This document shows, piece after piece, positions 1-64,000 of a DNA stretch of 64,000 nucleotides. Each line of letters starts with the position of its first letter. Positions within the stretch are counted from its first letter, which is position 1. Position numbers and translations under genes: made by a program. The notes below the pieces were generated by a model, which saw only the letters and a list, made by a program, of their open reading frames with translations, was not told the DNA's origin and did no database searches. The stretch covers positions 891,001 through 955,000 of the forward strand of contig NC_015573.1 of assembly GCF_000214705.1 (NCBI RefSeq), written 5' to 3'. This DNA is from Desulfofundulus kuznetsovii DSM 6115. GTDB lineage: Bacteria; Bacillota; Desulfotomaculia; Desulfotomaculales; Desulfovirgulaceae.

Positions 1-651
1 ACCTTTACCTGGACGGCACCCGGATCCGGAGTGGTAGAGCTCAAGGGCATTATCAACGGGAGCCGCAAAATCCAAGAGACCCGCTACGACAACAACGAGG
101 TAAAGGTTCTGGTACCGGTTAAAGAAAAACAGACCCCGTCCGGTCCCGGATCCCTCACCTTCCAGGCGGTAAGCCAGGACAGGAGCATAACCAGGCCGCC
201 CAACACGGCGAAGTGGACGGACTGGGTGACGGCCACGCTGAAACCTCCTGCCCCGAAGCCTCCGCGGGGCTGGCTGGAGTGGTGGAAGGTAACCAGCGCC
301 GACCTGACCTACCCGAAGAAGAACCCTGAATTCACCTTTGGCACGCCCTACCCGCCCGTGGGGACCGTGACGGTTCCCATGAAACCGAACGGCCACGAGG
401 CGAAGGTGGAGTTTCAGGAGGACTGGGGCATGGACGGTGCCAAGATATACTCGATCCTGGAGAGGAAGATGATGGCCGAGAATCCGAAGGAATATAAGCT
501 GACGGCCAGGTACACTGTGGAGTATGAATATTGCTGGATTGAGTGCGACGAGGACGGGTGCTGGACGGAGTGCGCCACGGCGACCACTTCCGGCACGGTT
601 TCCGGCAACCTCCTGGTGAACGGTACAGGCGTTGACAGCAGGGCACAATGA
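1..651 (+). CDS. C-terminal part of CARDB secreted protein (5' end outside window)
   Basis: The frame is open from base 1 and encodes 216 residues ending at TGA 649-651. It matches residues 282-497 of the full-length protein at 16286-17779, with only three amino-acid differences seen by eye. It starts inside the CARDB beta-sandwich (VVELKGIINGSRK, ETRYDNNEVKVLVPV) and continues into an unassigned region with four cysteines (CWIECDEDGCWTEC). CARDB domains are known in extracellular adhesion proteins. Its signal peptide should lie left of the window. A hairpin terminator follows directly, so it ends its transcription unit. Whether the outside part matches the second copy cannot be seen. Confidence 0.8.
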   Translation, partial: TFTWTAPGSGVVELKGIINGSRKIQETRYDNNEVKVLVPVKEKQTPSGPGSLTFQAVSQDRSITRPPNTAKWTDWVTATLKPPAPKPPRGWLEWWKVTSADLTYPKKNPEFTFGTPYPPVGTVTVPMKPNGHEAKVEFQEDWGMDGAKIYSILERKMMAENPKEYKLTARYTVEYEYCWIECDEDGCWTECATATTSGTVSGNLLVNGTGVDSRAQ

Positions 652-667
652 GCAGTGCGGGATCTGA

Positions 668-708
668 CGGCCCGGAAAAGACGGTTTCCCGGGCCGTTTT
701 CTTTTTTT
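668..708 (+). terminator. Rho-independent terminator after CARDB copy 1
   Basis: CGGCCCGG pairs with CCGGGCCG, extended by AAA/TTT, and is followed by a T-rich tract at 697-708. It separates the CARDB fragment from the cpaE-like gene. Confidence 0.85.
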
Positions 709-727
709 GAAGAAGGGGGGGATTTTC

Positions 728-2200
728 TTGTTCTGCCTTGTGTGTGCGGAAAAGGAAGCATCTTCGATAATCATCACCAATCTGGAAAGAAGCGGGCTCT
801 ACGAGGGATGGAGATTTACATCCTGTTCCGATGTTAAAGAACTGGAAAAGTGGAGCAGGGAGAATGTAGACGTGCTCGTATTGAGCCGGTTCTTACCCGG
901 GTCGGTAGATATTTTAAAACATTTAAGGTTGTGGTTTCCTACCGCGCATATAGTCCTCCTGGTCGGGACTTCCTGTGAGCAGCAGAGGGTATATATAAAA
1001 ACTGCCCGGAAATACGGCCTGAACAACATAGTGACGGGCAAACTTCCCGGGGACCGCCCGTATACCATCTTTACGGCCTTGAAGAGCGCCAGGGAACCCG
1101 ACATTGACTGCATTGAAGCGGTCGAAGTCGCAGATGAAGGAGTAGAGGAAAGTCCCGGTGAGGAGACGAGCCGTCCTGAAGCCGCCCGGCATGGTGAGGA
1201 AGAGCCCCGAAACGTCAGGGCAGCGCTGAAGGAAATTATTGCTGAAACAAGTTCAGGCGAGGTAGACGTTATACGGAGTAAACTTCAGGAAATTCTCGAT
1301 ATGCTTGACGGCAGGAGTTTGGACGGCGAGAGGGAGACTTACCAGAAGCTGCAGCCCGTATCGCATTCCCCTGGTCACCGCAGCCGGGGCATACTGGTAC
1401 TGACCGCTGCCAACAAAGGAGGCGTCGGCAAAACTACGGTTGCGGTTACGTTGGCAGTCGCCCTGTCCAAGGCGGGCGTGCCTACGGTGCTGGTTGATTA
1501 CGATTTGGGTGCTCCGGATGTGGCGAACTTTTTCGGGATTAAAGGAGTACCGGGGATGGAAATGCTGGCCGGGAAACCCGTGAGGCAGAGTACATTGAAA
1601 GATCTGATAATCCGCAAGGAAAACCTGGACATCCTGCCCGGGCCGATGAACAAAACCCTGCCCAATTTCAAGCCGGGCCAGCTCCTGGAAATTGCCAGTA
1701 CCCTGACGGAGATGTACCCGGTGGTCGTAGGCGACACTCCTCCCGAATACTGGACAAAGCCCTGGCTGGCGGAACTGTTCGGCAGGGCCGATTACGTTCT
1801 GGCGGTGGTAGATCAGTCCATATTATCCGAACGTGACACAATGAGTTATGCGCCCTACCTGTTGAGCATGGGTGTCATGCCCGAAAAGATAGGTATAGTT
1901 TTGAACAGGTTCAGCCCGAAATTGCACAATCCCCGGACGGTGGAAAAAATATTTTGTTCCGGGTTTAAAAAAGAAGTAAAGAACCTGCCGAAAGTGGTGA
2001 CGGTAATACCGGAGGACTGGAAGACGCACGTTTTGAAGGGGTATAAAGGGGAAGTGGTCGGCTTAGAAGATGTGCACAGCCAGTGGCACCGTCTGGCTGA
2101 AAAAATAGCAGGAATGGCCGGGTACGGGTACCGGAAAGAGGGAGAACAGAAAAAATCGTTAAAGAATTTGCTGTTCAGGTTTGGGAAAAAAAGGGCTTGA
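728..2200 (+). CDS. cpaE: CpaE/TadZ-like pilus-assembly ATPase with pseudo-receiver domain
   Basis: 490 residues. Residues 1-105 look like a response-regulator-type receiver fold (MFCLVCAEKEASS, then DVLVLSRFLPGS). A charged linker follows, then a ParA/MinD ATPase with an intact deviant Walker A (NKGGVGKTT) near residue 230, then VLVDYDLGAPD. CpaE/TadZ proteins place Tad pilus machines in the cell. TTG 728 is preferred because GAAGGGGGG lies 8-15 bases upstream; the longer frame from TTG 707 would overlap the terminator. It opens the Tad locus, but is separated from the main operon by the pilin and adhesin genes, and a second CpaE-like gene lies at 7151. Confidence 0.85.
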   Translation: MFCLVCAEKEASSIIITNLERSGLYEGWRFTSCSDVKELEKWSRENVDVLVLSRFLPGSVDILKHLRLWFPTAHIVLLVGTSCEQQRVYIKTARKYGLNNIVTGKLPGDRPYTIFTALKSAREPDIDCIEAVEVADEGVEESPGEETSRPEAARHGEEEPRNVRAALKEIIAETSSGEVDVIRSKLQEILDMLDGRSLDGERETYQKLQPVSHSPGHRSRGILVLTAANKGGVGKTTVAVTLAVALSKAGVPTVLVDYDLGAPDVANFFGIKGVPGMEMLAGKPVRQSTLKDLIIRKENLDILPGPMNKTLPNFKPGQLLEIASTLTEMYPVVVGDTPPEYWTKPWLAELFGRADYVLAVVDQSILSERDTMSYAPYLLSMGVMPEKIGIVLNRFSPKLHNPRTVEKIFCSGFKKEVKNLPKVVTVIPEDWKTHVLKGYKGEVVGLEDVHSQWHRLAEKIAGMAGYGYRKEGEQKKSLKNLLFRFGKKRA

Positions 2201-2236
2201 CAGTTGTTTGGTTTTGGTTTTAAAATAAGCCTTGAC

Positions 2237-2272
2237 GGGAAAACCGTGAATGAGTCGCGGTTTTCCCTTTTT
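2237..2272 (+). terminator. Rho-independent terminator after cpaE-like gene
   Basis: GGGAAAACCG at 2237-2246 pairs perfectly with CGGTTTTCCC at 2258-2267, followed by TTTTTG. The next 150 bases up to the pilin can fold further (CGGTT...AACCG around a GGTCA/TGACC hairpin) but have no ORF. Confidence 0.85.
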
Positions 2273-2431
2273 GTTTTTCAGGGAAAAGGAAAGGGGGCGG
2301 TTAAATTCCCATAGTCGGCGGTCAAACATGACCGGGGTCGGGGGAACCGTACCGGAAAGAAGGCGGTATTAACATAAATAATTGTTCAACCAAAAATCTA
2401 ATTCCAAAAATTCTAAGGAGGTTTGATTTTA

Positions 2432-2692
2432 ATGTTAACTCGCGTGAAGCGTTTCCTGAAAGAAGAGAAAGGTTATACCACTGAATCTCTGGTATGGACA
2501 TCGGTGCTGGGCATTGGTGCAGCTTCTCTGGCCTTTGGCCTGTACGCTGCGGGCCGTTTCCAGGCCGGTGGGATAAGCGATGACCTGAAGGCCATTGTCA
2601 CTCCTTCGTCCCTGCCCACTGGGACCGAGCAGGTCAGCCAGATGCAGGCCGGTTACACGGGCGCAATTACCGGGTTAACCATTACCCAATAG
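2432..2692 (+). CDS. Flp-like prepilin 1
   Basis: 86 residues. A short basic leader (MLTRVKRFLKEEKG) is followed by a hydrophobic segment starting YTTESLVW, the layout of a class III/Flp prepilin cut after Gly by a CpaA/TadV peptidase. The acidic residue is at +4 of the mature protein, as in the two other small prepilins here, whereas classical Flp pilins have Glu at +5. The mature chain (about 72 residues) is Gly/Ala/Ser/Thr rich with no cysteine. AAGGAGG at 2415-2421 lies 10 bases before ATG 2432. It is probably the major pilus subunit because it stands apart with its own strong SD; that role is inferred. Confidence 0.75.
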   Translation: MLTRVKRFLKEEKGYTTESLVWTSVLGIGAASLAFGLYAAGRFQAGGISDDLKAIVTPSSLPTGTEQVSQMQAGYTGAITGLTITQ

Positions 2693-2699
2693 TAAGGTC

Positions 2700-2800
2700 A
2701 GGACGTGTGCTGCGGGTACCCGGGAAAGCTTTAGGGTCTAAGCCCGCGGTGATGACGGGATGGCGGGGGGACCGTGGTCACGCGGTTTCCCCGTTTTATT
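2700..2800 (+). promoter_or_regulatory. Candidate riboswitch-like leader with intrinsic terminator (c-di-GMP-I-like?)
   Basis: GGGAAAGC (2722-2729) and AGGGTCTAAG (2733-2742), followed by ATGGCGGGGGGACC, resemble the 3' half of c-di-GMP-I (GEMM) aptamers. GGGGGGACCG (2765-2774) also pairs with CGGTTTCCCC (2783-2792) before TTTTATT, which makes an intrinsic terminator whose 5' arm overlaps the putative aptamer. The GNRA hairpin and GCAAACC segment expected in the 5' half are not evident, so the aptamer may be degenerate or a different RNA. The downstream adhesin and the nearby c-di-GMP genes fit such control. Confidence 0.35.
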
Positions 2801-2861
2801 CAAGAAGAAGGGAGGGAGGTCCGGGGGTACCGGGCCCGGGCTCCCGGACATAAACGAGGTG

Positions 2862-5800
2862 ATGAAGAAGGCGTTAGCACTTCTGCTGGTTTTTGCGGTT
2901 TTTCTCATACCGTACATGTGGGGAGTTGCACCTGCGGGGGCAGATATATCCACGGGGTCGCAGGTAAAGATAGCGGCTGGCGGTGCTCGCTCTCTCGCGA
3001 TAAAATCCGACGGCACGGTCTGGGCGTGGGGAGGTACCCCCGTGCCGGTACAGAACCTGACCGGCGTGGTGGCGGTAGAGGCTGGTAGTTTTTACTCTCT
3101 CGCGTTGAAGTCCGACGGCACGGTCTGGGCGTGGGGGGATAACTACTACGGCCAGCTGGGCGACGGCACTACCACGAACCGTTACACCCCCGTGCAGGTG
3201 CAGAACCTGACCGGCGTGGTAGCGATAGCGGCAGGTGGAGGGCACTCCCTTGCCTTAAAATCCGACGGCACGGTGTGGGCGTGGGGGTATAACGGCTACG
3301 GCCAGCTCGGTGACGGCACCATCACGAACCGTACCACCCCCGTGCAGGTTAAAAACCTCACGGGCGTGGTGGCGGTGGCGGCAGGTGGAGGGCACTCCCT
3401 TGCCTTAAAATCCGACGGCACGGTGTGGGCGTGGGGGTATAACGGCTACGGCCAGCTGGGCGATGGCACCACCATGAACCGTTACACCCCCGTGCAGGTG
3501 CAGAACCTGACCGGCGTGGTAGCGATAGCGGCTGGTAGTTCTCACTCTCTCGCGTTGAAGTCCGACGGCACGGTCTGGGCGTGGGGGAATAATGGCTACG
3601 GCCAACTGGGTGACGGCACAACTACAAATAGAACCACTCCCGTGCGGGTGCAGGGCCTTACCGACGTGGTAGCGATAGCAGCTGGTAATGAGCACTCCCT
3701 CGCCCTCAAATCCGACGGCACGGTCTGGACGTGGGGGTGGAACTACTCCGGCCAGCTGGGCGACGGCACTACCACGAACCGTTACACCCCCGTGCAGGTG
3801 CAGAACCTGACCGGCGTGGTAGCGATAGCGGCAGGTGGAGGGCACTCCCTTGCCTTAAAATCCGACGGCACGGTGTGGGCGTGGGGGAATAACGACTGGG
3901 GCGAGCTGGGCGATGGCACCAGAACGGACCGTCACACTCCCGTCCAGGTAAGCGGTCTAAACCTGGGCCAGCAGACAACACCCGATACCCTGTTGGTGTC
4001 GCCAGCATCGCTCAGCATTATAGCCGGTCAGACGCAGCAGCTGTCTGTCGTAATGCGGTACTCCGACGGTAGCACCCAGGACGTGACGAACCAGGCCGAC
4101 TACTCCATTGACAACAGCACAGTAGCAACCGTGTCGGCAGCCGGCCTGGTCACTGCAGTGGCGCCTGGTACCGCAACTATCACTGTTACCTGCCAGGACA
4201 AAACGGCAACAGTACCGGTGACGGTGACTAACCCGGTGGTAGTGGAGTCCATCAGCGTGGACCCTGCGGCGTTGTCAATGGTTGCCGGCCAGGCACAGCA
4301 GCTCACGGTGACAGCCCACAAATCCGACGGGACCACTGAAAATGTCACCAACTCTGCTATTTATCAATCGAGCAACGGATCGGTGGCCGCGGTGACGGGT
4401 TCGGGCGAAGTTACAGCTGTTTCTCCTGGTACCGCAACCATCACCGTAAATTACCAGGGTAAGACGGCAAGCGTTTCCGTAGAAGTGGTCGAGCTTTCCA
4501 GCGTTTTGCCCCAGGGGGACATAATCGTACTGAAGGTGCCGCAGCTCCTCCAGCCGGTCACCTACAACTGTGCGACTGGTTTCACGGTGACCGAGAACGG
4601 GGTAAACGTACCGGTAGAAAAAGTGGAAGTCAAGGATGGCTCCGACGGCTGGCCGTACAGCGAAGTCTGGCTGTACCTGGAGCGCCCGGTGACGATGGGC
4701 AGTGATGTAGTGGTACAGTACAACGCCGACCCCAACTGCCCGATAACCCCGGCAAGCGGGGGGACGGTGACCATTCCGGCCAGCACGGCGGCGGTTAACT
4801 ACAGCGCCGCCCCGTTCACCATTGAAAGGTCGACGGTCTACGTTCCTTCGAGCGGCGACGTTATATACGTAGACCTACCGACCAGGGTGAACGCGGTGGA
4901 CTACCAGGGTAGCGCCGGGTTCACCATTCACACCGGATCTGTGACCGTACCGGTGACGCGGGTGGTGGCAGAAGGCACTCAGCTGCGCATTTACCCGGCG
5001 TACAACATTCCATCCGGGGAGCCGGTGTCAATTACCTACACTCCGGTGAGTGGTTATGAGATAACCACCGTCGGTGGGGCGCCCCTGGTGGTGACCACAA
5101 ATCCGGTGGTGGTGACGAACCAGAGCACAGCGCCGCTGGTGTACTACGACCCGGTGGTATCCTCAGACGGCACGACGGTGACCGTGACGGTGCCAGCCGA
5201 CCTGGGTTCGGTCACCTATGAAGGGAACGCTGGTTTCCGGGTGTACGCCAACGGGCAGGAGATCCCCGTTGTGAAAGTAGAACTTGACGGCAACAAGATC
5301 ATCCTGTACCTGGGCGTACCTCTGGTAGCGGGCCAACCGGTCGACGTATCGTACAGCCCGGTGGGAGGGCAACCCATATCGACGCCGAACAACACGCTCC
5401 CGGAACAGTCTGCTGCAGGTGACAACCGGTCTGAAGTAACGCTGGTAGGGTTGGAAGTGGAGCCTGCCGCAGTCAATGTAGAGGAAGGCACGTCGCAGCA
5501 GCTGCATGTGACGGCACGGTATTCCAGCGGTGTTGCGGTGGACGTGACGGGTCTTGCGGCTTACGAGTCGGACAATACGTCGGTAGCCCGGGTATCTGGA
5601 GATGGGTTGGTGACGGGCGTTGGCGCGGGTACGGCAAACATCACGGTAACATACGGGGAGCAGTCGGTAGTAGTGCCGGTGACCGTAGTCAACCCGGCAC
5701 CGGTGCTGGAGAGCATAAGCGTGGTGCCCGCGCGGGTGGACCTGGCGGTCGGAGCAACCTGGCAACTGGCGGTAACTGCTCACTACTCCGACGGGAGCAC

Positions 5801-7067
5801 CCGGGACGTGACGTCCCAGGCTGGCTACAGTTCGGGTGACGTGTCCGTGGCCATGGTAAACAGCAGTGGCCTGGTAACCGGCAAGGCCCAGGGCAGTACA
5901 ACTATCACGGTGAGCTACGAGGGTAAAACCGCGACCGTACCGGTGACTGTGGCGGCTCCGGCAGTGGAATCGATAACTGTTGTTCCTAACCCGGTCAGTA
6001 TAGTGGCAGGCAGGAGCCAGCAGCTGGTGGTAACAGTCCGGTATTCCGACGGTACGGTGCAGGACGTAACCGGTTCGGCTGTTTACCAATCCGGGGGCAC
6101 GTCTGTAGCCCGGGTTGAAGCAGGCGGCGTGGTGACGGGGGTATCCCAGGGCAGCACCACCATCACGGTGGGCTACGGGGGTAAGACCGCGACCGTACCG
6201 GTGACCGTGACAGCCCCGGTGGTTGAATCTCTCACGGTGCAGCCGGGCACCGTGACGCTGGCGGTTGGCGACAGCCGGCAGCTGGCAGTGACGGCGCGTT
6301 TTTCGGACGGCACTACCCGGGACGTTACTGACGGGTCGAGTTACCAGGTGGGGAACTCTACCATTGCAGTTGTTTCCGGGAGCGGGCTGGTAACCGGGTT
6401 GGCTCCGGGGAACACCAGTATTACTGTAGGTTACGCCGGGCAGACGGTCACGGTACCGGTGACGGTGAACGCGCCTCCGGCGGACCTGACCGGGGTAAGC
6501 GTCCAGCCGAACCCGCTGGTGCTGTACAAGGGGAGCTCGCAGCGGTTGAAGGTAACGGAGCAGTACTCCGACGGCAGTTCGGTTGACGTGACCAGTTATG
6601 CGGGATTTCAGAGCAGTGATCCTTCCGTAGCGAAAGTTGACAGTTTTGGGCTAGTGACTGGGGTGAAGGAAGGCACCACGGCTATTCTGGTCACGTACAA
6701 AGGTGAAGTTTACCTGGTGTCGGTGACGGTTGAGCCGGTGGAGGTGACGAGGCCGGGCAGGCCTGGGGACGGCGGCAGTTCCCCGCCTGTGACGAGGCCG
6801 AGCAGGCCCGGGGATGGCAGCAGTCCCCCACCGGTGAGCAACCCGAGCAGGCCTGGGGATGGCAGCAATCCCCCGCCTGTGAGCGGCCCGGACAGGCCCG
6901 GTGGTGCAAATCCCCCGGTGGTGAGCAACCCGGGCGGGCGTGGTAGCAGCGGCAGTCCCGGCGTAGCACCTCCGGCGTTGCCGCGGGGTACGGGTGACGG
7001 CGCGGTGGTGGTGCCGTCCGACAGGCCCCAGCCGGGCGGCGTGCCGGTGACGGGACGGACCAGGTAG
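2862..7067 (+). CDS. Giant secreted RCC1-repeat / Big-domain protein
   Basis: 1401 residues. A Sec signal peptide (MKKALALLLVFAVFLIPY ... APAGA|D) is followed by seven RCC1-type blades (SDGTVWAWG repeated, residues about 35-365). Then come two Big_2-like Ig domains (ITVTCQDKTATVPVTV), a region of about 300 residues with SwmB-like repeats (ITYTPVSG), and five more Big_2-like domains. A Pro/Gly-rich tail (RPGDGSSPPPV units, residues about 1300-1400) ends the protein. No LPXTG motif or C-terminal membrane helix is seen, so it is probably released, or held through the tail. ATG 2862 is chosen for the signal peptide, although GAGGTG abuts it and makes a poor SD. The role is inferred to be adhesion or cell-surface display with the Tad pilus. 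Confidence 0.8.
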   Translation: MKKALALLLVFAVFLIPYMWGVAPAGADISTGSQVKIAAGGARSLAIKSDGTVWAWGGTPVPVQNLTGVVAVEAGSFYSLALKSDGTVWAWGDNYYGQLGDGTTTNRYTPVQVQNLTGVVAIAAGGGHSLALKSDGTVWAWGYNGYGQLGDGTITNRTTPVQVKNLTGVVAVAAGGGHSLALKSDGTVWAWGYNGYGQLGDGTTMNRYTPVQVQNLTGVVAIAAGSSHSLALKSDGTVWAWGNNGYGQLGDGTTTNRTTPVRVQGLTDVVAIAAGNEHSLALKSDGTVWTWGWNYSGQLGDGTTTNRYTPVQVQNLTGVVAIAAGGGHSLALKSDGTVWAWGNNDWGELGDGTRTDRHTPVQVSGLNLGQQTTPDTLLVSPASLSIIAGQTQQLSVVMRYSDGSTQDVTNQADYSIDNSTVATVSAAGLVTAVAPGTATITVTCQDKTATVPVTVTNPVVVESISVDPAALSMVAGQAQQLTVTAHKSDGTTENVTNSAIYQSSNGSVAAVTGSGEVTAVSPGTATITVNYQGKTASVSVEVVELSSVLPQGDIIVLKVPQLLQPVTYNCATGFTVTENGVNVPVEKVEVKDGSDGWPYSEVWLYLERPVTMGSDVVVQYNADPNCPITPASGGTVTIPASTAAVNYSAAPFTIERSTVYVPSSGDVIYVDLPTRVNAVDYQGSAGFTIHTGSVTVPVTRVVAEGTQLRIYPAYNIPSGEPVSITYTPVSGYEITTVGGAPLVVTTNPVVVTNQSTAPLVYYDPVVSSDGTTVTVTVPADLGSVTYEGNAGFRVYANGQEIPVVKVELDGNKIILYLGVPLVAGQPVDVSYSPVGGQPISTPNNTLPEQSAAGDNRSEVTLVGLEVEPAAVNVEEGTSQQLHVTARYSSGVAVDVTGLAAYESDNTSVARVSGDGLVTGVGAGTANITVTYGEQSVVVPVTVVNPAPVLESISVVPARVDLAVGATWQLAVTAHYSDGSTRDVTSQAGYSSGDVSVAMVNSSGLVTGKAQGSTTITVSYEGKTATVPVTVAAPAVESITVVPNPVSIVAGRSQQLVVTVRYSDGTVQDVTGSAVYQSGGTSVARVEAGGVVTGVSQGSTTITVGYGGKTATVPVTVTAPVVESLTVQPGTVTLAVGDSRQLAVTARFSDGTTRDVTDGSSYQVGNSTIAVVSGSGLVTGLAPGNTSITVGYAGQTVTVPVTVNAPPADLTGVSVQPNPLVLYKGSSQRLKVTEQYSDGSSVDVTSYAGFQSSDPSVAKVDSFGLVTGVKEGTTAILVTYKGEVYLVSVTVEPVEVTRPGRPGDGGSSPPVTRPSRPGDGSSPPPVSNPSRPGDGSNPPPVSGPDRPGGANPPVVSNPGGRGSSGSPGVAPPALPRGTGDGAVVVPSDRPQPGGVPVTGRTR
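3006..3960 (+). repeat. Seven RCC1-coding tandem repeats, 150-bp period
   Basis: TCCGACGGCACGGT recurs at 3006, 3111, 3261, 3411, 3561, 3711 and 3861. The first interval is 105 bp and the others exactly 150 bp, i.e. 50 codons. Blocks around 3181-3290 and 3781-3890 look nearly identical at a 600-bp offset, which points to recent duplication or gene conversion. Confidence 0.9.
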
Positions 7068-7079
7068 CGCAAGAGAAAA

Positions 7080-7117
7080 GGGGAGCGGGTGTAAATCCTG
7101 CTCCCCTCTCTTTTTTT
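7080..7117 (+). terminator. Rho-independent terminator after the RCC1/Big gene
   Basis: GGGGAGC at 7080-7086 pairs with GCTCCCC at 7100-7106, followed by TCTCTTTTTTT. It isolates the adhesin from the following Tad operon. Confidence 0.85.
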
Positions 7118-7150
7118 GTGGGACATATTTTTCTGGTTGGGAGGTGGGTT

Positions 7151-8071
7151 GTGGGTGTGTGCCGCGCCTTCCAGGGGAGAGTGCCGCACCCGCTGTTTAT
7201 GGACATCGTGACAAAAGTACGTGAACTCTCGAAGTATTTGAACGACGAGGCTATTGCCGATGCGCTGAAACTTACACCTGAAGCTGTCCGGAGCATTCTG
7301 GAAGGGAAGGCAGAAGTGAAGTTAAAGCAGGTTGAACGGCAGGATCAGGTTGTCCCTCTGATCCAGGTAAGTTCCGTTGAAACGTCGTACAGGCAGAAAA
7401 TTATTTCGGTGGGCAGGGCCAAAGGCGGGGTGGGCTGTACGGTGGTTGCCCTGGGATTGGCCTACCTGTTGAGCAAAAAAGTCAGGACGCTGCTTATTGA
7501 CCTTAACTTTTCGGAAGGGGGGAGCGATTTGTCTTATTATCTCAACCTTCCTGAGTACCCGCACATGGGTTCATTTTTGGGCGACCTGGAGCAGTGCGTA
7601 ATTAACCTGGAGCCGAACTTTTCTGTCCTGCAGACACCAAAGCACACCAACAGTAAAAGACAAGAGATCGGTAAGTTTATCAATCTTGCCCGGCAGGACT
7701 ACGATGCAGTTGTGATGGACCTGCCGAATTTGCAGGACGGCCTGGTGCAGGAGGCAATGCAGCACTCTACGACGCTGGTTCTGGTAACGAGCGGTCTGGA
7801 GCCCGAACTGGTACGGCTGGCCGCGATAGCGGGCAGGTACCAGCGGAAGGAAGTCATTGTGGCCGTAAACAGGGGCAGTTTGCCGGGTGAAGCCGCAGAA
7901 GCATTTAAAAAGGTAGTCTATATCGAGCATGATGACAGCCTTCTGAAAACCCTGCAGAACTGCGACCTCCCGGGCGAAAAGACTACGTTCATGCACGGGG
8001 TCGCCAGCATCAGGGATGCTATTTACAACAATGACAGGAAAAGCATCCTGCAGAAGATCCTGGGGTTTTGA
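7151..8071 (+). CDS. cpaE: Second CpaE/TadZ-like ATPase with altered P-loop
   Basis: 306 residues. The N-terminal segment near residues 25-60 resembles a small helical DNA-binding fold (YLNDEAIADALKLTPEAV). The ParA/MinD fold starts near residue 85 with RAKGGVGCTVVALG: the Lys that normally precedes Thr in the Walker A is Cys. CpaE/TadZ families often have degenerate P-loops, so weak or absent ATP hydrolysis is likely. GTG 7151 has GGGAGGTG 5-12 bases upstream. It begins the tight cpaB-cpaF-tadB-tadC run and so is probably the pilus-dedicated paralogue. Confidence 0.8.
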   Translation: MGVCRAFQGRVPHPLFMDIVTKVRELSKYLNDEAIADALKLTPEAVRSILEGKAEVKLKQVERQDQVVPLIQVSSVETSYRQKIISVGRAKGGVGCTVVALGLAYLLSKKVRTLLIDLNFSEGGSDLSYYLNLPEYPHMGSFLGDLEQCVINLEPNFSVLQTPKHTNSKRQEIGKFINLARQDYDAVVMDLPNLQDGLVQEAMQHSTTLVLVTSGLEPELVRLAAIAGRYQRKEVIVAVNRGSLPGEAAEAFKKVVYIEHDDSLLKTLQNCDLPGEKTTFMHGVASIRDAIYNNDRKSILQKILGF

Positions 8072-8093
8072 ATAAGGAGGAGGTCTTTGAGAA

Positions 8094-8783
8094 TTGTTCA
8101 AAAAGCCTTTGTTCAAACGTATTTTGCTGATAATAATAGCTCTGGCCATAGGCGGGTACTCCACGTTCCAGCTGAAAACGTTCCTTGAGCGGAACGGGCC
8201 GACGGAACAGGTCCTAGTAGCCAGGCGGGACATCATGCCGCAGGCAGTGATCGCATCGGGCGACATTGGTTTTGCCGACCTCCCCGTAGGGAGCAGGATA
8301 CCCGGCTCCTTACAGGACCCGAAAGAAGTGGTAGGGAAGAAAGCCGTAATGACCATTTTTAAGAACGAACAGATACTCCCTCAAAAACTTGCCGACGCCA
8401 ACCTTGCGCTTGGTTCCGGGGAAAGACAGGTGGGTCTCCCTACAGATGTTGTGAGTGCGGTGGGTATGACCATTAAACCGGGGGACATTGTGGACGTATA
8501 CTGGCAACTACCTGATGAAAAAGGGCTGCCGTCCTCAAAGGATCAGCCCGGGGTCCAACAGGCCCGGAAGATAGCGGAGTATGCGGTGGTCGTCGATTTG
8601 ATAAATAAGAACAATACCAGCGCATACAGTGCTGCTACCGCGCTTCCGGAAGAAAGGAAGCGGGGTACCGTGGACGACACACCTTCAGTCGTTGTTCTAA
8701 AGGTAAAAAGCGATTACGTTCAGGCTATTGCGACCGCCGTTGGAAACGGCAGGATTTATCTCGTAAAGAGGGGGAATGGATAG
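8094..8783 (+). CDS. cpaB: Flp pilus assembly protein CpaB
   Basis: 229 residues. One N-terminal membrane helix (residues 8-24, ILLIIIALAIGGYS) is followed by a SAF domain (VLVARRDIMPQAVIASGDI) and an RcpC/CpaB region (GDIVDVYWQLPD). CpaB is a periplasm or wall-facing Tad component that may contact peptidoglycan. TTG 8094 is preceded by TAAGGAGGAGG. The stop overlaps the GTG of cpaF by one base, showing translational coupling. Confidence 0.85.
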   Translation: MFKKPLFKRILLIIIALAIGGYSTFQLKTFLERNGPTEQVLVARRDIMPQAVIASGDIGFADLPVGSRIPGSLQDPKEVVGKKAVMTIFKNEQILPQKLADANLALGSGERQVGLPTDVVSAVGMTIKPGDIVDVYWQLPDEKGLPSSKDQPGVQQARKIAEYAVVVDLINKNNTSAYSAATALPEERKRGTVDDTPSVVVLKVKSDYVQAIATAVGNGRIYLVKRGNG

Positions 8784-10090
8784 TGGATATTAGGCTTGGC
8801 GAAAAGCATCTGCATGAAGCGACTGCAATTATACAGGAGCTGCTTGCTGATCCCCGCGTCAATACAGAAGAGCTGGAAAAGATATTCTGGCTGGCCAAAG
8901 CCGGGTACCCAGGGTACGATGTGAAGGCCCGAGAAGCAGTCGAGTCGTTGATGAAAAAATATGGTCTAACGGTATCCGGAATGCCCGACGGGGAAGCCGC
9001 GCAGAAAATATACGAGTACCTGTGGGGTTTAGATGTAGTGGAAAGCCTTTACAGGATGCCCCATGTGAACGAAATTCGTGTCAATGGCCCCCGAAAGATT
9101 TACTACCAGTATCAGGGTAAAAATATGCGTGCCGAAGAAATTTGTTTTAAAGACAGCGAACACATCCGCAAAATTATAGCCCGTATGCTGGAACATGACA
9201 GAGCATATCTGGATGAAAGCAACCCTGGATGCGAGTCCCGGAGGCTTGATGGCACCAGGCTTACGGCTCTAACGTATCCCGTTACCAAGGAACCCTGCTT
9301 TATATTGAGAAAACATGGTACTTTCGATATGTCACAGGATAACTACATCGAGAGCGGCACAATGAGCGAATATATATTGAACCTGCTGGTTGTTCTGGTT
9401 AAAGGTCGTGCCAACATCCTGATCAGCGGCAGTGCAAATACCGGGAAGACGACTCTTTTACGTTTTCTAGTGAAATATCTGCACCCGAGGCTTCGTATTG
9501 TCACTCTTGAAACCGACAGGGAACTATTTTTGGACGAGTGGTACCCGGACAGGGACATAATTTCCCTGGAAGCCCATCCCGAGCTGGGCTGGGATATGAG
9601 GAGATGTTTTGTGATTGTTTTAAGGCTGTCTCCCAATGTGATTATAGTGGGCGAAGCCCGGGGGATTGGTGAAGCGGGACAGATGATCAACGCTGTCCGG
9701 AGCGGCCACACGGGGATGGGGACGCTCCATACGCTTTCCGTATACGAAGCCGTAAGCACACTTGCATTGATGGCCCTGGAAGAGGGACGGAAACTTCCTG
9801 TTCCGTTGCTGGAAGATCAGATAGCTTCCGGTTTCGATGTAATAATCCAGATGTATGGTAATGATGTTACCGGTACTATAAGGATAGAACACGTGGTGGA
9901 AGTCTCGAAGGGGAAAAACGGTCCTGAGTTCAGGGACTTATGCATTTGGGAGCCTTCGAATGAAAGCTATGAACAGGGAAAATGGCGGTATCCATGCGGC
10001 ATATCGGAAATGCTGGCCCAAAAGCTCTTTAAATTTGGCGTTACCCGTTCTGAACTTGAACAATTGGAAGGAATGAGGGCAAATGCATGA
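8783..10090 (+). CDS. cpaF: Tad pilus assembly ATPase CpaF/TadA
   Basis: 435 residues. Residues 70-200 carry the CpaF N-terminal fold (HVNEIRVNGPRKIYY). A Walker A GSANTGKTT is near residue 214, and VIIVGEARGIGEAGQ supplies Walker B and the Asp-box region, followed by SGHTGMGTLH. This is the secretion-ATPase superfamily motor that drives Flp assembly at the inner face of the membrane. It overlaps cpaB by 1 base and tadB by 8 bases. All catalytic motifs look intact. Confidence 0.92.
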   Translation: MDIRLGEKHLHEATAIIQELLADPRVNTEELEKIFWLAKAGYPGYDVKAREAVESLMKKYGLTVSGMPDGEAAQKIYEYLWGLDVVESLYRMPHVNEIRVNGPRKIYYQYQGKNMRAEEICFKDSEHIRKIIARMLEHDRAYLDESNPGCESRRLDGTRLTALTYPVTKEPCFILRKHGTFDMSQDNYIESGTMSEYILNLLVVLVKGRANILISGSANTGKTTLLRFLVKYLHPRLRIVTLETDRELFLDEWYPDRDIISLEAHPELGWDMRRCFVIVLRLSPNVIIVGEARGIGEAGQMINAVRSGHTGMGTLHTLSVYEAVSTLALMALEEGRKLPVPLLEDQIASGFDVIIQMYGNDVTGTIRIEHVVEVSKGKNGPEFRDLCIWEPSNESYEQGKWRYPCGISEMLAQKLFKFGVTRSELEQLEGMRANA

Positions 10091-11015
10091 TTACGCATTT
10101 CTGCTCGGGGCGGCAGTACCGTGTGTGGTAGTATCTATGTACATCTTGGAAGGGATGTGGAAGGGTTGGGAAAAGGTTAACAAAAGAGTGGAGGTTTTGC
10201 AAAGGCGCAAGCGGATGCTCGCCTCTCTGCCGGAGGTAATCAGCAGGGCGTATGAAGCACGCGGGAACAGGAACCAGCTGTACAGTTATCTAGACAGTCA
10301 GATGAAAAGGATTGAGTGGAACATTCAGCCCGCGGCATTCCTTGCGCTGTCCGTTACTGCCGCCATTGCGGGTCTGGTGACGGGATTATTTTTACTGAGG
10401 AACATTGCGTCGGCAGTCGCCATTATGGTGATTGCCGTTTTCGTTCCTTTCCTTGTACTTAGCTGGAAGGTACAGAAGCACGAACAAAGGGTACTCGAAC
10501 AACTTCCGATGGCTATACAGCTGTTCACCGTAGAGTTTGAAATGACTAAAAGCATAGCCCAGGCGTTGGCACGCGTCTCTGAGATCGCGGCAAATCCACT
10601 GAAAAGATACCTGTCGCAGTGCGCCAAGGATTTGACCGCCGGCAAGCAGTCGGCCAGGGTGTTCAATAAGTTTTCTTCAGACCTGAACTGCGAGTACGGG
10701 CGGCTCTGGGCGCAAATCCTGCTGGCCGCTCATGAAGACTCCACGGTGATGAAGATAATGCCGCGTTTAATAAGCCGTCTGCACCAGCAGAGACTGCTGA
10801 TACAGAAAAACCTCACCGAGTTGAGCGGGACCAGGAGACTGGGTGTGCTGCTCAATATCCTGGTGGTCCCCGGCTTTATAATCACCCAGGTACTGTTCCC
10901 CGATACACTGGAATTCTACTCTCAACCCATTGGGCGGGCCGTCATCCTGGTCCTGTTTTTATCTGTAACCGCAGGTATCGTGCTGGATCAGACGCTTAAA
11001 AAAATTGACCTTTAA
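10083..11015 (+). CDS. tadB: Tad platform protein TadB (T2SSF family)
   Basis: 310 residues. There are hydrophobic helices near residues 4-22, 78-97 and 102-120 and two at the C-terminus (residues about 258-300). A cytoplasmic T2SSF domain with LEQLPMAIQLFTVEFEM lies between them. TadB and TadC form the membrane platform that couples CpaF to pilus extrusion. ATG 10083 lies within the end of cpaF. Confidence 0.85.
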   Translation: MHDYAFLLGAAVPCVVVSMYILEGMWKGWEKVNKRVEVLQRRKRMLASLPEVISRAYEARGNRNQLYSYLDSQMKRIEWNIQPAAFLALSVTAAIAGLVTGLFLLRNIASAVAIMVIAVFVPFLVLSWKVQKHEQRVLEQLPMAIQLFTVEFEMTKSIAQALARVSEIAANPLKRYLSQCAKDLTAGKQSARVFNKFSSDLNCEYGRLWAQILLAAHEDSTVMKIMPRLISRLHQQRLLIQKNLTELSGTRRLGVLLNILVVPGFIITQVLFPDTLEFYSQPIGRAVILVLFLSVTAGIVLDQTLKKIDL

Positions 11016-11027
11016 AGGGGGATTTAT

Positions 11028-11837
11028 ATGCGACCTGTACAACTCCAACCGGTTGACATTCTAGAAAGATGTATTGGTTATCTGGCTCCCTGGTGGGATG
11101 AAATCTTCCTGGCATTGATATTTGTCACCATTGCTTACGTTACCGGGCGAATACTTGAACTTCTGGCCGGCCGCAGGTATCACCGCAGAATCGGAAGAAT
11201 CGGGGTCGGAAAACTTGAGAATGTGGATAAGAAGAAATTATATTCCGTGATGGTGGGTGCGCTAATTGGCTACTCCATCGCAAGTCCCAACTTACTGCTG
11301 GCCGTACCGTGTGCCGTTTCAGGAGGGTTGCTGGGATACCTCGGGGTGGTGGCTTACAATTGGTTCGTTAAAAAGCTTACCGAAGAAAAAAAAGCCGGCG
11401 AGATCCTGCTCCTGTACGAGGTGGTGAGCGTCTATGCTGTTTCCGGTTATTCCCTGTATGAAGCCCTTACAGCCGGTGCATACCTGGTCAGATTGATTAA
11501 AGATCCCCTGCGCCGGTGCCTCAACAGCTGGGGTCAGGGCCCGGAGCGGGCGCTTCAAAAACTGGGGAAGGAATTGGGACTGCCGGAAGCGGACGCGCTG
11601 GTCAGGATACTGCAAAGAGCTCTGGTAATTGGTCCGGGCAGGCTGGCGGAGTATTTGAGCCAGGAAGGTAAGACCATGGAGAATGTAAGGCAGTTCAGGA
11701 TAGAACGGGGCCTGGGCGTGCGCCCGATAATACAGACACTATACTTATTATTGCCCGGTCTTGCTTTGGTGGGGGTAACGTTGATGCCCGTGGGGTACCA
11801 CATTTCCAGGCTGATCATGTCAATCAAACTGAATTAG
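11028..11837 (+). CDS. tadC: Tad platform protein TadC (T2SSF family)
   Basis: 269 residues with two N-terminal hydrophobic stretches (FLALIFVTIAYVTG; residues 75-110), a cytoplasmic T2SSF-like part with LLYEVVSVYAVSGYSLYEAL, and C-terminal helices (LLLPGLALVGVTLMP). It follows TadB after 12 bases, with AAAGGGGGA before ATG 11028. The sequence is more divergent than TadB, but position and topology support TadC. Confidence 0.8.
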   Translation: MRPVQLQPVDILERCIGYLAPWWDEIFLALIFVTIAYVTGRILELLAGRRYHRRIGRIGVGKLENVDKKKLYSVMVGALIGYSIASPNLLLAVPCAVSGGLLGYLGVVAYNWFVKKLTEEKKAGEILLLYEVVSVYAVSGYSLYEALTAGAYLVRLIKDPLRRCLNSWGQGPERALQKLGKELGLPEADALVRILQRALVIGPGRLAEYLSQEGKTMENVRQFRIERGLGVRPIIQTLYLLLPGLALVGVTLMPVGYHISRLIMSIKLN

Positions 11838-11930
11838 AAAAACCGGAGGGAGAAACGCGAGGGGGCAGTAATTCCCCTCAGTTCACCGGGAGGATGTCAT
11901 AACCGTTTTCTATGGAAGGGGGTCTTATTT

Positions 11931-12083
11931 ATGTTCAAAGGCGAACGGGGGTCAACCCTGGAGTACCTGATAAGGATTATCATTATGGGTCTCGGTGGAG
12001 CTACAATACTTTTCGGCATACTGGCTGCATTACGTTTGCAGGGGGGTGTATTAATTGAAAGAATTGGCCGTATGGGCTTCTGA
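11931..12083 (+). CDS. Flp-like prepilin 2 (50 residues)
   Basis: 50 residues. A seven-residue leader (MFKGERG) is followed by STLEYLIRIIIMGLG and a hydrophobic helix. This is the same G-x-x-x-E prepilin pattern as the gene at 2432. GAAGGGGG precedes ATG 11931 by 8 bases. It overlaps the prepilin peptidase start by 29 bases in another frame. It is probably a minor pilin processed by the neighbour. Confidence 0.7.
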   Translation: MFKGERGSTLEYLIRIIIMGLGGATILFGILAALRLQGGVLIERIGRMGF

Positions 12084-12609
12084 TTTTCGTTACCTGCCCT
12101 ATGCAATGGCCCTCCTGGGGGCTGGTATATCGGTCTATACCGATATCAAATGGGAGAAGATCAAGAACTGCGTTACTTTCCCTCTAATACTCTTTGGTTG
12201 GCTGTGGCCTTTTTTATCAGGCAACTGGCGGCTTGGTATTGTAAACGTTCTGCTCTCCTGTTTCATTGGGCTTCTGTCGTGCCTGACGGGAAAGATAGGC
12301 GAAGGGGACATCAAGCTCATTGTCGGGATAGCCGCCTGTCTGCAGCCCCTGTTGGGGTTTATTTTTCTCGCTTTTTTCTTTGTAAACCTGGCTGCCGCTG
12401 CCGTCTTCGTGCGGCTTAAAATCTACGGGTTTAAACTTAAACCGGCCTTTGCGGCTATGAAAAGAGAAGCCATGCTGGAGCTGGGCGGAGTAAAAGATGC
12501 TAACGTTGTCGTGCATGGGAAAAGAGTAAAACACATCGGGGCACCGATAATATTTCTGGCCCTGGTGTTTTGCCTCATCAGGGCCGTATGGGAGGGATTT
12601 TTAACATGA
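12055..12609 (+). CDS. cpaA: Prepilin peptidase CpaA/TadV (A24 family)
   Basis: 184 residues, four to six membrane helices. Both catalytic aspartates are visible: YTDIKWEKIKN (near residue 30) and GEGDIKL (GxGD, near residue 85). This membrane aspartyl protease removes prepilin leaders, here probably those of the three small prepilins. The C-terminal 60 residues are a soluble or amphipathic extension ending in one more helix. TTG 12055 has GGGGGGTG upstream, and the stop overlaps the next ATG (ATGA). Confidence 0.88.
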   Translation: MKELAVWASDFRYLPYAMALLGAGISVYTDIKWEKIKNCVTFPLILFGWLWPFLSGNWRLGIVNVLLSCFIGLLSCLTGKIGEGDIKLIVGIAACLQPLLGFIFLAFFFVNLAAAAVFVRLKIYGFKLKPAFAAMKREAMLELGGVKDANVVVHGKRVKHIGAPIIFLALVFCLIRAVWEGFLT

Positions 12610-12776
12610 AAGAATTTTTGCTCTCTGAAAAAGGGGGAATCGTAGAATGGCTGGTAGGCGCGCTGATCATAGGTATCGGGTCGTTCCCCATAATTGCGGG
12701 GATAACCAATGCCCTGCTGCAGGTATCAGGAGAAGGCGAGGAGCGGATCAGGGACATCATCTGGACGGGTTATTGA
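12606..12776 (+). CDS. Flp-like prepilin 3 (56 residues)
   Basis: 56 residues. The leader MKEFLLSEKG is followed by GIVEWLVGALIIGIG and a hydrophobic helix, then a short acidic tail (GEGEERIRDI). The same G-x-x-x-E cleavage context appears as in prepilins 1 and 2. ATG 12606 overlaps the cpaA stop and has GGAGGG upstream. Confidence 0.7.
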   Translation: MKEFLLSEKGGIVEWLVGALIIGIGSFPIIAGITNALLQVSGEGEERIRDIIWTGY

Positions 12777-13201
12777 AAGGGGAGGACGGCTGGGTAATCA
12801 TCGAAATGCTTGTTGCCCTGTTCGTCCTCTCCTTTCTCCTATTTGCGGCAGTGGAATACTGGGGGGTATTGACCATATACCAGCACACCGAGAGTTTGAA
12901 ATACCACACCCTGTCGAAGATGGAGGTGGCGGGCGGGCTGTACCCTTCAGATGAGCAGGACCTGGTCAAAAAGCTGATTGATTTAGGAGCCGATCCGGCA
13001 ACGATTAAAATTGAAGGAGACGTCAAGGAAGAAGGAGAAGCGCCCGTTCTTTGGCCAAACGAAGTCAGCCTGCGGATAGAATTTATCCCGGAGTATTTCA
13101 ACAACTTTATGGCGAGGACGCTGATCGGGGGCAGCCCCGGCAAACCTATCAGGATCGGGGTGAAAGGGAGTGCGGTCAGTCAGAGAACCGAGTCGGATTA
13201 G
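12773..13201 (+). CDS. TadE/pseudopilin-like protein
   Basis: 142 residues. KGEDGWVIIEMLVALFVLSF gives a type IV-pilin-like N-terminus with Glu at +5 after Gly and a 20-residue hydrophobic helix. The rest is a soluble domain with no cysteines. TTG 12773 overlaps the previous TGA, so translation is probably coupled. It is likely a minor pseudopilin of the TadE/TadF type. The family match rests on topology and position. Confidence 0.65.
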   Translation: MKGEDGWVIIEMLVALFVLSFLLFAAVEYWGVLTIYQHTESLKYHTLSKMEVAGGLYPSDEQDLVKKLIDLGADPATIKIEGDVKEEGEAPVLWPNEVSLRIEFIPEYFNNFMARTLIGGSPGKPIRIGVKGSAVSQRTESD

Positions 13202-13784
13202 CTGCGGTGAGGCGGGGTCCATTGTGGTTGCGCTCCCCCTGGCCTTGATGATGTTTATTGTTCTGGTTTTGGCCGTAAGGACTTCCCAGGACGTCTTTTC
13301 AGCGGACGTGGTACTCAAAAACTCTGTGGCGGTAGCGGTTAAGGCGGCCGCCGACCAGTTCGACAGGGAAAATTTACAGATTGACTTCCGCCGGGCGCGG
13401 AGGGCCTTTGAAAAGATGCTGCAGGAGAACCTGGAGTTAAAAGGAAACCTCGAGCCCCGGAAGTATTCCGCTTTCTCCGGCAGACCCGCTTACACCCTGA
13501 TAGTCTACGATGGGCAGGCTTCCAAGAAAAGACCTGCGGGTGTGCAGTATATTTACGGGGACGGGAAATTGACGGAGACGGAAATTCCAGGCGAGGGGTT
13601 CCCGAGGACGTTTGTTCTGCCGGGTGGCATAAAAGTCACACTCCACTCTCCCGGAGCGGTGGCGGAAGTAGGCGTAAATTCGAAGAAAGTATTTGGTAAT
13701 GAGGTAGTCTACAGAAGGTGGGCAGCAGCAAGGATTGTGCAGAGGGACCAGGAATGGATAGTGGTATTAGTGGGAAAAGATTAA
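13170..13784 (+). CDS. TadE/F-like pseudopilin
   Basis: 204 residues. A short leader ending in CGEAG is followed by a hydrophobic helix (SIVVALPLALMMFIVLVLAV) and an extracellular domain. There is no Glu at +5, as in some TadE/TadF/TadG proteins. It overlaps the upstream gene by 32 bases from GTG 13170 and is followed by a terminator, so it closes the Tad operon. Confidence 0.6.
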   Translation: MRSVREPSRISCGEAGSIVVALPLALMMFIVLVLAVRTSQDVFSADVVLKNSVAVAVKAAADQFDRENLQIDFRRARRAFEKMLQENLELKGNLEPRKYSAFSGRPAYTLIVYDGQASKKRPAGVQYIYGDGKLTETEIPGEGFPRTFVLPGGIKVTLHSPGAVAEVGVNSKKVFGNEVVYRRWAAARIVQRDQEWIVVLVGKD

Positions 13785-13787
13785 TGT

Positions 13788-13819
13788 GCCCGGCTCCGCC
13801 GGGCTTTCTCTTTTTTTTT
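13788..13819 (+). terminator. Terminator at the end of the Tad operon
   Basis: GCCCGGC and GCCGGGC flank a 3-base loop, followed by a T-rich tract with nine consecutive T. The 250 bases that follow, to 14065, are AT-rich with no supported gene. Confidence 0.85.
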
Positions 13820-14065
13820 CAGGCAGGACTTTCCCGTTCCTACCGTAATATCCCAACAAGGCAGGTGGTGCAAGCCTGAACAGGCCCGCACCAGATAATT
13901 ACCGAAACGACGATATTAAGAAAAACGGCCCCATCAACCCGTCTGTTGTGACGCCGGACTTGGTGTAGGCCCGGGGTATTATACTGGGCCTTTTGATTTT
14001 TTGAACCGACTTTTGCATTTTTAATGTTTATCGCGAGAGAAACTTCACTTTGGGTTGTGCTTTTG

Positions 14066-14725
14066 TTACTCTTCTTGACTTTTTTGTGAAAGGTGATAGA
14101 GATGATGACGGTAGAAAAGGCTGAACACGAAGTTTGTCGTTGTGTGAGCAATGATGGAAGGCAGGATGGAGTTAAACTTAAGAAGGAGCATGGAAAATAC
14201 TATACCTGTAAGAAAGACTACAAAAAGGTGAGCAAAAGAGTTATTAAAGGCTTCGAAAAAGTTTTCGTCAAGTTCTCGACTACGATTTGATAAATGATTA
14301 ACAGTCCAGATGACGTTGGTAATGCCGGAAAAGATACAAATCAACTGAAGGTTTGACGAAATTTCATGTTTAACCAACAAGACAGGTCCTCTGGCATAAA
14401 GTTCTTCCAGGAATCCTGCTCTCAAAGAAAGGTAGAGCAAAACAGGCAACTTCCTTTGATTAAGTACTTTGCCAACCAGGAAGTCAAGACTTGTCCTCCA
14501 CCTGATGCTCTTAAGAAAAAGAATCTTACCTGCTATTGCCATTAAAAGTCCAGTTAAAAAACCAGCTATGATACCGTTAATCTCTAAAATGTTATTTAGA
14601 AGAAAAGAGGGATTATATATGACACCCAAGAGCAAAAGGAATAGAAGAAGCATATTTAGTAGAATAAGTACGATCTTAAAGATCCATACAAAGGCCTTTT
14701 TTTCAAATGACTTCACTCTCATCAC
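14066..14725 (-). CDS. CPBP-family membrane metalloprotease (Rce1/Abi-like)
   Basis: 219 residues from GTG 14725 (an ATG follows at 14722; TTG 14761 is a longer option). It is multi-helical, with the CPBP motifs EELYARGP (EExxxR, near residue 110), a His in VNHLSN, and IIAHTTTNF (HxxxN, near residue 205). The family contains CAAX-type proteases and self-immunity proteins of bacteriocin loci. The gene is AT-rich and is the only clear minus-strand gene in this part. Its 5' end overlaps an oppositely oriented ORF (14619-14954). No bacteriocin gene was seen nearby. Confidence 0.75.
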   Translation of the reverse strand: MMRVKSFEKKAFVWIFKIVLILLNMLLLFLLLLGVIYNPSFLLNNILEINGIIAGFLTGLLMAIAGKILFLKSIRWRTSLDFLVGKVLNQRKLPVLLYLSLRAGFLEELYARGPVLLVKHEISSNLQLICIFSGITNVIWTVNHLSNRSRELDENFFEAFNNSFAHLFVVFLTGIVFSMLLLKFNSILPSIIAHTTTNFVFSLFYRHHLYHLSQKSQEE

Positions 14726-14954
14726 TTTTCTTTTGCTCCCCTTTGTGTATTTACTTGCCAATCATATACATGAAGCAGTCGAATGGTTTTCTCCTGGTTC
14801 TGGTTGGAAGTTTAATTTTTCAATTCTTCCTATTTGGGAAAAGCTTTGTCTTTTGTTGGGGACAGGATTACTAACTGCGTTATATTTCTACGTTAAATGC
14901 GTGTTTCCTTTGACCGAAGAGCAAGTCATCAAGGAGCTGGATAAAGATAATTAG
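14619..14954 (+). CDS. Small membrane protein, antisense-overlapping the CPBP gene
   Basis: 111 residues from ATG 14619, with AAGAGGG at 14606-14612. A basic N-terminus is followed by two hydrophobic helices (TLITFLLLPFVYLLA and LCLLLGTGLLTALYFYV) and an acidic C-terminus. A hairpin terminator lies 5 bases after the stop, which supports this strand. The first 107 bases overlap the 5' end of the CPBP gene on the other strand, so either both are real or this one is partly a shadow. Function unknown. Confidence 0.4.
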   Translation: MTPKSKRNRRSIFSRISTILKIHTKAFFSNDFTLITFLLLPFVYLLANHIHEAVEWFSPGSGWKFNFSILPIWEKLCLLLGTGLLTALYFYVKCVFPLTEEQVIKELDKDN

Positions 14955-14958
14955 GGCT

Positions 14959-14990
14959 GGCCCTGGCAAAATTGCCGGGCCTTTTTATTT
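14959..14990 (+). terminator. Rho-independent terminator
   Basis: GGCCC(T)GGCAA pairs with TTGCCGGGCC with a single bulged T, followed by TTTTTATTTT. It closes the 14619-14954 ORF. Confidence 0.75.
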
Positions 14991-15019
14991 TCAGGAGGTG
15001 GTGCCCTTCGAATAAACGC

Positions 15020-15048
15020 TTGCCAGTCAATCAAAAATATGGTAAACT
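15020..15048 (+). promoter_or_regulatory. Sigma-A-like promoter for the stalk/CARDB genes
   Basis: TTGCCA at 15020-15025, a 17-base spacer, and TAAACT at 15043-15048. It lies 30 bases before a small ORF and 140 bases before the stalk-domain gene. Confidence 0.5.
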
Positions 15049-15078
15049 AAAGTCAAAGATGGTCAAACAAATCAAGGA

Positions 15079-15162
15079 GTGGTTGTTCTGCTGAGGTTCT
15101 TCTGGTTCGTCATCATACTTGCCCTTTTCGTCATTTTCATGCCGGGCATGCACCCGGTGTAA
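15079..15162 (+). CDS. Possible membrane microprotein
   Basis: 27 residues, almost entirely hydrophobic (FFWFVIILALFVIF) then MPGMHPV. The only standard start, GTG 15079, overlaps the SD-like AAGGAG, whereas CTG 15088 lies at normal SD spacing. It sits between a promoter and the stalk-domain gene. Reality is uncertain. Confidence 0.3.
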   Translation: MVVLLRFFWFVIILALFVIFMPGMHPV

Positions 15163-15185
15163 AAAATCAAAAAAGGAGTGGTTTT

Positions 15186-16289
15186 ATGATTAAGCGCAGG
15201 GCATTAATTTCCATACTGGCCATTCTTCTGCTTGCCGTCCTGGCCCTCCCGGCCCTGGCCCAGCAGGAGAAGGTGGACGTCTACGAAAACCAGAAGCTGG
15301 TCAAGTCCGTGGTCTTCGTGGTCGGCACCAGGGAATACTTCGTCAACGGCCAGACTCCCGGGGTCAAGATGGACGTTGCCCCGTTTGTAGAACAGGGCCG
15401 CACCTTCGTCCCCGTGCGTTTCCTGAGCAACGCCCTGGGGGTGGAGGACAGGAATATCGGGTGGAATGAGAAGGCCTGGCTGGTCACGCTGAAACAGCCC
15501 GGGTTTCCCGTAGTGGAAATGACTGTGGGTAAAAAGCAAATCAAATCCGACGGTCAGGCCAGGGACATGGATGTGTCCCCCCTGGTCAGGAGCGGGCGTA
15601 CCTTCCTGCCGGCCCGGTGGGTGGCCGAGGCCCTAGGCTACCAGGTGGAGTGGGACGCCTCCCTTGGCCTGGTAGTGTGCTGGCCCAGGGGGGAAGAGAA
15701 GCCGGACCTGAGCGCGGTTAAGCAATATCTTAACGAGCAGAAACCGGCTGAAGAACCAGCTGAAGAACCGGTTGAACCGGTAAATCCTGTTGGTACCCTC
15801 AAGGAGCTTCTTGCTAAGGCCAAGCCGATTGAAGGTAAGCCGTTCAGCTTCAGCAGTTGGAAGTTTGACCCGGAGATTCAAGAACGGTTGCAAAGGTTCT
15901 GGAGTGATGATGAAACTGGTCCGGTAATACAGGAGGTTTCTGTTAGCGAACTTCACCCCAACGGAATCAAAGTGGGGAGAGAGGAAATTATTCATGATGT
16001 AAAAGTAGCTAAAGATAGTGTAACCATTACCGCAAGCGACCCCGGTCGTTCGTTGCCGTTTTTCTACCTCGTCGAGGAAGGTAACGTAGTGCGCTATGAA
16101 GGCGGTGGAGGGTATATGGGCAAAGAAACCGGGACGTTGAGTGTACCCGTTGAGCATATCCGTGCTTGGACACCTGACGGTATGCAAACTCTTCCCCCAG
16201 TCGACCTGACCAAAGTGACCCACATCATGTTTGAATTTGGCGGGGAGATCCTGCTGGTCAAGAACCCGCTGTACAGGGGGGGTAATTGA
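15186..16289 (+). CDS. Secreted stalk-domain (copper amine oxidase N-like) protein
   Basis: 367 residues. Signal peptide MIKRRALISILAILLLAV...ALAQ. Two stalk-type repeats follow (RTFVPVRFLSNALGV near residue 75 and RTFLPARWVAEALGY near residue 140), then an EEPAEEPVEPV linker and an unassigned C-terminal domain of about 170 residues. Stalk domains are common in surface proteins of clostridia and bind other domains or the wall. ATG 15186 has AAAGGAG upstream. Its stop overlaps the TTG start of the CARDB gene, so the two are probably made together. Confidence 0.8.
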   Translation: MIKRRALISILAILLLAVLALPALAQQEKVDVYENQKLVKSVVFVVGTREYFVNGQTPGVKMDVAPFVEQGRTFVPVRFLSNALGVEDRNIGWNEKAWLVTLKQPGFPVVEMTVGKKQIKSDGQARDMDVSPLVRSGRTFLPARWVAEALGYQVEWDASLGLVVCWPRGEEKPDLSAVKQYLNEQKPAEEPAEEPVEPVNPVGTLKELLAKAKPIEGKPFSFSSWKFDPEIQERLQRFWSDDETGPVIQEVSVSELHPNGIKVGREEIIHDVKVAKDSVTITASDPGRSLPFFYLVEEGNVVRYEGGGGYMGKETGTLSVPVEHIRAWTPDGMQTLPPVDLTKVTHIMFEFGGEILLVKNPLYRGGN

Positions 16290-17779
16290 AAGTGTTGAGA
16301 AAACTGATCAGCTGGGTGCTGATGACGGCGTTGGTTTTAGGAGCCGTCCCATATTGCGGGACGGCTTCAGCATTGCCCGGCGGTGAAGGTGAACAGGTAG
16401 TCAAGCAGGAAGTTATCGTCGGCTACTTTGACATCTGGAAAGGGGACACCTGGCAGGACACTAACCGTGACGGGAGACCGGACATGCCCGGGCAGAAAGG
16501 GAAAACTTACACCAATACCTACTCCGCCGCGGAGAAACTGAAGGACTGGACGCTGACCAGGGTGGAAGTGAAGTACCCCTTCAGCCGGGAAGAATACGAG
16601 GCTGCTGGCGGCAGGCAGTACGGTTATGATGGGAGTTTATGGTACGACCCTGATACGGGGGAACCGAAAATGTCGTGGGATAAATTTAAACGTTGGTATT
16701 TAAAACACCTCCCCCAAAACCTTTCAGCAAAGATAGCCAGCCAGGACCTGGCTGGTGGGAAAGCTGTAGTTAAGTGGACATTGGATCTTGCCCTACTTTC
16801 TAACGCCTTGAACCTCAAAGACCCCGAAAACCGCCGGTACATCGGGTACGAGCCGGATAACTTCGGCGAACTGGTGGAAGGCTGGCGGTGGTACCTCCCG
16901 GCGATCATCACGTGGTACGGTGTGCCCAAGCAACAAACCGACCTGGTGGCGGTCAGCATTGACCCCGGTACGGGGGAAGCCGACCCCGGCGGGAAGTACA
17001 CCGGGAGAGTTACGTTCAGGAACGACTCAAGTATAAAGCTGACCGGGGTACCGGTTGAGGTGCGTTCCAACGGAGCGGCTGTTCTTTCTACAACGGTGGA
17101 CTTTGGGCCTGGCGAGACCAGAACCTTCACCTTTACCTGGACGGCACCCGGATCCGGAGTGGTTGAGCTCAAGGGCGTTATCAACGGGAGCCGCAAAATC
17201 CAAGAGACCCGCTACGACAACAACGAGGTAAAGGTTCTGGTACCGGTTAAAGAAAAACAGACCCCGTCCGGTCCCGGATCCCTCACCTTCCAGGCGGTGA
17301 GCCAGGACAGGAGCATAACCAGGCCGCCGAACACGGCGAAGTGGACGGACTGGGTGACGGCCACGCTAAAACCTCCTGCTCCGAAACCTCCGCGGGGCTG
17401 GCTGGAGTGGTGGAAGATAACCAGCGCCGACCTGACCTACCCGAAGAAGAACCCTGAATTCACTTTTGGCACGCCCTACCCGCCCGTGGGGACCGTGACG
17501 GTTCCCATGAAACCGAACGGCCACGAGGCGAAGGTGGAGTTTCAGGAGGACTGGGGCATGGACGGTGCCAAGATATACTCGATCCTGGAGAGGAAGATGA
17601 TGGCCGAGAATCCGAAGGAATATAAGCTGACGGCCAGGTACACTGTGGAATACAAGTACTGCTGGATAGAGTGCGACGAGGACGGGTGCTGGACGGAGTG
17701 CGCCACGGCGACCACTTCCGGCACGGTTTCCGGCAACCTCCTGGTGAACGGTACAGGCGTTGACAGCAGGGCACAATGA
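16286..17779 (+). CDS. Full-length CARDB secreted protein (copy 2)
   Basis: 497 residues. Signal peptide (KLISWVLMTALVLGAVP). Residues 40-225 are unassigned. A CARDB domain lies at about 228-330 (VTFRNDSSIKLTGVPVEV, then DNNEVKVLVPV), followed by a C-terminal domain with a Cys cluster. TTG 16286 overlaps the upstream stop. The last 217 codons are nearly identical to the fragment at the start of the window. Likely an extracellular partner of the stalk-domain protein. Confidence 0.78.
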   Translation: MKVLRKLISWVLMTALVLGAVPYCGTASALPGGEGEQVVKQEVIVGYFDIWKGDTWQDTNRDGRPDMPGQKGKTYTNTYSAAEKLKDWTLTRVEVKYPFSREEYEAAGGRQYGYDGSLWYDPDTGEPKMSWDKFKRWYLKHLPQNLSAKIASQDLAGGKAVVKWTLDLALLSNALNLKDPENRRYIGYEPDNFGELVEGWRWYLPAIITWYGVPKQQTDLVAVSIDPGTGEADPGGKYTGRVTFRNDSSIKLTGVPVEVRSNGAAVLSTTVDFGPGETRTFTFTWTAPGSGVVELKGVINGSRKIQETRYDNNEVKVLVPVKEKQTPSGPGSLTFQAVSQDRSITRPPNTAKWTDWVTATLKPPAPKPPRGWLEWWKITSADLTYPKKNPEFTFGTPYPPVGTVTVPMKPNGHEAKVEFQEDWGMDGAKIYSILERKMMAENPKEYKLTARYTVEYKYCWIECDEDGCWTECATATTSGTVSGNLLVNGTGVDSRAQ

Positions 17780-17833
17780 GCAGTGCGGGATCTGGCGGCC
17801 CGGGAAAGACAGTTTTCCGGGCCGTTTTCTTTT
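17129..17833 (+). repeat. Direct repeat, copy 2 (pairs with 1-708)
   Basis: Gapless match to 1-651, then continuing similarity through the shared terminator. The differences are scattered and mostly silent, with three amino-acid changes. See copy 1. Confidence 0.9.
17796..17833 (+). terminator. Terminator after CARDB copy 2
   Basis: CGGCCCGG at 17796-17803 pairs with CCGGGCCG at 17817-17824, followed by TTTTCTTTT. It is homologous to the terminator at 668-708. Confidence 0.85.
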
Positions 17834-17902
17834 CCTTAAAAAGGGGGGTGGCTTAGCGCCTTGCGCGTGAGGGTGAACCTGACAGAAAGAGGGGTGGTGC
17901 TT

Positions 17903-19018
17903 TTGAAAATATCGACGAAATTTCTTCTACCCGGCATGAAGCTGGCCAGGCCTGTGTACGGGAAAAATGGAGAGCTCCTGCTGAAGAAAGGGGTGGTGCT
18001 GACTGCCGGCTACGTTATGTCTCTGAGGAGGTGCGGGATCCTTGCGGTCGATGTGGACGGTTTGACTGACTTGAGCGAGGAGCACCGGAACCTCCTGGAA
18101 GATGAGGTCCGGAGCGATGTAATGAACGTGGTCCGCGGGTGGAGCCAGGGTGAAAAACGGAAGGGCTTCGAAAGAGTTGTGGAAACGGTAGAGAGGATTG
18201 TGGACGAAATTCTTTCCGGCAAGGAAGTTATTGGCAATCTTACCGAGATATGTTCCGCTGACATGTACACCTACGCGCACAGCGTGGACGTGTGCGTGCT
18301 CTCGCTTACCGTAGGGGTGAAACTCGGGTACAGCAGGAAAGACCTCCTGCTCCTCGGGATGGGCAGTCTCCTGCATGACCTGGGGAAGTCCAGGGTGCCC
18401 CCGGAAATACTGAACAAACCTGGCAAGCTGACTCCGGGAGAATTCCGGGAAATAAAGAAGCATCCCGTCTACGGCTACAAGATTATCCTGGAATCCCAGG
18501 ACAGGATAGATTCCCGGAGTGCGGCCGTTATACTGAACCACCACGAGAGGTATGACGGTACGGGTTACCCGCGCGGCCTGAAGGGGGAGGAGATTGACGA
18601 GATGTCGGCCATCTGCGCCGTGGCTGACGTTTACAACGCCATCACCACGGACAGGGTGTACAGGAAAGCTTATCCCCCGCATGAGGCATACGAGATGGTC
18701 ATGGCTTCGGGTAACCTGATGTTCAGCGCCAGGGTGGTCGAAGCATTCTTGAAGTGTGTCCTCCCCTACCCGCCGGGTTCGGTGGTCAGACTTTCAAATG
18801 ATTTAATAGGAGTAGTTTCCAGGGTGAAACAGGGTTTTCCGTTCAGGCCGGTGGTCAGGATAGTGAACTCCGGGGAGGAACTGGACCTCTTGCAGGAGAG
18901 CAGCGTGGTGATAACGGGGCTCCTGCGATCCGAAGAACTGCGCGACTTGCTCACGAAGGGGGGTATGTCCGGTGCTGCTGCCGCTTCCTCCTCTGGCCGG
19001 GCTGCAGGAAACAATTAG
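17903..19018 (+). CDS. HD-GYP cyclic-di-GMP phosphodiesterase
   Basis: 371 residues from TTG 17903 (AAGAGGGG upstream); an in-frame extension to 17861 is possible. An N-terminal region typical of HD-GYP proteins (FLLPGMKLARPVYGKNGELL) precedes the HD-GYP domain. HSVDVCVLS, LHDLGKSRVPPEIL, KKHPVYGYKIIL, ILNHHERYDGTGYPRGL and AVADVYNAITTDRVYR give the full metal and GYP motif set. It hydrolyses c-di-GMP to pGpG/GMP. Residues 295-365 form a C-terminal PilZ-like or SH3-like beta region. It overlaps the GGDEF gene by 47 bases, so opposing activities are co-produced. Confidence 0.9.
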   Translation: MKISTKFLLPGMKLARPVYGKNGELLLKKGVVLTAGYVMSLRRCGILAVDVDGLTDLSEEHRNLLEDEVRSDVMNVVRGWSQGEKRKGFERVVETVERIVDEILSGKEVIGNLTEICSADMYTYAHSVDVCVLSLTVGVKLGYSRKDLLLLGMGSLLHDLGKSRVPPEILNKPGKLTPGEFREIKKHPVYGYKIILESQDRIDSRSAAVILNHHERYDGTGYPRGLKGEEIDEMSAICAVADVYNAITTDRVYRKAYPPHEAYEMVMASGNLMFSARVVEAFLKCVLPYPPGSVVRLSNDLIGVVSRVKQGFPFRPVVRIVNSGEELDLLQESSVVITGLLRSEELRDLLTKGGMSGAAAASSSGRAAGNN

Positions 19019-19757
19019 GTTCCTCCTGCCGCGCATTGCAGAGGTAACCGGGGCTGAAGATGTAATAATCTGCCTGAATGCCCCGAACACCGCGGGTAGG
19101 TATACGGTAGGGTACAGGGCAGGGAAGTTTTACGACCCTCACGCGTTTCAGTATACCAGGAGCGGCCTCGTGTTTATACCGCTGAAGATGGGGGACTGGC
19201 TGGCGCTGTACGAGATGAAGAAACCGTTTGACCAGCGGGTTCTGGAACAGTACTGCTCTCAGGCGCTGGAGAACGCCGCCAAGTACGAGAGCGTCCAGCA
19301 GCAGGCCATGGTGGACGTGCTCACGGGGCTCCCGAACAGGGCGGCCCTGTACCGGAAGCTTCAGGAAGAAGTAAAGCGCCTGTGCAGGTTCTGCGTCCTG
19401 TTTGTGGACCTGAACGGTTTCAAGCAGATCAACGATACCTACGGCCATCTAATGGGTGATGATGTGTTAAAGAAGGCCGCAGAGGAAATAAGGAGCGTAT
19501 TGCGGGCTTCAGACTTCCTGGCCCGTTATGGTGGTGACGAATTCGTCGCTGTACTCTCAGAAACCACGAGCGAAAAGGGGGAGTTGGTGGCGTCCAGGAT
19601 AAGAAGCATGGCTGTCAAGGTGGAAGACATAAGCGTATCGGTATCTGTCGGCCTGGCGGTATATCCGGAGGACGGGTTGACGCCTAAAGACCTTATTGGG
19701 CGAGCCGACGGCAGGATGTACATGGACAAGGAAAAAAACAGGGGGGTTACTGGATGA
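18972..19757 (+). CDS. GGDEF diguanylate cyclase with GAF-like sensor
   Basis: 261 residues. The N-terminal 105 residues look GAF-like (VIICLNAPNTAGRY). The GGDEF domain starts at DVLTGLPNRAALYR, and the active site is RYGGDEF near residue 187. RASD five residues before GGDEF is the RxxD inhibitory site, so product inhibition is likely. It makes c-di-GMP from GTP. GTG 18972 has AGGGGGGT upstream. It overlaps the next gene by four bases (ATGA). Confidence 0.9.
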   Translation: MLLPLPPLAGLQETIRFLLPRIAEVTGAEDVIICLNAPNTAGRYTVGYRAGKFYDPHAFQYTRSGLVFIPLKMGDWLALYEMKKPFDQRVLEQYCSQALENAAKYESVQQQAMVDVLTGLPNRAALYRKLQEEVKRLCRFCVLFVDLNGFKQINDTYGHLMGDDVLKKAAEEIRSVLRASDFLARYGGDEFVAVLSETTSEKGELVASRIRSMAVKVEDISVSVSVGLAVYPEDGLTPKDLIGRADGRMYMDKEKNRGVTG

Positions 19758-20251
19758 GAGAAGTGTTTTCCAGGTTTACGGGTATACCAGTTGTTCAAGG
19801 GATCAGCGCAACTACAGTTAGGGGACAGGTGAAGCACTACAATGTACGGGTCAAACTGCACGGTAGAGGGGCGGAAGAAGAATTAAATAAACTCTGGCCT
19901 TTTGGAAACATATCTACCGACGGTGATGGTGTCACAGCGGATTACATTGTAAAACCTGAAGAAGTGGACAATTTTTATTCAAGGCTTTTGAAAGTGTCGC
20001 CCCAGTCTGGGGAGAGGGAAGTAGCAATTGTTTTTCAATTTAGCGGCCCCCTCACTGAAGAACTCAGGTGGCGGGTTGCTAAGTCTGTCCGGTCCAGCGA
20101 TCGACTTATCTGGGGTGATAACAGGGTGGTAATAGTTCTCAGAAACTGCGGAGAAGAAGCTGTTAAAGCCGTCCAGGAACGTATCGGGGCCGTTCTTGCG
20201 GCGAACAACGACGTCTCTTTTTCTGTTCGGGTTAGCATTAGCGGGTCATGA
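19754..20251 (+). CDS. Degenerate GGDEF-like protein
   Basis: 165 residues. The C-terminal half (VRSSDRLIWGDNRVVIVL ... SFSVRVSISG) follows the spacing of the GGDEF half of its neighbour: an RxSD-like site, then WGDNR where GGDEF should be, then the conserved Val-rich strands. The catalytic Glu/Asp signature is lost, so it may bind c-di-GMP or GTP, or regulate its neighbour, rather than act as an enzyme. This is an inference from pattern only. It is translationally coupled to the GGDEF gene. Confidence 0.5.
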   Translation: MREVFSRFTGIPVVQGISATTVRGQVKHYNVRVKLHGRGAEEELNKLWPFGNISTDGDGVTADYIVKPEEVDNFYSRLLKVSPQSGEREVAIVFQFSGPLTEELRWRVAKSVRSSDRLIWGDNRVVIVLRNCGEEAVKAVQERIGAVLAANNDVSFSVRVSISGS

Positions 20252-20297
20252 AGCTACGCCCAAAGCGAGTACTTTCCTGGTTTGGGATAATTCAAAA

Positions 20298-20325
20298 ACA
20301 GCCGGGCTGGAGCCCGGCTGTTTTT
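20298..20325 (+). terminator. Terminator after the c-di-GMP operon
   Basis: ACAGCCGGGCT and AGCCCGGCTGT are perfect arms around a 2-base loop, followed by TTTT. Confidence 0.9.
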
Positions 20326-20342
20326 GTGGGGAGGGGATTGCT

Positions 20343-21683
20343 TTGGTTGGTATCTCATACGCATTTCTGTCGGTTGCGTCTTTACTGTTCTGGAAAATTG
20401 GGTGTACTTCAGGAGCTTGTTCTATATTTTCCTCCTGGGGCCTCCTGGACCGCTCCTGGTGGCTGTGGGGAGCGCTTTACTACTCGGTTGCGGGTATTCT
20501 TTGTCTGGGTCTGCCGAAGAACCGGTTGACAGGAGCTTTTCTGGCTGCTGGAGCGGTATTCCACGCGGGGCTGGTCGGGTACGGTTACGTCGCAACCGGA
20601 TCTGTCTGCCCGGTCTGCTGGAAGTTTGCAGCTATGGGTGTGTTGCTGGCCGTATTTTACCTGATTTCACCGGACAAACAGCCCGGGCGGATGGTTTATG
20701 TATCTGCCGGTCCCGCCCGGGCACTGGCGGTGGTAGTCCTGGCACTGCTGATTGTCAATCCGGGTACGGAGCCGGTTGTTGCCCTGCCCGCGACTGCGGC
20801 AGTGGCAGCGGGTGTGGAAAGTCACTCTGACAGCATTAAAAAAGCCGGGCCGGACCCGGTTGAAAAGGCAGCTTCCTACAAGCTCCGGGTATCCACCCCG
20901 GACGGAGAGGAAACGTACCTGGACCTGCGGGAAAAACCCGCCCTGTTTTTCGCGGCATGGTGCCCGCACTGCCCGGAAGCGCTGAAAGACGCGGCCAGGC
21001 TGTTGCCGGGAAAACGTCCATATCTGATTGTCACTTACTTGCGCGAAGAAGGGGACATCGGAAAAGCGAAAGCAAAGCTGGCTGAAAATGGCCTGACCGG
21101 GGAGCCGTACTACCTGGTCCAGTCTCCACCCGAAGGCGTCCAGGGTGTACCTTCTCTGGTCTGGTGGGACGGTGGTGAAGTAAAGCATGTTGAAGGTGCT
21201 GCATTAATCAAAAAGGAGCTGGGTGTACCAGAACTTCTGGGGTACGCCGAGATCCCGAACCCGCCGGACGGGGGTGGGAAGAACGCGGCATTGGCGGCAG
21301 CACTGATAAACGGCAAGATAATCCAGCCTGGCGAAGTGTACAGCTTCAACCGGGCTGTGGGGCCGCGCACGGTATCCAGGGGTTTTGTGGAAGGGAGGTC
21401 CGTTGTCGAGACGGTTTATGGCCCCAAATTGGTGCCGGACGTAGGCGGTGGCGTCTGCAGGGCCTCTACCGCCCTTTACCTGGCGGTGCTGGACGCGGGT
21501 CTGGAGGTGGTGGAACGTCACGGCCACAGTATGCCCGTGAGCTACGCCGAGCCGGGTAAGGATGCAGCAGTGGCCTGGCCGTACTGGGATTTCCGGTTCA
21601 GGAACACGGCAGGGAAACTTCTGGTAATCAAAACCCGTAGTGATTACGGAAGACTGAGGGTGGAATTATGGGCGTTCCAGTAA
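20343..21683 (+). CDS. VKOR-thioredoxin-VanW fusion protein
   Basis: 446 residues. Residues 1-165 are four or five membrane helices with the VKOR-type cysteine pairs (GCTSGACS near residue 22 and SVCPVCWK near 95). Residues 185-300 form a thioredoxin-like domain with FFAAWCPHCPEAL. Residues 300-446 are a VanW domain (GEVYSFNRAVGPRT, GGGVCRASTALYLAVL, ERHGHSMPVSY). VKOR-Trx fusions make disulfides outside the membrane. VanW is found in surface and antibiotic-resistance loci and its exact role is unclear. TTG 20343 follows GGGGAGGGGA. The three-part fusion is unusual. Confidence 0.8.
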   Translation: MVGISYAFLSVASLLFWKIGCTSGACSIFSSWGLLDRSWWLWGALYYSVAGILCLGLPKNRLTGAFLAAGAVFHAGLVGYGYVATGSVCPVCWKFAAMGVLLAVFYLISPDKQPGRMVYVSAGPARALAVVVLALLIVNPGTEPVVALPATAAVAAGVESHSDSIKKAGPDPVEKAASYKLRVSTPDGEETYLDLREKPALFFAAWCPHCPEALKDAARLLPGKRPYLIVTYLREEGDIGKAKAKLAENGLTGEPYYLVQSPPEGVQGVPSLVWWDGGEVKHVEGAALIKKELGVPELLGYAEIPNPPDGGGKNAALAAALINGKIIQPGEVYSFNRAVGPRTVSRGFVEGRSVVETVYGPKLVPDVGGGVCRASTALYLAVLDAGLEVVERHGHSMPVSYAEPGKDAAVAWPYWDFRFRNTAGKLLVIKTRSDYGRLRVELWAFQ

Positions 21684-21716
21684 CCTGGTGTCCCCGCGTC
21701 GCTTGCTGCTGGGCTG

Positions 21717-21890
21717 GTGCCCCACGGAATACCGGAGTTTTCGGCGCTGTTCCTGGTCTGCGGCGCCGGGATGTCCGGGAGCACTTTTAAGCAGAAGGCT
21801 GTGATGTTCCGGCAGGCGGTGATTCCCCTGCTTGCGGCGGCAGTGATAGAAACATGGGTTACACCGGAAATAATGCGTCTTGTAAGATGA
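21717..21890 (+). pseudogene. SpoIIM C-terminal remnant
   Basis: GTG 21717 begins 57 codons with LVPHGIPEFSALFLVCGAG and PEIMRLVR, which resembles the PHGIfElpA motif and C-terminal end of SpoIIM-family membrane proteins (about 200 residues). The reading frame is the same as that of the VanW fusion and is separated from it only by TAA 21681-21683. No SD is obvious, so it is probably a remnant. It could instead be a read-through tail or a real 57-residue membrane peptide. Confidence 0.45.
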
Positions 21891-21912
21891 CAAATTGCGG
21901 GAGGGATGTCAT

Positions 21913-22176
21913 TTGGAACTGCTGAAGGTATCTTCCAGAACTGACACCAGGAAACTCGGGAAGGCGTTGTATCAAGCGCTCAGGAAAAATGGCGGAGAAG
22001 CCGTCCTCCAGGCCGTTGGTGCCGGGGCGGTCAACCAGGCCGTGAAAGGGGTAGCCGTGGCGCGGGGTCTGGCGGCCCCGGAGGGCGCTGACTTAAAGGC
22101 GGTGCCGGGGTTGGTAAAAGTAGAAATGGACGGAACTGAGAAGACGGCGGTGCGATTCCGCGTGTTTTGGCGGTGA
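21913..22176 (+). CDS. spoVS: Stage V sporulation protein S-like (SpoVS)
   Basis: 87 residues. LELLKVSSRTD followed by AVGAGAVNQAVKGVAVARG is the SpoVS/Alba-like signature, and the length is that of the family. SpoVS is a small nucleic-acid-binding-type protein affecting sporulation and septation. TTG 21913 has GGGAGGGA 6 bases upstream. This copy is divergent from the highly conserved chromosomal SpoVS (long insertion-free but altered C-terminus), so it is probably a paralogue. Confidence 0.8.
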   Translation: MELLKVSSRTDTRKLGKALYQALRKNGGEAVLQAVGAGAVNQAVKGVAVARGLAAPEGADLKAVPGLVKVEMDGTEKTAVRFRVFWR

Positions 22177-22185
22177 TGCTGGTTG

Positions 22186-22223
22186 GCCGGGTGGCCCTTT
22201 CCGGGGTGTCCGGCTTTTCTTTT
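22186..22223 (+). terminator. Probable terminator after spoVS
   Basis: GCCGG...CCGGC arms at 22186-22190 and 22210-22214 with an imperfect inner stem, followed by TTTTCTTTTT. Confidence 0.6.
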
Positions 22224-22250
22224 TAAGTCCACAAAAGGGGGAACGAATTT

Positions 22251-23213
22251 ATGAATGTTTGTTTGCTGTTTGTCATTCACAGTCCCGGTGGGGCGAATTT
22301 CGCCGCCCCGCTGGTCAGAAAACTTGCCACAAGAGACCTGCCCGGAGTGAGGTACGATGTCGCCCTGCTGAGTCCCTGGGCGAGGGAAATTGTCGGTGAA
22401 GGCTTTGACGTAGCCCCGGAACCGGAAGCCGTGATGCGTGCAGTCGAAGAAATAATGCCCGATATAGTGCTCTACGAGACGGGGTCGGTACACCCGGCGA
22501 CACTCGCATCGGTCCCTGCCGCAAGACGGGTGGGCGCGGTCAGCGTGTGCATGCTCGACTGGTTCGGCAACTACGAAAAGCGGTTCAGGGAAATGCCCGA
22601 CCTGATCATGGCTCCTCACCCCCGGGTGGTGGAAGAAATGCGGGAGGCAAGGTTCGATACTTCCGGGGTGGTAGTGCTGGGCAATCCGCATTTCGACCGT
22701 CTAAAGCAATTCCGATACGTACCATCTAACGGACCGAAGAAGAAAATAATATTCTATTCCCAGCCCCTGGAAGTGCACAAACAGAAACCCACGGAAAAGC
22801 AAGCTCTGCTTGCCCTGGTATCGGTGCTGGAGCGGCTGCGGAAGGAAGGCTGGGACTTCGAGCTGGTCCTGCGCCCGCACCCGAGGGAGGATAAGGCGTG
22901 GCTGAAAGAGTGGCTGGAAATCCTTCCTTATGCTTCGTGGAATGAGGGAGGGGAGTCCTTATTGCCGGCGATGGGTGCGAACCTGGTGGTGGGTGTAAAT
23001 TCCACGCCGCTTTACGAAGCATTGTGGCTGGGCGTGCCCACGGTATTCTACCGTGGAGATGTGCTTTTACTGGAAAAAGAAATACGGGAGATTTTAACCG
23101 GGAAGAAGCAGTTCGCTCCCGACCCGTCGGTGGCGGGATTTAACGCTACGGAGAAGTGCTTTTGCTTCCTGGCCGGGCTTGCGGCAGGCATTGCCAGGAA
23201 GAAAGCTGCCTGA
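22251..23213 (+). CDS. GT-B-fold glycosyltransferase-like protein
   Basis: 320 residues. The layout is that of capsule/CDP-glycerol-transferase-like GT-B proteins: N-terminal Rossmann half (MNVCLLFVIHSPGGANFA), a hinge with IIFYSQPLE, LVLRPHPRED near residue 205, and GVNSTPLYEALWLGVPTV near 245. The HPR and N-S-T-x-x-E features suit nucleotide-sugar or polyol-phosphate binding. The substrate is unknown. ATG 22251 has AAAGGGGGA upstream. It is followed by a small zinc-ribbon gene. Confidence 0.6.
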   Translation: MNVCLLFVIHSPGGANFAAPLVRKLATRDLPGVRYDVALLSPWAREIVGEGFDVAPEPEAVMRAVEEIMPDIVLYETGSVHPATLASVPAARRVGAVSVCMLDWFGNYEKRFREMPDLIMAPHPRVVEEMREARFDTSGVVVLGNPHFDRLKQFRYVPSNGPKKKIIFYSQPLEVHKQKPTEKQALLALVSVLERLRKEGWDFELVLRPHPREDKAWLKEWLEILPYASWNEGGESLLPAMGANLVVGVNSTPLYEALWLGVPTVFYRGDVLLLEKEIREILTGKKQFAPDPSVAGFNATEKCFCFLAGLAAGIARKKAA

Positions 23214-23222
23214 CCTGGGGGT

Positions 23223-23429
23223 ATGCAGATGAAGATGGAGCTGCTCAAACGGATTGCCGATTATCTTACCGACTGCAGCAGGAAAAGCAGGGAACATACC
23301 TGTCCTGCCTGTGGCTACATCGCTCTAGTCTACCATTCAGACGGTACCGCGGGGTGTGCTTTGTGCGGCGTCGAGATTCTCGATAAGGATGAAGTGACAA
23401 AGTTGCGGGATAGAGGGAAACTTGCGTAG
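23223..23429 (+). CDS. Small zinc-ribbon protein
   Basis: 68 residues. An N-terminal helix is followed by a CPAC...CALC zinc ribbon (residues 28-51) and a charged tail. It starts 10 bases after the glycosyltransferase-like gene, with GGGGG before ATG 23223. Function unknown. Confidence 0.65.
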   Translation: MQMKMELLKRIADYLTDCSRKSREHTCPACGYIALVYHSDGTAGCALCGVEILDKDEVTKLRDRGKLA

Positions 23430-23453
23430 GTGGGCAGGTAAGTCTTTCTTGAA

Positions 23454-23499
23454 GCCGGGCAATCCTTTCTTTTCCGGGGTGCCCGGTGCTTTTCTTTTT
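23454..23499 (+). terminator. Probable terminator
   Basis: GCCGGGCA at 23454-23461 pairs with TGCCCGGT at 23480-23487, followed by a T-rich tract. Confidence 0.6.
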
Positions 23500-23535
23500 G
23501 TGACAAATTACTGGTCAAGGAAGGTGGTCTCGTAA

Positions 23536-24162
23536 GTGCACGCACTCATTCTCCACCGCCCGGGCCTGCCCGGGTGGCTGTCTGAAATGCTCAAATACCA
23601 GGGGCCGAACAGGCTGGCCATGGAAATGCTGGCCTGGCACGAGACGCTGTATTATCACGCCATCGCCACGGCGGTATACGTCGAAGCGGTGGGTCGTGCG
23701 CTGGGCCTTCTGGAGAAAGAGCTGGAATGGCTCACCCAGGCTGCATTCTTTCATGACTGCGGCAAGATTACCTGGCCTTCAGCGCTGGTAAGTAAAGCCC
23801 GTTTGAGCGACGACGACCGGAAGCTGGTTAACGCCCACCCCATAGCAGGGGAGTATTACCTTCGGGAATACTGGCCTGACGTGCCGGATCCGGTGTGTCG
23901 TGTGGTCAGGGAACATCATGAGAGGCCGGACGGCTCCGGTTATCCGAACGGGCTGAAGGACGGGGATATACACCCGTTGTCGGTGATAGTCGCAGCGGTG
24001 GAAGTCTATACGGCGCTCTTGGAACACCGGCCCTACAGGGACAGGAGCTTTACGAAGGTCGAAGCCCTGGCGGAGCTGGAGAGGCATGGTTTTCCGGAAG
24101 ACGTGGTCCGGGTACTGGCGGGGGTTGGGGAAGTGGTGGTGGGGAAGGTAGTGGGGAAATAG
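23536..24162 (+). CDS. Compact HD-GYP-type phosphohydrolase
   Basis: 208 residues. HETLYYHAIATAVY, FFHDCGKITWPSALV, NAHPIAGEYYL, VVREHHERPDGSGYPNGL and VAAVEVYTALLEHRPYR give the HD-GYP motifs in a single-domain protein. A c-di-GMP phosphodiesterase is the expected activity. Asp in the 'ADVYxA' position is replaced by Glu (VEVYTA), which may change metal use. GTG 23536 has AAGGTGG upstream. It is a stand-alone gene. Confidence 0.8.
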   Translation: MHALILHRPGLPGWLSEMLKYQGPNRLAMEMLAWHETLYYHAIATAVYVEAVGRALGLLEKELEWLTQAAFFHDCGKITWPSALVSKARLSDDDRKLVNAHPIAGEYYLREYWPDVPDPVCRVVREHHERPDGSGYPNGLKDGDIHPLSVIVAAVEVYTALLEHRPYRDRSFTKVEALAELERHGFPEDVVRVLAGVGEVVVGKVVGK

Positions 24163-24202
24163 ATAACACTGTTGATGTTAATGTTAAAGGAGGATGAATA
24201 TT

Positions 24203-25276
24203 TTGAAGGTTGTTACGGTAATTGGCGTTCGACCACAGTTTATCAAAGCAGCGGCAGTATCCCAGCAGTTTCGAAAGGCAGGAGTTCGTGAAGTGCTGGT
24301 ACATACCGGGCAGCACTATGACTATTCTATGAACAAGGTATTTTTCGAACAGCTTGGCCTTCCGAAACCAGACTATGTTTTGCCTAAAGACGGATTTTCC
24401 TGTACGGGATGGAGCCGGATCTGTGCGGCAGCGGAGGCAGTTGCCGGGATTCTCGCACGGGAATGTCCCGATTGGGTGCTGGTATACGGCGATGCCAACC
24501 CGGCTTTATCGGGGGCTTTGGCAGCCGTTCGTACGGGCATTCCCCTTGCGCATGTGGAAGCTGGCTTGCGCTCCGGTGATTTTCGAATGATTGAGGAAGG
24601 AAACCGGAAAGTGATTGACCGTTTGGCGGACATTTTGTTTGCCCCGACGGAGACGGCGGTCAAGAATTTAAATTCTGAAGGGCTGTTCCGCGGAGTATAT
24701 CTTGTAGGCGATGTTATGTACAACGTGCTTATGGAAAATCTTCCCCGTGCGGCGGACTCGAACATATTACAAAAGCTGGATTTGGTTCAGGGGAAATATG
24801 CGTTGGCCACCGTTCACCGAGCCGAAAACGTGAACAATCCCGCTGTGTTGCGGCGAATTTTGGACGGGCTCGAACGTGTGGCAGCACATTTGTTGCCTGT
24901 GGTTGTTCCGGCTCATCCCGGGCTGAGTCACAAGCTAACAATATTTGGGTTAGTGACAAATCGGGTACGGATGATTGATCCGCAACCGTACCTGGATATG
25001 CTCTGGCTGGTAAAAAATGCTGCTCTTGTACTGACCGACTCTGGCGGTTTACAAAAGGAAGCCTGCTGGCTTCAGACACCCTGCGTGGTGTTGAGAAACA
25101 GCACTGAGTGGGTCGAGACGGTGACTTCGGGATGGGCCGACCTTGCCGGAAACGACCCGGAAAATATTTTTCAAACTGCCCGGCAACAGCTTGATAATCG
25201 GTCTCGCAGGTTAATTTCATGGCAGTCTTCTGCCGGAGCCGCTGCGAGAATTGTTGATATTCTACTTTCCAGGTGA
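24203..25276 (+). CDS. wecB: UDP-N-acetylglucosamine 2-epimerase
   Basis: 357 residues. KVVTVIGVRPQFIKAAAV, LVHTGQHYDYSMN, LAHVEAGLRSGD, VHRAENV and LTDSGGLQKEACWL are the WecB/MnaA motifs, full length. The enzyme interconverts UDP-GlcNAc and UDP-ManNAc for wall or surface polysaccharide. TTG 24203 is favoured since AAAGGAGG (24187-24194) lies 8 bases upstream; ATG 24194 overlaps the SD. GDANPA replaces the usual GDTxS. Confidence 0.9.
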   Translation: MKVVTVIGVRPQFIKAAAVSQQFRKAGVREVLVHTGQHYDYSMNKVFFEQLGLPKPDYVLPKDGFSCTGWSRICAAAEAVAGILARECPDWVLVYGDANPALSGALAAVRTGIPLAHVEAGLRSGDFRMIEEGNRKVIDRLADILFAPTETAVKNLNSEGLFRGVYLVGDVMYNVLMENLPRAADSNILQKLDLVQGKYALATVHRAENVNNPAVLRRILDGLERVAAHLLPVVVPAHPGLSHKLTIFGLVTNRVRMIDPQPYLDMLWLVKNAALVLTDSGGLQKEACWLQTPCVVLRNSTEWVETVTSGWADLAGNDPENIFQTARQQLDNRSRRLISWQSSAGAAARIVDILLSR

Positions 25277-25310
25277 TCAAAAACAGACCAACCAAAGTAA
25301 GGAAGTAGGA

Positions 25311-25372
25311 AACACTAGTGTTTTGTGCTAGCGTTATTGGTGTGGTAAAATACTAGTATAAAACACTAGTGT
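25311..25372 (+). promoter_or_regulatory. CTAG operator array over a promoter
   Basis: CTAG-centred palindromes lie at centres 25316.5 (AACACTAGTGTT), 25329.5, 25354.5 (TACTAGTA) and 25367.5 (ACACTAGTGT). Their spacings are 13, 25 and 13 bases. They surround a likely promoter, TTGTGC at 25323-25328, a 17-base spacer, and TAAAAT at 25346-25351. The downstream gene encodes an RHH-like protein, which suits autorepression. Confidence 0.65.
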
Positions 25373-25383
25373 AAGGTGATTAC

Positions 25384-25677
25384 ATGCGGAACAAGAAAGT
25401 GATGCTCTACCTGGAGGAATCCGAATACCGGCGGCTTAAAGAGCTTGCCGCCCGGGAGGATAAAAGCATGAGTTCCTTCGTGGCCAGTTTAATTTGGAAT
25501 TATGACGCACCGGCCAGGAAGGTTGCAGAGTGCATGGAGTACCGGTGTGACCGCTGCGCCAAAACGGTTTGGACTGACGCCTGGTCGGCCGTGCCGCCGG
25601 AAAAATGCCCGTACTGCAACGGTCGCCTGGTTTCTAACGGGCGCTGGGGCACGGTGGTCCTGGGACCGGTACGGTAA
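25384..25677 (+). CDS. Ribbon-helix-helix plus zinc-ribbon protein
   Basis: 97 residues. Residues 1-40 read as an RHH/CopG DNA-binding fold (KVMLYLEESEYRRLKELAAR then SMSSFVASLIW). Residues 50-80 carry CDRC...CPYC, a zinc ribbon. The upstream array of CTAG palindromes is the kind of half-site RHH proteins bind, so it is likely an autoregulated repressor. No toxin gene follows directly. AAGGTG precedes ATG 25384 with short spacing. Confidence 0.65.
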   Translation: MRNKKVMLYLEESEYRRLKELAAREDKSMSSFVASLIWNYDAPARKVAECMEYRCDRCAKTVWTDAWSAVPPEKCPYCNGRLVSNGRWGTVVLGPVR

Positions 25678-25688
25678 GCGGTACAATA

Positions 25689-25955
25689 ATGGGGGTGGTT
25701 GCCGTAAAACGTCACGACAGGGCTCATATCGTTTTTCACCGCCGCAGGTACCTAGCGCGGCGACTGAAGTTGGCGCGTCAAATTTTCGGGATGTCCCTGC
25801 ATGACTTTGCGGAATGGACCGAAAAGTACGCCGGGCGGCTGAGCAAATGGAACCTGGTGTGCTCGTGCTGGCTGTGCCGGGACCCGAAGTACCGGGAGGG
25901 CCGTGCCAAAGAAAAGCGGCGGTGGCGGAGGGAAGTGGAGGCGGAGGTGCTTTGA
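25689..25955 (+). CDS. Hypothetical basic protein with CSCWLC motif
   Basis: 88 residues, Arg/Lys-rich, with SLHDFAEWTEKYAGRLSKW and CSCWLCRDPKYREG. It starts 11 bases after the RHH gene, and its stop overlaps the TTG of the ASCH gene. The cysteines suggest a single metal site. No family recognised. Confidence 0.55.
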   Translation: MGVVAVKRHDRAHIVFHRRRYLARRLKLARQIFGMSLHDFAEWTEKYAGRLSKWNLVCSCWLCRDPKYREGRAKEKRRWRREVEAEVL

Positions 25956-26263
25956 TTCTGTTCAAACCCGAACACGTGGAGCCCATCCTGTCAGGCCGCA
26001 AGACCCAGACCCGGCGGTTGGGCAGGAAAAGATGGAAAGTAGGCTCCATCCACCAGTGCAGGTTGAATTACCGAGTGGAACCGTTCGCTTACGTGAAAGT
26101 AACCGCTGTCCGGCGGGAGCGGCTGGGCGACATTACGGAGGAGGACGCCTGGAAAGAGGGCTACCCCTCGGTGGAGGCGTACCGGGAAGCGTTCGAACAG
26201 ATATACGGCTTCTGGAACCCGGATGTTGATGTTTGGGTGGTGGATTTCGAGCTGGCCAAGTAA
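25952..26263 (+). CDS. ASCH-domain protein
   Basis: 103 residues. ILFKPEHVEPILSGRKTQTR followed by KVTAVRRERLGDITEEDA and EAFEQIYG is the ASCH fold (PUA-like), which binds RNA or modified nucleosides. TTG 25952 has GGAGGTG upstream and overlaps the previous stop, so the two form an operon. The specific substrate is unknown. Confidence 0.7.
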   Translation: MILFKPEHVEPILSGRKTQTRRLGRKRWKVGSIHQCRLNYRVEPFAYVKVTAVRRERLGDITEEDAWKEGYPSVEAYREAFEQIYGFWNPDVDVWVVDFELAK

Positions 26264-26407
26264 TCCTGACCGTTTATGCTATTTCATCAAAGCTACTTTA
26301 CAAAGACCGGGCGGGAAAGCCCACGGGTTTACCCGTGGGATGAAAGCCCGGCTAATCTTTTGCTGGAATGTCTTCCTTGTATTGCTTAAACCTGGTACAA
26401 TGTAGCT

Positions 26408-26684
26408 ATGGAACAGAAATACAGACACAAACACACGTCCGTATCTGGCCCTGGAAATCATGCCCAACCACCTGCACCTCTTCGTTAACGCGCCGCCGAC
26501 GCTGGCACCGCATAATATTGTCGCCAGAATCAAAGGATTGACTTCCCGCCACCTTCGCCGGGAATTTGAGCATATCGCACGGATGCCTTCAGTGTGGACG
26601 CGAAGCTATTTTGTATCCACTGCCGGCAACGTGTCTTCCGACACCATCCGCAAGTACATCGAAATGCAGAAGAAAAGGGGGTGA
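26408..26684 (+). pseudogene. tnpA: IS200-type Y1 transposase TnpA with internal deletion
   Basis: ATG 26408 encodes MEQKYRHKHTSV, the usual TnpA start. The frame then shifts near 26444 straight into LALEIMPNHLHLFVN, so about 40-45 residues of the core are missing. The HUH residues (HLH) and the region of the catalytic Tyr (TIRKYIEMQ) remain. The element should not be able to move itself. Confidence 0.75.
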
Positions 26685-27961
26685 TTGAACTGGCACGCAA
26701 GAAAAAGTCCAGTAACAATGCGCCGATGCAGACCTTCACGGCCAGGGCCAAAGTCGTCAACCTTTCCGACCGGGACGCCTTGCTCCTGGGTCTTTTAGGG
26801 TTTGTAGCGACAAAACTCTGGAACGTTGCCAACCACCACCGGCGCATTGTCTGGAACGAAACCGGCAAAATACCTGGTTTCGCGGAGCAGTGCCGGGAGC
26901 TTAAAAACAACCGCTGGTACAGGCTCCTGCCGTCTCAAAGCTCCCAGGAAATTCTGGGCGAGCAGGACGACTCCTACCGGTCGTGGTTCTCACACCGAAA
27001 AAACGGTGACAAGAAGGCTCATCCGCCGGGATTCCGGAAAAAGGACACCCTCAGCACCGTGACGTTCAAGCAAAACGCATTCGAAATGCTGCCGGACAAC
27101 CGGGTACGCCTGAAGCTGCCCAAAACCTATGGTACGCGGGAGATTGTACTGGAATACCAGCTCCCTCCGGACGTCACTTTGGGCAAAGTCCAGCAGGTAA
27201 AGCTGGTCTACGAACCCAGGACCGGCAACTGGTACCTGCATATAACCTATAGAGTCTCCGTTAAATACAAGGAAACCGGAAACGTCATGGCGTTAGACCT
27301 GGGCATTGTAAACATCGTGGCTGGATTAATTTCCGACGGCTTCTCTTTCATTGTACCCGGCGGGGAACTTTTGGCCCTCGACCGGTACTTCCAGAAAGAG
27401 AAAGCCAGGTGCACCAGGTCCACCAGCAGGCGTTGTATTGAACTGAACACCCGGTGGGGCAGACAGCGCAACCACTACCTGCACGTACTGAGCAGGTGGC
27501 TGGTTAACCTAGCTATTGCTCACAACGTCTCCGTCATCTTAGTCGGCGAATTAAAAGGTATTCGTGCGGACAAGGACTGGGGAGACGCGGGCAACCAGAA
27601 GCTCCACGCCTGGCCGTTCAGTAAGATAATAAGCCTGCTCACTTATAAAGCGGCCCTCGCCGGCATCCGGGTGGTCAAAGTGCCGGAGAAAAGCACCAGC
27701 ACGACCTGCCCGGTGTGCGGCAGGAGGGTTAAGAAGGCCCGTGTGCACCGGGGGCTGTTTGTCCACTGCGGTGTCGCACTGAACGCCGACCTGGTGGGTG
27801 CACACAACATCCTGCAAAGGTATCTCCGTGAGGCCGGTCTGGCACTGCCGGACCGGTCGGGAGTAGTGGGCGCACTGGCACGCCCTGCGGTCAACCTGTT
27901 CGTGTGGAGGAAAGCCACACCGTTAGGCCGTGAACAGGGGACGTTCAGGCAGGCCGCTTAG
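26681..27961 (+). CDS. tnpB: TnpB, IS605-type RNA-guided nuclease
   Basis: 426 residues from GTG 26681, overlapping the tnpA stop. N-terminal OB/REC-like part is followed by the RuvC motifs: VMALDLGIVNI (Asp), VILVGELKGI (Glu) and ALNADLVGAHN (Asp). The zinc finger is TCPVCGRR...FVHCG, where only three of the four usual cysteines are present. TnpB proteins cut DNA under the guidance of an RNA made from the right end of the element. The C-terminal 45 residues beyond AHNILQRY are longer than minimal TnpBs. Probably functional, with reduced zinc binding. Confidence 0.85.
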   Translation: MIELARKKKSSNNAPMQTFTARAKVVNLSDRDALLLGLLGFVATKLWNVANHHRRIVWNETGKIPGFAEQCRELKNNRWYRLLPSQSSQEILGEQDDSYRSWFSHRKNGDKKAHPPGFRKKDTLSTVTFKQNAFEMLPDNRVRLKLPKTYGTREIVLEYQLPPDVTLGKVQQVKLVYEPRTGNWYLHITYRVSVKYKETGNVMALDLGIVNIVAGLISDGFSFIVPGGELLALDRYFQKEKARCTRSTSRRCIELNTRWGRQRNHYLHVLSRWLVNLAIAHNVSVILVGELKGIRADKDWGDAGNQKLHAWPFSKIISLLTYKAALAGIRVVKVPEKSTSTTCPVCGRRVKKARVHRGLFVHCGVALNADLVGAHNILQRYLREAGLALPDRSGVVGALARPAVNLFVWRKATPLGREQGTFRQAA

Positions 27962-28040
27962 GTCTGTCTGGGCATCCGCGAAGTATAAAACCAACCACTT
28001 CTATAAGGGGAACCCCACCCCTTTTAGGGGTGGGAGGATG
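27900..28040 (+). ncRNA. Likely TnpB guide (omega/reRNA) region
   Basis: The 3' end of tnpB and the right-end hairpin CCCACCCC/GGGGTGGG are where omega RNAs are made in related elements. The guide would begin after the element end, near 28040 (ATTTTGACCCCC...). Position only; no expression evidence. Confidence 0.35.
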
Positions 28041-28098
28041 TCAGATTTTGACCCCCAATTTTGTGAAGTATAGTTGGCATTTTGGCTGTGCGGTTTGG

Positions 28099-28408
28099 TC
28101 ACGTCGCCAATCCCCGCCGCATCAAAACTGTTCTGATGGAGCGCAGTGAGAAGACAGCTTCCGGTTTCGTGGCGTCGCTCCCACGCCAGAGTTCACAACG
28201 GTGTTTGCCATCTTCTTCGTAACTGATGAATAATTCCCAATAGCCCCGATCAAATTCATATTTTTCCCAGGCTTGGCAGCCGGTCCAATATTCACCAAGA
28301 TAGGGACTGGTCATTTTTTTCGAGCGGGCTGTCGTAGGTTTTTTCCCACCCGTTTTCTACAAGAAACGTTTCTACCTTCTCAGGTACAAAGGATTGTTGT
28401 TTTTGCAC
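28099..28408 (-). pseudogene. Small gene split by a frameshift at an A7 run
   Basis: On the minus strand GTG 28408, with GAGGG upstream, starts QKQQSFVPEKVETFLVENGW. It runs into TGA in its own frame after SLSW. Removing one base of the seven-A run (complement of 28314-28320) joins it to TSPYLGEYWTGCQAWEKYEF, which continues to TAG 28099. Together they make about 100 residues. Either a disrupted gene, a phase-variable tract or a sequencing error. Function unknown. Confidence 0.5.
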
Positions 28409-28501
28409 AATAATCCCTCGCTTATCTCTCTTCTACTGTAATTAATTGGCCATGAAGCTAAATAATTTCATACTTTGTGCGGTTTTTTTAATGAGGAAAA
28501 C

Positions 28502-28538
28502 CCTGTCGATCCGACACCGTTCGACAGGTTTTTTTTTC
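28502..28538 (+). terminator. Strong terminator
   Basis: CCTGTCGA and TCGACAGG arms, loop of 11, then ten T. No + strand gene immediately upstream; it may act on transcripts from the IS region. Confidence 0.8.
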
Positions 28539-28605
28539 TTGACGCATTTTCCTGAAAGTGGTTCAATTGGATCTGGTGCAAAATGGCGAAAGGGGGAAAT
28601 TTTTG

Positions 28606-28788
28606 TTGGAACTCGGTAGGACGATTCTGCGGCTGGAGAAGGCCAGGAGGGAACTGCTGAATACCGATCCCGGCGACAAAGAAAAGCTCCTGGCGGCCAG
28701 CCGGAAGGTGGATAAGCTGGTCGTGGAATATTACCGGGCGAAGTACAATCACAGGATTGGGGCGGCTGTGACTGAGGGACAAATCTGA
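28606..28788 (+). CDS. Spo0E-like aspartyl-phosphate phosphatase
   Basis: 60 residues from TTG 28606 with AAAGGGGG 8 bases upstream. Two helices and SRKVDKLVVEYYRAK match the Spo0E signature (S-x3-D-x2-[IV]). Spo0E proteins dephosphorylate Spo0A~P and block sporulation. The usual Leu before Asp is Val here. It is a likely mobile-element gene affecting host sporulation timing. Confidence 0.75.
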   Translation: MELGRTILRLEKARRELLNTDPGDKEKLLAASRKVDKLVVEYYRAKYNHRIGAAVTEGQI

Positions 28789-28869
28789 TTTCCCCTGCTT
28801 ACGGCAGGATTTTGGTTCCCGGAGAAGAAAATGTATCCAGAAAAGGTTTGCTCAAAGGAGACAGGGAGA

Positions 28870-29070
28870 ATGCTGATCATTGACCGGTTCGAAGGAGACT
28901 GGGCCGTTATCGAATTCGGCCATAAGACCTTCAATATTCCTAAAGCCCTGATCCCCCCCGGAGCCCGGGAAGGGGACGTTATCAATATACATATAACCCT
29001 GGACAGAGAAGCCACCGGTTCCAGGGCTGGAGCCATCAAGCGGCTGGCGGACGAACTTTTTGAGGATTAG
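28870..29070 (+). CDS. DUF3006 protein
   Basis: 66 residues. MLIIDRFEGDWAVIEFG is the standard DUF3006 start. ATG 28870 has AAGGAGACAGGGAG upstream. DUF3006 genes commonly stand next to ComEC-like MBL-fold genes, as here. Function unknown. Confidence 0.8.
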   Translation: MLIIDRFEGDWAVIEFGHKTFNIPKALIPPGAREGDVINIHITLDREATGSRAGAIKRLADELFED

Positions 29071-29082
29071 GTGGTGTCCGGG

Positions 29083-30273
29083 ATGATGAAGCGAAGTGCT
29101 ATTGTCGTCCTGATTCTGGCGTTTTTCCTGGCCGTCTTCGCAGGCTGCGGCAGCTCCGGTACAAACACATCAGATCAACCTGCTGTAAAGACAGGAACGG
29201 TAGCCTCAACTGTCCCGTCGGTACTTTCAACTGATAACCGGGAAAGCAGGCCGCCGGCTGCCAGTCCTCAACCTTCCGGGGACGGGGTGCTGAAAGTCCA
29301 CTTTTTCGACGTGAGCCAGGCCGACTCCATTTTGGTCCAGTTCCCGGACGGCCGGAACATGCTGGTGGACGCCGGGAACAACGATGACGGCCCGGCTGTG
29401 GTCAGCTATCTGAAAAGCAAGGGTGTTTCCCGGATCGACTATCTGGTAGGGACTCACCCCCACGAAGACCACATCGGCGGCATGGACACCGTAATCCGGG
29501 CATTCGACATCGGCCAGGTATACATGCCCCGGGCAACTACCACCACGAAGACCTTCGAGGACGTCCTGCTGGCGGTAAAAGAGAAAGGCTTGAAAATCTC
29601 CACTGCCAGGGCCGGCGTCACGGTGCTCGACCAGGGCAGCCTGAAAGTCAACTTTGTCGCCCCGTGCGGCTCTAATTACGAGGACCTGAACAACTGGTCC
29701 GCCGTGACAAGGATACAGTACGGCAGTACGGCGTTTCTTCTGGCCGGGGACGCCGAAGCGCAGTCGGAAGAAGAAATGCTTGCTTACGGTGCGAACCTGA
29801 AGGCGGATGTGCTCAAAGTGGGGCACCACGGCAGCAGCAGTTCCACTACCCCGGCCTTTTTGAAAGCGGTGGCCCCGAGATACGCGGTTATCTCTGTCGG
29901 CGCGGGGAACGACTACGGCCACCCGCACAAGGAGACGCTCGCTAAACTGGCGAGTGCCGGAGTCCAGGTCTACCGGACCGACCGGGACGGCACGATAGTT
30001 TTTACATCCGACGGGAAGAACATCACCGTGGAAAAACTGGGCAGTACCGTCAGGCCGAGGGCGCCTGACGCCGGCGGCATGGTTGCACCGGTGGCACCGG
30101 TAATGCCAACAGGGAGTGGAGGCGGGTACATAGGTAACAAGAACAGCAAGAAATTCCATCGTCCGGACTGTCGGTGGGCGGCTGAAATAGCTCCACACAA
30201 CCGGGTGGAGTTCCGGAGCAGGGAAGAGGCGGTTAAGGCGGGATATGTGCCGTGTAAGGTATGCAGGCCATAA
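29083..30273 (+). CDS. ComEC-like MBL-fold lipoprotein with Ada-type zinc tail
   Basis: 396 residues. A lipoprotein signal with lipobox FAGC (MMKRSAIVVLILAFFLA) is followed by an MBL-fold domain with THPHEDHIGGMD, LLAGDAEAQSE and LKVGHHGSSSS, like the nuclease-like domain of ComEC. The last 40 residues (KKFHRPDCRW...CKVCRP) form an Ada-like metal-binding module. Probably anchored outside the membrane; extracellular nuclease or phosphodiesterase activity is inferred. ATG 29083 or 29086 is the start. Confidence 0.85.
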   Translation: MMKRSAIVVLILAFFLAVFAGCGSSGTNTSDQPAVKTGTVASTVPSVLSTDNRESRPPAASPQPSGDGVLKVHFFDVSQADSILVQFPDGRNMLVDAGNNDDGPAVVSYLKSKGVSRIDYLVGTHPHEDHIGGMDTVIRAFDIGQVYMPRATTTTKTFEDVLLAVKEKGLKISTARAGVTVLDQGSLKVNFVAPCGSNYEDLNNWSAVTRIQYGSTAFLLAGDAEAQSEEEMLAYGANLKADVLKVGHHGSSSSTTPAFLKAVAPRYAVISVGAGNDYGHPHKETLAKLASAGVQVYRTDRDGTIVFTSDGKNITVEKLGSTVRPRAPDAGGMVAPVAPVMPTGSGGGYIGNKNSKKFHRPDCRWAAEIAPHNRVEFRSREEAVKAGYVPCKVCRP

Positions 30274-30369
30274 AAACTTGCGCGTGAAAGGAAGTACTTA
30301 AATAAGTGCCTGCTCGTACCATGAAGCAGAACAATGAGATGAAAAAAGGTAGAGCAGGAAAAGAAAAAG

Positions 30370-30579
30370 ATGCGAGAGCGAATAGAAGAGGAAATCTCGT
30401 CCTGGATCAGGTGAGCACTCAGGCCCATTGCCGAGTTGGGCTTCAACGCTCGGTGGGTCAGGGATGAGACCCACGGGAAAGAAAATGACGCTTTCTTCCA
30501 CTTCCGACTCCTCCTTCCTAATAGTTGGGTCGAGGTCAATGACGATAAATTGGAACCAGAGCTGGACGAGTTTACTTAG
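30370..30579 (+). pseudogene. Short gene remnant with in-frame TGA
   Basis: ATG 30370 reads MRERIEEEISSWIR, then TGA (30412-30414), then a protein-like stretch (ALRPIAELGFNARWVRDE ... DDKLEPELDEFT) to TAG. The composition after the stop looks coding. No SECIS-like element or strong SD was recognised, so a nonsense-mutated remnant is likelier than recoding. The flanks 30274-30370 and 30580-30673 hold nothing else supported. Confidence 0.35.
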
Positions 30580-30673
30580 ATAGACCACATGCTAATCGGG
30601 CCGCTGGGAATATTTCTGGTTGAATTAGAAACTCTCTAGCGAATTCTTGTAAATGTAGTTTTAAGGAGGTTTT

Positions 30674-31330
30674 GTGGTGAAACCTGAATTAACTCGAAGT
30701 GAACTAATAATAAAAGCCAAGGAGTTTTGTGAAAGTGAATCATTACGCCCTATTCCCGAGTTATTCGGAGTGACAGACGGGAAGGCAGTTGGAACGTTTA
30801 TTGAGCACAGATTCAAGTCCTTGCTAGAAGTTTCCTACCTTGTTGAGATTGGTAATTCTGCCCAAGGTATTGACTTGCCATCTGTAAACACTGATATTAA
30901 AACGACCTCAATTAAACAACCTCAATCGTCATGTCCCTTCAAGTCAGCTCGCCAGAAAATCTATGGCCTTGGTTACAATCTGTTACTATTCGTATATGAT
31001 AAGCAGGATGATACTATAAGTCAAACCGCAAAACTAAATTTCGTCAGTTGTGTTTTCATTGACAAAAGCAGAACGGGAGATTACCAAACCACTCGTGGAA
31101 TTAATGAGATCCTTCAACGTAATGGAAATAGGGATGATATAATCGCCTTCCTTGAGGATAGAAGACTACCAGTAGACGAGATTGGCATGTTGCAGTTGGC
31201 TGATGAAATTATACAGAACCCACCGCTTCAAGGGTATCTTACCATTTCAAATGCACTTCAATGGCGGCTGCAATACGGTCGCATTGTTGAGCTTGATGAA
31301 GCGATTGATGGCATAATTAAGATTGTTTGA
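30674..31330 (+). CDS. Type II restriction endonuclease-like protein
   Basis: 218 residues. FIEHRFKSLL supplies a Glu, and GIDLPSVNTDIKTTSIKQ near residues 65-82 looks like a PD-(D/E)xK core. The fold then continues with YNLLLFVYDKQDD. It sits directly before an adenine methyltransferase, which supports a restriction role. AT-rich compared with neighbours. GTG 30674 has AAGGAGG upstream. Specificity unknown. Confidence 0.7.
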   Translation: MVKPELTRSELIIKAKEFCESESLRPIPELFGVTDGKAVGTFIEHRFKSLLEVSYLVEIGNSAQGIDLPSVNTDIKTTSIKQPQSSCPFKSARQKIYGLGYNLLLFVYDKQDDTISQTAKLNFVSCVFIDKSRTGDYQTTRGINEILQRNGNRDDIIAFLEDRRLPVDEIGMLQLADEIIQNPPLQGYLTISNALQWRLQYGRIVELDEAIDGIIKIV

Positions 31331-31346
31331 TGAAAGGTGATGATTC

Positions 31347-33125
31347 GTGGTATTGGTTGAGAAAATGGTGTCTGGGTTTCGTAGCGATTTTAATAGGCTC
31401 AGCCTCCTGAGTTGCTTCCCTAAGGAGGTTACCTTAGAGGAAGCTAATGCAAAGATTGAAAAGATGACAAATCTGTCGTGTTTCTTTGAGACAGTATCTG
31501 AATTAAATGCTTTTATTTCGTCTCTTTACTCTGGAGCAGAACTGACTCTGTATCGTGAAAAGAATGGGAGGCAGTGGGGGGATTATCAAACCCCTATTTC
31601 GTTTGCTACAGAGATTTGTAAGTATCTTGTCGACTATGGATGCCGGCCTAAAGTTGTAATTGAGCCGACGTCTGGCGAAGGAAATTTTATTAGAGCAGCG
31701 GCTGATAGTTTCCCTGAGGCTAAACATATCTACGGCGTTGAAATTCAGCCTGTTTATGTATCTCTGTCAAAGCTTAACTTATTGTTTCATGCATTATCAA
31801 ATGGGCCTTTCGGGCCTAAGATTAGCGTATGCAGGGATAATATTTTCACCCATCAATTCCCGGCTTGGATTACCGATACCAAAGACGAAATCCTTGTTTT
31901 AGGCAATCCACCTTGGGTTACAAATGCAGAACTTAGCACCCTTGACTCAGATAATGTTCCGATGAAGGAGAACTTTAAGGGTTTTAACGGTTTGGATGCG
32001 CTCACTGGGAAGTCTAACTTTGATATTTCCGAGTATATTATTTGGCGACTTCTGGAGTTGTTTCATGAGCATAAAGGCTATCTAGCGTTGTTATGTAAGA
32101 ATGTAGTTATAAGGAATATTGTACAAGAACTTCCAAAGCGATGCTTTAAGGTTGGAGACATTAAAGCCTTTAAAATAGATGCAAAAAAGCTCTTCAACGC
32201 AAACGTAGAGGCTTCCTTAATGTTGCTTCGCTTTGGAGTATCTGACACTGAGGCCAAATGTAGCGTATATTCCTGGGAGGATACTAAAGACCAAGTGATT
32301 AACGTTTTTGGGTGGGTAGGGAATAAGTTTGTTTCCAATGTCGATAGCTACCAACGATGGCAAAATATGGACGGAAATTGCCCATACATCTGGCGTCAAG
32401 GGTTAAAACATGACTGTTCCAAAGTAATGGAACTTATAAAGTGTGGGGGAATCTACAAGAATGCTATTGGTGAACAAGTTGACGTGGAGCATGAGGTCGT
32501 TTACCCTTTACTCAAAAGCTCTGACTTGAAGGGATTTGCCGTCACAACTTCAAGATTATGGGTTCCCGTTGTGCAGCGAAAGATAGGTGAAGATACTTCT
32601 TATATCGAAATGCAGTATCCTAAACTATGGGCCTATCTAATTAAGCATCAATCGTATTTTGATGCTCGGAAGTCATCAATCTACAAGGGTAAGCCTAGAT
32701 TCTCTATTTTTGGGATTGGTGAATACTCATTTGCACCTTATAAAGTTGCTATCTCAGGGATGTATAAAACAGCGAATTTCGTATTAATCATGCCTATCGA
32801 TGGTAAACCGGTGATGCTGGACGATACATGTTACTTTCTAGGTTTTGAATCATACAAAGATTCTTTGTTTGTGTGTAGCGCCTTAAACAGCGAGCCAGTC
32901 CAAGATTTCATCAAGGCCTTAGTGTTTTTGGACTCAAAGCGCCCATACAAGAAGGAATTGTTGATGAGGATTGATCTGCGTGAGGTTTTTAAATACCTGA
33001 CCTTTGAAACATTAACTGATGTTTGGGTCAAACATAGTTATAAGCCTAGTGTTGATTGTACTAGAGAAGACTATGCTAATTTTCTTGACCGACTCTTTGC
33101 CAGTGAGATGACAAACTACCTTTGA
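31347..33125 (+). CDS. N6-adenine DNA methyltransferase (type II)
   Basis: 592 residues. VIEPTSGEGNFIRAA (SAM motif I, near residue 104) precedes ILVLGNPPW (motif IV, near 185), the order of gamma-class adenine methyltransferases. The C-terminal 300 residues probably hold the target-recognition domain. It starts 16 bases after the endonuclease gene. The pair is a restriction-modification system acquired recently, to judge by base composition. Confidence 0.88.
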   Translation: MVLVEKMVSGFRSDFNRLSLLSCFPKEVTLEEANAKIEKMTNLSCFFETVSELNAFISSLYSGAELTLYREKNGRQWGDYQTPISFATEICKYLVDYGCRPKVVIEPTSGEGNFIRAAADSFPEAKHIYGVEIQPVYVSLSKLNLLFHALSNGPFGPKISVCRDNIFTHQFPAWITDTKDEILVLGNPPWVTNAELSTLDSDNVPMKENFKGFNGLDALTGKSNFDISEYIIWRLLELFHEHKGYLALLCKNVVIRNIVQELPKRCFKVGDIKAFKIDAKKLFNANVEASLMLLRFGVSDTEAKCSVYSWEDTKDQVINVFGWVGNKFVSNVDSYQRWQNMDGNCPYIWRQGLKHDCSKVMELIKCGGIYKNAIGEQVDVEHEVVYPLLKSSDLKGFAVTTSRLWVPVVQRKIGEDTSYIEMQYPKLWAYLIKHQSYFDARKSSIYKGKPRFSIFGIGEYSFAPYKVAISGMYKTANFVLIMPIDGKPVMLDDTCYFLGFESYKDSLFVCSALNSEPVQDFIKALVFLDSKRPYKKELLMRIDLREVFKYLTFETLTDVWVKHSYKPSVDCTREDYANFLDRLFASEMTNYL

Positions 33126-33238
33126 CAGATAATGTTGGCAAACTCCTAAAAACTGAAGGACAGCCGGTTGATGAAGAGTGTAACCCGATTTACTTATCGA
33201 GAGCTGTACAGGAAAAGATTGAAATGAACGTCCGGTAA
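33122..33238 (+). CDS. Possible 38-residue ORF after the methyltransferase
   Basis: TTG 33122 overlaps the methyltransferase stop and reads MTDNVGKLLKTEGQPVDEE ... EKIEMNVR. Composition is protein-like, but no family is known. It may be the tail of a lost gene or a small controller. Confidence 0.3.
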   Translation: MTDNVGKLLKTEGQPVDEECNPIYLSRAVQEKIEMNVR

Positions 33239-33349
33239 TGCCCAGTAGAACGGCCTCCGGAATGTTCCTAAAAGGGGTGAATACCCGAGGTGACAGACAC
33301 GTGACACGGGAATTCACAGTATAGAGCGGTTTATACAGAAGGGAAGAAA

Positions 33350-34123
33350 CTGTGTGGGGTAAGCGTTGACGGGGAATACATCGTAACCGTCAAAGGCCGC
33401 ACCATCACCGCCACCGAGTGGCTCTCCTGGCGGGAGCGAGGCTTAAGCAATACTGAGATAGCCGCCGTGCTGGGCATCAGCCCCTCGATGGCTCGCGTCG
33501 TAGCACGGAAATTCCGCCAGGCCGGGGTGCCCGACCCGCAGTACAGGAAACGAAAGCCCGGCCCGGTAAAGATTCTCAACACCGCCACCGATGTTGGGGC
33601 CTACGTGCTGGGGGTGCTGTGGGGCACGGCCTCCCCCTCCGGAGAGGGCTACTGGGTACGCCACCGCGACAGGTGGTACGTGGACGTTGTGCGGGAACAC
33701 CTGGGTGTTACGGCGTGCGGTCATGAAAGTTACTCCAGGACCGGGAACCAGTGGCGGCTGAAGATAATCCGCGCGGCGGACGTGGTTACGGTGAGGAGCC
33801 TCCTGGAACATCACGGGTGGACTCCACGGAAGACCCCGGAGAGGTCGTACCCTTCCGGAAATATCGACGACAGGGGCTTCGTGCGGGCCTGGGTGGAACT
33901 GCACTCCTCGGCAGATGTGGCCCGCACCGGGCGGAAGAGAATGCTTACGCCCAGGCTGAGGGTATACGGCAGCCAGCCCCTGCTGGACGAATTAAATCAG
34001 GTCGTGGCCGCAGGTGTGGGCCTACCGCCGCGGAAGTTGCAGAGGGTGGCCACGGGAACAGGCGAAACCTGGTGCCTGTATTATACCGGGGGGAGCTTCC
34101 GGGCCGTGGTAGACTGGCTCTAA
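33350..34123 (+). CDS. HTH plus LAGLIDADG-like protein (start uncertain)
   Basis: About 257 residues if started at CTG 33350 (AGAAGGGAAG upstream). No ATG/GTG/TTG occurs in frame between the upstream stop at 33302 and GTG 33467, which would cut into the HTH (WRERGLSNTEIAAVLGISPS). AYVLGVLWGTASPSGEGYWV and FVRAWVELHSSADVARTGRK resemble the two LAGLIDADG half-motifs, with FRAVVDWL at the end. It is likely a homing-endonuclease-derived DNA-binding protein. The acidic active-site residues are not clearly kept. Confidence 0.55.
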   Translation: MCGVSVDGEYIVTVKGRTITATEWLSWRERGLSNTEIAAVLGISPSMARVVARKFRQAGVPDPQYRKRKPGPVKILNTATDVGAYVLGVLWGTASPSGEGYWVRHRDRWYVDVVREHLGVTACGHESYSRTGNQWRLKIIRAADVVTVRSLLEHHGWTPRKTPERSYPSGNIDDRGFVRAWVELHSSADVARTGRKRMLTPRLRVYGSQPLLDELNQVVAAGVGLPPRKLQRVATGTGETWCLYYTGGSFRAVVDWL

Positions 34124-34245
34124 GCCGGGGCGGGAGTGTACAATCCGGTGGTGTGGGAAAGGTTCAAAGAAGTATTTCGGCAAACAGGAAACTGACGCGG
34201 CCCGGTATCGGAAGGATGTCGGGCCGAAAATTTTTTCAAAGGACA

Positions 34246-34299
34246 TTGACAGCCTACGAATTCGTAGTTATAATAAAAGTAGAAGCTACGAATCCGTAG
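34246..34299 (+). promoter_or_regulatory. Promoter with twin palindromic operators
   Basis: TTGACA (34246-34251), a 17-base spacer and TATAAT (34269-34274) form a consensus sigma-A promoter. CTACGAATTCGTAG (34254-34267) fills the spacer, and CTACGAATCCGTAG (34286-34299) lies at about +6 to +19 and abuts the SD. The two centres are 32 bases apart. This is a classical repressor layout. Confidence 0.85.
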
Positions 34300-34309
34300 G
34301 AGGGATAAA

Positions 34310-35143
34310 ATGAAGAAGGTCGAAATCGTTGATCGTTGGGAAAACTTCCCTGTTGAAAATGAAGCCTACACCATAGGCCGCGACTCCGAATCCGGCAGGT
34401 GGTTTTTCGCCTGGGGACCCGATTGGCCCCGGAAGCTCACCCGCTTCGGCGACGGCGTGCCGGAAGACGGCTGGTATGTCCCGGCAAACCTGGAAGAACC
34501 GCTGGCCCACAGCGGGATCGAGTGGTTTGATACAGAGGAGGAGGCCCTGCGGGCACGGGAAGGAGCCATAAGGTGCTTCGATACCGTATCCAACCGGAAC
34601 CTCGTTCCGGGTATGGATGTGGACGCGGTCATCTACACGACCGAAAACCGCGGCGACCGCGCTACCCTCACGCTCCGGATACCGCGCGCGGGCACTCTGT
34701 ACCTCACCGTAGATCCGGAAGGCATATTCCTCCAGGGCAACCTCGACCACGCATATCTCTACAGTCTCGGCGAGAGATACGTGTGTGGTCCGGCACACAC
34801 GATATACGAGGACGTAGCCGCGGCCCTGGCCGAGGCGGTGGAAGAGTCCGGGTTCCCGCTCCCCGGGGAGTTGAAATGGGAACTGTCGGACTACGGGATC
34901 CGCTGGGTGGGAGATTTTGTCGGGGGGATCGACCGCGAGTCGGTCTCCCTCGACCTGGAAAACCCCCTCTGGGAAGTGGTTACTACGAAGGAGGCCGCTC
35001 AAGAGTGGGGCGTAGCTGACGCCACCATCCGGCAGTACATCCTGGAAGGGAAGTTTCGACCGGACGAAGTTAGAAAGTCCGGCGGGACGTGGCTGATCAA
35101 ACGCGGTGCCCTGTGGCGGGTGTTCGGGGTGCCGAAAAGGTAA
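34310..35143 (+). CDS. HTH-domain protein, likely autoregulated
   Basis: 277 residues. The first 220 residues are unassigned (EIVDRWENFPVENEAYTIG). The C-terminus (TTKEAAQEWGVADATIRQYI ... GTWLIKRGALWRVFG) is a MerR/excisionase-type helix-turn-helix. AGGAGGG lies 6 bases before ATG 34310 and touches the second operator. Probably a repressor of its own promoter. The N-terminal domain may sense a ligand or partner. Confidence 0.6.
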   Translation: MKKVEIVDRWENFPVENEAYTIGRDSESGRWFFAWGPDWPRKLTRFGDGVPEDGWYVPANLEEPLAHSGIEWFDTEEEALRAREGAIRCFDTVSNRNLVPGMDVDAVIYTTENRGDRATLTLRIPRAGTLYLTVDPEGIFLQGNLDHAYLYSLGERYVCGPAHTIYEDVAAALAEAVEESGFPLPGELKWELSDYGIRWVGDFVGGIDRESVSLDLENPLWEVVTTKEAAQEWGVADATIRQYILEGKFRPDEVRKSGGTWLIKRGALWRVFGVPKR

Positions 35144-35158
35144 TCCGGCGGGATCAAT

Positions 35159-36613
35159 ATGTTCGACCTGGTGTTCACGGATATTAGCAAGAGGAAAAAA
35201 CTGAGCGACTTCCGCGGCGTGTGGCTCTTCCTGGCCGGGAAGTGCCCGCGCTGCGGCAGGCACGTGGCCTGTGCGGTCGCCGAAGTGGAAGACCCGGACA
35301 AGTTCCCCGATGTGTACCTGCCGCACCTGGAATGCTGCAGGCGTTTCCCGCCCGTCGAAGTGGCGATTGTCGCCGATGGGCAGGTCAGGGTATTGGATCC
35401 GCTAGGGAAGATCATGAACCTGGACCTGGGAGTATGCGCCACTTCCCCCCGCATGTGGAACCAGGTGGTCCTGTGGAACGCCTGCGATAAAATACTGCCC
35501 GGAAAACAGAAGCTGCCCGCGTTTCCGGAACTTTCCGGACCGGCCGGTATGTGGCTGAAAGAAATTTCAGCCATAATCATCAACAAGGAAAAGTTTGTCC
35601 AGAAGGGCCTGCTCTTTTCCGAGAAGGAAGCGGAAAAGATCAACAAGCAGCGATTATACGACGAACTCTGGAAACTGCCCTTCGCGATCTACCGGTGGTC
35701 CGAAAATCTCCCGGATTTTCAGACCGACGCAGCGTTCGCCCTCTACCGCGCTCTATACAGGGCGGTCAGCGGGGACGGGAGACTCCTTGTAGGGATGGAC
35801 GGAGAGAAGCCGCTGTTTGCCGAATTTAGCGTCCCAGAGGGGGCCGTGAAAAGCGACGGCCGCACCGGGGTTCTGGATCACGTCTGGCCCTTCGACATGT
35901 TTGCCTTCTCATTCGGGTTTTTAAAAGAACCCGAAGTAATGAAGAACTTTTTGGCCGTATTTGTCCTGGGCACGGTCACCGACAGCGAGCTGTTGGACGC
36001 CACGCTCGAAAAGATCAGGACGGGCCGTTGCTACACCCTTACTCCCGGCGGGGTCAGGGCAGTCCTGCCGAAAGACGAAATTACCGGAGTGCGGGAACTC
36101 GTTATGGAGGAAAGAGACAGCACGGTGTTTGCCGTGGCTAAAGTCAGCGAACAAATATTCTTCCCGGTGTGGTTCGACTGGCGGGAAGGGTTCGGCTTCT
36201 CCCCGTGGCAGGTGCAGAACGGGTTTGCCCCAGGAAAAGACCCATTCATCCACCTCCTTGCAAAGACGTTCTGCGAGCTGGTCACGGCCAGGAGCAAGGA
36301 AATCAGAAACCGGGTATATTCGGGGGAATGCGGGAAGGCCGTTCTCCTTCCCGGGGAAGGCGAAGTTCGTATTAAGAGGACGGTGTACATAGGCAGGAGT
36401 GGAGGCGGCGGGACGGGGATCGTACGGCGCAAACTCCCAACGGCTAGAAAGGCCCCGGCCCCGCACGCCGTAGCCGGCCACTTGAGGCGGGTCAGGAAAT
36501 CGGCAAGCCCCGAAGCGGTGGAGAGAGCAAAGAACTATGGAATTGAAGTGCCTGAAGGATTCACGTTCGTCAGGCCCTTTAATAAAGGGGAAGGAGGTGA
36601 GTTTAACAGATAA
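35159..36613 (+). CDS. Hypothetical protein with zinc-ribbon-like start and basic tail
   Basis: 484 residues. CPRCGRHVACAV (residues 24-35) followed by LECCRRF suggests a zinc ribbon. The C-terminal 75 residues are Arg-rich (TVYIGRSGGGGTGIVRRK, AVAGHLRRVRKS, IEVPEGFTFVRPF). That tail resembles plasmid or phage proteins of unknown function known to me only as hypotheticals. It starts 15 bases after the HTH gene and may share its promoter. Confidence 0.55.
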   Translation: MFDLVFTDISKRKKLSDFRGVWLFLAGKCPRCGRHVACAVAEVEDPDKFPDVYLPHLECCRRFPPVEVAIVADGQVRVLDPLGKIMNLDLGVCATSPRMWNQVVLWNACDKILPGKQKLPAFPELSGPAGMWLKEISAIIINKEKFVQKGLLFSEKEAEKINKQRLYDELWKLPFAIYRWSENLPDFQTDAAFALYRALYRAVSGDGRLLVGMDGEKPLFAEFSVPEGAVKSDGRTGVLDHVWPFDMFAFSFGFLKEPEVMKNFLAVFVLGTVTDSELLDATLEKIRTGRCYTLTPGGVRAVLPKDEITGVRELVMEERDSTVFAVAKVSEQIFFPVWFDWREGFGFSPWQVQNGFAPGKDPFIHLLAKTFCELVTARSKEIRNRVYSGECGKAVLLPGEGEVRIKRTVYIGRSGGGGTGIVRRKLPTARKAPAPHAVAGHLRRVRKSASPEAVERAKNYGIEVPEGFTFVRPFNKGEGGEFNR

Positions 36614-36780
36614 GGAGGTATTATAAGGCTTGCTTTGTGGAATTAGGTATCAATTTTATTGCTTTTGATGCCCGTAAAATGGGAACTGGTTTCTAACCAT
36701 CCGTATAATCTATGTTGTTCCTATACTGGAATTTAAGATTGTCCGGTGGTTCTAATACTATGACACGAGGGGGTTATGGT

Positions 36781-37830
36781 GTGAAAAAGAAATTGTTTAT
36801 TTTGGTATTGTTAGTAATGTCTTTAGGTTTATTTACTGGATGTAGCTCTAATTCAACCTCCAAATCAGTTATAAATAATCAAAAAGCATCAACACCTCAA
36901 AAGTTTCGTTACATAAAAACAATTAATCCTTTTCAACAGTCCTGTGTATTTGATGCGATACAGGCTCTTCCTAATGGAGATGTGGTAGCAGCAGCGGATG
37001 TTTCCAATCAAAGCCGGTTAATTACAATAAAGCCAGATGATAACACCATTATCGGACCTCAACTAAAATTTGCCAGGTATTACATAAATGGAGATGCGGT
37101 AACGTCAATTGGATTGTTAAATAACAGTACTATTTTGCTAGGAAATATAGATGGACAAATTATTCAATGGGATGGACAGGGCGAACCAAGTATATGGAAA
37201 GATTCGTTGCCCGATACCTATCCAAGTATTGGTGGTAATATTGGAATAATAGCGATTAAGAAGTTCAATGATGGGAAGGTTTTACTGGCTTGTGGTGATG
37301 ACCGCATGTTTATTGTTGATAGTAATGGAAATTATATATGGTCGTACAAGAAAGGAACATTTAGTGATTCTGCATTATGTGCGGATGGAGATATAATAGG
37401 TGTTAATGGAGAAAATATTTATAAGATTAACTCCCTTGGTCAATTGCAAAAAGTAGGATCAAATCCATACGGTAAGCAAGGAATATGTACAGTGGTAGCT
37501 CTAAAGAATGGATCTGCAATCTTTTGCGATGAAGGTGGAAACATCTTTTCAATGACAAAGGACTATACTCTTAAGAAATTGGGCACTACATCGACTTTAA
37601 AAAAGGCTGAAACAGGAGTAGCACTTAATAATAATACAGCAATACTTGTCGAAAAAAGATATGAACTAAATAAGCCTGATAATCTGATTTTCTGTACACA
37701 GGATAAAATTGAGAAAATGGAGGATATACAGGGTACATCAGGTTCTGTAGTAACTGTTACTCAGAGAGCGAACGGGGATATTATTTTTGGCACCAATAGC
37801 GGTGAATTAGTTGTCTATGGTATCAGGTAA
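36781..37830 (+). CDS. AT-rich beta-propeller-like lipoprotein
   Basis: 349 residues. Lipoprotein signal MKKKLFILVLLVMSLGLFTG|C, then blades such as VFDAIQALPNGDVVAAADVS and RMFIVDSNGNYIWSYKK of WD40/PQQ-like type. GTG 36781 has GAGGGGG upstream. Codon use is clearly AT-rich next to its neighbours, indicating separate acquisition. It is probably a surface protein; binding partner unknown. Confidence 0.7.
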   Translation: MKKKLFILVLLVMSLGLFTGCSSNSTSKSVINNQKASTPQKFRYIKTINPFQQSCVFDAIQALPNGDVVAAADVSNQSRLITIKPDDNTIIGPQLKFARYYINGDAVTSIGLLNNSTILLGNIDGQIIQWDGQGEPSIWKDSLPDTYPSIGGNIGIIAIKKFNDGKVLLACGDDRMFIVDSNGNYIWSYKKGTFSDSALCADGDIIGVNGENIYKINSLGQLQKVGSNPYGKQGICTVVALKNGSAIFCDEGGNIFSMTKDYTLKKLGTTSTLKKAETGVALNNNTAILVEKRYELNKPDNLIFCTQDKIEKMEDIQGTSGSVVTVTQRANGDIIFGTNSGELVVYGIR

Positions 37831-38232
37831 TCAACACGTTCCTTCCAACAAGATGCTGTCGCATAACTATCGGGCAGCGGTCGTCCTCCGTCGCTCCATG
37901 TTGCGGGCCGGACAAAACATCAGCCTACCTCGAAGCAAACCTGGTAGCACTGTATATGCACCGGAAGTCTACATTCCTTATAAAACAGTTTACAGCGTGA
38001 GTAATTGAATCATTGTATCAATACTGATATTTGCGCGATTCGCGCTGCTGGTTCACTAACCTCGGCTGCGCCATGTTTCATACTCCGTCCTCCGCAATGT
38101 CACTCCTTAAGGGATGACTGCCGCCCGTTTGGCTTCTGGTTTTGCAACAATATCAATGAAATATCAATGAAAGGAAGAAAAAATGGACGACAAGATAACA
38201 GCGCGGTTAACATCGACCGCGCTATTCCTTTT
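37831..38232 (+). other. Non-coding stretch before parM
   Basis: No supported gene. AATATCAATGA occurs twice in tandem (38149-38170). Otherwise only short spurious frames are visible. It ends in the terminator at 38201-38232. An origin could lie here, but no iteron set or DnaA-box cluster was recognised. Confidence 0.5.
38201..38232 (+). terminator. Terminator before parM
   Basis: GCGCGGT at 38201-38207 pairs with ACCGCGC at 38216-38222, followed by ATTCCTTTTT. Confidence 0.75.
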
Positions 38233-38264
38233 TATAACGAAAAAACTTGAAGGGAGCTGATATT

Positions 38265-39338
38265 TTGCTCATCTCGATTGACCTCGGCTACGGCTACACA
38301 AAGGCCATTTCTGAAAAAGGCCGTGCTATTTTCCCTTCCGTACTGGCCCCGGCCCAGGAGAGTGGCCTGGACTATGGAAAATCCTACGGCCACATCCTGG
38401 AATACCGCAGGTCCGGTGAAATTTACAGGCAGATGGTTTTCGTGGGAGAGCTGGCCCGAAAGGGAGGGCGTGCCGCCCGGGTTTCTCTTTCACGAGATAA
38501 ATTTAAGCAGGACGAAACCATGCTTTACGCCCTGACGGCCGCATATCTGGTCGGAGCCGAGAAATATGTGAGTTTAGCGGTTGGGCTGCCTCTGGATTAT
38601 TATCGCCTGCGCAAACAGGAAACTGAGGACTTCCTCCGGTCAATTAACGCCTACGTTTCTGTGGACGGCGGGCCTGAAAAGTACATCAGCTTCATGTCTG
38701 TCAAAGTTCTCCCGCAGGCGGTGGGCGCACTCTACGCTCAAACCAGGCTCCCGCAAAAAGGACTTCTGGGTGTTATAGACATCGGTTTCTGCACGACCGA
38801 CTGCGTTCTGGTCGAGTGCCTGCCGGACGACGTGGTCTTGCTTAAATCGTACACCCTTTCCCTGGACATCGCAGTTTCCACGGCAGTCAAATTGTTTCGG
38901 GACAAGTTTGCGGAAAAAACCGGCATCCCGCTGTCGCCCGTCGACGCCTTTGACTTCTGGGTTAAAGGAGAGCGGGAAATTCCCGTACAGGGCCGTCCCG
39001 TTGATGTGGGTGCGATGATAGACTACGCCCGGCGCGAGGTCGGCAGGAGTTTGGCGCAAACGGTGTTCACCGCATGGTCGGAGAAAGCGGACCTGCTGCA
39101 CGGTGTGCTCCTCTGCGGAGGAGGCGCCCTTGAGTTCAGGGATGAAGTTGTCCGCCTGTTCCCGCAGGCTGAAGTGGTTCCGGATCCCCAGTGGGCCAAC
39201 GCAGTGGGGTTCTACAAGCTGGCGGGTGGTTGTATACAGCCGGAAAGCCAGAAATCACAAGGGTTGGAAGGTGAAAATGAAAGGGCAATGTTTACACCCG
39301 GTGTATACAGCGGCCAGCCCTTGAAAAATAAGGCCTGA
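38265..39338 (+). CDS. parM: ParM/Alp-type actin-like segregation ATPase
   Basis: 357 residues from TTG 38265, with GAAGGGAG upstream. ISIDLGYGYTKA (phosphate 1), LGVIDIGFCTTDCVLV (phosphate 2) and GVLLCGGGALEF (adenosine) are the actin-fold motifs. ParM filaments push plasmid copies apart. Palindromes of the downstream centromere begin inside its last 50 bases, and a small RHH protein follows. This is the strongest sign that the right half of the window is, or was, a plasmid. Confidence 0.88.
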   Translation: MLISIDLGYGYTKAISEKGRAIFPSVLAPAQESGLDYGKSYGHILEYRRSGEIYRQMVFVGELARKGGRAARVSLSRDKFKQDETMLYALTAAYLVGAEKYVSLAVGLPLDYYRLRKQETEDFLRSINAYVSVDGGPEKYISFMSVKVLPQAVGALYAQTRLPQKGLLGVIDIGFCTTDCVLVECLPDDVVLLKSYTLSLDIAVSTAVKLFRDKFAEKTGIPLSPVDAFDFWVKGEREIPVQGRPVDVGAMIDYARREVGRSLAQTVFTAWSEKADLLHGVLLCGGGALEFRDEVVRLFPQAEVVPDPQWANAVGFYKLAGGCIQPESQKSQGLEGENERAMFTPGVYSGQPLKNKA

Positions 39339-39529
39339 AGGCGTAAAAATAGATGTGGGTGTATACACTTTTAGGCCGGTTTACCCGGCAGGTGTATACA
39401 CTTGTGTTGTAAAATCATGCTGGAAGCCTTGTCAGCAGCGGTTTTTCGGGTGTTTACACTGCTGTATACACCGGGGTATTATTAAGGGGTCCGAATCCTT
39501 GCCGGATGCGGCTTCCCCGGTGTAAACAC
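39288..39529 (+). repeat. parC-like iterated palindromes (GTGTATACAC)
   Basis: Seven 10-bp near-palindromes of consensus GTGTWWACAC have centres at 39292.5, 39305.5, 39363.5, 39396.5, 39454.5, 39466.5 and 39524.5. The spacings are 13, 58, 33, 58, 12 and 58 bases. They span the end of parM to the start of the RHH gene, as expected for a centromere and operator bound by ParR. Confidence 0.85.
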
Positions 39530-39536
39530 CCCGGAG

Positions 39537-39848
39537 GTGGTAGTCCTGAAAACCAGGGTCATAAGCCTTCGCCTACCGGAAGACCACTGGATATGGCAGG
39601 AGCGGGACAGGCAATCAGTCATCAGGGTTGCGCTGGACCTTTACCGCCAGATTAGTGACATCCGCGATAAAATAGACGGCATGAACCGCGAGATGGACGA
39701 AATTAAGAGTGCTATCAACGAAATAAAAAATAAGCTTGATAATATGGTCATTGCCGAGCGACCGGCAGCAAACGAACAGAACAACATTGGGTTGTTCGAT
39801 ATAGACCCGCGCCTGGCGCGGGCAAAAGACAGATTACTCGATATATAA
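39537..39848 (+). CDS. parR: ParR-like ribbon-helix-helix adaptor
   Basis: 103 residues at most. VISLRLPEDHWIWQERDRQS followed by a helical coiled segment (DIRDKIDGMNREMDEIKSA) fits an RHH DNA-binding head and a dimer/filament-binding tail. GTG 39537 overlaps the SD GGAGG; CTG 39546 sits at ideal spacing and is a plausible true start (100 residues). It would bind the palindromes upstream and link them to ParM. Confidence 0.7.
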   Translation: MVVLKTRVISLRLPEDHWIWQERDRQSVIRVALDLYRQISDIRDKIDGMNREMDEIKSAINEIKNKLDNMVIAERPAANEQNNIGLFDIDPRLARAKDRLLDI

Positions 39849-39861
39849 AGGCGGTGCCTGC

Positions 39862-40107
39862 ATGTTCGAACCCGCGTACATCCGTTTGGCGCAGGCCGTC
39901 GTGCTCCAGGCTATCAAGGATGTAATAAAACCGGTCAGGTTCAGCTCCAACGATCGTTCAGCCCGGAGTATTAAAGCCGACGCCCGGAAGTTCATCAGAA
40001 AAGCAGTATTAGAAGACGGCTATGAGCGCGGTATATTCGAGCTGGCGGGTATGGATCCCCGGCGGGTCCAGGCTTATTTGGAAGAGAGAATCAGAAAGAA
40101 ATCCTGA
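39862..40107 (+). CDS. Hypothetical 81-residue protein
   Basis: 81 residues, basic and helical (FIRKAVLEDGYERGIFELAG ... DPRRVQAYLEERIRKKS). It follows parR by 13 bases and is closed by a terminator. Possible DNA-binding accessory; family not recognised. Confidence 0.6.
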   Translation: MFEPAYIRLAQAVVLQAIKDVIKPVRFSSNDRSARSIKADARKFIRKAVLEDGYERGIFELAGMDPRRVQAYLEERIRKKS

Positions 40108-40110
40108 CAT

Positions 40111-40141
40111 CCACGGCTCCAAAGTCGTGGTTTTCTTTTTT
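40111..40141 (+). terminator. Terminator after the par operon
   Basis: CCACGGCT and AGTCGTGG arms (one G-T pair), 4-base loop, then TTTTCTTTTTTT. Confidence 0.85.
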
Positions 40142-40163
40142 TAACGATAGGAGGTGAGTAAAG

Positions 40164-40655
40164 ATGCAATGGTATGCGGTACAAGTAACAACAACGCACG
40201 AGAAACGTATTAAAAAGCATCTTGAAAAGCGCAAATTGAACGGCCTGGCAGGGAAGATAGGGGAGATAATCATTCCCGAAAAGGACGGCAAACCTGCTTT
40301 CCCCGGGTATGTTTTCGTCCAGGCAGAGGCATGGCCTGACCTTTACCTGCCGCGCACTACAATAAGGTGCAGGACCATCGGCATGGTGTCCGAGGAGGAA
40401 ATAAAAAAGCTGATGCGGATGGACACACCTACTACAGTACAGAAACAAACCGTACCGAAACGGACTTTCAAAAAAGGCGACAGGGTGGTTATAACCATCG
40501 GCCCACTGGCAGGTATCCAGGGGGTAATCGAAAAAGCGGGTGCTAAAAGGAGCAGGGTGAGTTACTTTGACGGTGAGGTGAAAATTGATGCCGACAACGA
40601 ACTCCTCAGAGCATATCAGGACGGCGATGAACCTGCTGGCCAGGGCATTTTATAA
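40164..40655 (+). CDS. NusG paralogue (LoaP-like antiterminator)
   Basis: 163 residues. MQWYAVQVTTTHEKRIKKHL and FPGYVFVQAE give the NGN domain; KKGDRVVITIGPLAGIQGVI gives the KOW domain. Specialised NusG paralogues (LoaP, RfaH) promote read-through of long operons, and the long element operons downstream could be its targets (inferred). ATG 40164 has TAGGAGGTG upstream. It overlaps the next gene by 29 bases. Confidence 0.85.
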   Translation: MQWYAVQVTTTHEKRIKKHLEKRKLNGLAGKIGEIIIPEKDGKPAFPGYVFVQAEAWPDLYLPRTTIRCRTIGMVSEEEIKKLMRMDTPTTVQKQTVPKRTFKKGDRVVITIGPLAGIQGVIEKAGAKRSRVSYFDGEVKIDADNELLRAYQDGDEPAGQGIL

Positions 40656-41157
40656 TCTGGAGGAGGCGCTTGAGGAAGGGGAATCAGCCCGTGAACAAGT
40701 AGAAGTGCCGATAGAAGAGCAGGATGGGGCTACGGCGCAAATAATCCAGGAAGGTGATTTAAAAGGGGTCCTGAAGATTGTCGTCGACGGGTACCTTCCC
40801 CGCACACGCCACGCGACCAGCATGATGCGCAGGTCGTGGATAGGGAAGATCACCAGGGCGCTGCTTCCTATCGACGTGCATTTCAAGAGGGCGTTCTGCG
40901 TCATAGCCATCTACGTCCCCGGTAAAGCCAACTGGGACGTTGATAACAGGTACTACAAGTTCATCATAGACGCCATCAGGTTCGCCAGAATCATAGACGA
41001 CGATAACTGCCAGAGACTGTCATTTATGGTAATCGGGAGCGTAGACCCGGAGAATCCGAGGACGGAAATTTATATAGTTAACCAGCCCTTCGAGGAACAC
41101 GTGTTTGTGTATAAATTATTGAAACACATTATAATAGAAGGAAAAAGTTTGGGATGA
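40627..41157 (+). CDS. RusA-like Holliday-junction resolvase
   Basis: 176 residues from ATG 40627. The C-terminal part has KRAFCVIAIYVPGKANWDVD then DNRYYKFIIDAI and IIDDDNCQRLSF, the Asp-rich RusA pattern. N-terminal 50 residues are acidic and unassigned. RusA resolves four-way junctions in phage and plasmid recombination. The usual basic residue near the C-terminal strand is not clear. Confidence 0.6.
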   Translation: MNLLARAFYNLEEALEEGESAREQVEVPIEEQDGATAQIIQEGDLKGVLKIVVDGYLPRTRHATSMMRRSWIGKITRALLPIDVHFKRAFCVIAIYVPGKANWDVDNRYYKFIIDAIRFARIIDDDNCQRLSFMVIGSVDPENPRTEIYIVNQPFEEHVFVYKLLKHIIIEGKSLG

Positions 41158-41207
41158 TATACAAAAAAGCCTTTTTTAGCTACAAACGAAATGTATAAGA
41201 AAAAAGG

Positions 41208-41235
41208 GCCGTATTTGTACATATACAAATACGGC
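41208..41235. terminator. Perfect 12-bp hairpin, probable terminator
   Basis: GCCGTATTTGTA and TACAAATACGGC flank CATA. The A-rich 5' flank gives a T-tract on the minus strand, and the 3' flank is only weakly T-rich, so it best fits minus-strand termination or an end stabiliser. Confidence 0.55.
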
Positions 41236-41353
41236 ATCTTTGCTTTAAAAATCCCGACCCGAAGGCACATCCAGAACGCCCGGGCCGGTTCATAGACAAA
41301 ATGGCCGAAGACGGAAAGGCAGGACAAAAGTTTAAAAAGGGGTACCCTGGACA

Positions 41354-41461
41354 GTGATACCGTACAAATTCGGGCAGCAGGGATTTCTGTTGTTGGCAAA
41401 GGACATGGAGGTTCACTATTTCCAGGAAGGAGTGATGAGATGCCGCCGGCAAAGCAATTGA
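41354..41461 (+). CDS. Possible 35-residue ORF
   Basis: GTG 41354, after AAAAAGGGG, reads MIPYKFGQQGFLLLAKDME and overlaps the next gene by 22 bases. It may be a leader peptide. Weak support. Confidence 0.25.
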   Translation: MIPYKFGQQGFLLLAKDMEVHYFQEGVMRCRRQSN

Positions 41462-42333
41462 CCCAGAGAGATATGGAGCTGTTGAGGTATCTGGCAAAGT
41501 GCAGTGTTCTGACGCTGGGGCAGGCGAAGAGGATTTACGGCAATACGGAGCAGTATCACTACCGCCGTTTGAAGTGCCTGGAGGAGCGCGGGTATGTAAG
41601 GACCGAGAGCAGGTACAGCAGGTATATAGAAGCGACAAAACTCGGTATAAAAGAGGCGGGTTATGACCACTCGCCTCCGAGGCTCAGGGACAAAGACCAG
41701 TGCAGGCACAAAGCCAGGGTGGCGGAGATATGCCTGGGGCTTCCCAACTGGGAGTATTTATCGCCCAGGGAAGTTAAGCAGAGTACAACGGTGAACAAGT
41801 CGTACCGCCTGGACGGATTGCTCCGGAAAGATGGCAAAGAATACGTCGTATACCTTTTGAGCGACGACCCCCGCAGGACGACCATTCAGGGGATAAAGCA
41901 TGAATTGAACGACATGCCTTACCACCGCATATACAATGCCATAGTGTTCTGCCCCACGCTCAAGGCTATGGAACACTTTTACATTGATATCCCTAAACTT
42001 GAGGAACTGCTGCTGTTGCCTTATCCGTATGGGATAGAACTTTTGAGGCACAAAGATGAAATCGAAGGTCGTATAGAGGACCTTTTGCGGGGCTATGAAA
42101 AAGCCAACCGCCGCTTTGCGGACTATCAGAAAGGCCAGACATACGTATCTGTTCTGGCATTTAACGACGTGGTAAAGAAAGAGCAGCTGGAAGCCTACCT
42201 CAAACTGAGAGACAGGGAGAAAAAAGATGTGGAGATAGTCTGCCTGGAAAGCCAGTCCAGGAAATTGACCGAACAGTTTCCGGGGGTAAAGCTGATCACA
42301 ATTCCAGAACTTTGGAGGGATAAAAATGCTTAA
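41440..42333 (+). CDS. Replication-relaxation family protein
   Basis: 297 residues. A winged-helix start (LTQRDMELLRYLAKCSVLTL then YHYRRLKCLEERGYV) is followed by an alpha/beta domain with YRLDGLLRKDGKEYVVYL, the pattern of the replication-relaxation family. Such proteins pair with VirD4-type genes on Gram-positive conjugative or mobile elements. It overlaps virD4 by 8 bases. AAGGAGTG precedes ATG 41440. Confidence 0.75.
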   Translation: MPPAKQLTQRDMELLRYLAKCSVLTLGQAKRIYGNTEQYHYRRLKCLEERGYVRTESRYSRYIEATKLGIKEAGYDHSPPRLRDKDQCRHKARVAEICLGLPNWEYLSPREVKQSTTVNKSYRLDGLLRKDGKEYVVYLLSDDPRRTTIQGIKHELNDMPYHRIYNAIVFCPTLKAMEHFYIDIPKLEELLLLPYPYGIELLRHKDEIEGRIEDLLRGYEKANRRFADYQKGQTYVSVLAFNDVVKKEQLEAYLKLRDREKKDVEIVCLESQSRKLTEQFPGVKLITIPELWRDKNA

Positions 42334-44245
42334 TAAACTAGCCCGGGCCTTGCGGAATAGAAAAGCAAAGGCTGTATTTTTTTTAATCCTCCTTTACATT
42401 CTCGACGCCTGGCTGCTGGGGTCGCCGGCAGTTTTGCTTTACGACACGCACAAAGGGCTGGCCTGCTTCAAGAATCCCTTATATGCCGCCGTTGCAGTAC
42501 CCGTTTCCGGTCACTACGGCTTGTGGTTTATTTTCAATGTTGTGGCGTTAATTCTGGTGGGGATTATTGTTTTTCGCCTGTACATCCAGTATCCGGAACT
42601 TGTTGAAAAGATTGTTCCCAGGAAGCTCTCTTTCATCAACGACCCGACCTGCGGCACATCCCGCTGGATGAAACCGGAGGAGATACCCCGTACATTCGAC
42701 CTGGGCCACGGTCCGGGAATACTGCTGGGGTCTTATGGAGGCCAGCCCGTGAGGTACAACGGCAAAGGGAGGTTGAACAGGAACGTCATTATTTTCGGTG
42801 CTCCGGGCTGCGGCAAGACTTTCAGCGAAATAATCCCCAACTGCTTACAGGCGGCAGTGAACGAAGAATCCATCGTGGTCACCGACCCCAAGGGTGAGAT
42901 AACGCGGGAGACGCTGACATTCTTTCAGAACCGGGGTTACAGCGTGAAGGTATTTAACCTGGTGGACATGGCGCATTCCGACCGGTGGAACCCATTGGAT
43001 GAAGTGGTTACGGACATTGACGCTCAGATGTTCACGGAAGTCGTTATTGCTAACACCGCCGTACCGGGGATAAAGAAGATGGGTGGTGACCCCTTCTGGG
43101 ACAGGGCGGAGCAGAACCTTCTTAAAGCGCTGGTTCTTTACGTCAAGCATGAATACCCGCCGGAGAAGCAGACCGTATACGACCTGTACCACCTTCTCGC
43201 CGGTGGGGACCTGGATACCCTGGACATGATCTTCAAGGGGTTGAAACCGAATCACCCGGCCAAAGCTCCCTACAACATTTACTCCCAGGCAGGGAACACG
43301 GTCAAAGGTGGGGTTATACAGGGGTTGGGGACCAGGCTGCAGGTATTCCAGAACGAGCTGGTCAGGAAGATAACCGAGAAGAGCGACATTGACCTTGAAG
43401 CGCCGGGGAAAGAGCTATGCGCGTACTACTGCATAATGTCCGACACCGACACTACCTTTGACTTTCTGGCATCCCTGTTTTTCTCGTTTCTGTTCATCAA
43501 GCTCACCAGATTGGGCGACAGGAGCGGTGGCAAATGTCCTGTCAACATCAACTTCCTGCTGGACGAATTCTGCAACATCGGGGCCATACCGGACTTCAAG
43601 AAGAGGATAGCCACGATGCGTTCCAGGGGGATATCCTGCACCATCATAACGCAGTCTCTGCCGCAGTTGAGGAACCGCTACCCGCAGGATGCCTGGCAGG
43701 AAATCATCTCCTGCTGCGACACCAGGTTATTTTTAGGGATAAACGACATTGACACGGCTAAATACCTGCGGGATTTGATGGGTACCGGCACTGTTGAACA
43801 GCGTTCCATTGGTCGCAACACGAAGGACATGCTGAACGCCAATGTGAGCAGGAGCCCGAAGGAGAGGCCGCTGATGACCCTGGACGAGATTTTGAGGATG
43901 GACGAGAAGAAAGCCGTCTTAATCGTGCGGGGGAGACACCCGCTGATGATAGATAAGCTGGGTTATCCCGAACACCCATTGGCGGGTGAACTGGTATCCC
44001 GGGAAGTATCGGAATACACACCGCTCTGGCACAGGAGCCCGGCTGGTGAGATAGAAATTGACTGGGGAGGCATGGAACGGCAAACGGAGATTGAAATGGA
44101 GGTTGGAACGGAAATCGAAGCGGAGCAGGCCGGGGAGTACATGGCTGAAGGACATAACGAGGCCGCTGCTCATGTAGAGGGTGACAAAACAGCTTTCAGT
44201 GAAACGGGTCGAGATACAGTTCGACAAACTGAAGCGTTTTGGTGA
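42326..44245 (+). CDS. VirD4/TraG-type coupling protein
   Basis: 639 residues. Two N-terminal membrane helices (residues about 14-35 and 60-85) are followed by the ATPase with Walker A GAPGCGKT near residue 158, VTDPKGEI, LLDEFCNIGAIP (Walker B) and SLPQLRNRYP. It delivers relaxase-bound DNA to a conjugation channel. Channel genes (VirB4, VirB6) are not in the window, nor is a clear relaxase. The C-terminal 60 residues are acidic. Confidence 0.9.
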   Translation: MLNKLARALRNRKAKAVFFLILLYILDAWLLGSPAVLLYDTHKGLACFKNPLYAAVAVPVSGHYGLWFIFNVVALILVGIIVFRLYIQYPELVEKIVPRKLSFINDPTCGTSRWMKPEEIPRTFDLGHGPGILLGSYGGQPVRYNGKGRLNRNVIIFGAPGCGKTFSEIIPNCLQAAVNEESIVVTDPKGEITRETLTFFQNRGYSVKVFNLVDMAHSDRWNPLDEVVTDIDAQMFTEVVIANTAVPGIKKMGGDPFWDRAEQNLLKALVLYVKHEYPPEKQTVYDLYHLLAGGDLDTLDMIFKGLKPNHPAKAPYNIYSQAGNTVKGGVIQGLGTRLQVFQNELVRKITEKSDIDLEAPGKELCAYYCIMSDTDTTFDFLASLFFSFLFIKLTRLGDRSGGKCPVNINFLLDEFCNIGAIPDFKKRIATMRSRGISCTIITQSLPQLRNRYPQDAWQEIISCCDTRLFLGINDIDTAKYLRDLMGTGTVEQRSIGRNTKDMLNANVSRSPKERPLMTLDEILRMDEKKAVLIVRGRHPLMIDKLGYPEHPLAGELVSREVSEYTPLWHRSPAGEIEIDWGGMERQTEIEMEVGTEIEAEQAGEYMAEGHNEAAAHVEGDKTAFSETGRDTVRQTEAFW

Positions 44246-44333
44246 TGGCGGGGGTTCCCGCCTTATTTTTTTTGGGGGTTATTCCCTGGGTCCAAAAATC
44301 CAATCTAAAAAAATCTAAAGGGGGAATTTTCAA

Positions 44334-45194
44334 ATGGAAACCGGAATGGAGACCAGAAAAGAATTTTTCCAGGACGTGTGGCCGGATGTATTTGCCTCAC
44401 GCCAGAAGAGAAAGATATTGAGGTGGCCCGTAGTCGGCGTGAAGGACTACACCATCAGGTCTGGGGAAGAGAAGAAGAAAGTCCAGTGCCTGGTGGTAGG
44501 CAAGGAACAGGTGCTGGGAATCATACCCTTTGAGGAATCCGGTATCAAGCCTGGTGAGAGTGCCGCTGTGAACCGTGCCAGGATGATGAAATACCTGGGG
44601 CAGGAAGTGGCGTTTATAGTCATCGGATTAGACACCGAGAACGACCGTTTCATAGCATCGCGGAAGGCAGCGTTAGAGGTTTTATCCGCGCAGGCGTGGC
44701 CGAACCTGAAGGAAGGCATGGTAGTAACGGTCACTGCGCGGAAGGTTTACGAGAACGCCGTGGTTGTGGAATTTGACGGTATTGAGGCCCATTTGCCGGT
44801 GTACGAAATATCCCACGGTTGGGTGGACGAGATATATGAAATCATCCAGCCGGGGGATGTATTTGACGTGAAGATAATAGAACTGGACAGCGAAAATAAG
44901 AAAGTCACGGTATCGTTGAAGGCGCTGATACCGAACCCGTGGCCCGGTGCGGCGAAGCGGTATGAGAAGAACGGCGTATACCGGGGGACGGTGACCGGAG
45001 TGACCCGGTACGGAGTATTTGTGGCGCTGGAGCCCGGGGTGAACGCATTGTGCAGTCATTTGAAATCGAACTTCAGGGTGGACAAAGGCGACGTGGTAGC
45101 CATAGCCGTGAGGCGGGTAGAGCTGAAGGAAGACGGGGGGCGCGTGAGCGGCAGCTTGGTACGGGTGTTAAGGAAGAACAGGGCGGCGTCGTAA
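44334..45194 (+). CDS. S1-repeat RNA-binding protein
   Basis: 286 residues. Two S1 motifs are visible (LKEGMVVTVTARKVYENAVV near 123 and YRGTVTGVTRYGVFVALEPG near 220) after an N-terminal region resembling the first repeats of ribosomal protein S1 paralogues (KKVQCLVVGKEQVLGIIP). It may bind element transcripts. AAAGGGGGA precedes ATG 44334. Its own terminator follows. Confidence 0.75.
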   Translation: METGMETRKEFFQDVWPDVFASRQKRKILRWPVVGVKDYTIRSGEEKKKVQCLVVGKEQVLGIIPFEESGIKPGESAAVNRARMMKYLGQEVAFIVIGLDTENDRFIASRKAALEVLSAQAWPNLKEGMVVTVTARKVYENAVVVEFDGIEAHLPVYEISHGWVDEIYEIIQPGDVFDVKIIELDSENKKVTVSLKALIPNPWPGAAKRYEKNGVYRGTVTGVTRYGVFVALEPGVNALCSHLKSNFRVDKGDVVAIAVRRVELKEDGGRVSGSLVRVLRKNRAAS

Positions 45195-45209
45195 TGCCAT
45201 ACTGCAGGG

Positions 45210-45238
45210 AACCGGGGGCATCCCCGGTTTTTCTTTTT
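45210..45238 (+). terminator. Terminator after the S1 gene
   Basis: AACCGGGG at 45210-45217 pairs with CCCCGGTT at 45222-45229, followed by TTTCTTTTT. Confidence 0.85.
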
Positions 45239-45268
45239 CGGCCAAAAAATGTCAAAACAATGCTTAAT

Positions 45269-45323
45269 TCTCGTGATACGAGACAAATTTTTGTTGACAT
45301 TGACTAACAGGTAATGTTATACT
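45269..45323 (+). promoter_or_regulatory. Promoter with upstream palindromic operator
   Basis: TCTCGT-GAT-ACGAGA (45269-45283) is a perfect inverted repeat 10 bases before TTGACA (45294-45299). An 18-base spacer and TATACT (45318-45323) complete the promoter. Confidence 0.65.
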
Positions 45324-45329
45324 TCAGAT

Positions 45330-45463
45330 AAGGTAGTACATTAGTTCGTCAGCAGCTCAGTTGCACCCGGTTGAGGTGTAACTGGTAATTCATTGTCTGC
45401 AGGAAGCGAAAAAGATGTCACAATAATGACCACGTCTGGGAAAAATGTCCGGGCGTGTTTTTT
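45330..45463 (+). ncRNA. Structured leader with attenuator-like terminator
   Basis: About 130 bases between the promoter and the next gene. CAGTTGCACC pairs with GGTGTAACTG (45358-45384). CACGTCTGG pairs with CCGGGCGTG (45431-45457), followed by TTTTTT, which is an intrinsic terminator 18 bases before the gene start. It is either an attenuator or a free small RNA. Confidence 0.55.
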
Positions 45464-45480
45464 GTTTTGGGGGTGATTTT

Positions 45481-46140
45481 GTGTGGGGAGAAGCCGTTCA
45501 GGAAAATCTGGTATCACTGCCGGAGAAGATATCTCCCTTTTCCGTGCTGAACAACTACAGGATAATCCAGCGGACAAAGAAGATACGCGAAATACTATCT
45601 CCGACACCCAGGGAAATAATTTTGCTGAATATTTTAAAATCCTGCGGTTCGGTTGCGGGGTTTCAGGTGGAAGGTTTGTGGTCGAATAAAGGCCGGGAGA
45701 AGCTGAAGAAGCTTGCTTTTGGGGGGTTTATTGTCCTGTCCAAACTTGAAGGTGAATATAAATTAAACGTTTACAGTTTAAGTCCTCAGAAAGATGTAAG
45801 TACGGTTTTAAAGCAGCTGGCCTTTGCGCAGCTGTACATGAGGATCCGGGAACACTTTCCGTGCGGAGCCTCTTTGTTGCCGCCCCCTTTAACGGGAGTG
45901 ATAAACATCCGGGGGAAGATATTTCCCGTACTGGTCGTACGGCGCGGTGAAGACCCTGCGTGTCTGTATGGGTATTTGAAGGGACTTCCGCGTTTGCTGG
46001 TGATAGCGGAAGAGCTTGTGAAGCTTGATTTGCCTGTACCTTTCAGGGTGACGACGGACGGGGACCTGCTGGAGAAGCCGCTGAGATATGCGTTTTACGA
46101 CGAAAACGGCAGACCTGACGAGGCAAATATTTTCAAGTAA
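45481..46140 (+). CDS. Hypothetical 219-residue protein behind an attenuator
   Basis: 219 residues from GTG 45481, with TTGGGGGTG upstream. The first half looks winged-helix-like (SPTPREIILLNILKSCGSVA). The second half is beta-rich (GVINIRGKIFPVLVV). This layout is loosely like the replication-relaxation protein at 41440, so it may be another element DNA-binding protein. Function unknown. Confidence 0.5.
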   Translation: MWGEAVQENLVSLPEKISPFSVLNNYRIIQRTKKIREILSPTPREIILLNILKSCGSVAGFQVEGLWSNKGREKLKKLAFGGFIVLSKLEGEYKLNVYSLSPQKDVSTVLKQLAFAQLYMRIREHFPCGASLLPPPLTGVINIRGKIFPVLVVRRGEDPACLYGYLKGLPRLLVIAEELVKLDLPVPFRVTTDGDLLEKPLRYAFYDENGRPDEANIFK

Positions 46141-46144
46141 GCTA

Positions 46145-46173
46145 TTGCATTCCGGTAATGGTTGTGGTAGAAT
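46145..46173 (+). promoter_or_regulatory. Promoter of RNA copy A
   Basis: TTGCAT (46145-46150), 17-base spacer, TAGAAT (46168-46173). The spacer shares CCGGTAATG with the copy C promoter. Confidence 0.6.
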
Positions 46174-46179
46174 CTTCTT

Positions 46180-46336
46180 GAGTTATCGTATAGTTGCCGG
46201 TGCTTTGAAGGCGCCGGAGGAATGTGTCCTGTAGGGGGCGCGGTATGCAGCTTCTTTTAAGAGGCTGAGGAAGGTATCTTTAATACTGTAGGTGAGAGGC
46301 CTTATTGTCTTTTTTAGGGGACAGTAGGGCTTTTTC
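46180..46336 (+). ncRNA. Double-hairpin RNA, copy A
   Basis: Hairpin 1: CCGGTG, loop CTTTGAAGG, CGCCGG (46197-46217). Hairpin 2: CAGCTT, loop CTTTTAAG, AGGCTG (46248-46267). An 11-bp terminator stem follows (GCCTTATTGTC/GACAGTAGGGC, 46299-46330) with TTTTT. It is a free-standing RNA of about 155 nt or a terminated leader. Confidence 0.65.
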
Positions 46337-46354
46337 AATTTCAAGTCCAAAAAA

Positions 46355-46387
46355 CTCCGTCGTTGGCAGACGGGGTTTTGTTTTTTT
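46355..46387 (+). terminator. Second terminator before 46419 gene
   Basis: CTCCGTC and GACGGGG arms, then TTTTGTTTTTTT. It lies 32 bases before the next start codon, so it may act as an attenuator. Confidence 0.75.
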
Positions 46388-46418
46388 AATATCCATAAGG
46401 CAGAAGGGGGTATACCTT

Positions 46419-46685
46419 ATGCGAACGTTTCAGCAGAAATTTCTGGACAAAGTATCCATGCAGGCGGAAATAAACCGCCTGGCTCACGGGGACGCGAGGA
46501 GGGTTCCAGGGGAATGGGCCATGATAGCGGGAACGCACATGGGGCACCTGCTGGAAGCCGTACTTCAGGATGATCGGGAGAAAATCGAGAAAGAGCTTCT
46601 TCACGTGGCGGCGCCTTTGCTGGAGCTGCACTGCGAGCTGCAGCGGCGGGTCGTTGAAGAGCAACAGTTGGCTCTAGCATTTTAA
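46419..46685 (+). CDS. Hypothetical 88-residue helical protein
   Basis: 88 residues, mostly helical (FLDKVSMQAEINRLAH, LLELHCELQRRVVEEQQ). ATG 46419 has GAAGGGGG upstream. It stands behind two terminators and RNA copy A. Family not recognised. Confidence 0.55.
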   Translation: MRTFQQKFLDKVSMQAEINRLAHGDARRVPGEWAMIAGTHMGHLLEAVLQDDREKIEKELLHVAAPLLELHCELQRRVVEEQQLALAF

Positions 46686-46739
46686 AAGTGCACGTGCATG
46701 CGCGTTTTAATTGGCAAAAAGAAAGGCAGGTGTGCTATA

Positions 46740-46916
46740 ATGGTTTCAGGGGTGGTTGATGTGACCGCAGATGAAATCATCCAGGAGATAGAAAACCTTC
46801 CTGAAACAGAAAAGAACAAACTTTTTACTTTTTTGCTCGAAAAATTCGGTGCATTATTATCTCCGTCTTTTGATTTCTGGGACAATGAGGAGGACTCTGT
46901 TTATGACACCTTATAA
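46740..46916 (+). CDS. Antitoxin-like small protein
   Basis: 58 residues from ATG 46740, or 51 from GTG 46761 (AGGGGTGG upstream). VTADEIIQEIENLPETEKNK and an acidic C-terminus suit an antitoxin. It overlaps the MazF-like gene by 14 bases, the normal type II order. Confidence 0.65.
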   Translation: MVSGVVDVTADEIIQEIENLPETEKNKLFTFLLEKFGALLSPSFDFWDNEEDSVYDTL

Positions 46917-47268
46917 ACAGGGGGATGTGGTTCTCCTCCCTTTCCCGCCAACAAATTATTTTTCTAAGGCGCCTGTACAGAATAAACAGGCAACGCTTAA
47001 AAAGAGACCAGCGGTAATCATAAATGCCGACTGGTTTTTTTATTTGCGTGGGGATTATATAGTGGTTGCCCTCACATCGCAACCTCCAAAGGATGAACTG
47101 GACGTGCCGTTAAAATATTACTCGAAAGCAGGGCTGCCCAAACCGTCGGTAGCCAGGGTTGGCAAATATGCTACAATTCATCCCTCAGTCATAATAAAAA
47201 AGCTAGGAGAACTGACAGAACATGATCTGAAGAATATTCTACGCCACGTAATCTGGCCGTTTGTTTAA
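46903..47268 (+). CDS. mazF: MazF/PemK-type toxin
   Basis: 121 residues. KQGDVVLLPFPPTNYF, KRPAVIINAD and YIVVALTSQPP are the MazF/PemK beta-barrel motifs. Such toxins cleave mRNA. It probably acts as a plasmid stabilisation module with the upstream antitoxin. ATG 46903 has GAGGAGG upstream. Confidence 0.85.
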   Translation: MTPYKQGDVVLLPFPPTNYFSKAPVQNKQATLKKRPAVIINADWFFYLRGDYIVVALTSQPPKDELDVPLKYYSKAGLPKPSVARVGKYATIHPSVIIKKLGELTEHDLKNILRHVIWPFV

Positions 47269-47323
47269 TCATTCGTTTGAATGTTTCCAATGAAAGACTT
47301 TCCCATCGCCGGGGACAAACGGC

Positions 47324-47357
47324 GGTCACCTGCTGGCCGCCGTGGGCCGGCAGGTGT
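47324..47357 (+). promoter_or_regulatory. Strong GC hairpin before the Myb-like gene
   Basis: CACCTGC(T)GGCC pairs with GGCC(G)GCAGGTG around GCCGTG. No T-tract follows. It ends just before the SD AAGGAGG, so it may modulate translation. Confidence 0.4.
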
Positions 47358-47371
47358 GGAAAGGAGGAACC

Positions 47372-48799
47372 GTGAAAGACTTTTTTACGGGCGAAAAGGT
47401 TGCGGAATTGATTTCCTGCATCCGCGAAGCCGGTTCCAGGGAAGGAGGTTTCAAAAGATTTGCTGCGAAGTACGGGGTCAACTGGCACAGCGTAAAGAAC
47501 CACTTCTACGAGCACATATTAACGCCCAGATTGGACGAGAACCTTCCCCGGAAAGATATCATCAAACCCCGGAAAGATGTCATCAAACTGTCCAAAACGT
47601 CTCACGCTGTGAAAAAGCTTTTGAGCTCGCGGGAAAAAGTGGAAGAGCTGCTCGCCTGTATCGAGAAGGCGGGCAAGGTAAGAGAAGGGTTTAAAGAATT
47701 TGCGGACAGGTACCACCTTAACCCCATGGGGGTACAGAGTTACTATTACCAGCACATCTATCCCCGAAAGACCTCACAAGGAGCTCTCTCACTCGAAAAC
47801 TCTCTCCAAGAGACTTCCCCGCAGGAACCCGTCCCGAATGTCCAAACCGAGTTGTACAAGGTTATGGCCGAAAAAGGCTTTCCGTCAACTCCCCTGAGCA
47901 AAGAAGATATAGATGCTGTGGCGCAGAAAACCGGCGCTCACTATCACACGGTGTTGAGCACGCTGGGGTTTATTGCCTCCAGAGGGGAATATCCGGCGAA
48001 AGTTGTTTCCGAGCCCGAGTGGAGGCATTACACCTCGAAGTACTCGGCAGTGCGCGCCGAAGCCAGGATAAACGAGAAAAAGGTTATCCTGGTGGCCGAA
48101 GAGGAAGGCGCGAAGCGGCAACTGGAGAGGGTTAAGCCGGGCTGTGAGGTCATGGTGACCGGCGAATTTACGAACGTCGGGCCGGAAGTTCAGTTTAAAG
48201 TCCGGTCCATAAACGGCCTGGAAGAATCCCTTGAAAAATTGGCTGAAGAACAAGCAAGAGAACAGGAAGAAAAAGAAGCTGCCCGCCGGGCGGCTGTGGA
48301 GGGGATGTTCGGGGAACCTCTTCGGGTGCCGTCGGACATTGACCGGCTCCTCGACCGGGTATCCCGGCAGAAGGGCGTGGACAAGAAAAAGCTGGAGGAT
48401 GCGTATATGGAGCTTTTAAGCTCTCCGGTTTACGACGTCTGGAGGGCCATGCTGCGGGAGAAGGAGCTGGAGGCTAAAAGGTACGAACTCCGGGCGGAGT
48501 CAGTGGAGCGCGAGAACGGCATCCTCAAGCAGGAGCTGGAGAAGATGAGGTCTGCAAATTTCGTGGTTATCTCCAGGGAGCAGGCGGAACTTCTCCCGAC
48601 GTGTGGCTATCTGCTGGGCCTGTATCAGAAGATAGCCGAGCAGGAGGAAAAGATCCGGGCGCTCCGCAGGCTGAACATGGTCTACCTGGAGGCACTGCAG
48701 AAGAAGAACGGAGAACTTCAGCGCTTCCGGGAAGAGACCACTTTCAGGACTTCTTCGGCGGAAAACGCTGCTCAGGGCTGGAGAGAGCACGTCCACTAA
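47372..48799 (+). CDS. Myb/SANT-like (RsfA-type) protein with OB-like and coiled-coil parts
   Basis: 475 residues from GTG 47372 (AAGGAGG upstream). Two N-terminal repeats have the same plan: FKRFAAKYGVNWHSVKNHFY (about 30-55) and FKEFADRYHLNPMGVQSYYY (about 105-130). These resemble the Myb-like domain of RsfA-type sporulation regulators. An OB-like part follows (VKPGCEVMVTGEFTNVGPEV), then a long coiled coil (residues about 275-460). A DNA-binding architectural protein is suggested. Confidence 0.6.
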   Translation: MKDFFTGEKVAELISCIREAGSREGGFKRFAAKYGVNWHSVKNHFYEHILTPRLDENLPRKDIIKPRKDVIKLSKTSHAVKKLLSSREKVEELLACIEKAGKVREGFKEFADRYHLNPMGVQSYYYQHIYPRKTSQGALSLENSLQETSPQEPVPNVQTELYKVMAEKGFPSTPLSKEDIDAVAQKTGAHYHTVLSTLGFIASRGEYPAKVVSEPEWRHYTSKYSAVRAEARINEKKVILVAEEEGAKRQLERVKPGCEVMVTGEFTNVGPEVQFKVRSINGLEESLEKLAEEQAREQEEKEAARRAAVEGMFGEPLRVPSDIDRLLDRVSRQKGVDKKKLEDAYMELLSSPVYDVWRAMLREKELEAKRYELRAESVERENGILKQELEKMRSANFVVISREQAELLPTCGYLLGLYQKIAEQEEKIRALRRLNMVYLEALQKKNGELQRFREETTFRTSSAENAAQGWREHVH

Positions 48800-48829
48800 G
48801 AATAAACCAGCTGGATAGGGGGTCTCAAA

Positions 48830-49126
48830 ATGTCTGTTAACGCTATTACACACACGGTGCGCTCTTACGCTCTTTACACCCAAAAAGGGCAGGAAAAACG
48901 TGCTGTAAACTACTTAAGAAAACTGCGCAGGATTTACAACGAAATTGTTGATGCTGCAGTATACCCCTTTAAGAGCTACGTCCGGTTGGATGTAGCCTTC
49001 TATGAAAACGGGAAGTTTAAAGATTTAAAGCTGGACTTACCCCGGAAGATGAGAGCCGATATTGAAGGTCACGCAGGGATAATCCGCATCTGCGGCAACG
49101 GGAACGAAGCAGTGCCGCTGGACTAA
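48830..49126 (+). CDS. Hypothetical 98-residue protein
   Basis: 98 residues. A basic helical start (RAVNYLRKLRRIYNEIVDAA) is followed by a beta-rich end. ATG 48830 has TAGGGGG upstream. It lies between the Myb-like gene and ssb and has its own terminator. Confidence 0.55.
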   Translation: MSVNAITHTVRSYALYTQKGQEKRAVNYLRKLRRIYNEIVDAAVYPFKSYVRLDVAFYENGKFKDLKLDLPRKMRADIEGHAGIIRICGNGNEAVPLD

Positions 49127-49128
49127 AA

Positions 49129-49167
49129 GGCTCGTTCTCAACTGGTGGGAACGGGCCATTTATTTTT
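49129..49167 (+). terminator. Terminator before ssb
   Basis: GGCTCGTTCTC and GGGAACGGGCC pair with G-T wobbles, followed by ATTTATTTTT. Confidence 0.7.
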
Positions 49168-49200
49168 AGGACGTAAAAACTCAAAAGGAGGAGTTAAAAA

Positions 49201-49677
49201 ATGGGAATGAACATCTGCGTCCTCAGCGGTTACCTGTACTGGCCGTACGACCGGGACAGCAACAGTTCTCCGGAGAACGGGGAGGTGCTGACCAGCCAGG
49301 GAGGGAACAAGTACGTTCGTTTCACTTTACGCACCGACAGCCTGCGGAAAGGGGAGGACGGGAAGTACAAGAAGATGAACGTAGACTGCATCGCGTACAA
49401 CAATACAGCCGAGAACCTGGTACAAAATTTTAAGAAAGGGTCTCCGATTGAAGTAGTCGGACGGCTCGACCTGGATATTTACGAGGACAGGAACGGAATC
49501 AAGAGGGTCAGGACGACTATCGTAGTGGACAGGGTTAACTTCCCGCCTAGGGAATGGGAGCAGAACGGGAACAGGTCGTCATCGCTTCCCGGTGAGCCGA
49601 AGAAGCGGGCGGCAGATGATGTTCCTCCCGACCCGTGGGGAGAAGAAGAGGTCAACTTCGACGACATTCCGTTCTAG
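49201..49677 (+). CDS. ssb: Single-stranded DNA-binding protein
   Basis: 158 residues. OB-fold (NICVLSGYLYWPYD, VRFTLRTDS, VVGRLDLDIYEDRNG) and the acidic tip DDIPF that docks SSB partners. The loop after strand 1 is longer than in chromosomal SSBs. AAAGGAGGAG precedes ATG 49201. It opens the replication/recombination operon. Confidence 0.9.
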   Translation: MGMNICVLSGYLYWPYDRDSNSSPENGEVLTSQGGNKYVRFTLRTDSLRKGEDGKYKKMNVDCIAYNNTAENLVQNFKKGSPIEVVGRLDLDIYEDRNGIKRVRTTIVVDRVNFPPREWEQNGNRSSSLPGEPKKRAADDVPPDPWGEEEVNFDDIPF

Positions 49678-49808
49678 TGCTTTTTAGTGCCGGCGGGGCG
49701 GCGTTTCCGCTGCCCTGCCGGTATTTCCTGTCGAAAAAGCTCGCTTCTCTCAAACAAGAGGAACGGGCTTTTATATTTTATCGAAAAAGCGAAAAGGGGG
49801 AAGAAACC

Positions 49809-50969
49809 GTGTCTGAAAAAACCGAGAAAACGCTGTACGACAGCCTTCCGGCGGATATTCTGAAAAAAGTAGTCCGGGGCGAAATCGACTCTATGTCCCC
49901 GGAAGAGATGACCGTATACTACCGGGCGGTATGCGAGAGTCTGGGGCTGAACCCGCTGACGAGGCCGTTCGATTTCATAAGGCCCAAAAAAGGCGACAGC
50001 CGGGTGATCCTGTACGCCAGGCGGGACTGCGCCGATCAGCTGGCCGCGAAGCACAAACTCTCGCGGCAGATTATCAATCGGGAGAAGATAGGGGATACGG
50101 TTTACGCAGTCACTGCGCGCGTAACAGGTCCCGACGGCCGCGTGGTGGAAGCTACGGGTGCGGTCGGTATAGCTGGTCTAAGGGGTGACGACCTGGCGAA
50201 CCGGATCATGATCGCGGAGACCAAAGCGTACAGGCGGGGCGTGCTGGCGTACGCAGGTCTGGGGTGGGTGGACGAGACCGAGCTGGAGACCATTCCGGAG
50301 CTGCGAGATGAATTTAAGCCGGAACCCGGGCCGGAGACTGAGAGTGCCGGGCCGAAGCCTGAGCAACAGCCCAATCAAGAACCTGAGCAGCAGCCCAATC
50401 AAGAGGCTGTACAGCAACCCAAACAAGAGCTTGAGCAGCAGCCTGAACAAAAGCCTGAACAACAACCCGAACCGAAGCAGGGAGAAGACTTCGAAGGCGA
50501 ACTGGTGGTTTTAGAACCGCCGGAAGAAAAGGACGGCTGGAAGAAAGTGCTGGGGTTCACCCTGGTTGGCGAAGAGACGGTGAGCCTCGTGACCAGGGGG
50601 AAGCACCTGGACGCCCTCGCTTCCCAGGACCACATATTCGTCAAAGGGCAGAGACGCGGGGATAAGGTCCTGGTAAGTACCGTTTCCATCATCAAGAAGG
50701 CTCAAAAACCAGAACCCGGTGAATTCGTTGTGGTTGTCAAGTCGCCTCCCCGGGAGGCGAAGAAGACTTTTGAATCCGGGCTGGAATCCATCACCTGGAC
50801 GCGGGCCGTAGCGAACGGAGAGGAGGTCCTGCTCGTTGCCCGCGGGGCCAACCGGGAAGCGGTAAAGGTCCTGGCTGTTGATGCGGAGGTCAGGGTAAGA
50901 GGGACCCTGGTTCAGGATAAGGACAAGAAATTGCTCATTGTCGAGGAACTTCTTGAACCTGCGGCTTAA
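49809..50969 (+). CDS. Single-strand-annealing-like phage/plasmid recombinase
   Basis: 386 residues from GTG 49809 (AAAAGGGGGAAG upstream). LGLNPLTRPFDFIRPKKGDS, RVILYARRDCADQLAAKH and ANRIMIAETKAYRRGVLAYA form a conserved phage/plasmid domain often placed with SSB and exonuclease genes; annealing activity is inferred. A Gln/Pro/Glu-repeat linker (QQPNQEPEQQPNQE) separates two C-terminal OB-like repeats. Its neighbour SSB and the nuclease at 54969 support a recombination module. Confidence 0.6.
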   Translation: MSEKTEKTLYDSLPADILKKVVRGEIDSMSPEEMTVYYRAVCESLGLNPLTRPFDFIRPKKGDSRVILYARRDCADQLAAKHKLSRQIINREKIGDTVYAVTARVTGPDGRVVEATGAVGIAGLRGDDLANRIMIAETKAYRRGVLAYAGLGWVDETELETIPELRDEFKPEPGPETESAGPKPEQQPNQEPEQQPNQEAVQQPKQELEQQPEQKPEQQPEPKQGEDFEGELVVLEPPEEKDGWKKVLGFTLVGEETVSLVTRGKHLDALASQDHIFVKGQRRGDKVLVSTVSIIKKAQKPEPGEFVVVVKSPPREAKKTFESGLESITWTRAVANGEEVLLVARGANREAVKVLAVDAEVRVRGTLVQDKDKKLLIVEELLEPAA

Positions 50970-51027
50970 AAAGTACGGGGGGTGGTTTTTAACCATCCCC
51001 CCTTGTCAATGAAAAGGAGTTGGTACC

Positions 51028-52473
51028 GTGCTCCTAAAAATTTTTCCTGGCAATGTTGAGAAAGCATTGAACGAAGAACACAAACCCTTTTTGAGGGGAT
51101 TCGGCCTGGGACGGGACGGGAAGATTTACCTGGAGTATCTCACTCACGCGGGGGGTAAGCGGCAGATTATCGCCGCGCAGACCGGCGCAGACCGGCGGCC
51201 CATAATTTATCACGAGTGCAAGTCTTTTGAGGGCGATACGCCCAAACCCTGCTGGCACCTGGGGGCCATATCGCTGGCCATGCCCGGGCATCCTCCCATG
51301 ACGGTCGAAGTAGAAAGGTACCAGGTTGCCCCGGCTCCCATAGTGAAGGACCTGACGGAGGATATTTTAGGCAGGCCGGGGGACTTCGAGCTCCTGGAAC
51401 TCATCGAAGAAGATACCCTTACAGAAGAAGCGAAAGAATACGTCATGCCGGAACTGCCTCCGGAGGACGCCTGGCTCGCCAGGTACAACCTTCCGGTGAG
51501 GGTGCTGAAGAAAGTCCTCGGCTTCCGGGAGAGGCAGAAACAGACTCTCTCGGAAGAACAGAAGTCCAGGGTCCCGGAGCCCCGGTACATCCCGTCGGGG
51601 AACGAGTTTGTGAATGCGGTTGCGGCCCTGGTGTACGGCCCGGACGGTTCGGCCTGGGAGGCCCCCCTGCTCATAGGGCCGAAGGGTTCTGGAAAGTCCA
51701 CCATGGCCGAGACTTTAGCGGCAGTAATGATGCTCCCGGTGAACAAGATTTTCGGGGGTATTGATTTAAACGCCGAGGCCCTTTTGGGGAGCAGGACTCT
51801 CGTTCCTGCTGATGAAGGGATAGACATCGTAACCGAGGCGAAACTCCGGTCGGCCTGTAGAACTGCCGGGATGGACGCCGAACCCCTTGTCCAGAAATTG
51901 AGGAGTTCCCAGATGAAAGTGGGTTTCGAGCCGGGGATACTCCTCCAGGCCGTGGAGAAAGGGGAGATGGTCATCGTGGATGAGATAAACATGCTCATTC
52001 CAGAAGTGACCTCCCTGCTGCACGGCCTGCTGGACTGGCAGAAGACGCTGTCAGTCCCGGGATACGGGGTGGTCAAGGCGCCGCCGAGTTTCCGGCTCGT
52101 GGGCTGTATGAACTACGGCTACGCGGGCACGAAACCCCTGAACGAAGCGTTCCAGGATAGATTTCGTTCAGTTCAGGTGCCGCACCTGGAATCGGAGCGG
52201 CTGGCCGACCTCATCGTCCAGGAGACGGGCTGCAAGGAATCCGTTTCCAGGAAGCTGGCCAACCTCTTCTCCGAGTTGGCCAAGGGTGTGGCCAACGGGG
52301 ACTATTCCGAAAGGGTTTTGTCCGTGCGCTCCCTTTTCAGGATAGCGCGGGAGGAGATGGACGGCTGCGGGACTCTTAAGACGGTGGCCATCTCGGTTCT
52401 GACCGAAGGCCTGGGCGACAAATTTGAAATCGACCAGGTGACGGACATTGTAGAGGCATGCCTGCGAGATTGA
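51028..52473 (+). CDS. CobS/MoxR-like AAA+ ATPase with SWIM-like zinc motif
   Basis: 481 residues. Residues 60-85 contain CKSFEGDTPKPCWHLGA, a SWIM-like metal site. The AAA+ domain has Walker A GPKGSGKST near 217 and Walker B MVIVDEINM near 314, with AFQDRFRSVQVP as sensor region. CobS/MoxR ATPases pair with VWA proteins as remodelling machines, and such a partner follows with a 20-base gap. AAAAGGAG precedes GTG 51028. Confidence 0.82.
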   Translation: MLLKIFPGNVEKALNEEHKPFLRGFGLGRDGKIYLEYLTHAGGKRQIIAAQTGADRRPIIYHECKSFEGDTPKPCWHLGAISLAMPGHPPMTVEVERYQVAPAPIVKDLTEDILGRPGDFELLELIEEDTLTEEAKEYVMPELPPEDAWLARYNLPVRVLKKVLGFRERQKQTLSEEQKSRVPEPRYIPSGNEFVNAVAALVYGPDGSAWEAPLLIGPKGSGKSTMAETLAAVMMLPVNKIFGGIDLNAEALLGSRTLVPADEGIDIVTEAKLRSACRTAGMDAEPLVQKLRSSQMKVGFEPGILLQAVEKGEMVIVDEINMLIPEVTSLLHGLLDWQKTLSVPGYGVVKAPPSFRLVGCMNYGYAGTKPLNEAFQDRFRSVQVPHLESERLADLIVQETGCKESVSRKLANLFSELAKGVANGDYSERVLSVRSLFRIAREEMDGCGTLKTVAISVLTEGLGDKFEIDQVTDIVEACLRD

Positions 52474-52493
52474 GGAAAAGGGGGATTATAACT

Positions 52494-54935
52494 ATGTCCC
52501 TCCGGGAACTAAAGCGGGTCAGGCTTCAGAGCCTGGCCCGCGTGCTTTCCAACAAGGGTGACCTGACCTTGATGTTTGGGGCCGGGGCCTACACGGACCT
52601 TAAAAATATAACCCTGGTCCCCTTTGAAGGCCAGATTGAGCCCGGCGTCCCGGCGTCCACAGCTGAATGCTGGCTTGCCCTGAAAGCTTCCTGCGCCCAC
52701 GAGGCCGGGCACATAAGGTTCACCGACAAAAACATCTGGCAGGAAGCCAGGAGGCGCGGCGGCAGCCTGCTGGCCCACATCCTCAACATCATTGAGGACG
52801 CCCGGGTAGAGAGATGTATGTCCAACATCTATCCGGGTGCCATGTTGTGGTTCCGGTTCATGAACGACTACATCTTCGTGAACCGGAAGGATTGGGGCAC
52901 AGGACCCAGGGCGCTTCTGGGGGCGCTGGTCTGCTACGCCGTGGTGGGGAGGGTGCCGGACTCCATCGCGTCTCAAGAAGACGTAATGGAACTGGTCAGG
53001 AAATGCGCCCCGCATATCGACGCGGGGCGGCTGGCGAAAGACACCCGCGGCGCCCTGGAGTATGCGGAAAGAGTTTTGGACATCGTAAAAGACTATCTTT
53101 CCTCATACATTCCCCCGAAAGAAGTATCTGCAGCAGGGACTGATTCTCCCGAGGAAGCGCCGGAGGGGGAACTCGACCCGCGCCGGGAACCGAAACTGCC
53201 GGAAGTTTCCTGGGAAGAATCCCATTCCCGCTGCGGGGAAGAGAAAAACGGAAGTGGAGACGAAAAGGAGAGTTTCGACATCGACGGTTCCGGTGATAAA
53301 ACCGGTCGCGGGGAGCGCCTGGAGGAACCCGAAACGCGAAATCCGGGTGAGGGTGAGTGGGCAGTTTCTCCTGTTCCGCCGGGAGAAGAAGATTCCCCAA
53401 AAGAAGATTCTCTGGAAATGGGAGATTTTTCAGGAGAGGATTCTCCGGAGGAGGATTTTCTGGAAGAAGATTTTTCAAAAGAAGATTCTCCAGAAGAAGA
53501 TTCTTCTGAAGAAGATTCTTTTGTGGATGGCTCTTCGGGAAGCAATTCTTCTGAAGATGATTCTTTGGGAGAACTTCCGGAAGAAGAACCCGGCGGCGGC
53601 GGGGAATCCCCGGAAGAAGCCCTTCCGGAAGAAGAACCCGAAAAGTTTCCGGGTGACGAAAGTCCTTTGGAAGAAGAATCTCCGGACAGTGAAGATCTGG
53701 AAACCATTGAAGAAGACGACAGGTATTTCTCAGAAGAAGAATCCCCGGACGATGAAGGCTCCCCGGAACTTGAAGAGCTTGAAGATTCCTTAGACGATCT
53801 ACCAGAAGGAAAATTTCCGGATGAAGGCTTCCTTGAGGAAGAATTCGAGGGCGACCTGCCGGAAGAGAGGTCCCCGGAAGGAAGCGGTGATGAATCCCCG
53901 GATGAGGAATGGGGTTCGGAAACTCCTTTGGAACTTCCTGGAGGCGGAGAGCCATCAGGAAACGACATCGACATGGATGACTATCTGGAGCTGCTCGAAT
54001 CCGCCGGGGAAGAGCTGGAGACCATCGAGACGGCGGCCTCCCGGGTCGCGAAGTTGGAAACTCCTGCGGCGGACATCTCGGAGGAAGAGATTGTAAAAGA
54101 ACTTTCCCGTGATATACACAGGGGGGTTAAATTCATTCTTAAAAAACTTGATTCTGACAAATACGCCAGAATCGAATACGAAGATCTCTACTCCGGGGTG
54201 AAAGGATATATATCCAGAACTGTGGATGAGATCCGCCGGGTTCTGGAGTACAGGGCCACCGTCAGGGAGCGCAATTTGCGTAAAGGGAAGCTGGACTGCG
54301 GGGCTCTCTGGAAGCTCAGGACCGGGGACCCGAAAATTTTCTATAAAGTGAACGAACCGAACGACATTCCCAGGCTGGCAGTTTACCTGCTGGTGGACTG
54401 CAGCGGGAGCATGGCAGGACCCAATATGCGCGCCGCGAGAAGCGCGGCGTGCCTGCTTTACGAGGTCTGTGAAAAGCTCAAAATTCCGGTCAACGTGACC
54501 GGGTTTACCGGCGAGGTTTCAAGCTGGAGCGACGTGACGCACTACCGGGCCGTGGGCTTCGGCGAAGCTGACAGAAAACACGCCATCGCTTACCTGGGGG
54601 CTTTCTCCCAGAACAGGGACGGCTACTCCATCAGGGTGGCCGCCAGGGAGCTGCTTCTCAGGAACGAGGAGCAGAAGGTGCTCATCGTTCTTTCGGACGG
54701 GATGCCGTGTATGCCCTACAGGGGGTATATGGGGGATATAGGGGTTAAAGACACCGCTCTGGCCGTCCGGGAGACGGAAAAGATGGGCATCGGGGTAATC
54801 GGGCTGTACTTCGGCCCTGAAAACTACCTTGTCCAGGCGCAGAAGATTTACAACAACCTGGTCTACGTCAGGGACATCGGGGTTCTACCCCGTGCTCTGG
54901 GGAGAGTACTCAAAAAGGTTATCGCGGGCTTGTAG
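52494..54935 (+). CDS. CobT-like VWA protein with acidic repeat region
   Basis: 813 residues. CAHEAGHIRF near residue 68 is an HExxH-related metal motif. Residues about 205-490 are a low-complexity acidic region (repeats such as EEDSPEEDSSEEDS). The VWA domain has the MIDAS motif VDCSGSMAG near residue 632 and LIVLSDGMPC. CobT-type partners work with CobS-like AAA+ proteins. ATG 52494 has AAAGGGGG upstream. The target of the machine here is unknown, but the context is DNA replication. Confidence 0.8.
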   Translation: MSLRELKRVRLQSLARVLSNKGDLTLMFGAGAYTDLKNITLVPFEGQIEPGVPASTAECWLALKASCAHEAGHIRFTDKNIWQEARRRGGSLLAHILNIIEDARVERCMSNIYPGAMLWFRFMNDYIFVNRKDWGTGPRALLGALVCYAVVGRVPDSIASQEDVMELVRKCAPHIDAGRLAKDTRGALEYAERVLDIVKDYLSSYIPPKEVSAAGTDSPEEAPEGELDPRREPKLPEVSWEESHSRCGEEKNGSGDEKESFDIDGSGDKTGRGERLEEPETRNPGEGEWAVSPVPPGEEDSPKEDSLEMGDFSGEDSPEEDFLEEDFSKEDSPEEDSSEEDSFVDGSSGSNSSEDDSLGELPEEEPGGGGESPEEALPEEEPEKFPGDESPLEEESPDSEDLETIEEDDRYFSEEESPDDEGSPELEELEDSLDDLPEGKFPDEGFLEEEFEGDLPEERSPEGSGDESPDEEWGSETPLELPGGGEPSGNDIDMDDYLELLESAGEELETIETAASRVAKLETPAADISEEEIVKELSRDIHRGVKFILKKLDSDKYARIEYEDLYSGVKGYISRTVDEIRRVLEYRATVRERNLRKGKLDCGALWKLRTGDPKIFYKVNEPNDIPRLAVYLLVDCSGSMAGPNMRAARSAACLLYEVCEKLKIPVNVTGFTGEVSSWSDVTHYRAVGFGEADRKHAIAYLGAFSQNRDGYSIRVAARELLLRNEEQKVLIVLSDGMPCMPYRGYMGDIGVKDTALAVRETEKMGIGVIGLYFGPENYLVQAQKIYNNLVYVRDIGVLPRALGRVLKKVIAGL

Positions 54936-54968
54936 AAAGTCAAAGAAGGTCAAAAAGGGGGTATTGGA

Positions 54969-56048
54969 ATGGAAGTATTCTCTTACAGCCGCTTATCCAA
55001 ATACGAATCCTGCCCGGCGGCGTTTTACCGGCACTACTGCCTGCATGCGGAAGGGGTGCCCAGCGAAGCCTCAGTAACCGGAAAAGCGGCCCATGCCGTC
55101 ATTGAGGCGGCCATGAAGCTTGGCTGTAAGGAAGAGATGTTTTTCCGTGTAATGTCGGAGATAGCTTTAGCAACCTCTCCGCTCGAAATAAAACCGGAAC
55201 AGGTATTCATTCTTACCTACAGGAACCCTGTTCTCCGGGAATTCCACCCGGATAACAGGGTTGAGGAGCATTTTGTCGTCCCCCTGGACGATGAGGACCC
55301 GTTTGCCCCGAAGGTTCAGGGATATATAGACCTGTGGCGGGACGGAAGCCATATTGAATTAATCGACTGGAAGACCAACTACAAGGCATATAAGCCTACG
55401 GACACGCACCAGTTGGGGTTATACGCCTGGTACCTTTCCAGGAGAACCGGCAGGGCCGTGAGGGGGAAGCTGGTCTTCCTGCGGTTGAACGAAGTTCTGG
55501 AGCACGAATTTTCCTACCGCGACATGGAAAATGCCCGGGAGTGGGCGTACACGCTGGCGCGGGAAATTCAGGATAAGCTCTGCATGGTGAACGAAGGTGC
55601 CGACCACCGGCAGCTCTTTCCGACAAAGGTCGGCGACGCCTGCCGAGAGTGCGAGTACGCGGTGGAATGCATTGACGGCAACCTCCCTCCCGTGCCCGGG
55701 GAGGTGAAGACCTACCAGGAGGCCGAAGCCCTGGGTGCGGAGATTTTGCGGCTGGACGCCGCGCTGGGCCAGATGAAGGATGTTTTAAAAGCCTACGTAT
55801 CGGTCTGCGGGCCGGTGGTTGTAGGCGGCAGGCAGTTCGCCCTGGTACCTTCGGTCTACTGGAAGTGGTCTCCGGGATCCCTGGAGGCCGCGTTTGAAAA
55901 GATCAAGCAGGAGGGCAAAAACCCCTTTGAATTCTTAAGCCTGAGCGCTAAACAGATCGAAAAGCTCGGGTGGAGCGAAGACGCGCTTCATGAGCTGGGG
56001 GCGGCAAAAAGAAAGAGCGTATCTTTCAGGGACATTGCGGCGAACTAG
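54969..56048 (+). CDS. RecB/Cas4-like PD-(D/E)XK nuclease
   Basis: 359 residues. FSYSRLSKYESCPAAFYRHY, TGKAAHAVIEAA, VQGYIDLWRDG and ELIDWKTNYK give the nuclease core. GDACRECEYAVEC plus the early Cys supply a Cas4/AddB-type Fe-S cluster. It should degrade or trim DNA ends. It follows the CobT-like gene by 33 bases, with AAAGGGGG before ATG 54969. Confidence 0.88.
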   Translation: MEVFSYSRLSKYESCPAAFYRHYCLHAEGVPSEASVTGKAAHAVIEAAMKLGCKEEMFFRVMSEIALATSPLEIKPEQVFILTYRNPVLREFHPDNRVEEHFVVPLDDEDPFAPKVQGYIDLWRDGSHIELIDWKTNYKAYKPTDTHQLGLYAWYLSRRTGRAVRGKLVFLRLNEVLEHEFSYRDMENAREWAYTLAREIQDKLCMVNEGADHRQLFPTKVGDACRECEYAVECIDGNLPPVPGEVKTYQEAEALGAEILRLDAALGQMKDVLKAYVSVCGPVVVGGRQFALVPSVYWKWSPGSLEAAFEKIKQEGKNPFEFLSLSAKQIEKLGWSEDALHELGAAKRKSVSFRDIAAN

Positions 56049-56117
56049 TCCGCATCCTATACAGTCCAGAAAGCGAGGGGGGAGCTTGAACGCTTCCCCC
56101 GCAGTTTTTTCAGGGGG

Positions 56118-57254
56118 GTGGTTCGCCTGAAAGATTTCGACATCATCGAAGTCGCTGAAAGGCTCGGCCTCCAGTTCGTCAAAAAAGGCCCCGGGGACGA
56201 GCGGATATACAGGTGTCCCTTCTGCGGCGACTCCACCAAGCACCCCAATAAAGGGCACCTGTACGTCAATGCGAGGACCGGGGTTTTTAAGTGCCACCGG
56301 TGCGGCGAGGAAGGCAACGCCGTCACCATGTGGGCCAAATACCACAGGGTGGATGCAAAAACCGCTTACAGGCAGCTCCGGGACGGGGAATTCCCGGAGT
56401 GCGTGCCGGTCTCCGGGGAAAACGGAAGCGGCAGGGAAGACGGCGGAGCGGGTATAGACGAGAGGGACAGGGTTTACCGGAAGTTTTTGGAGCTCCTCAA
56501 GCTCGACCCTCCGCACAAAGCCGACCTCCTGCGGCGGGGCCTGAGTGAGGTGCAGATACACAACAACCTCTATAAATCTGTTCCCCAGGACGCGAGGTTC
56601 CGCTGGAGAGTAACCAGGTACCTCCTGGAGAAGGGTTGCTCTCTCAAAGGAATACCTGGTTTTTTCACGCGGAACGGGAGGTACGGCCCCTTCTGGGATT
56701 TCGTAAGTCCGGCCGGGTATCTGATCCCGGTGAAGGACGTTCAGGGCAGGATACAGGCCCTGCAGGTCAGGCTGGACGAGGGGAAGTACATCTGGTTTTC
56801 GTCCCACGGGATGCCCAACGGGACGTCGTCGAAGGCCCCCACCCACTATACGGGTGGGAAGGGTAAGGTGTGGGTGACGGAAGGCCCCCTGAAAGCTGAC
56901 GTGGCTTCGGCTCTGCTCAACGCACCCTTTGTGGGCATCCCCGGGGTGGGCGCGTGGAAGGACGTTGACGGGATACTTGAGGTATTGAGCTGCAAAGACC
57001 CCGTGGTGGCCTTCGACGCGGATTGCAGGACCAACCCCAACGTCGCGAAGGCTCTCGGGGACTTTATCAGGAGCCTCAAGCAGAACGGGTACCGGCCCCT
57101 GGTGGCCAGCTGGCCCGCCTCATACGGCAAGGGGATAGACGACGTGTTCTTGAAACTCCACAGGGAAGAGGTGTCGTCCGTAACCCTTACAATCGAGGGC
57201 GTGCCGGTGACCATCAGAAGGACGGTGACCACTGTTGTTTCTGTTGGAAAGTAG
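56118..57254 (+). CDS. CHC2-zinc-finger DNA primase
   Basis: 378 residues. CPFCGDSTKHP...CHRCGEEG (residues 33-63) is the CHC2 zinc finger. A Toprim-like part follows (VWVTEGPLKADVASALL, then PVVAFDADCRTNP). It is shorter than chromosomal DnaG and lacks a helicase domain. It would make primers for the element. GTG 56118 overlaps a G-rich SD, and CTG 56127 stands at normal spacing. Confidence 0.85.
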   Translation: MVRLKDFDIIEVAERLGLQFVKKGPGDERIYRCPFCGDSTKHPNKGHLYVNARTGVFKCHRCGEEGNAVTMWAKYHRVDAKTAYRQLRDGEFPECVPVSGENGSGREDGGAGIDERDRVYRKFLELLKLDPPHKADLLRRGLSEVQIHNNLYKSVPQDARFRWRVTRYLLEKGCSLKGIPGFFTRNGRYGPFWDFVSPAGYLIPVKDVQGRIQALQVRLDEGKYIWFSSHGMPNGTSSKAPTHYTGGKGKVWVTEGPLKADVASALLNAPFVGIPGVGAWKDVDGILEVLSCKDPVVAFDADCRTNPNVAKALGDFIRSLKQNGYRPLVASWPASYGKGIDDVFLKLHREEVSSVTLTIEGVPVTIRRTVTTVVSVGK

Positions 57255-57263
57255 CTGCGTTGC

Positions 57264-57292
57264 TTGCTGCCCCGCGGGGTGCGGGGCAGAAT
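57264..57292 (+). promoter_or_regulatory. Promoter of RNA copy B
   Basis: TTGCTG (57264-57269), 17-base spacer containing a GC-rich hairpin, CAGAAT (57287-57292). Weaker than the A and C promoters. Confidence 0.4.
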
Positions 57293-57299
57293 GGAGCGC

Positions 57300-57378
57300 G
57301 GTTGCGGCTGCCGGTGCTTTTAAGACACCGGAGACAGGGTTTGATTTTACGGCGCCTTTAAAGGCCGCCGGTAAAATT
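57300..57378 (+). ncRNA. Double-hairpin RNA, copy B (leader form)
   Basis: Hairpin 1: CCGGTG, loop CTTTTAAGA, CACCGG (57311-57331). Hairpin 2: CGGCG, loop CCTTTAAAGGC, CGCCG, extended by ATTTTA/TAAAAT (57344-57377). No T-tract follows. The SD of the next gene lies 18 bases downstream, so this copy is a 5' leader. Confidence 0.6.
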
Positions 57379-57409
57379 CAAAAAAATAACCAAAAGAGGA
57401 GGGGCAAAA

Positions 57410-57736
57410 ATGGAAGTATGCTACTTTTGCCGGGTGCGCCGTCCGACCTGGGTGGTGGATTTCGAAACCAGGCAGGCACTGGTCACCGTGGACATGTGCG
57501 AAGAGTGCTACAAGTCCTATCAGGATCAAGAGGCTGCCGTCCACTGTTTGTACAGGTCGCGGCGGTTCTGGTTCAAAATGCTCCTGGTGCACTGCCTGAT
57601 CTGGGCCGGGTCCCGGTTCGCCCTCCTGGGGCGGCTGATGGCGCGGACGGGGTTTGTCCGCCGGTACCTGGATATAAAGCCGAAAAGCCCGGCCTGGTTT
57701 GCCCTGCGGCTGTCCGATGCGCTGCGGCTTCGATAA
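57410..57736 (+). CDS. Cys-pair small protein with hydrophobic segment
   Basis: 108 residues. CYFC...CEEC near residues 4-36 could bind zinc. A moderately hydrophobic segment follows (FWFKMLLVHCLIWAGSRFALL) and a basic tail. ATG 57410 has GAGGAGGGG upstream. It is the first gene after RNA copy B. Function unknown. Confidence 0.6.
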   Translation: MEVCYFCRVRRPTWVVDFETRQALVTVDMCEECYKSYQDQEAAVHCLYRSRRFWFKMLLVHCLIWAGSRFALLGRLMARTGFVRRYLDIKPKSPAWFALRLSDALRLR

Positions 57737-57805
57737 CGGCAAAGGCTTCTGTCGGAAGGGGGGTATACGTTCTACGGGCTGCAGAAAGTCCGCAGAAAAA
57801 AAGCA

Positions 57806-58144
57806 ATGGAAAAAGACGTTTACAGGGGCGCTGAAGTAATTGAACGGCGCCGGCTGAAGGATTTAAGACCTTACGTCGATGAACTGCTGCGACAGGGATT
57901 TAAGAAAATCAAATCGCCCCGTTTTATCGTTTTCCTGAAGCACCCGGAACGGGATGACTGGGCAGTGGTAACAAAAAGTTCCGTAAGGGACGAGTACGTT
58001 TTAATTCGGGGAGGCCTTGATTTCATGTTCGGGCCGAAAAGAAAGACGTTATCGTGTCGCGGCTGCACCAGGTTGTGTGGGAATGACTGTCCTGTGTTTA
58101 AGGCTTCACTTTCGGGGCTTGGTCACAAGATACGGCCTTCCTAG
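57806..58144 (+). CDS. Hypothetical Cys-rich C-terminal protein
   Basis: 112 residues. A basic helical start (RRRLKDLRPYVDELLRQGFK), a beta region, then CRGCTRLCGNDCPVF, which could hold a metal or Fe-S site. No strong SD before ATG 57806. The Cys pattern is similar in style to the protein at 61800. Confidence 0.5.
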   Translation: MEKDVYRGAEVIERRRLKDLRPYVDELLRQGFKKIKSPRFIVFLKHPERDDWAVVTKSSVRDEYVLIRGGLDFMFGPKRKTLSCRGCTRLCGNDCPVFKASLSGLGHKIRPS

Positions 58145-58205
58145 TCCAAAATCCCTGCTGTTTTCCCGGCAGGGTGTTTTAATTTCAAGAAAGGGGATGG
58201 TTCTT

Positions 58206-58757
58206 ATGGTCAGAGTCGAGTTATTTGCTGAAGAGCTGGCCGCGATCGCCGACCCGTCGTACAGAGCTTTCGCGGTAGCGTGTCTGGAATTTGCCCCACA
58301 GGAGTTTTGGACCGCCCCGGCGTCATCTTCGGGGAAGCACCACCCGGAGTTTGCGCGGGGTGAAGGCGGGCTGGTGCGGCACACGAAGGCGGCGGTCAGG
58401 GTGGCTCTGGACCTGCTCCGGGCGTTTCCTGAACTGGAGCCGGAAAGAGACGTGATCATCACAGCTATCCTGCTGCACGACACCTGCAAGGTAGACCCGG
58501 AGACCGGGCGGACCGATCCGGATCATCCGCTGCTGCCGGGGAAGCGGTACGAGAGGTTTGCGGGGATGCTCCCGCCCGGCGGGTATGAAGAAGTCATGGC
58601 GCTCGTCGAGGCGCACATGGGTGTCTGGGGGCCGGTAGATGTCTGGAAGATGTCCCCGCCCCTGCCGGAGAGAATGGGCGCGGCGCTGCTGGTCCACCTG
58701 GCTGACTATGTTGCCAGCCGGGAGTGGGTGTCGGAAAACGTACTGGAGGGTTGCTGA
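58206..58757 (+). CDS. HD-domain phosphohydrolase
   Basis: 183 residues. GLVRHTKAAVRVAL, AILLHDTCKV, VEAHMGVWG and LVHLADYVASR supply the HD motif set (H...HD...H...D). A small nucleotide phosphohydrolase is likely. ATG 58206 has AAAGGGGATG upstream. Its stop overlaps the macro-domain gene (TGATG), so the two are coupled. Confidence 0.8.
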   Translation: MVRVELFAEELAAIADPSYRAFAVACLEFAPQEFWTAPASSSGKHHPEFARGEGGLVRHTKAAVRVALDLLRAFPELEPERDVIITAILLHDTCKVDPETGRTDPDHPLLPGKRYERFAGMLPPGGYEEVMALVEAHMGVWGPVDVWKMSPPLPERMGAALLVHLADYVASREWVSENVLEGC

Positions 58758-59200
58758 TGCGTACGGCACGCGGTAATTTATGGCGGCTTGCGATCAATAA
58801 AGTGCTGGTGATCACCACCAACGGCTCGCTTAACAAGCGCGGCGAGTGCGTCATGGGAAGGGGGATAGCCAGGGAGGCAAAGGAGCGGTTTCCGGAGTTG
58901 CCCAGGGTATTGGGGGACCGTATCAAGCAGCAGGGGAACCGCTGTTTTATGCTTGGAAAGTGGGGTGATTATGTACTGGTGTCTTTCCCTGTAAAGCACC
59001 GCTGGTACGAGAAAGCCGACCCGGAATTAATCCGGAAGTCGGCCTCGGAACTGGTGGAGATAGCCGGCACTTGCGGTTTCGAGGAGGTCTACATGCCGCG
59101 TCCGGGCTGCGGGAACGGCCGCCTGTCATGGGAAGGGGAAGTGAGACCCCTGCTGCGGGGCGTCCTCGACGATCGGTTCGTGGTATGCACGTGGGACTAA
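58757..59200 (+). CDS. Macro-domain (ADP-ribose-binding) protein
   Basis: 147 residues. VLVITTNGSLNKRGECVMGR, GIAREAKERFPELP, YVLVSFPVKHRWYEKADPEL and MPRPGCGNGRLSWE match stand-alone macro domains of the ALC1/TARG1/DarG type. These can remove ADP-ribose from proteins or DNA. No DarT-like toxin is adjacent. ATG 58757 has GGAGGG upstream. Confidence 0.82.
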   Translation: MRTARGNLWRLAINKVLVITTNGSLNKRGECVMGRGIAREAKERFPELPRVLGDRIKQQGNRCFMLGKWGDYVLVSFPVKHRWYEKADPELIRKSASELVEIAGTCGFEEVYMPRPGCGNGRLSWEGEVRPLLRGVLDDRFVVCTWD

Positions 59201-59218
59201 ACAGGAAGGAGAGTTGTT

Positions 59219-59363
59219 TTGAACTGCTGCGGGGACCTGAAGGGCAGGCTTGTGGAAACGGCCGGCACATGCGGTCTTGACTGCCGCCGGGCTGAAAAAA
59301 ACGAAAGGAGCGGGAGAAAATGGCGAAACGGAGCGAGCTCAAAGACAGCATGTACGTGCGTAT
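59219..59363 (+). CDS. Possible Cys-containing ORF
   Basis: TTG 59219, with GGAAGGAGAG upstream, reads MNCCGDLKGRLVETAGTCG for 47 codons and overlaps the next gene. Good SD but no family. It could be a leader ORF. Confidence 0.25.
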
Positions 59364-60111
59364 GAGTTCCAAGCTGGACCCGGACAGCTACTGGCAGCGG
59401 TTAATCGCGGGTCGCTACTTCCGTGTTGCTAAAGCAGCGGAGGAGCCCGACGACGCTGAAATGTGGAGTCCGTGTTTTGGGAGTGTCCTCTACTGGTCGG
59501 CAGGGTACGTGATGCAGGTTGACAACGAAAATATGGTGCTTATTTCGGAGGCCGAGCAGGAAAGGATCAGGTACATTTTAAAACACAGGCAAGAATTCGG
59601 CGATTTGTTCAGGGTGGGCCGCAAACTGGAACGTGCTGTAGAAGAGCTGGACGATTACCTCAGAGAGAACTGCGAAGAGCACGTTGATTTGTGGGACATA
59701 ATGGACACTGAACACTTAGCTGATAAGGTCAGATGGGCAATGAGCGACGAAGCTGAAGAGAACGAGATAGAAGAAGTTGTCGGCGAAGCGGTCGAGATGT
59801 GGGGAGAGATTGAGGAGTTGCTGGAAAGACTGGACCGTCTGGAAGATAAATATGTGCGGAGCTGGGTCCGGCAGCAGAAACCGGCAGATAGAGAAGAAGT
59901 TGTCGTAACGGAGACACCGGGGTACCGGTTGTTGAACCTGCTCATAGCCGATTTTGCAGCGTTAAGGGACAGCTGGACGGAAGAACTGGGTAACGGCTAC
60001 CCGTTTAGCGAGGACCTTGACGAGCTGATAATTAAGCTGGTGATGTGGCGGGACAGCGTTCGCGGTGCTGATCTGGCGAAAACGGGGAGAGGATTGCCGT
60101 GCAGCAATTAA
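59320..60111 (+). CDS. Hypothetical acidic helical protein
   Basis: 263 residues, mostly helical and acidic (EEVVGEAVEMWGEIEELLER), with some aromatic-rich N-terminal sequence (MSSKLDPDSYWQRLIAGRYF). ATG 59320 has AAAGGAGCGGGAG upstream. It overlaps the clamp-motif gene by 13 bases. Function unknown. Confidence 0.6.
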   Translation: MAKRSELKDSMYVRMSSKLDPDSYWQRLIAGRYFRVAKAAEEPDDAEMWSPCFGSVLYWSAGYVMQVDNENMVLISEAEQERIRYILKHRQEFGDLFRVGRKLERAVEELDDYLRENCEEHVDLWDIMDTEHLADKVRWAMSDEAEENEIEEVVGEAVEMWGEIEELLERLDRLEDKYVRSWVRQQKPADREEVVVTETPGYRLLNLLIADFAALRDSWTEELGNGYPFSEDLDELIIKLVMWRDSVRGADLAKTGRGLPCSN

Positions 60112-60464
60112 CAATCTTTGACATCCTGCCGGATGATACCGGTCAATCCTCTGGCGGAAAAAGAAGAAAACGCAGACCTCTCAAAGAGGAATACGACGAG
60201 TGTGTGGCCGCTTTAAAAGAACGTTTCGAGCGGCACGCCGAAATTTTGGCTAAAGGCACGACCGACCCTTTCTACCCGGACGGAGTTAATGCCAACCTGG
60301 TCAGGAACCACATTCTCTACTACAGGAAGCGGCTGGAAGAGATATGCAGTCAGTCGTTTTTGGCACTGCCGGAAATATACTTCCGTCCGGTTCCCGAACC
60401 GGTTGATGAAAGCTACATGGCGCCGGGTTCCCGGGCGGCAAAGTTATACAAAAACTTTAGATAG
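60099..60464 (+). CDS. Clamp-motif protein next to dnaN
   Basis: 121 residues. The extreme N-terminus MQQLTIFDILPDD fits a beta-clamp-binding motif (QLxLF-type). The rest is basic/helical (RRKRRPLKEEYDECVAALKE). It starts at GTG 60099 and lies 14 bases before dnaN, so it may recruit or regulate the private clamp. The catalytic family is unknown. Confidence 0.6.
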   Translation: MQQLTIFDILPDDTGQSSGGKRRKRRPLKEEYDECVAALKERFERHAEILAKGTTDPFYPDGVNANLVRNHILYYRKRLEEICSQSFLALPEIYFRPVPEPVDESYMAPGSRAAKLYKNFR

Positions 60465-60478
60465 CGGAGGCGATTTTT

Positions 60479-61573
60479 ATGAAATTCATTACATCCAAAG
60501 AAACATTTGAAAGCGCCCTCTTCGCGGCGCGCCGTGCGGTCAAACTCAACAGCCCGCTGGGGATCCTCCAGGGAATCCACATGACGGCCAGGGGCGACCG
60601 CCTGGAGGTGGTCGGGACGGACACCGAGCTGACTATCCGTTATACCGCAGAAGTCGAGGTTACAGACGAGGGCGAAGTAATAGTAAACGCTGGGATCTAC
60701 GACCTTGTAAAGCGGCTGCCGGCGGGTCCCGTGGAAGTCGAGCGGGCGGAAAACGAACTGCTGCTCAGGTATTCCGGCAGCGAAGCCAGGGTCAGCGTAT
60801 ATGCGGGCGAGTTTCCGGCGGTACCCTCTGTCGACGGCAGGGGTATCGAAGTTGATGCTGCGGAATTCTTGAACGCAGTCGGTCGGGTATATTTTGCCTG
60901 CTACGGTAATCATGACAAGCCTATTTTAACCGGGGTGCTGTTTAAAGCTACACCCTTCGGCCTAGAGCTAGTAGCATCTGATATGAACCGTATGAACTGG
61001 GCGTATCTGCCTGCAGACGGTGAGAGCGAAGTCGACGCGGTAGTCCCGCAGGCCACGCTGCAGGAGGCGTTGAAGGTCCTGGACGGTGACAGGGTGACGA
61101 TACACGTCCGGGACAACTTCGTAGTTTTCCGGGGCGGGTCGGTGGAAGTATTTTCCCGCACCATCGCGGGGAAATACCCGGATTACAGGGCTGTCATACC
61201 GGAAAACTTCTGCGCGCGCGTGCGGGTCAAGGTAAAGGACCTGCTGGAGACGCTGGGCAGAGCTGCCGTAATTGTCGACAATAGAAATATTTCAAAAGTC
61301 AAGGTTGACATTTGTGATAAAAAGATGACTGTTTCCGCTTCCGGGATAGGGAGCGGCATAACCGAGACCCTGGAAGTGAACCATGAAGGGGACCCAATTT
61401 CGATGTTCTTCAGGACCAACTACCTGGCGGAAGCCGTGAAGGTGGTTGGAAAGGAAGAAGTGGACATTTACTTTACTGCGGACAGGCCCGCAGGAAAAGT
61501 GGTGGACGGGGACGACACGTACTTCTCGCTCATTCTGCCGTTAATCAAAGAAGCTGCGGAGGCGGCAGCGTAA
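60479..61573 (+). CDS. dnaN: DNA polymerase III beta clamp (element-encoded)
   Basis: 364 residues. MKFITSKETFESALFAARRA, LEVVGTDTELTIRY, KPILTGVLFKA, ASDMNRMNWAYLP and FRTNYLAEAVKVVG cover the three clamp domains. The C-terminus ends in LILPLIKEAAEAAA rather than the usual PMRL-type tail. This is a divergent second clamp, likely used in the element's own replication. AGCGGAGG precedes ATG 60479. Confidence 0.92.
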   Translation: MKFITSKETFESALFAARRAVKLNSPLGILQGIHMTARGDRLEVVGTDTELTIRYTAEVEVTDEGEVIVNAGIYDLVKRLPAGPVEVERAENELLLRYSGSEARVSVYAGEFPAVPSVDGRGIEVDAAEFLNAVGRVYFACYGNHDKPILTGVLFKATPFGLELVASDMNRMNWAYLPADGESEVDAVVPQATLQEALKVLDGDRVTIHVRDNFVVFRGGSVEVFSRTIAGKYPDYRAVIPENFCARVRVKVKDLLETLGRAAVIVDNRNISKVKVDICDKKMTVSASGIGSGITETLEVNHEGDPISMFFRTNYLAEAVKVVGKEEVDIYFTADRPAGKVVDGDDTYFSLILPLIKEAAEAAA

Positions 61574-61585
61574 CTGCTTCAGTTA

Positions 61586-61614
61586 TTGCCTTCCGGCGTC
61601 CGGTAATGTATAAT
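61586..61614 (+). promoter_or_regulatory. Promoter of RNA copy C
   Basis: TTGCCT (61586-61591), 17-base spacer, TATAAT (61609-61614). It shares TTGC and CCGGTAATG with the copy A promoter. Confidence 0.7.
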
Positions 61615-61620
61615 TGAGGT

Positions 61621-61763
61621 AGATGGTTTTTTACTGCCGGTACTTTCAAGATACCGGAAAAAAGCGTTGTGGGTTACGGCTTCTTTTAAGAGGCCGGGGA
61701 GAGTAAAAAAAACACGGGACTAAAAGCCTCACTGTGCCTTTTTCAGGCTGGTGGGGCTTTTTT
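61621..61763 (+). ncRNA. Double-hairpin RNA, copy C
   Basis: Hairpin 1: CCGGTA, loop CTTTCAAGA, TACCGG (61637-61657). Hairpin 2: CGGCTT, loop CTTTTAAG, AGGCCG (61677-61696). A terminator follows, GCCTCAC...GTGGGGC (61726-61757) with TTTTTT. Total about 140 nt. Confidence 0.7.
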
Positions 61764-61799
61764 GTTGAAAAAATTGCCCCAAAAGGGGGTGTTGTAAAA

Positions 61800-61958
61800 A
61801 TGCATAATCCTTTTCCTTGTGACGAGAGAGCCTGCGACTTCTGTTATCTTGGTTGTTGCTGGAACTGTTACGTAGCCGGTAACCTCTGCATGCGTAGATG
61901 CCCCGTAATTAAAGCCATTGAACTAGCTGGCAGTGTCGAATACTACTTTGAGAAGTAG
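61800..61958 (+). CDS. Cysteine-rich 52-residue protein
   Basis: 52 residues with eight cysteines (CDERACDFCYLGCCWNC then CMRRCPV). The layout suggests one or two metal or Fe-S sites. ATG 61800 has AAAGGGGG upstream. It is the first gene after RNA copy C. Function unknown. Confidence 0.6.
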   Translation: MHNPFPCDERACDFCYLGCCWNCYVAGNLCMRRCPVIKAIELAGSVEYYFEK

Positions 61959-62051
61959 AGAATTTCGGGCCGCCCGGCAGGCCCGTGGGACCCCAGTAAA
62001 GAAGGAGGTGTTTGGGGCAGCGGGCCGCCGGGGTCCGCTGCCTTTGTAAGC

Positions 62052-62324
62052 ATGACAAAAGTACGACTTAAAGAACTTATATCGAATTCGATAGTGCAAG
62101 AAATTAAACAAAAGATTATGTTAAAAATTGCAGTTCGAAAGGTTCTCAGAGAAGTTTTCAGCGAAATAGAAAGAGTTGCAAGTGCAAAAGTCGGAAATTA
62201 TGAGATTTATCTTGCGAATAGTAAATGTGGTAAGTACGTTATTCATACTGCAGAGTGTCGCTTGGGGTGCGTCATGAATCCGGTATTTTTCACAAGGTCG
62301 AATCCAGAAGCATCGAAGACGTAG
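62052..62324 (+). CDS. AT-rich ORF, 5' part of a chimeric junction
   Basis: 90 residues. Helical start (LKELISNSIVQEIKQKIM, AVRKVLREVFSEIERVA) and two Cys near the end. It is visibly AT-rich against GC-rich neighbours and overlaps the next ORF by 70 bases in another frame. The SD is weak. May be a small inserted gene or the shifted front half of the next one. Confidence 0.4.
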   Translation: MTKVRLKELISNSIVQEIKQKIMLKIAVRKVLREVFSEIERVASAKVGNYEIYLANSKCGKYVIHTAECRLGCVMNPVFFTRSNPEASKT

Positions 62325-62512
62325 ACTCCTTCGTGCGCATTATGAACCAGATGGGCGTTGACCCCAGGCCGTACATCAAGGCCGACACGACGAAGGTCAA
62401 AAAACTGCTCGGCGACAACCCGGAGTTGCTGGAAAAGCTGGGACCAGCAGTCCGGGACAACAGCTACACCCGGTTTGAGAGCAAGAAGGTGAAAGGGGAT
62501 GAGGTCGCATGA
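62255..62512 (+). pseudogene. Likely C-terminal remnant preceding the SMC-like gene
   Basis: GTG 62255, without SD, gives 85 residues (VDSFVRIMNQMGVDPRPYIK, KKLLGDNPELLEKLGPAVRD). The sequence reads as the tail of a larger phage or plasmid protein that usually precedes the SMC-like gene. The stop overlaps the next ATG (ATGA). The front half was probably replaced by 62052-62254. Confidence 0.45.
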
Positions 62513-64000
62513 AGATAAACCGCCTTTTCCTGCACAACTTCCGCAACCACGAACACACGGAAATTGTCCTGGATGCCATTAATATCCTGGTCGGCAAAAA
62601 CGCCGCCGGCAAGTCCTCCATCAAGCACGCCATCGAGTACCTGCTGACCGGCAGGGTCACCGGGCTGACCGATGAAGCCGGGCGCGGGGCCGCCGAGGTC
62701 CTGCCCCGGCACGGGGCCGATGCGGCTACCGTAGAGGCCGACATCGAGGGCCTGGGCACGGTCACCCGCTCCACCACCGGCGGCCTGGCGGTGGAGGGCA
62801 TGAAAGGGTCCGCCAGAGACCAGCAGGAAGCCCTGTGCAGGTTCGTGGGCGCTTCCCCGGACGTAATCAGCGCGGCCATCAACACCGGCAGGTTCCTGTC
62901 GCTGCCCCCGGCGGAACAGAAGGCCCTGCTGTTCCGGTTGCTGGGGTTTACCTTCACGAAAGACAGGTTCCTGGCGCACATCCCGCCGGAATGCCGGGAT
63001 GTGTTTGACCGGCTTTACCCTCCCGGCTTGGCCGGTGGTGCCGAGGTCTTTGACCGGCTGGAGAAGGTTTTCCGGGACGAGAGACGGGCCGCGAAAAAGA
63101 CGCTGAAAGAACTGGAGACCCTGGCCGCCGGTTCCCCAGGGGAATCATCCCTGCCGCCCGGGGCCTGGGAGAACCGGGAGCAGATCCGTCAGCAGCTGGC
63201 CGACCTGAAGAGACAGCGGGACGACCTGTTGCAGACCCGTGCCCGGGCGAGCGAGGCCGGGAAGCAGCGCCGGGAACTGGAGCGGGAAATCGCGGCCCTG
63301 GAAGAAAAACTGGCCGGACTGCGGGCGAGGGAGGAAGAACTGCGCCCCCAGGGTGACGACAGAGCCCTGGCCAACTATACCGAATCCATGACCGCCCGCA
63401 TGGACGTGCTGGCAAAGCAATTGGAAACACTCCGGAACGAGCGCATCCTGGCTGCCAGTCACCTGGAGAGCCACAGGCAAAACAAAGAAGGTTGGCAGAA
63501 TCTCATCGAGCGCATCAAGGCGGATGAGCGCTGCCCCCTGGGGCCGGGGATAGTGTGCACCGCCGACCGTACGGCTATGGTCAAGCAGGTAGAACGGGAC
63601 CTGGCTGCAGTGGACGGGCACATTGAGAAGGCCGCGGCCGAGGTGAAGCGGCTGGAAGAAGAGGCGGCCCGGGTGGAGGCTGAGCTGAACGAGGCCAGGG
63701 CCAAACTGGACGAACACCGCCGGCAAATCCAGGAGTGGCAGCTTGTTGCCAGCCAGGTGAAGCAGGCGGAGGAAACCCTGGAGCGCTTCCGCCAGGCCCT
63801 GGCTTCCCTGGCCGAATACGACCCTGACGACCTGGCCCGGCTGGAGCAGGACCTGGAGGCCCTGGAAAAGCGGATTACCGCCGGTGAGGACCTGGTGCAG
63901 CGCCTGGCTGTGGAGGAATCCCGCCGTAAGGAACAGGAAAAGCTGGCCGCGCGGGTGGAACAGGCCTGTGCGGAGGTGGAGGCCCTGGAAATCCTGGTAG
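62509..64000 (+). CDS. SMC/Rad50-like ATPase (3' end outside window)
   Basis: At least 497 residues, open to the window end. MKINRLFLHNFRNHEHTEIV and LVGKNAAGKSSIKHAIEYLL give the N-terminal ABC/Walker A of SbcC/Rad50-type proteins. A long coiled coil follows (from about residue 185), with RCPLGPGIVC near residue 342 as a possible hook-like Cys pair (C-x7-C rather than CxxC). It should act with a nuclease on DNA ends or in replication. The C-terminal ABC half cannot be seen. Confidence 0.85.
   Translation, partial: MKINRLFLHNFRNHEHTEIVLDAINILVGKNAAGKSSIKHAIEYLLTGRVTGLTDEAGRGAAEVLPRHGADAATVEADIEGLGTVTRSTTGGLAVEGMKGSARDQQEALCRFVGASPDVISAAINTGRFLSLPPAEQKALLFRLLGFTFTKDRFLAHIPPECRDVFDRLYPPGLAGGAEVFDRLEKVFRDERRAAKKTLKELETLAAGSPGESSLPPGAWENREQIRQQLADLKRQRDDLLQTRARASEAGKQRRELEREIAALEEKLAGLRAREEELRPQGDDRALANYTESMTARMDVLAKQLETLRNERILAASHLESHRQNKEGWQNLIERIKADERCPLGPGIVCTADRTAMVKQVERDLAAVDGHIEKAAAEVKRLEEEAARVEAELNEARAKLDEHRRQIQEWQLVASQVKQAEETLERFRQALASLAEYDPDDLARLEQDLEALEKRITAGEDLVQRLAVEESRRKEQEKLAARVEQACAEVEALEILV

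Follow-up and report, generated by a model that had tools for sequence, protein, structure and literature searches.

In the window, as we call the whole 64,000-nucleotide stretch analysed (Desulfofundulus kuznetsovii DSM 6115, contig NC_015573.1, positions 891,001 to 955,000), a VKOR-like membrane bundle, a thioredoxin domain and a VanW domain are joined in a single protein, and genes of this kind recur beside loci that resemble those of Tad (Flp-type) pili. The fusion, its conservation, its locus, the catalytic-type residues it has kept and the purifying selection acting on it can all be read from the sequences compared. Our tentative interpretation, which falls a little short of an even chance, is that of a membrane protein with two jobs, oxidase and wall enzyme, in a Tad pilus-like locus. 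The original prediction had proposed the fusion and missed the link to such a locus.

Structure of the fusion gene

The source genome is a single contig of 3,601,386 bases. The reading frame of the fusion gene is uninterrupted from a TTG at 20343 to the stop codon, and passes through the VKOR-like bundle, the thioredoxin domain (WCPHC) and then VanW. The same frame is open further upstream, to a TTG at 20196, but a start there would overlap the gene before it, and alignment with the relatives begins at the TTG of 20343. The gene and its immediate surroundings comprise the following features.

20305-20319 (+): terminator-like stem-loop and T run, in the gap that separates the fusion gene from its predecessor (pattern scan only)
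20330-20336 (+): ribosome-binding-site-like GGAGGGG, 6 nt 5' of the TTG (read from the sequence)
20343-21683 (+): VKOR-like / thioredoxin / VanW fusion gene, 446 aa, TTG start (frame, Pfam, alignment, homologous fusions)
20346-20753 (+): VKOR-like bundle of TM1, half helix and TM2-TM5 (cysteine conservation, predicted helices, modest fold match, Pfam VKOR for relatives)
Codons 20403 and 20418 (+): VKOR-like loop cysteines C21 and C26 (alignment A2)
Codons 20607 and 20616 (+): VKOR-like CPVC, C89 and C92 (alignment A2)
20877-21242 (+): thioredoxin-fold domain (alignments, profile match, fold matches)
Codons 20961 and 20970 (+): thioredoxin WCPHC, C207 and C210 (alignments)
21147-21152 (+): thioredoxin V269-P270, at the cis-Pro place (alignments)
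21279-21671 (+): VanW domain (Pfam, 141.4 bits; alignments)
Codons 21456 and 21525 (+): VanW GGGVCR with C372, and H395 (alignments)
21895-22176: SpoVS gene (domain annotation)

The pattern scan for terminator-like stem-loops found 9 sites in the region against 4.9 expected. Between the fusion gene and SpoVS, positions 21684-21890 may hold the remnant of a SpoIIM-like gene, read by eye only. Basic loops lie between TM2 and TM3 (PKNRLTG) and between TM4 and TM5 (PDKQPGR), so that by the positive-inside rule, in our reading, the cysteine pairs, the thioredoxin domain and VanW would be outside the membrane.

Identity of the three domains

On its Pfam score the VanW identity of the C-terminal domain is certain, at 141.4 bits with PF04294 against a gathering cut-off of 27. 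The conserved cysteine and histidine of the VanW family are present as C372 and H395, and the cysteine sits in a family-wide GGGxC motif shared by all 37 aligned domains. The single conserved cysteine originally predicted for this domain (GGGVCRAS) is indeed its lone cysteine in seven of the eight fused genes, the eighth (L040) having two. With one cysteine the fused domain is unable to form a disulfide of its own, and a disulfide inside VanW was ruled out for those seven. VanW-type L,D-transpeptidases are treated in parts of PMC12729407, PMC11986978 and PMC12274547, and an excerpt of the first, a review, describes a triad of cysteine, histidine and a small residue. By its place in the motif, the fused cysteine matches the catalytic cysteine of these enzymes and would be its counterpart. 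It is followed by R in the fused domains as against Q in longer VanW proteins, which counts against wall-enzyme activity, and the excerpt also records VanW proteins in which L,D-transpeptidase activity is absent. The role of VanW, called unclear when the fusion was first proposed, is no longer wholly so, since the same part of PMC12729407 has it recognised, only in 2024, as a second L,D-transpeptidase family; the description still fits some members, which it lists as having no known role. Identity with the VanW of glycopeptide resistance (NCBIfam NF033128) was rejected at 50.3 bits against an equivalog cut-off of 365. The whole-protein model is poor over VanW (pLDDT mostly under 55) and no inference was drawn from it there; Foldseek with this model gave no match at E <= 0.001, and the isolated VanW domain, searched against solved structures, hit only a DARPin at E 0.46.

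The membrane part is named VKOR-like, and not a filed VKOR member, because it stays below the Pfam gathering score: the window protein reaches 9 bits with PF07884 (E 1.9) against a cut-off of 27.5 bits. The two fusions of this genome are recorded at 11.4 and 21.8 bits, and the best score printed for any relative, 25.7 bits, is still below the cut-off. At E <= 0.1 the family is found in six of the ten rows of alignment A2 (best 1.2e-4), the window row not included. The loop cysteine pair and the CxxC at TM4 that characterise VKOR are present as C21, C26, C89 and C92, invariant in 10/10 rows of A2; in alignment A1 the C21 column is variable, the two loop cysteines being spaced differently from row to row. 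The model predicted for residues 1-301, with three rows and a mean pLDDT of 63.8, has a helix order that fits a VKOR bundle with a half helix after TM1, at a pLDDT of about 50-70 there. Its residues 1-112 match human VKOR at Z 10.6 and 3.2 A, and residues 1-301 match Synechococcus VKOR at Z 10.2-10.3 with an rmsd of 11 A, in a range where helical bundles (under about Z 13) may share only a common arrangement. An unrelated helical chain scores Z 9.3 on the same model residues, close behind human VKOR, so the fold alone leaves the VKOR assignment undecided. The bundle is divergent in sequence, and its fold match to VKOR is modest.

The thioredoxin part, to which the Pfam search of the window protein gave no thioredoxin match, has a profile match to 5um7 (E 3.2e-5), and in the predicted model its fold matches DsbF and ResA at Z about 11. 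It has the CxxC and cis-proline of a thioredoxin fold in C207, C210 and P270, all invariant in A2. A CPHC motif together with a VKOR-like partner points to oxidation rather than reduction. The PDB title of 3c71 names CPHC DsbA-like, and the motif suggests an oxidising activity for this part.

Related fusions and reduced forms

The search for a VKOR and VanW architecture that accompanied the original prediction as a check proved productive. A whole-protein search of 113 genomes of the order found the fusion in five genomes of three genera, with eight fused genes in all when that of the window is counted: two copies in D. kuznetsovii itself (G000), two in D. australicus (G061), two in G057, and one each in G062 and G015. 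All seven cysteines are present in seven of the eight, and these seven are complete. Relatives matching over the whole length are 38-74% identical to the window protein, the second own-genome copy 71%; a scan of the genome contigs gave only two loci. The union of a VKOR/thioredoxin pair with VanW in one protein was thus borne out as a conserved arrangement, with the proviso that the VKOR part is only VKOR-like. The concern that an assembly frameshift, or faulty annotation, had joined two genes deserves next to no credence: seven further fused genes in five genomes have the same joint, one of them at a second place in this single-contig genome.

One relative is shortened. The second D. australicus copy (L037:4543-5727, minus strand) is matched only from residue 75 on, having lost in frame the region with all four VKOR cysteines while keeping WCPHC and the VanW cysteine and histidine. 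Its downstream SpoVS-like gene and next neighbours are the same as those of the window gene, of which it is likely the ortholog. Compared with the window gene it is a mosaic, with a dS of 0.011 in the thioredoxin domain but 0.372 in VanW, which suggests recombination. The VanW cysteine and histidine are retained despite reduced redox parts in this copy, where the VKOR core is deleted, in G058, which has neither VKOR CxxC nor thioredoxin, and in G069, with no thioredoxin on the chain.

When the window gene is compared with three whole copies (dS 0.47-1.19), dN/dS is 0.22-0.27 in the VKOR-like part, 0.15-0.21 in thioredoxin, 0.14-0.18 in VanW and 0.40-0.46 in the linker. Between the other Desulfofundulus copies, the second own-genome gene and that of G061, the ratios are 0.16, 0.32, 0.18 and 0.30 in the same order. 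Against the second D. australicus copy, VanW gives 0.13; the thioredoxin ratio of 1.02 is meaningless because there are almost no changes (dS 0.011). These ratios indicate purifying selection on all three domains. In both trees, built from VKOR-Trx rows above 90 bits and from VanW rows with a GGG[VIL]C[RQ] motif, the fused genes split into two groups, with weak deep branches that allow one fusion event or two. At E <= 0.001 the VKOR-Trx profile finds 28/113 genomes of the class and 25/398 of a phylum sample, many of these matches being weak and thioredoxin-only. Strong matches (180 bits or more) outside the class occur in G256, G208, G365, G188, G488 and G470, whose fetched loci gave no VanW match.

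Association with Tad-type loci

The fusion gene lies downstream of a Tad-like cluster that spans 707-13784 and ends 6.5 kb before it, with HD-domain and GGDEF genes in between. The genes concerned are these.

707-2200 (+): CpaE/MinD-like ATPase (Pfam CbiA, 44.5 bits; CpaE role by position)
2760-7067 (+): large RCC1 / Big_2 protein within the cluster, probably exported (Pfam)
7118-8071 (+): second CpaE/MinD-like ATPase (Pfam AAA_31, 32.4 bits)
8094-8783 (+): CpaB/RcpC Flp-pilus assembly protein (Pfam RcpC 42.8 bits, SAF 34.2 bits)
8783-10090 (+): TadA/CpaF-type secretion ATPase (Pfam T2SSE, 95 bits)
10083-11015 (+): TadB-like membrane protein (own HMM 412 bits, itself a seed; no Pfam over cut-off)
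11028-11837 (+): TadC-like membrane protein (own HMM 345 bits, itself a seed; no Pfam over cut-off)
12055-12609 (+): prepilin peptidase, A24 (Pfam, 31.7 bits)
12647-13201 (+): pseudopilin-like protein, family F2 (recurs in other loci; no Pfam over cut-off)
13170-13784 (+): possibly TadE-like protein, family F1 (recurs in other loci; no Pfam match itself)
16286-17779 (+): CARDB protein with C-terminal four-Cys cluster (Pfam CARDB, 32.1 bits; cysteines read from the sequence)

The cluster thus has the TadA ATPase, CpaB, prepilin peptidase and TadB/C-like genes of a Tad/Flp locus, the TadB/C genes by our own HMMs only; one relative of the F1 protein reaches 14.1 bits with Pfam TadE, below the cut-off. 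With a terminator-like stem before the fusion gene and the Tad-like genes ending 6.5 kb upstream, co-transcription is no more than possible. By eye, nearly identical versions of the CARDB C-terminal part (31-651 and 16286-17779) stand on either side of the cluster.

The association is not confined to the window. VKOR-Trx genes co-occur with TadA, TadB, TadC, CpaB, prepilin peptidase and F1/F2, as found by HMMs built from the first loci. Counted against the listed Tad-type ATPases of the genomes concerned, 33 of the 38 profile matches in the 113 genomes lie within 16 kb of one and 25 within 5 kb; the 38 are all the matches in the class, the ten profile rows included, some are weak and to the thioredoxin part only, and a single ATPase accounts for both G061 copies. 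The five matches with no listed ATPase within 16 kb are those of G066, G096, G059, G067 and one of G056, G096 and G066 having only weaker ATPase-like matches nearby. Counted the other way, 17 of 22 best Tad ATPases have a VKOR-Trx match within 16 kb and five, which count against the association, have none; this count is partly circular because half of the 22 went into the ATPase profile and every one of those 11 has a match; among the 11 non-profile ATPases the figure is six. G057 has a fusion at each of its two Tad-like loci, and the second own-genome fusion adjoins a second Tad-like locus. At that locus, L180:132-2411 on the minus strand holds TadA-like and TadB-like matches in one frame of 759 aa.

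VanW itself may be tied to these loci. When 37 VanW domains were placed in a tree, all eight from fusion genes grouped with two lone domains (L045 of G069 and L117 of G058) in one branch of moderate support (88/82). Both lone genes have a Tad-type ATPase at a distance of 12-16 kb, and the shared branch supports the link to Tad. Directly before the lone VanW of G069, an ORF (L045:6833-7378, plus strand) has VKOR-like helices and a CPYC and no thioredoxin, and in L117 VanW is joined to a membrane part with neither CxxC nor thioredoxin. These likenesses are weak, the best BLAST E values being 0.007 and 0.058 in a ten-sequence database, and the VKOR-Trx HMM found neither. As both genes are near Tad without the full redox parts, the tie of this VanW branch to Tad-like loci seems to need no redox parts. 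Among 28 lone-VanW loci (L045 and L114-L140, mostly the best-scoring lone matches and no random draw), none had TadA, TadB or TadC within the fetched stretch, and L114 had a weak CpaB-like match; for L045 and L117, the two whose adjoining stretch was read, it carries Tad-like genes. Thioredoxin proteins that are distant from these and have a CxxC in their membrane part (L065-L072) also neighbour Tad-type ATPases, a hint that thiol oxidoreductases may be a general accessory of Tad-type loci. The literature showed no paper tying VanW or VKOR-Trx genes to Tad-like loci among the open-licence matches listed; the VanW match in PMC9187656 is an author's name.

Candidate clients and redox inventory

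Which exported proteins could such an oxidase serve? Many Tad-like loci encode F6, a protein of about 690-770 aa with an Ig-like domain (Pfam Ig_Rha78A_N at 485-578, 46.5 bits) that is bracketed by a cysteine pair in 16/16 full-length members compared. The F6 set comprises 30 loci, each from a different genome out of 31, with second F6 genes (that of G049, for example) outside the cysteine count. A VKOR-Trx match of at least 50 bits occurs in 14/16 genomes with full-length F6 vs 3/12 with the short form only (p 0.0015, uncorrected for kinship), G029, G094 and G108, with partial F6 matches only, being left out of both groups. With the thioredoxin-only G016 removed the figures are 13/16 vs 3/12 (p 0.006), and with no bit cut (E <= 0.001) they become 15/16 vs 8/12 (p 0.13). 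As a client F6 is weakened by this dependence on the cut and by the window Tad-like locus, which has no F6 match. The F1 and F2 families have cysteine pairs in part of their rows only. Within the window, the CARDB protein at 16286-17779 carries a CWIECDEDGCWTEC cluster, and our guess is that it is exported and a local client of the fusion.

In the genome that carries the window, neither DSBA nor DsbB was matched at E <= 0.001, and of three weak VKOR matches, none over the cut-off, two are the fusions themselves; the third (13.1 bits) was set aside, its frame not looking like a membrane protein. Three YkuD-family genes are present as well, as is a third VanW gene that lies in a longer frame. 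The lack of a DSBA or DsbB match and the position of both VKOR-like genes by Tad-like loci raise the idea that envelope disulfides may here be kept for a surface appendage.

A proposed two-job enzyme and its alternatives

In the reading that we tentatively prefer, the oxidase would consist of the VKOR-like bundle with the thioredoxin domain attached to it. The thioredoxin CPHC would oxidise cysteine pairs of proteins that leave the cell through the pilus machine or close to it, and would be re-oxidised by the VKOR loop pair C21/C26 and the CPVC pair C89/C92, with electrons passing to quinone. VanW, outside the membrane, would use C372 and H395 to cleave peptidoglycan stems around the base of the pilus and link them anew, making room for the pilus or fixing pilus surface proteins to the wall, and the fusion would put both envelope steps at one site. 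What we infer in this scheme is the direction of the oxidase, the quinone, the clients, and what VanW does and on which substrate; the low VKOR Pfam scores, the modest fold match and the D. australicus copy without VKOR cysteines were counted against it. For VanW, a branch of the family that goes with Tad-like loci and is often joined to a redox module offers a defined place and a testable partner.

Could the thioredoxin be there for VanW itself? Since the two are physically linked, the original prediction had VanW folding or activity depend on a disulfide made by the attached pair; this is very improbable, with one cysteine in 7/8 domains, at the family's catalytic-type place, and kept where the redox parts are reduced. 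Tethered to a single-cysteine VanW, the thioredoxin might alternatively reduce the catalytic-type cysteine or hold it in a mixed disulfide, so that cross-linking follows redox state, much as DsbG, in a passage of a review (PMC3526765, citing Depuydt 2009), prefers wall transpeptidases with a single essential cysteine. Such a guard or switch is rather unlikely, as many Tad-like loci have VKOR-Trx matches without VanW, VanW near Tad-like loci persists without thioredoxin or without VKOR cysteines, and the CPHC motif with a VKOR-like partner (another VKOR-DsbA figures in part of PMC12453122) suggests oxidation, not reduction. The membrane bundle might also mainly anchor VanW at the Tad machine, with redox and wall activities uncoupled. 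The D. australicus copy that lost its four VKOR cysteines in frame and kept thioredoxin and VanW would fit this, as would the CxxC-less membrane part joined to VanW in G058, but six redox cysteines kept in 7/8 fused genes and 10/10 A2 rows, and dN/dS of 0.15-0.27 in the VKOR and thioredoxin domains between whole copies, make anchoring alone an account we would bet against. A quinone-linked thioredoxin that both finishes exported pilus-locus proteins and controls the cysteine of the attached L,D-transpeptidase is something of a long shot. If it is true, the Tad pili of some thick-walled anaerobes would have a dedicated redox-and-wall enzyme, and a pilus fastened to the wall, or let through it, only when its proteins are oxidised would amount to a redox switch on cross-linking.

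Relation to known systems

DsbG, in a passage of PMC3526765, is said to protect the single active cysteine of E. coli wall transpeptidases, and like the fusion it pairs a thioredoxin-fold protein with a single-cysteine wall transpeptidase; it is described there as a separate protein kept reduced by DsbD, whereas the fusion has an attached VKOR-like module. LdtCd4 and LdtCd5 of Clostridioides difficile resemble the fusion in being membrane-attached VanW proteins with conserved cysteine and histidine, and are set apart by their descriptions in portions of PMC12729407 and PMC11986978, which give a TM helix and PG4 domains and no VKOR-Trx. With known Tad/Flp pilus loci the window shares TadA, CpaB, prepilin peptidase, MinD-like ATPases and TadB/C-like genes; unlike them, the loci here carry VKOR-Trx or VKOR-Trx-VanW genes. 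Similar in layout are Synechococcus VKOR (3kp9, 4nv5) and a clostridial VKOR-DsbA, which according to extracts of PMC12453122 gives an E. coli dsbA dsbB mutant back its motility. In both, a VKOR bundle with cysteine pairs is followed by a thioredoxin fold, whereas the present fusion is divergent, scores below the Pfam cut-off, has an additional C-terminal VanW domain and lies by Tad-like loci.
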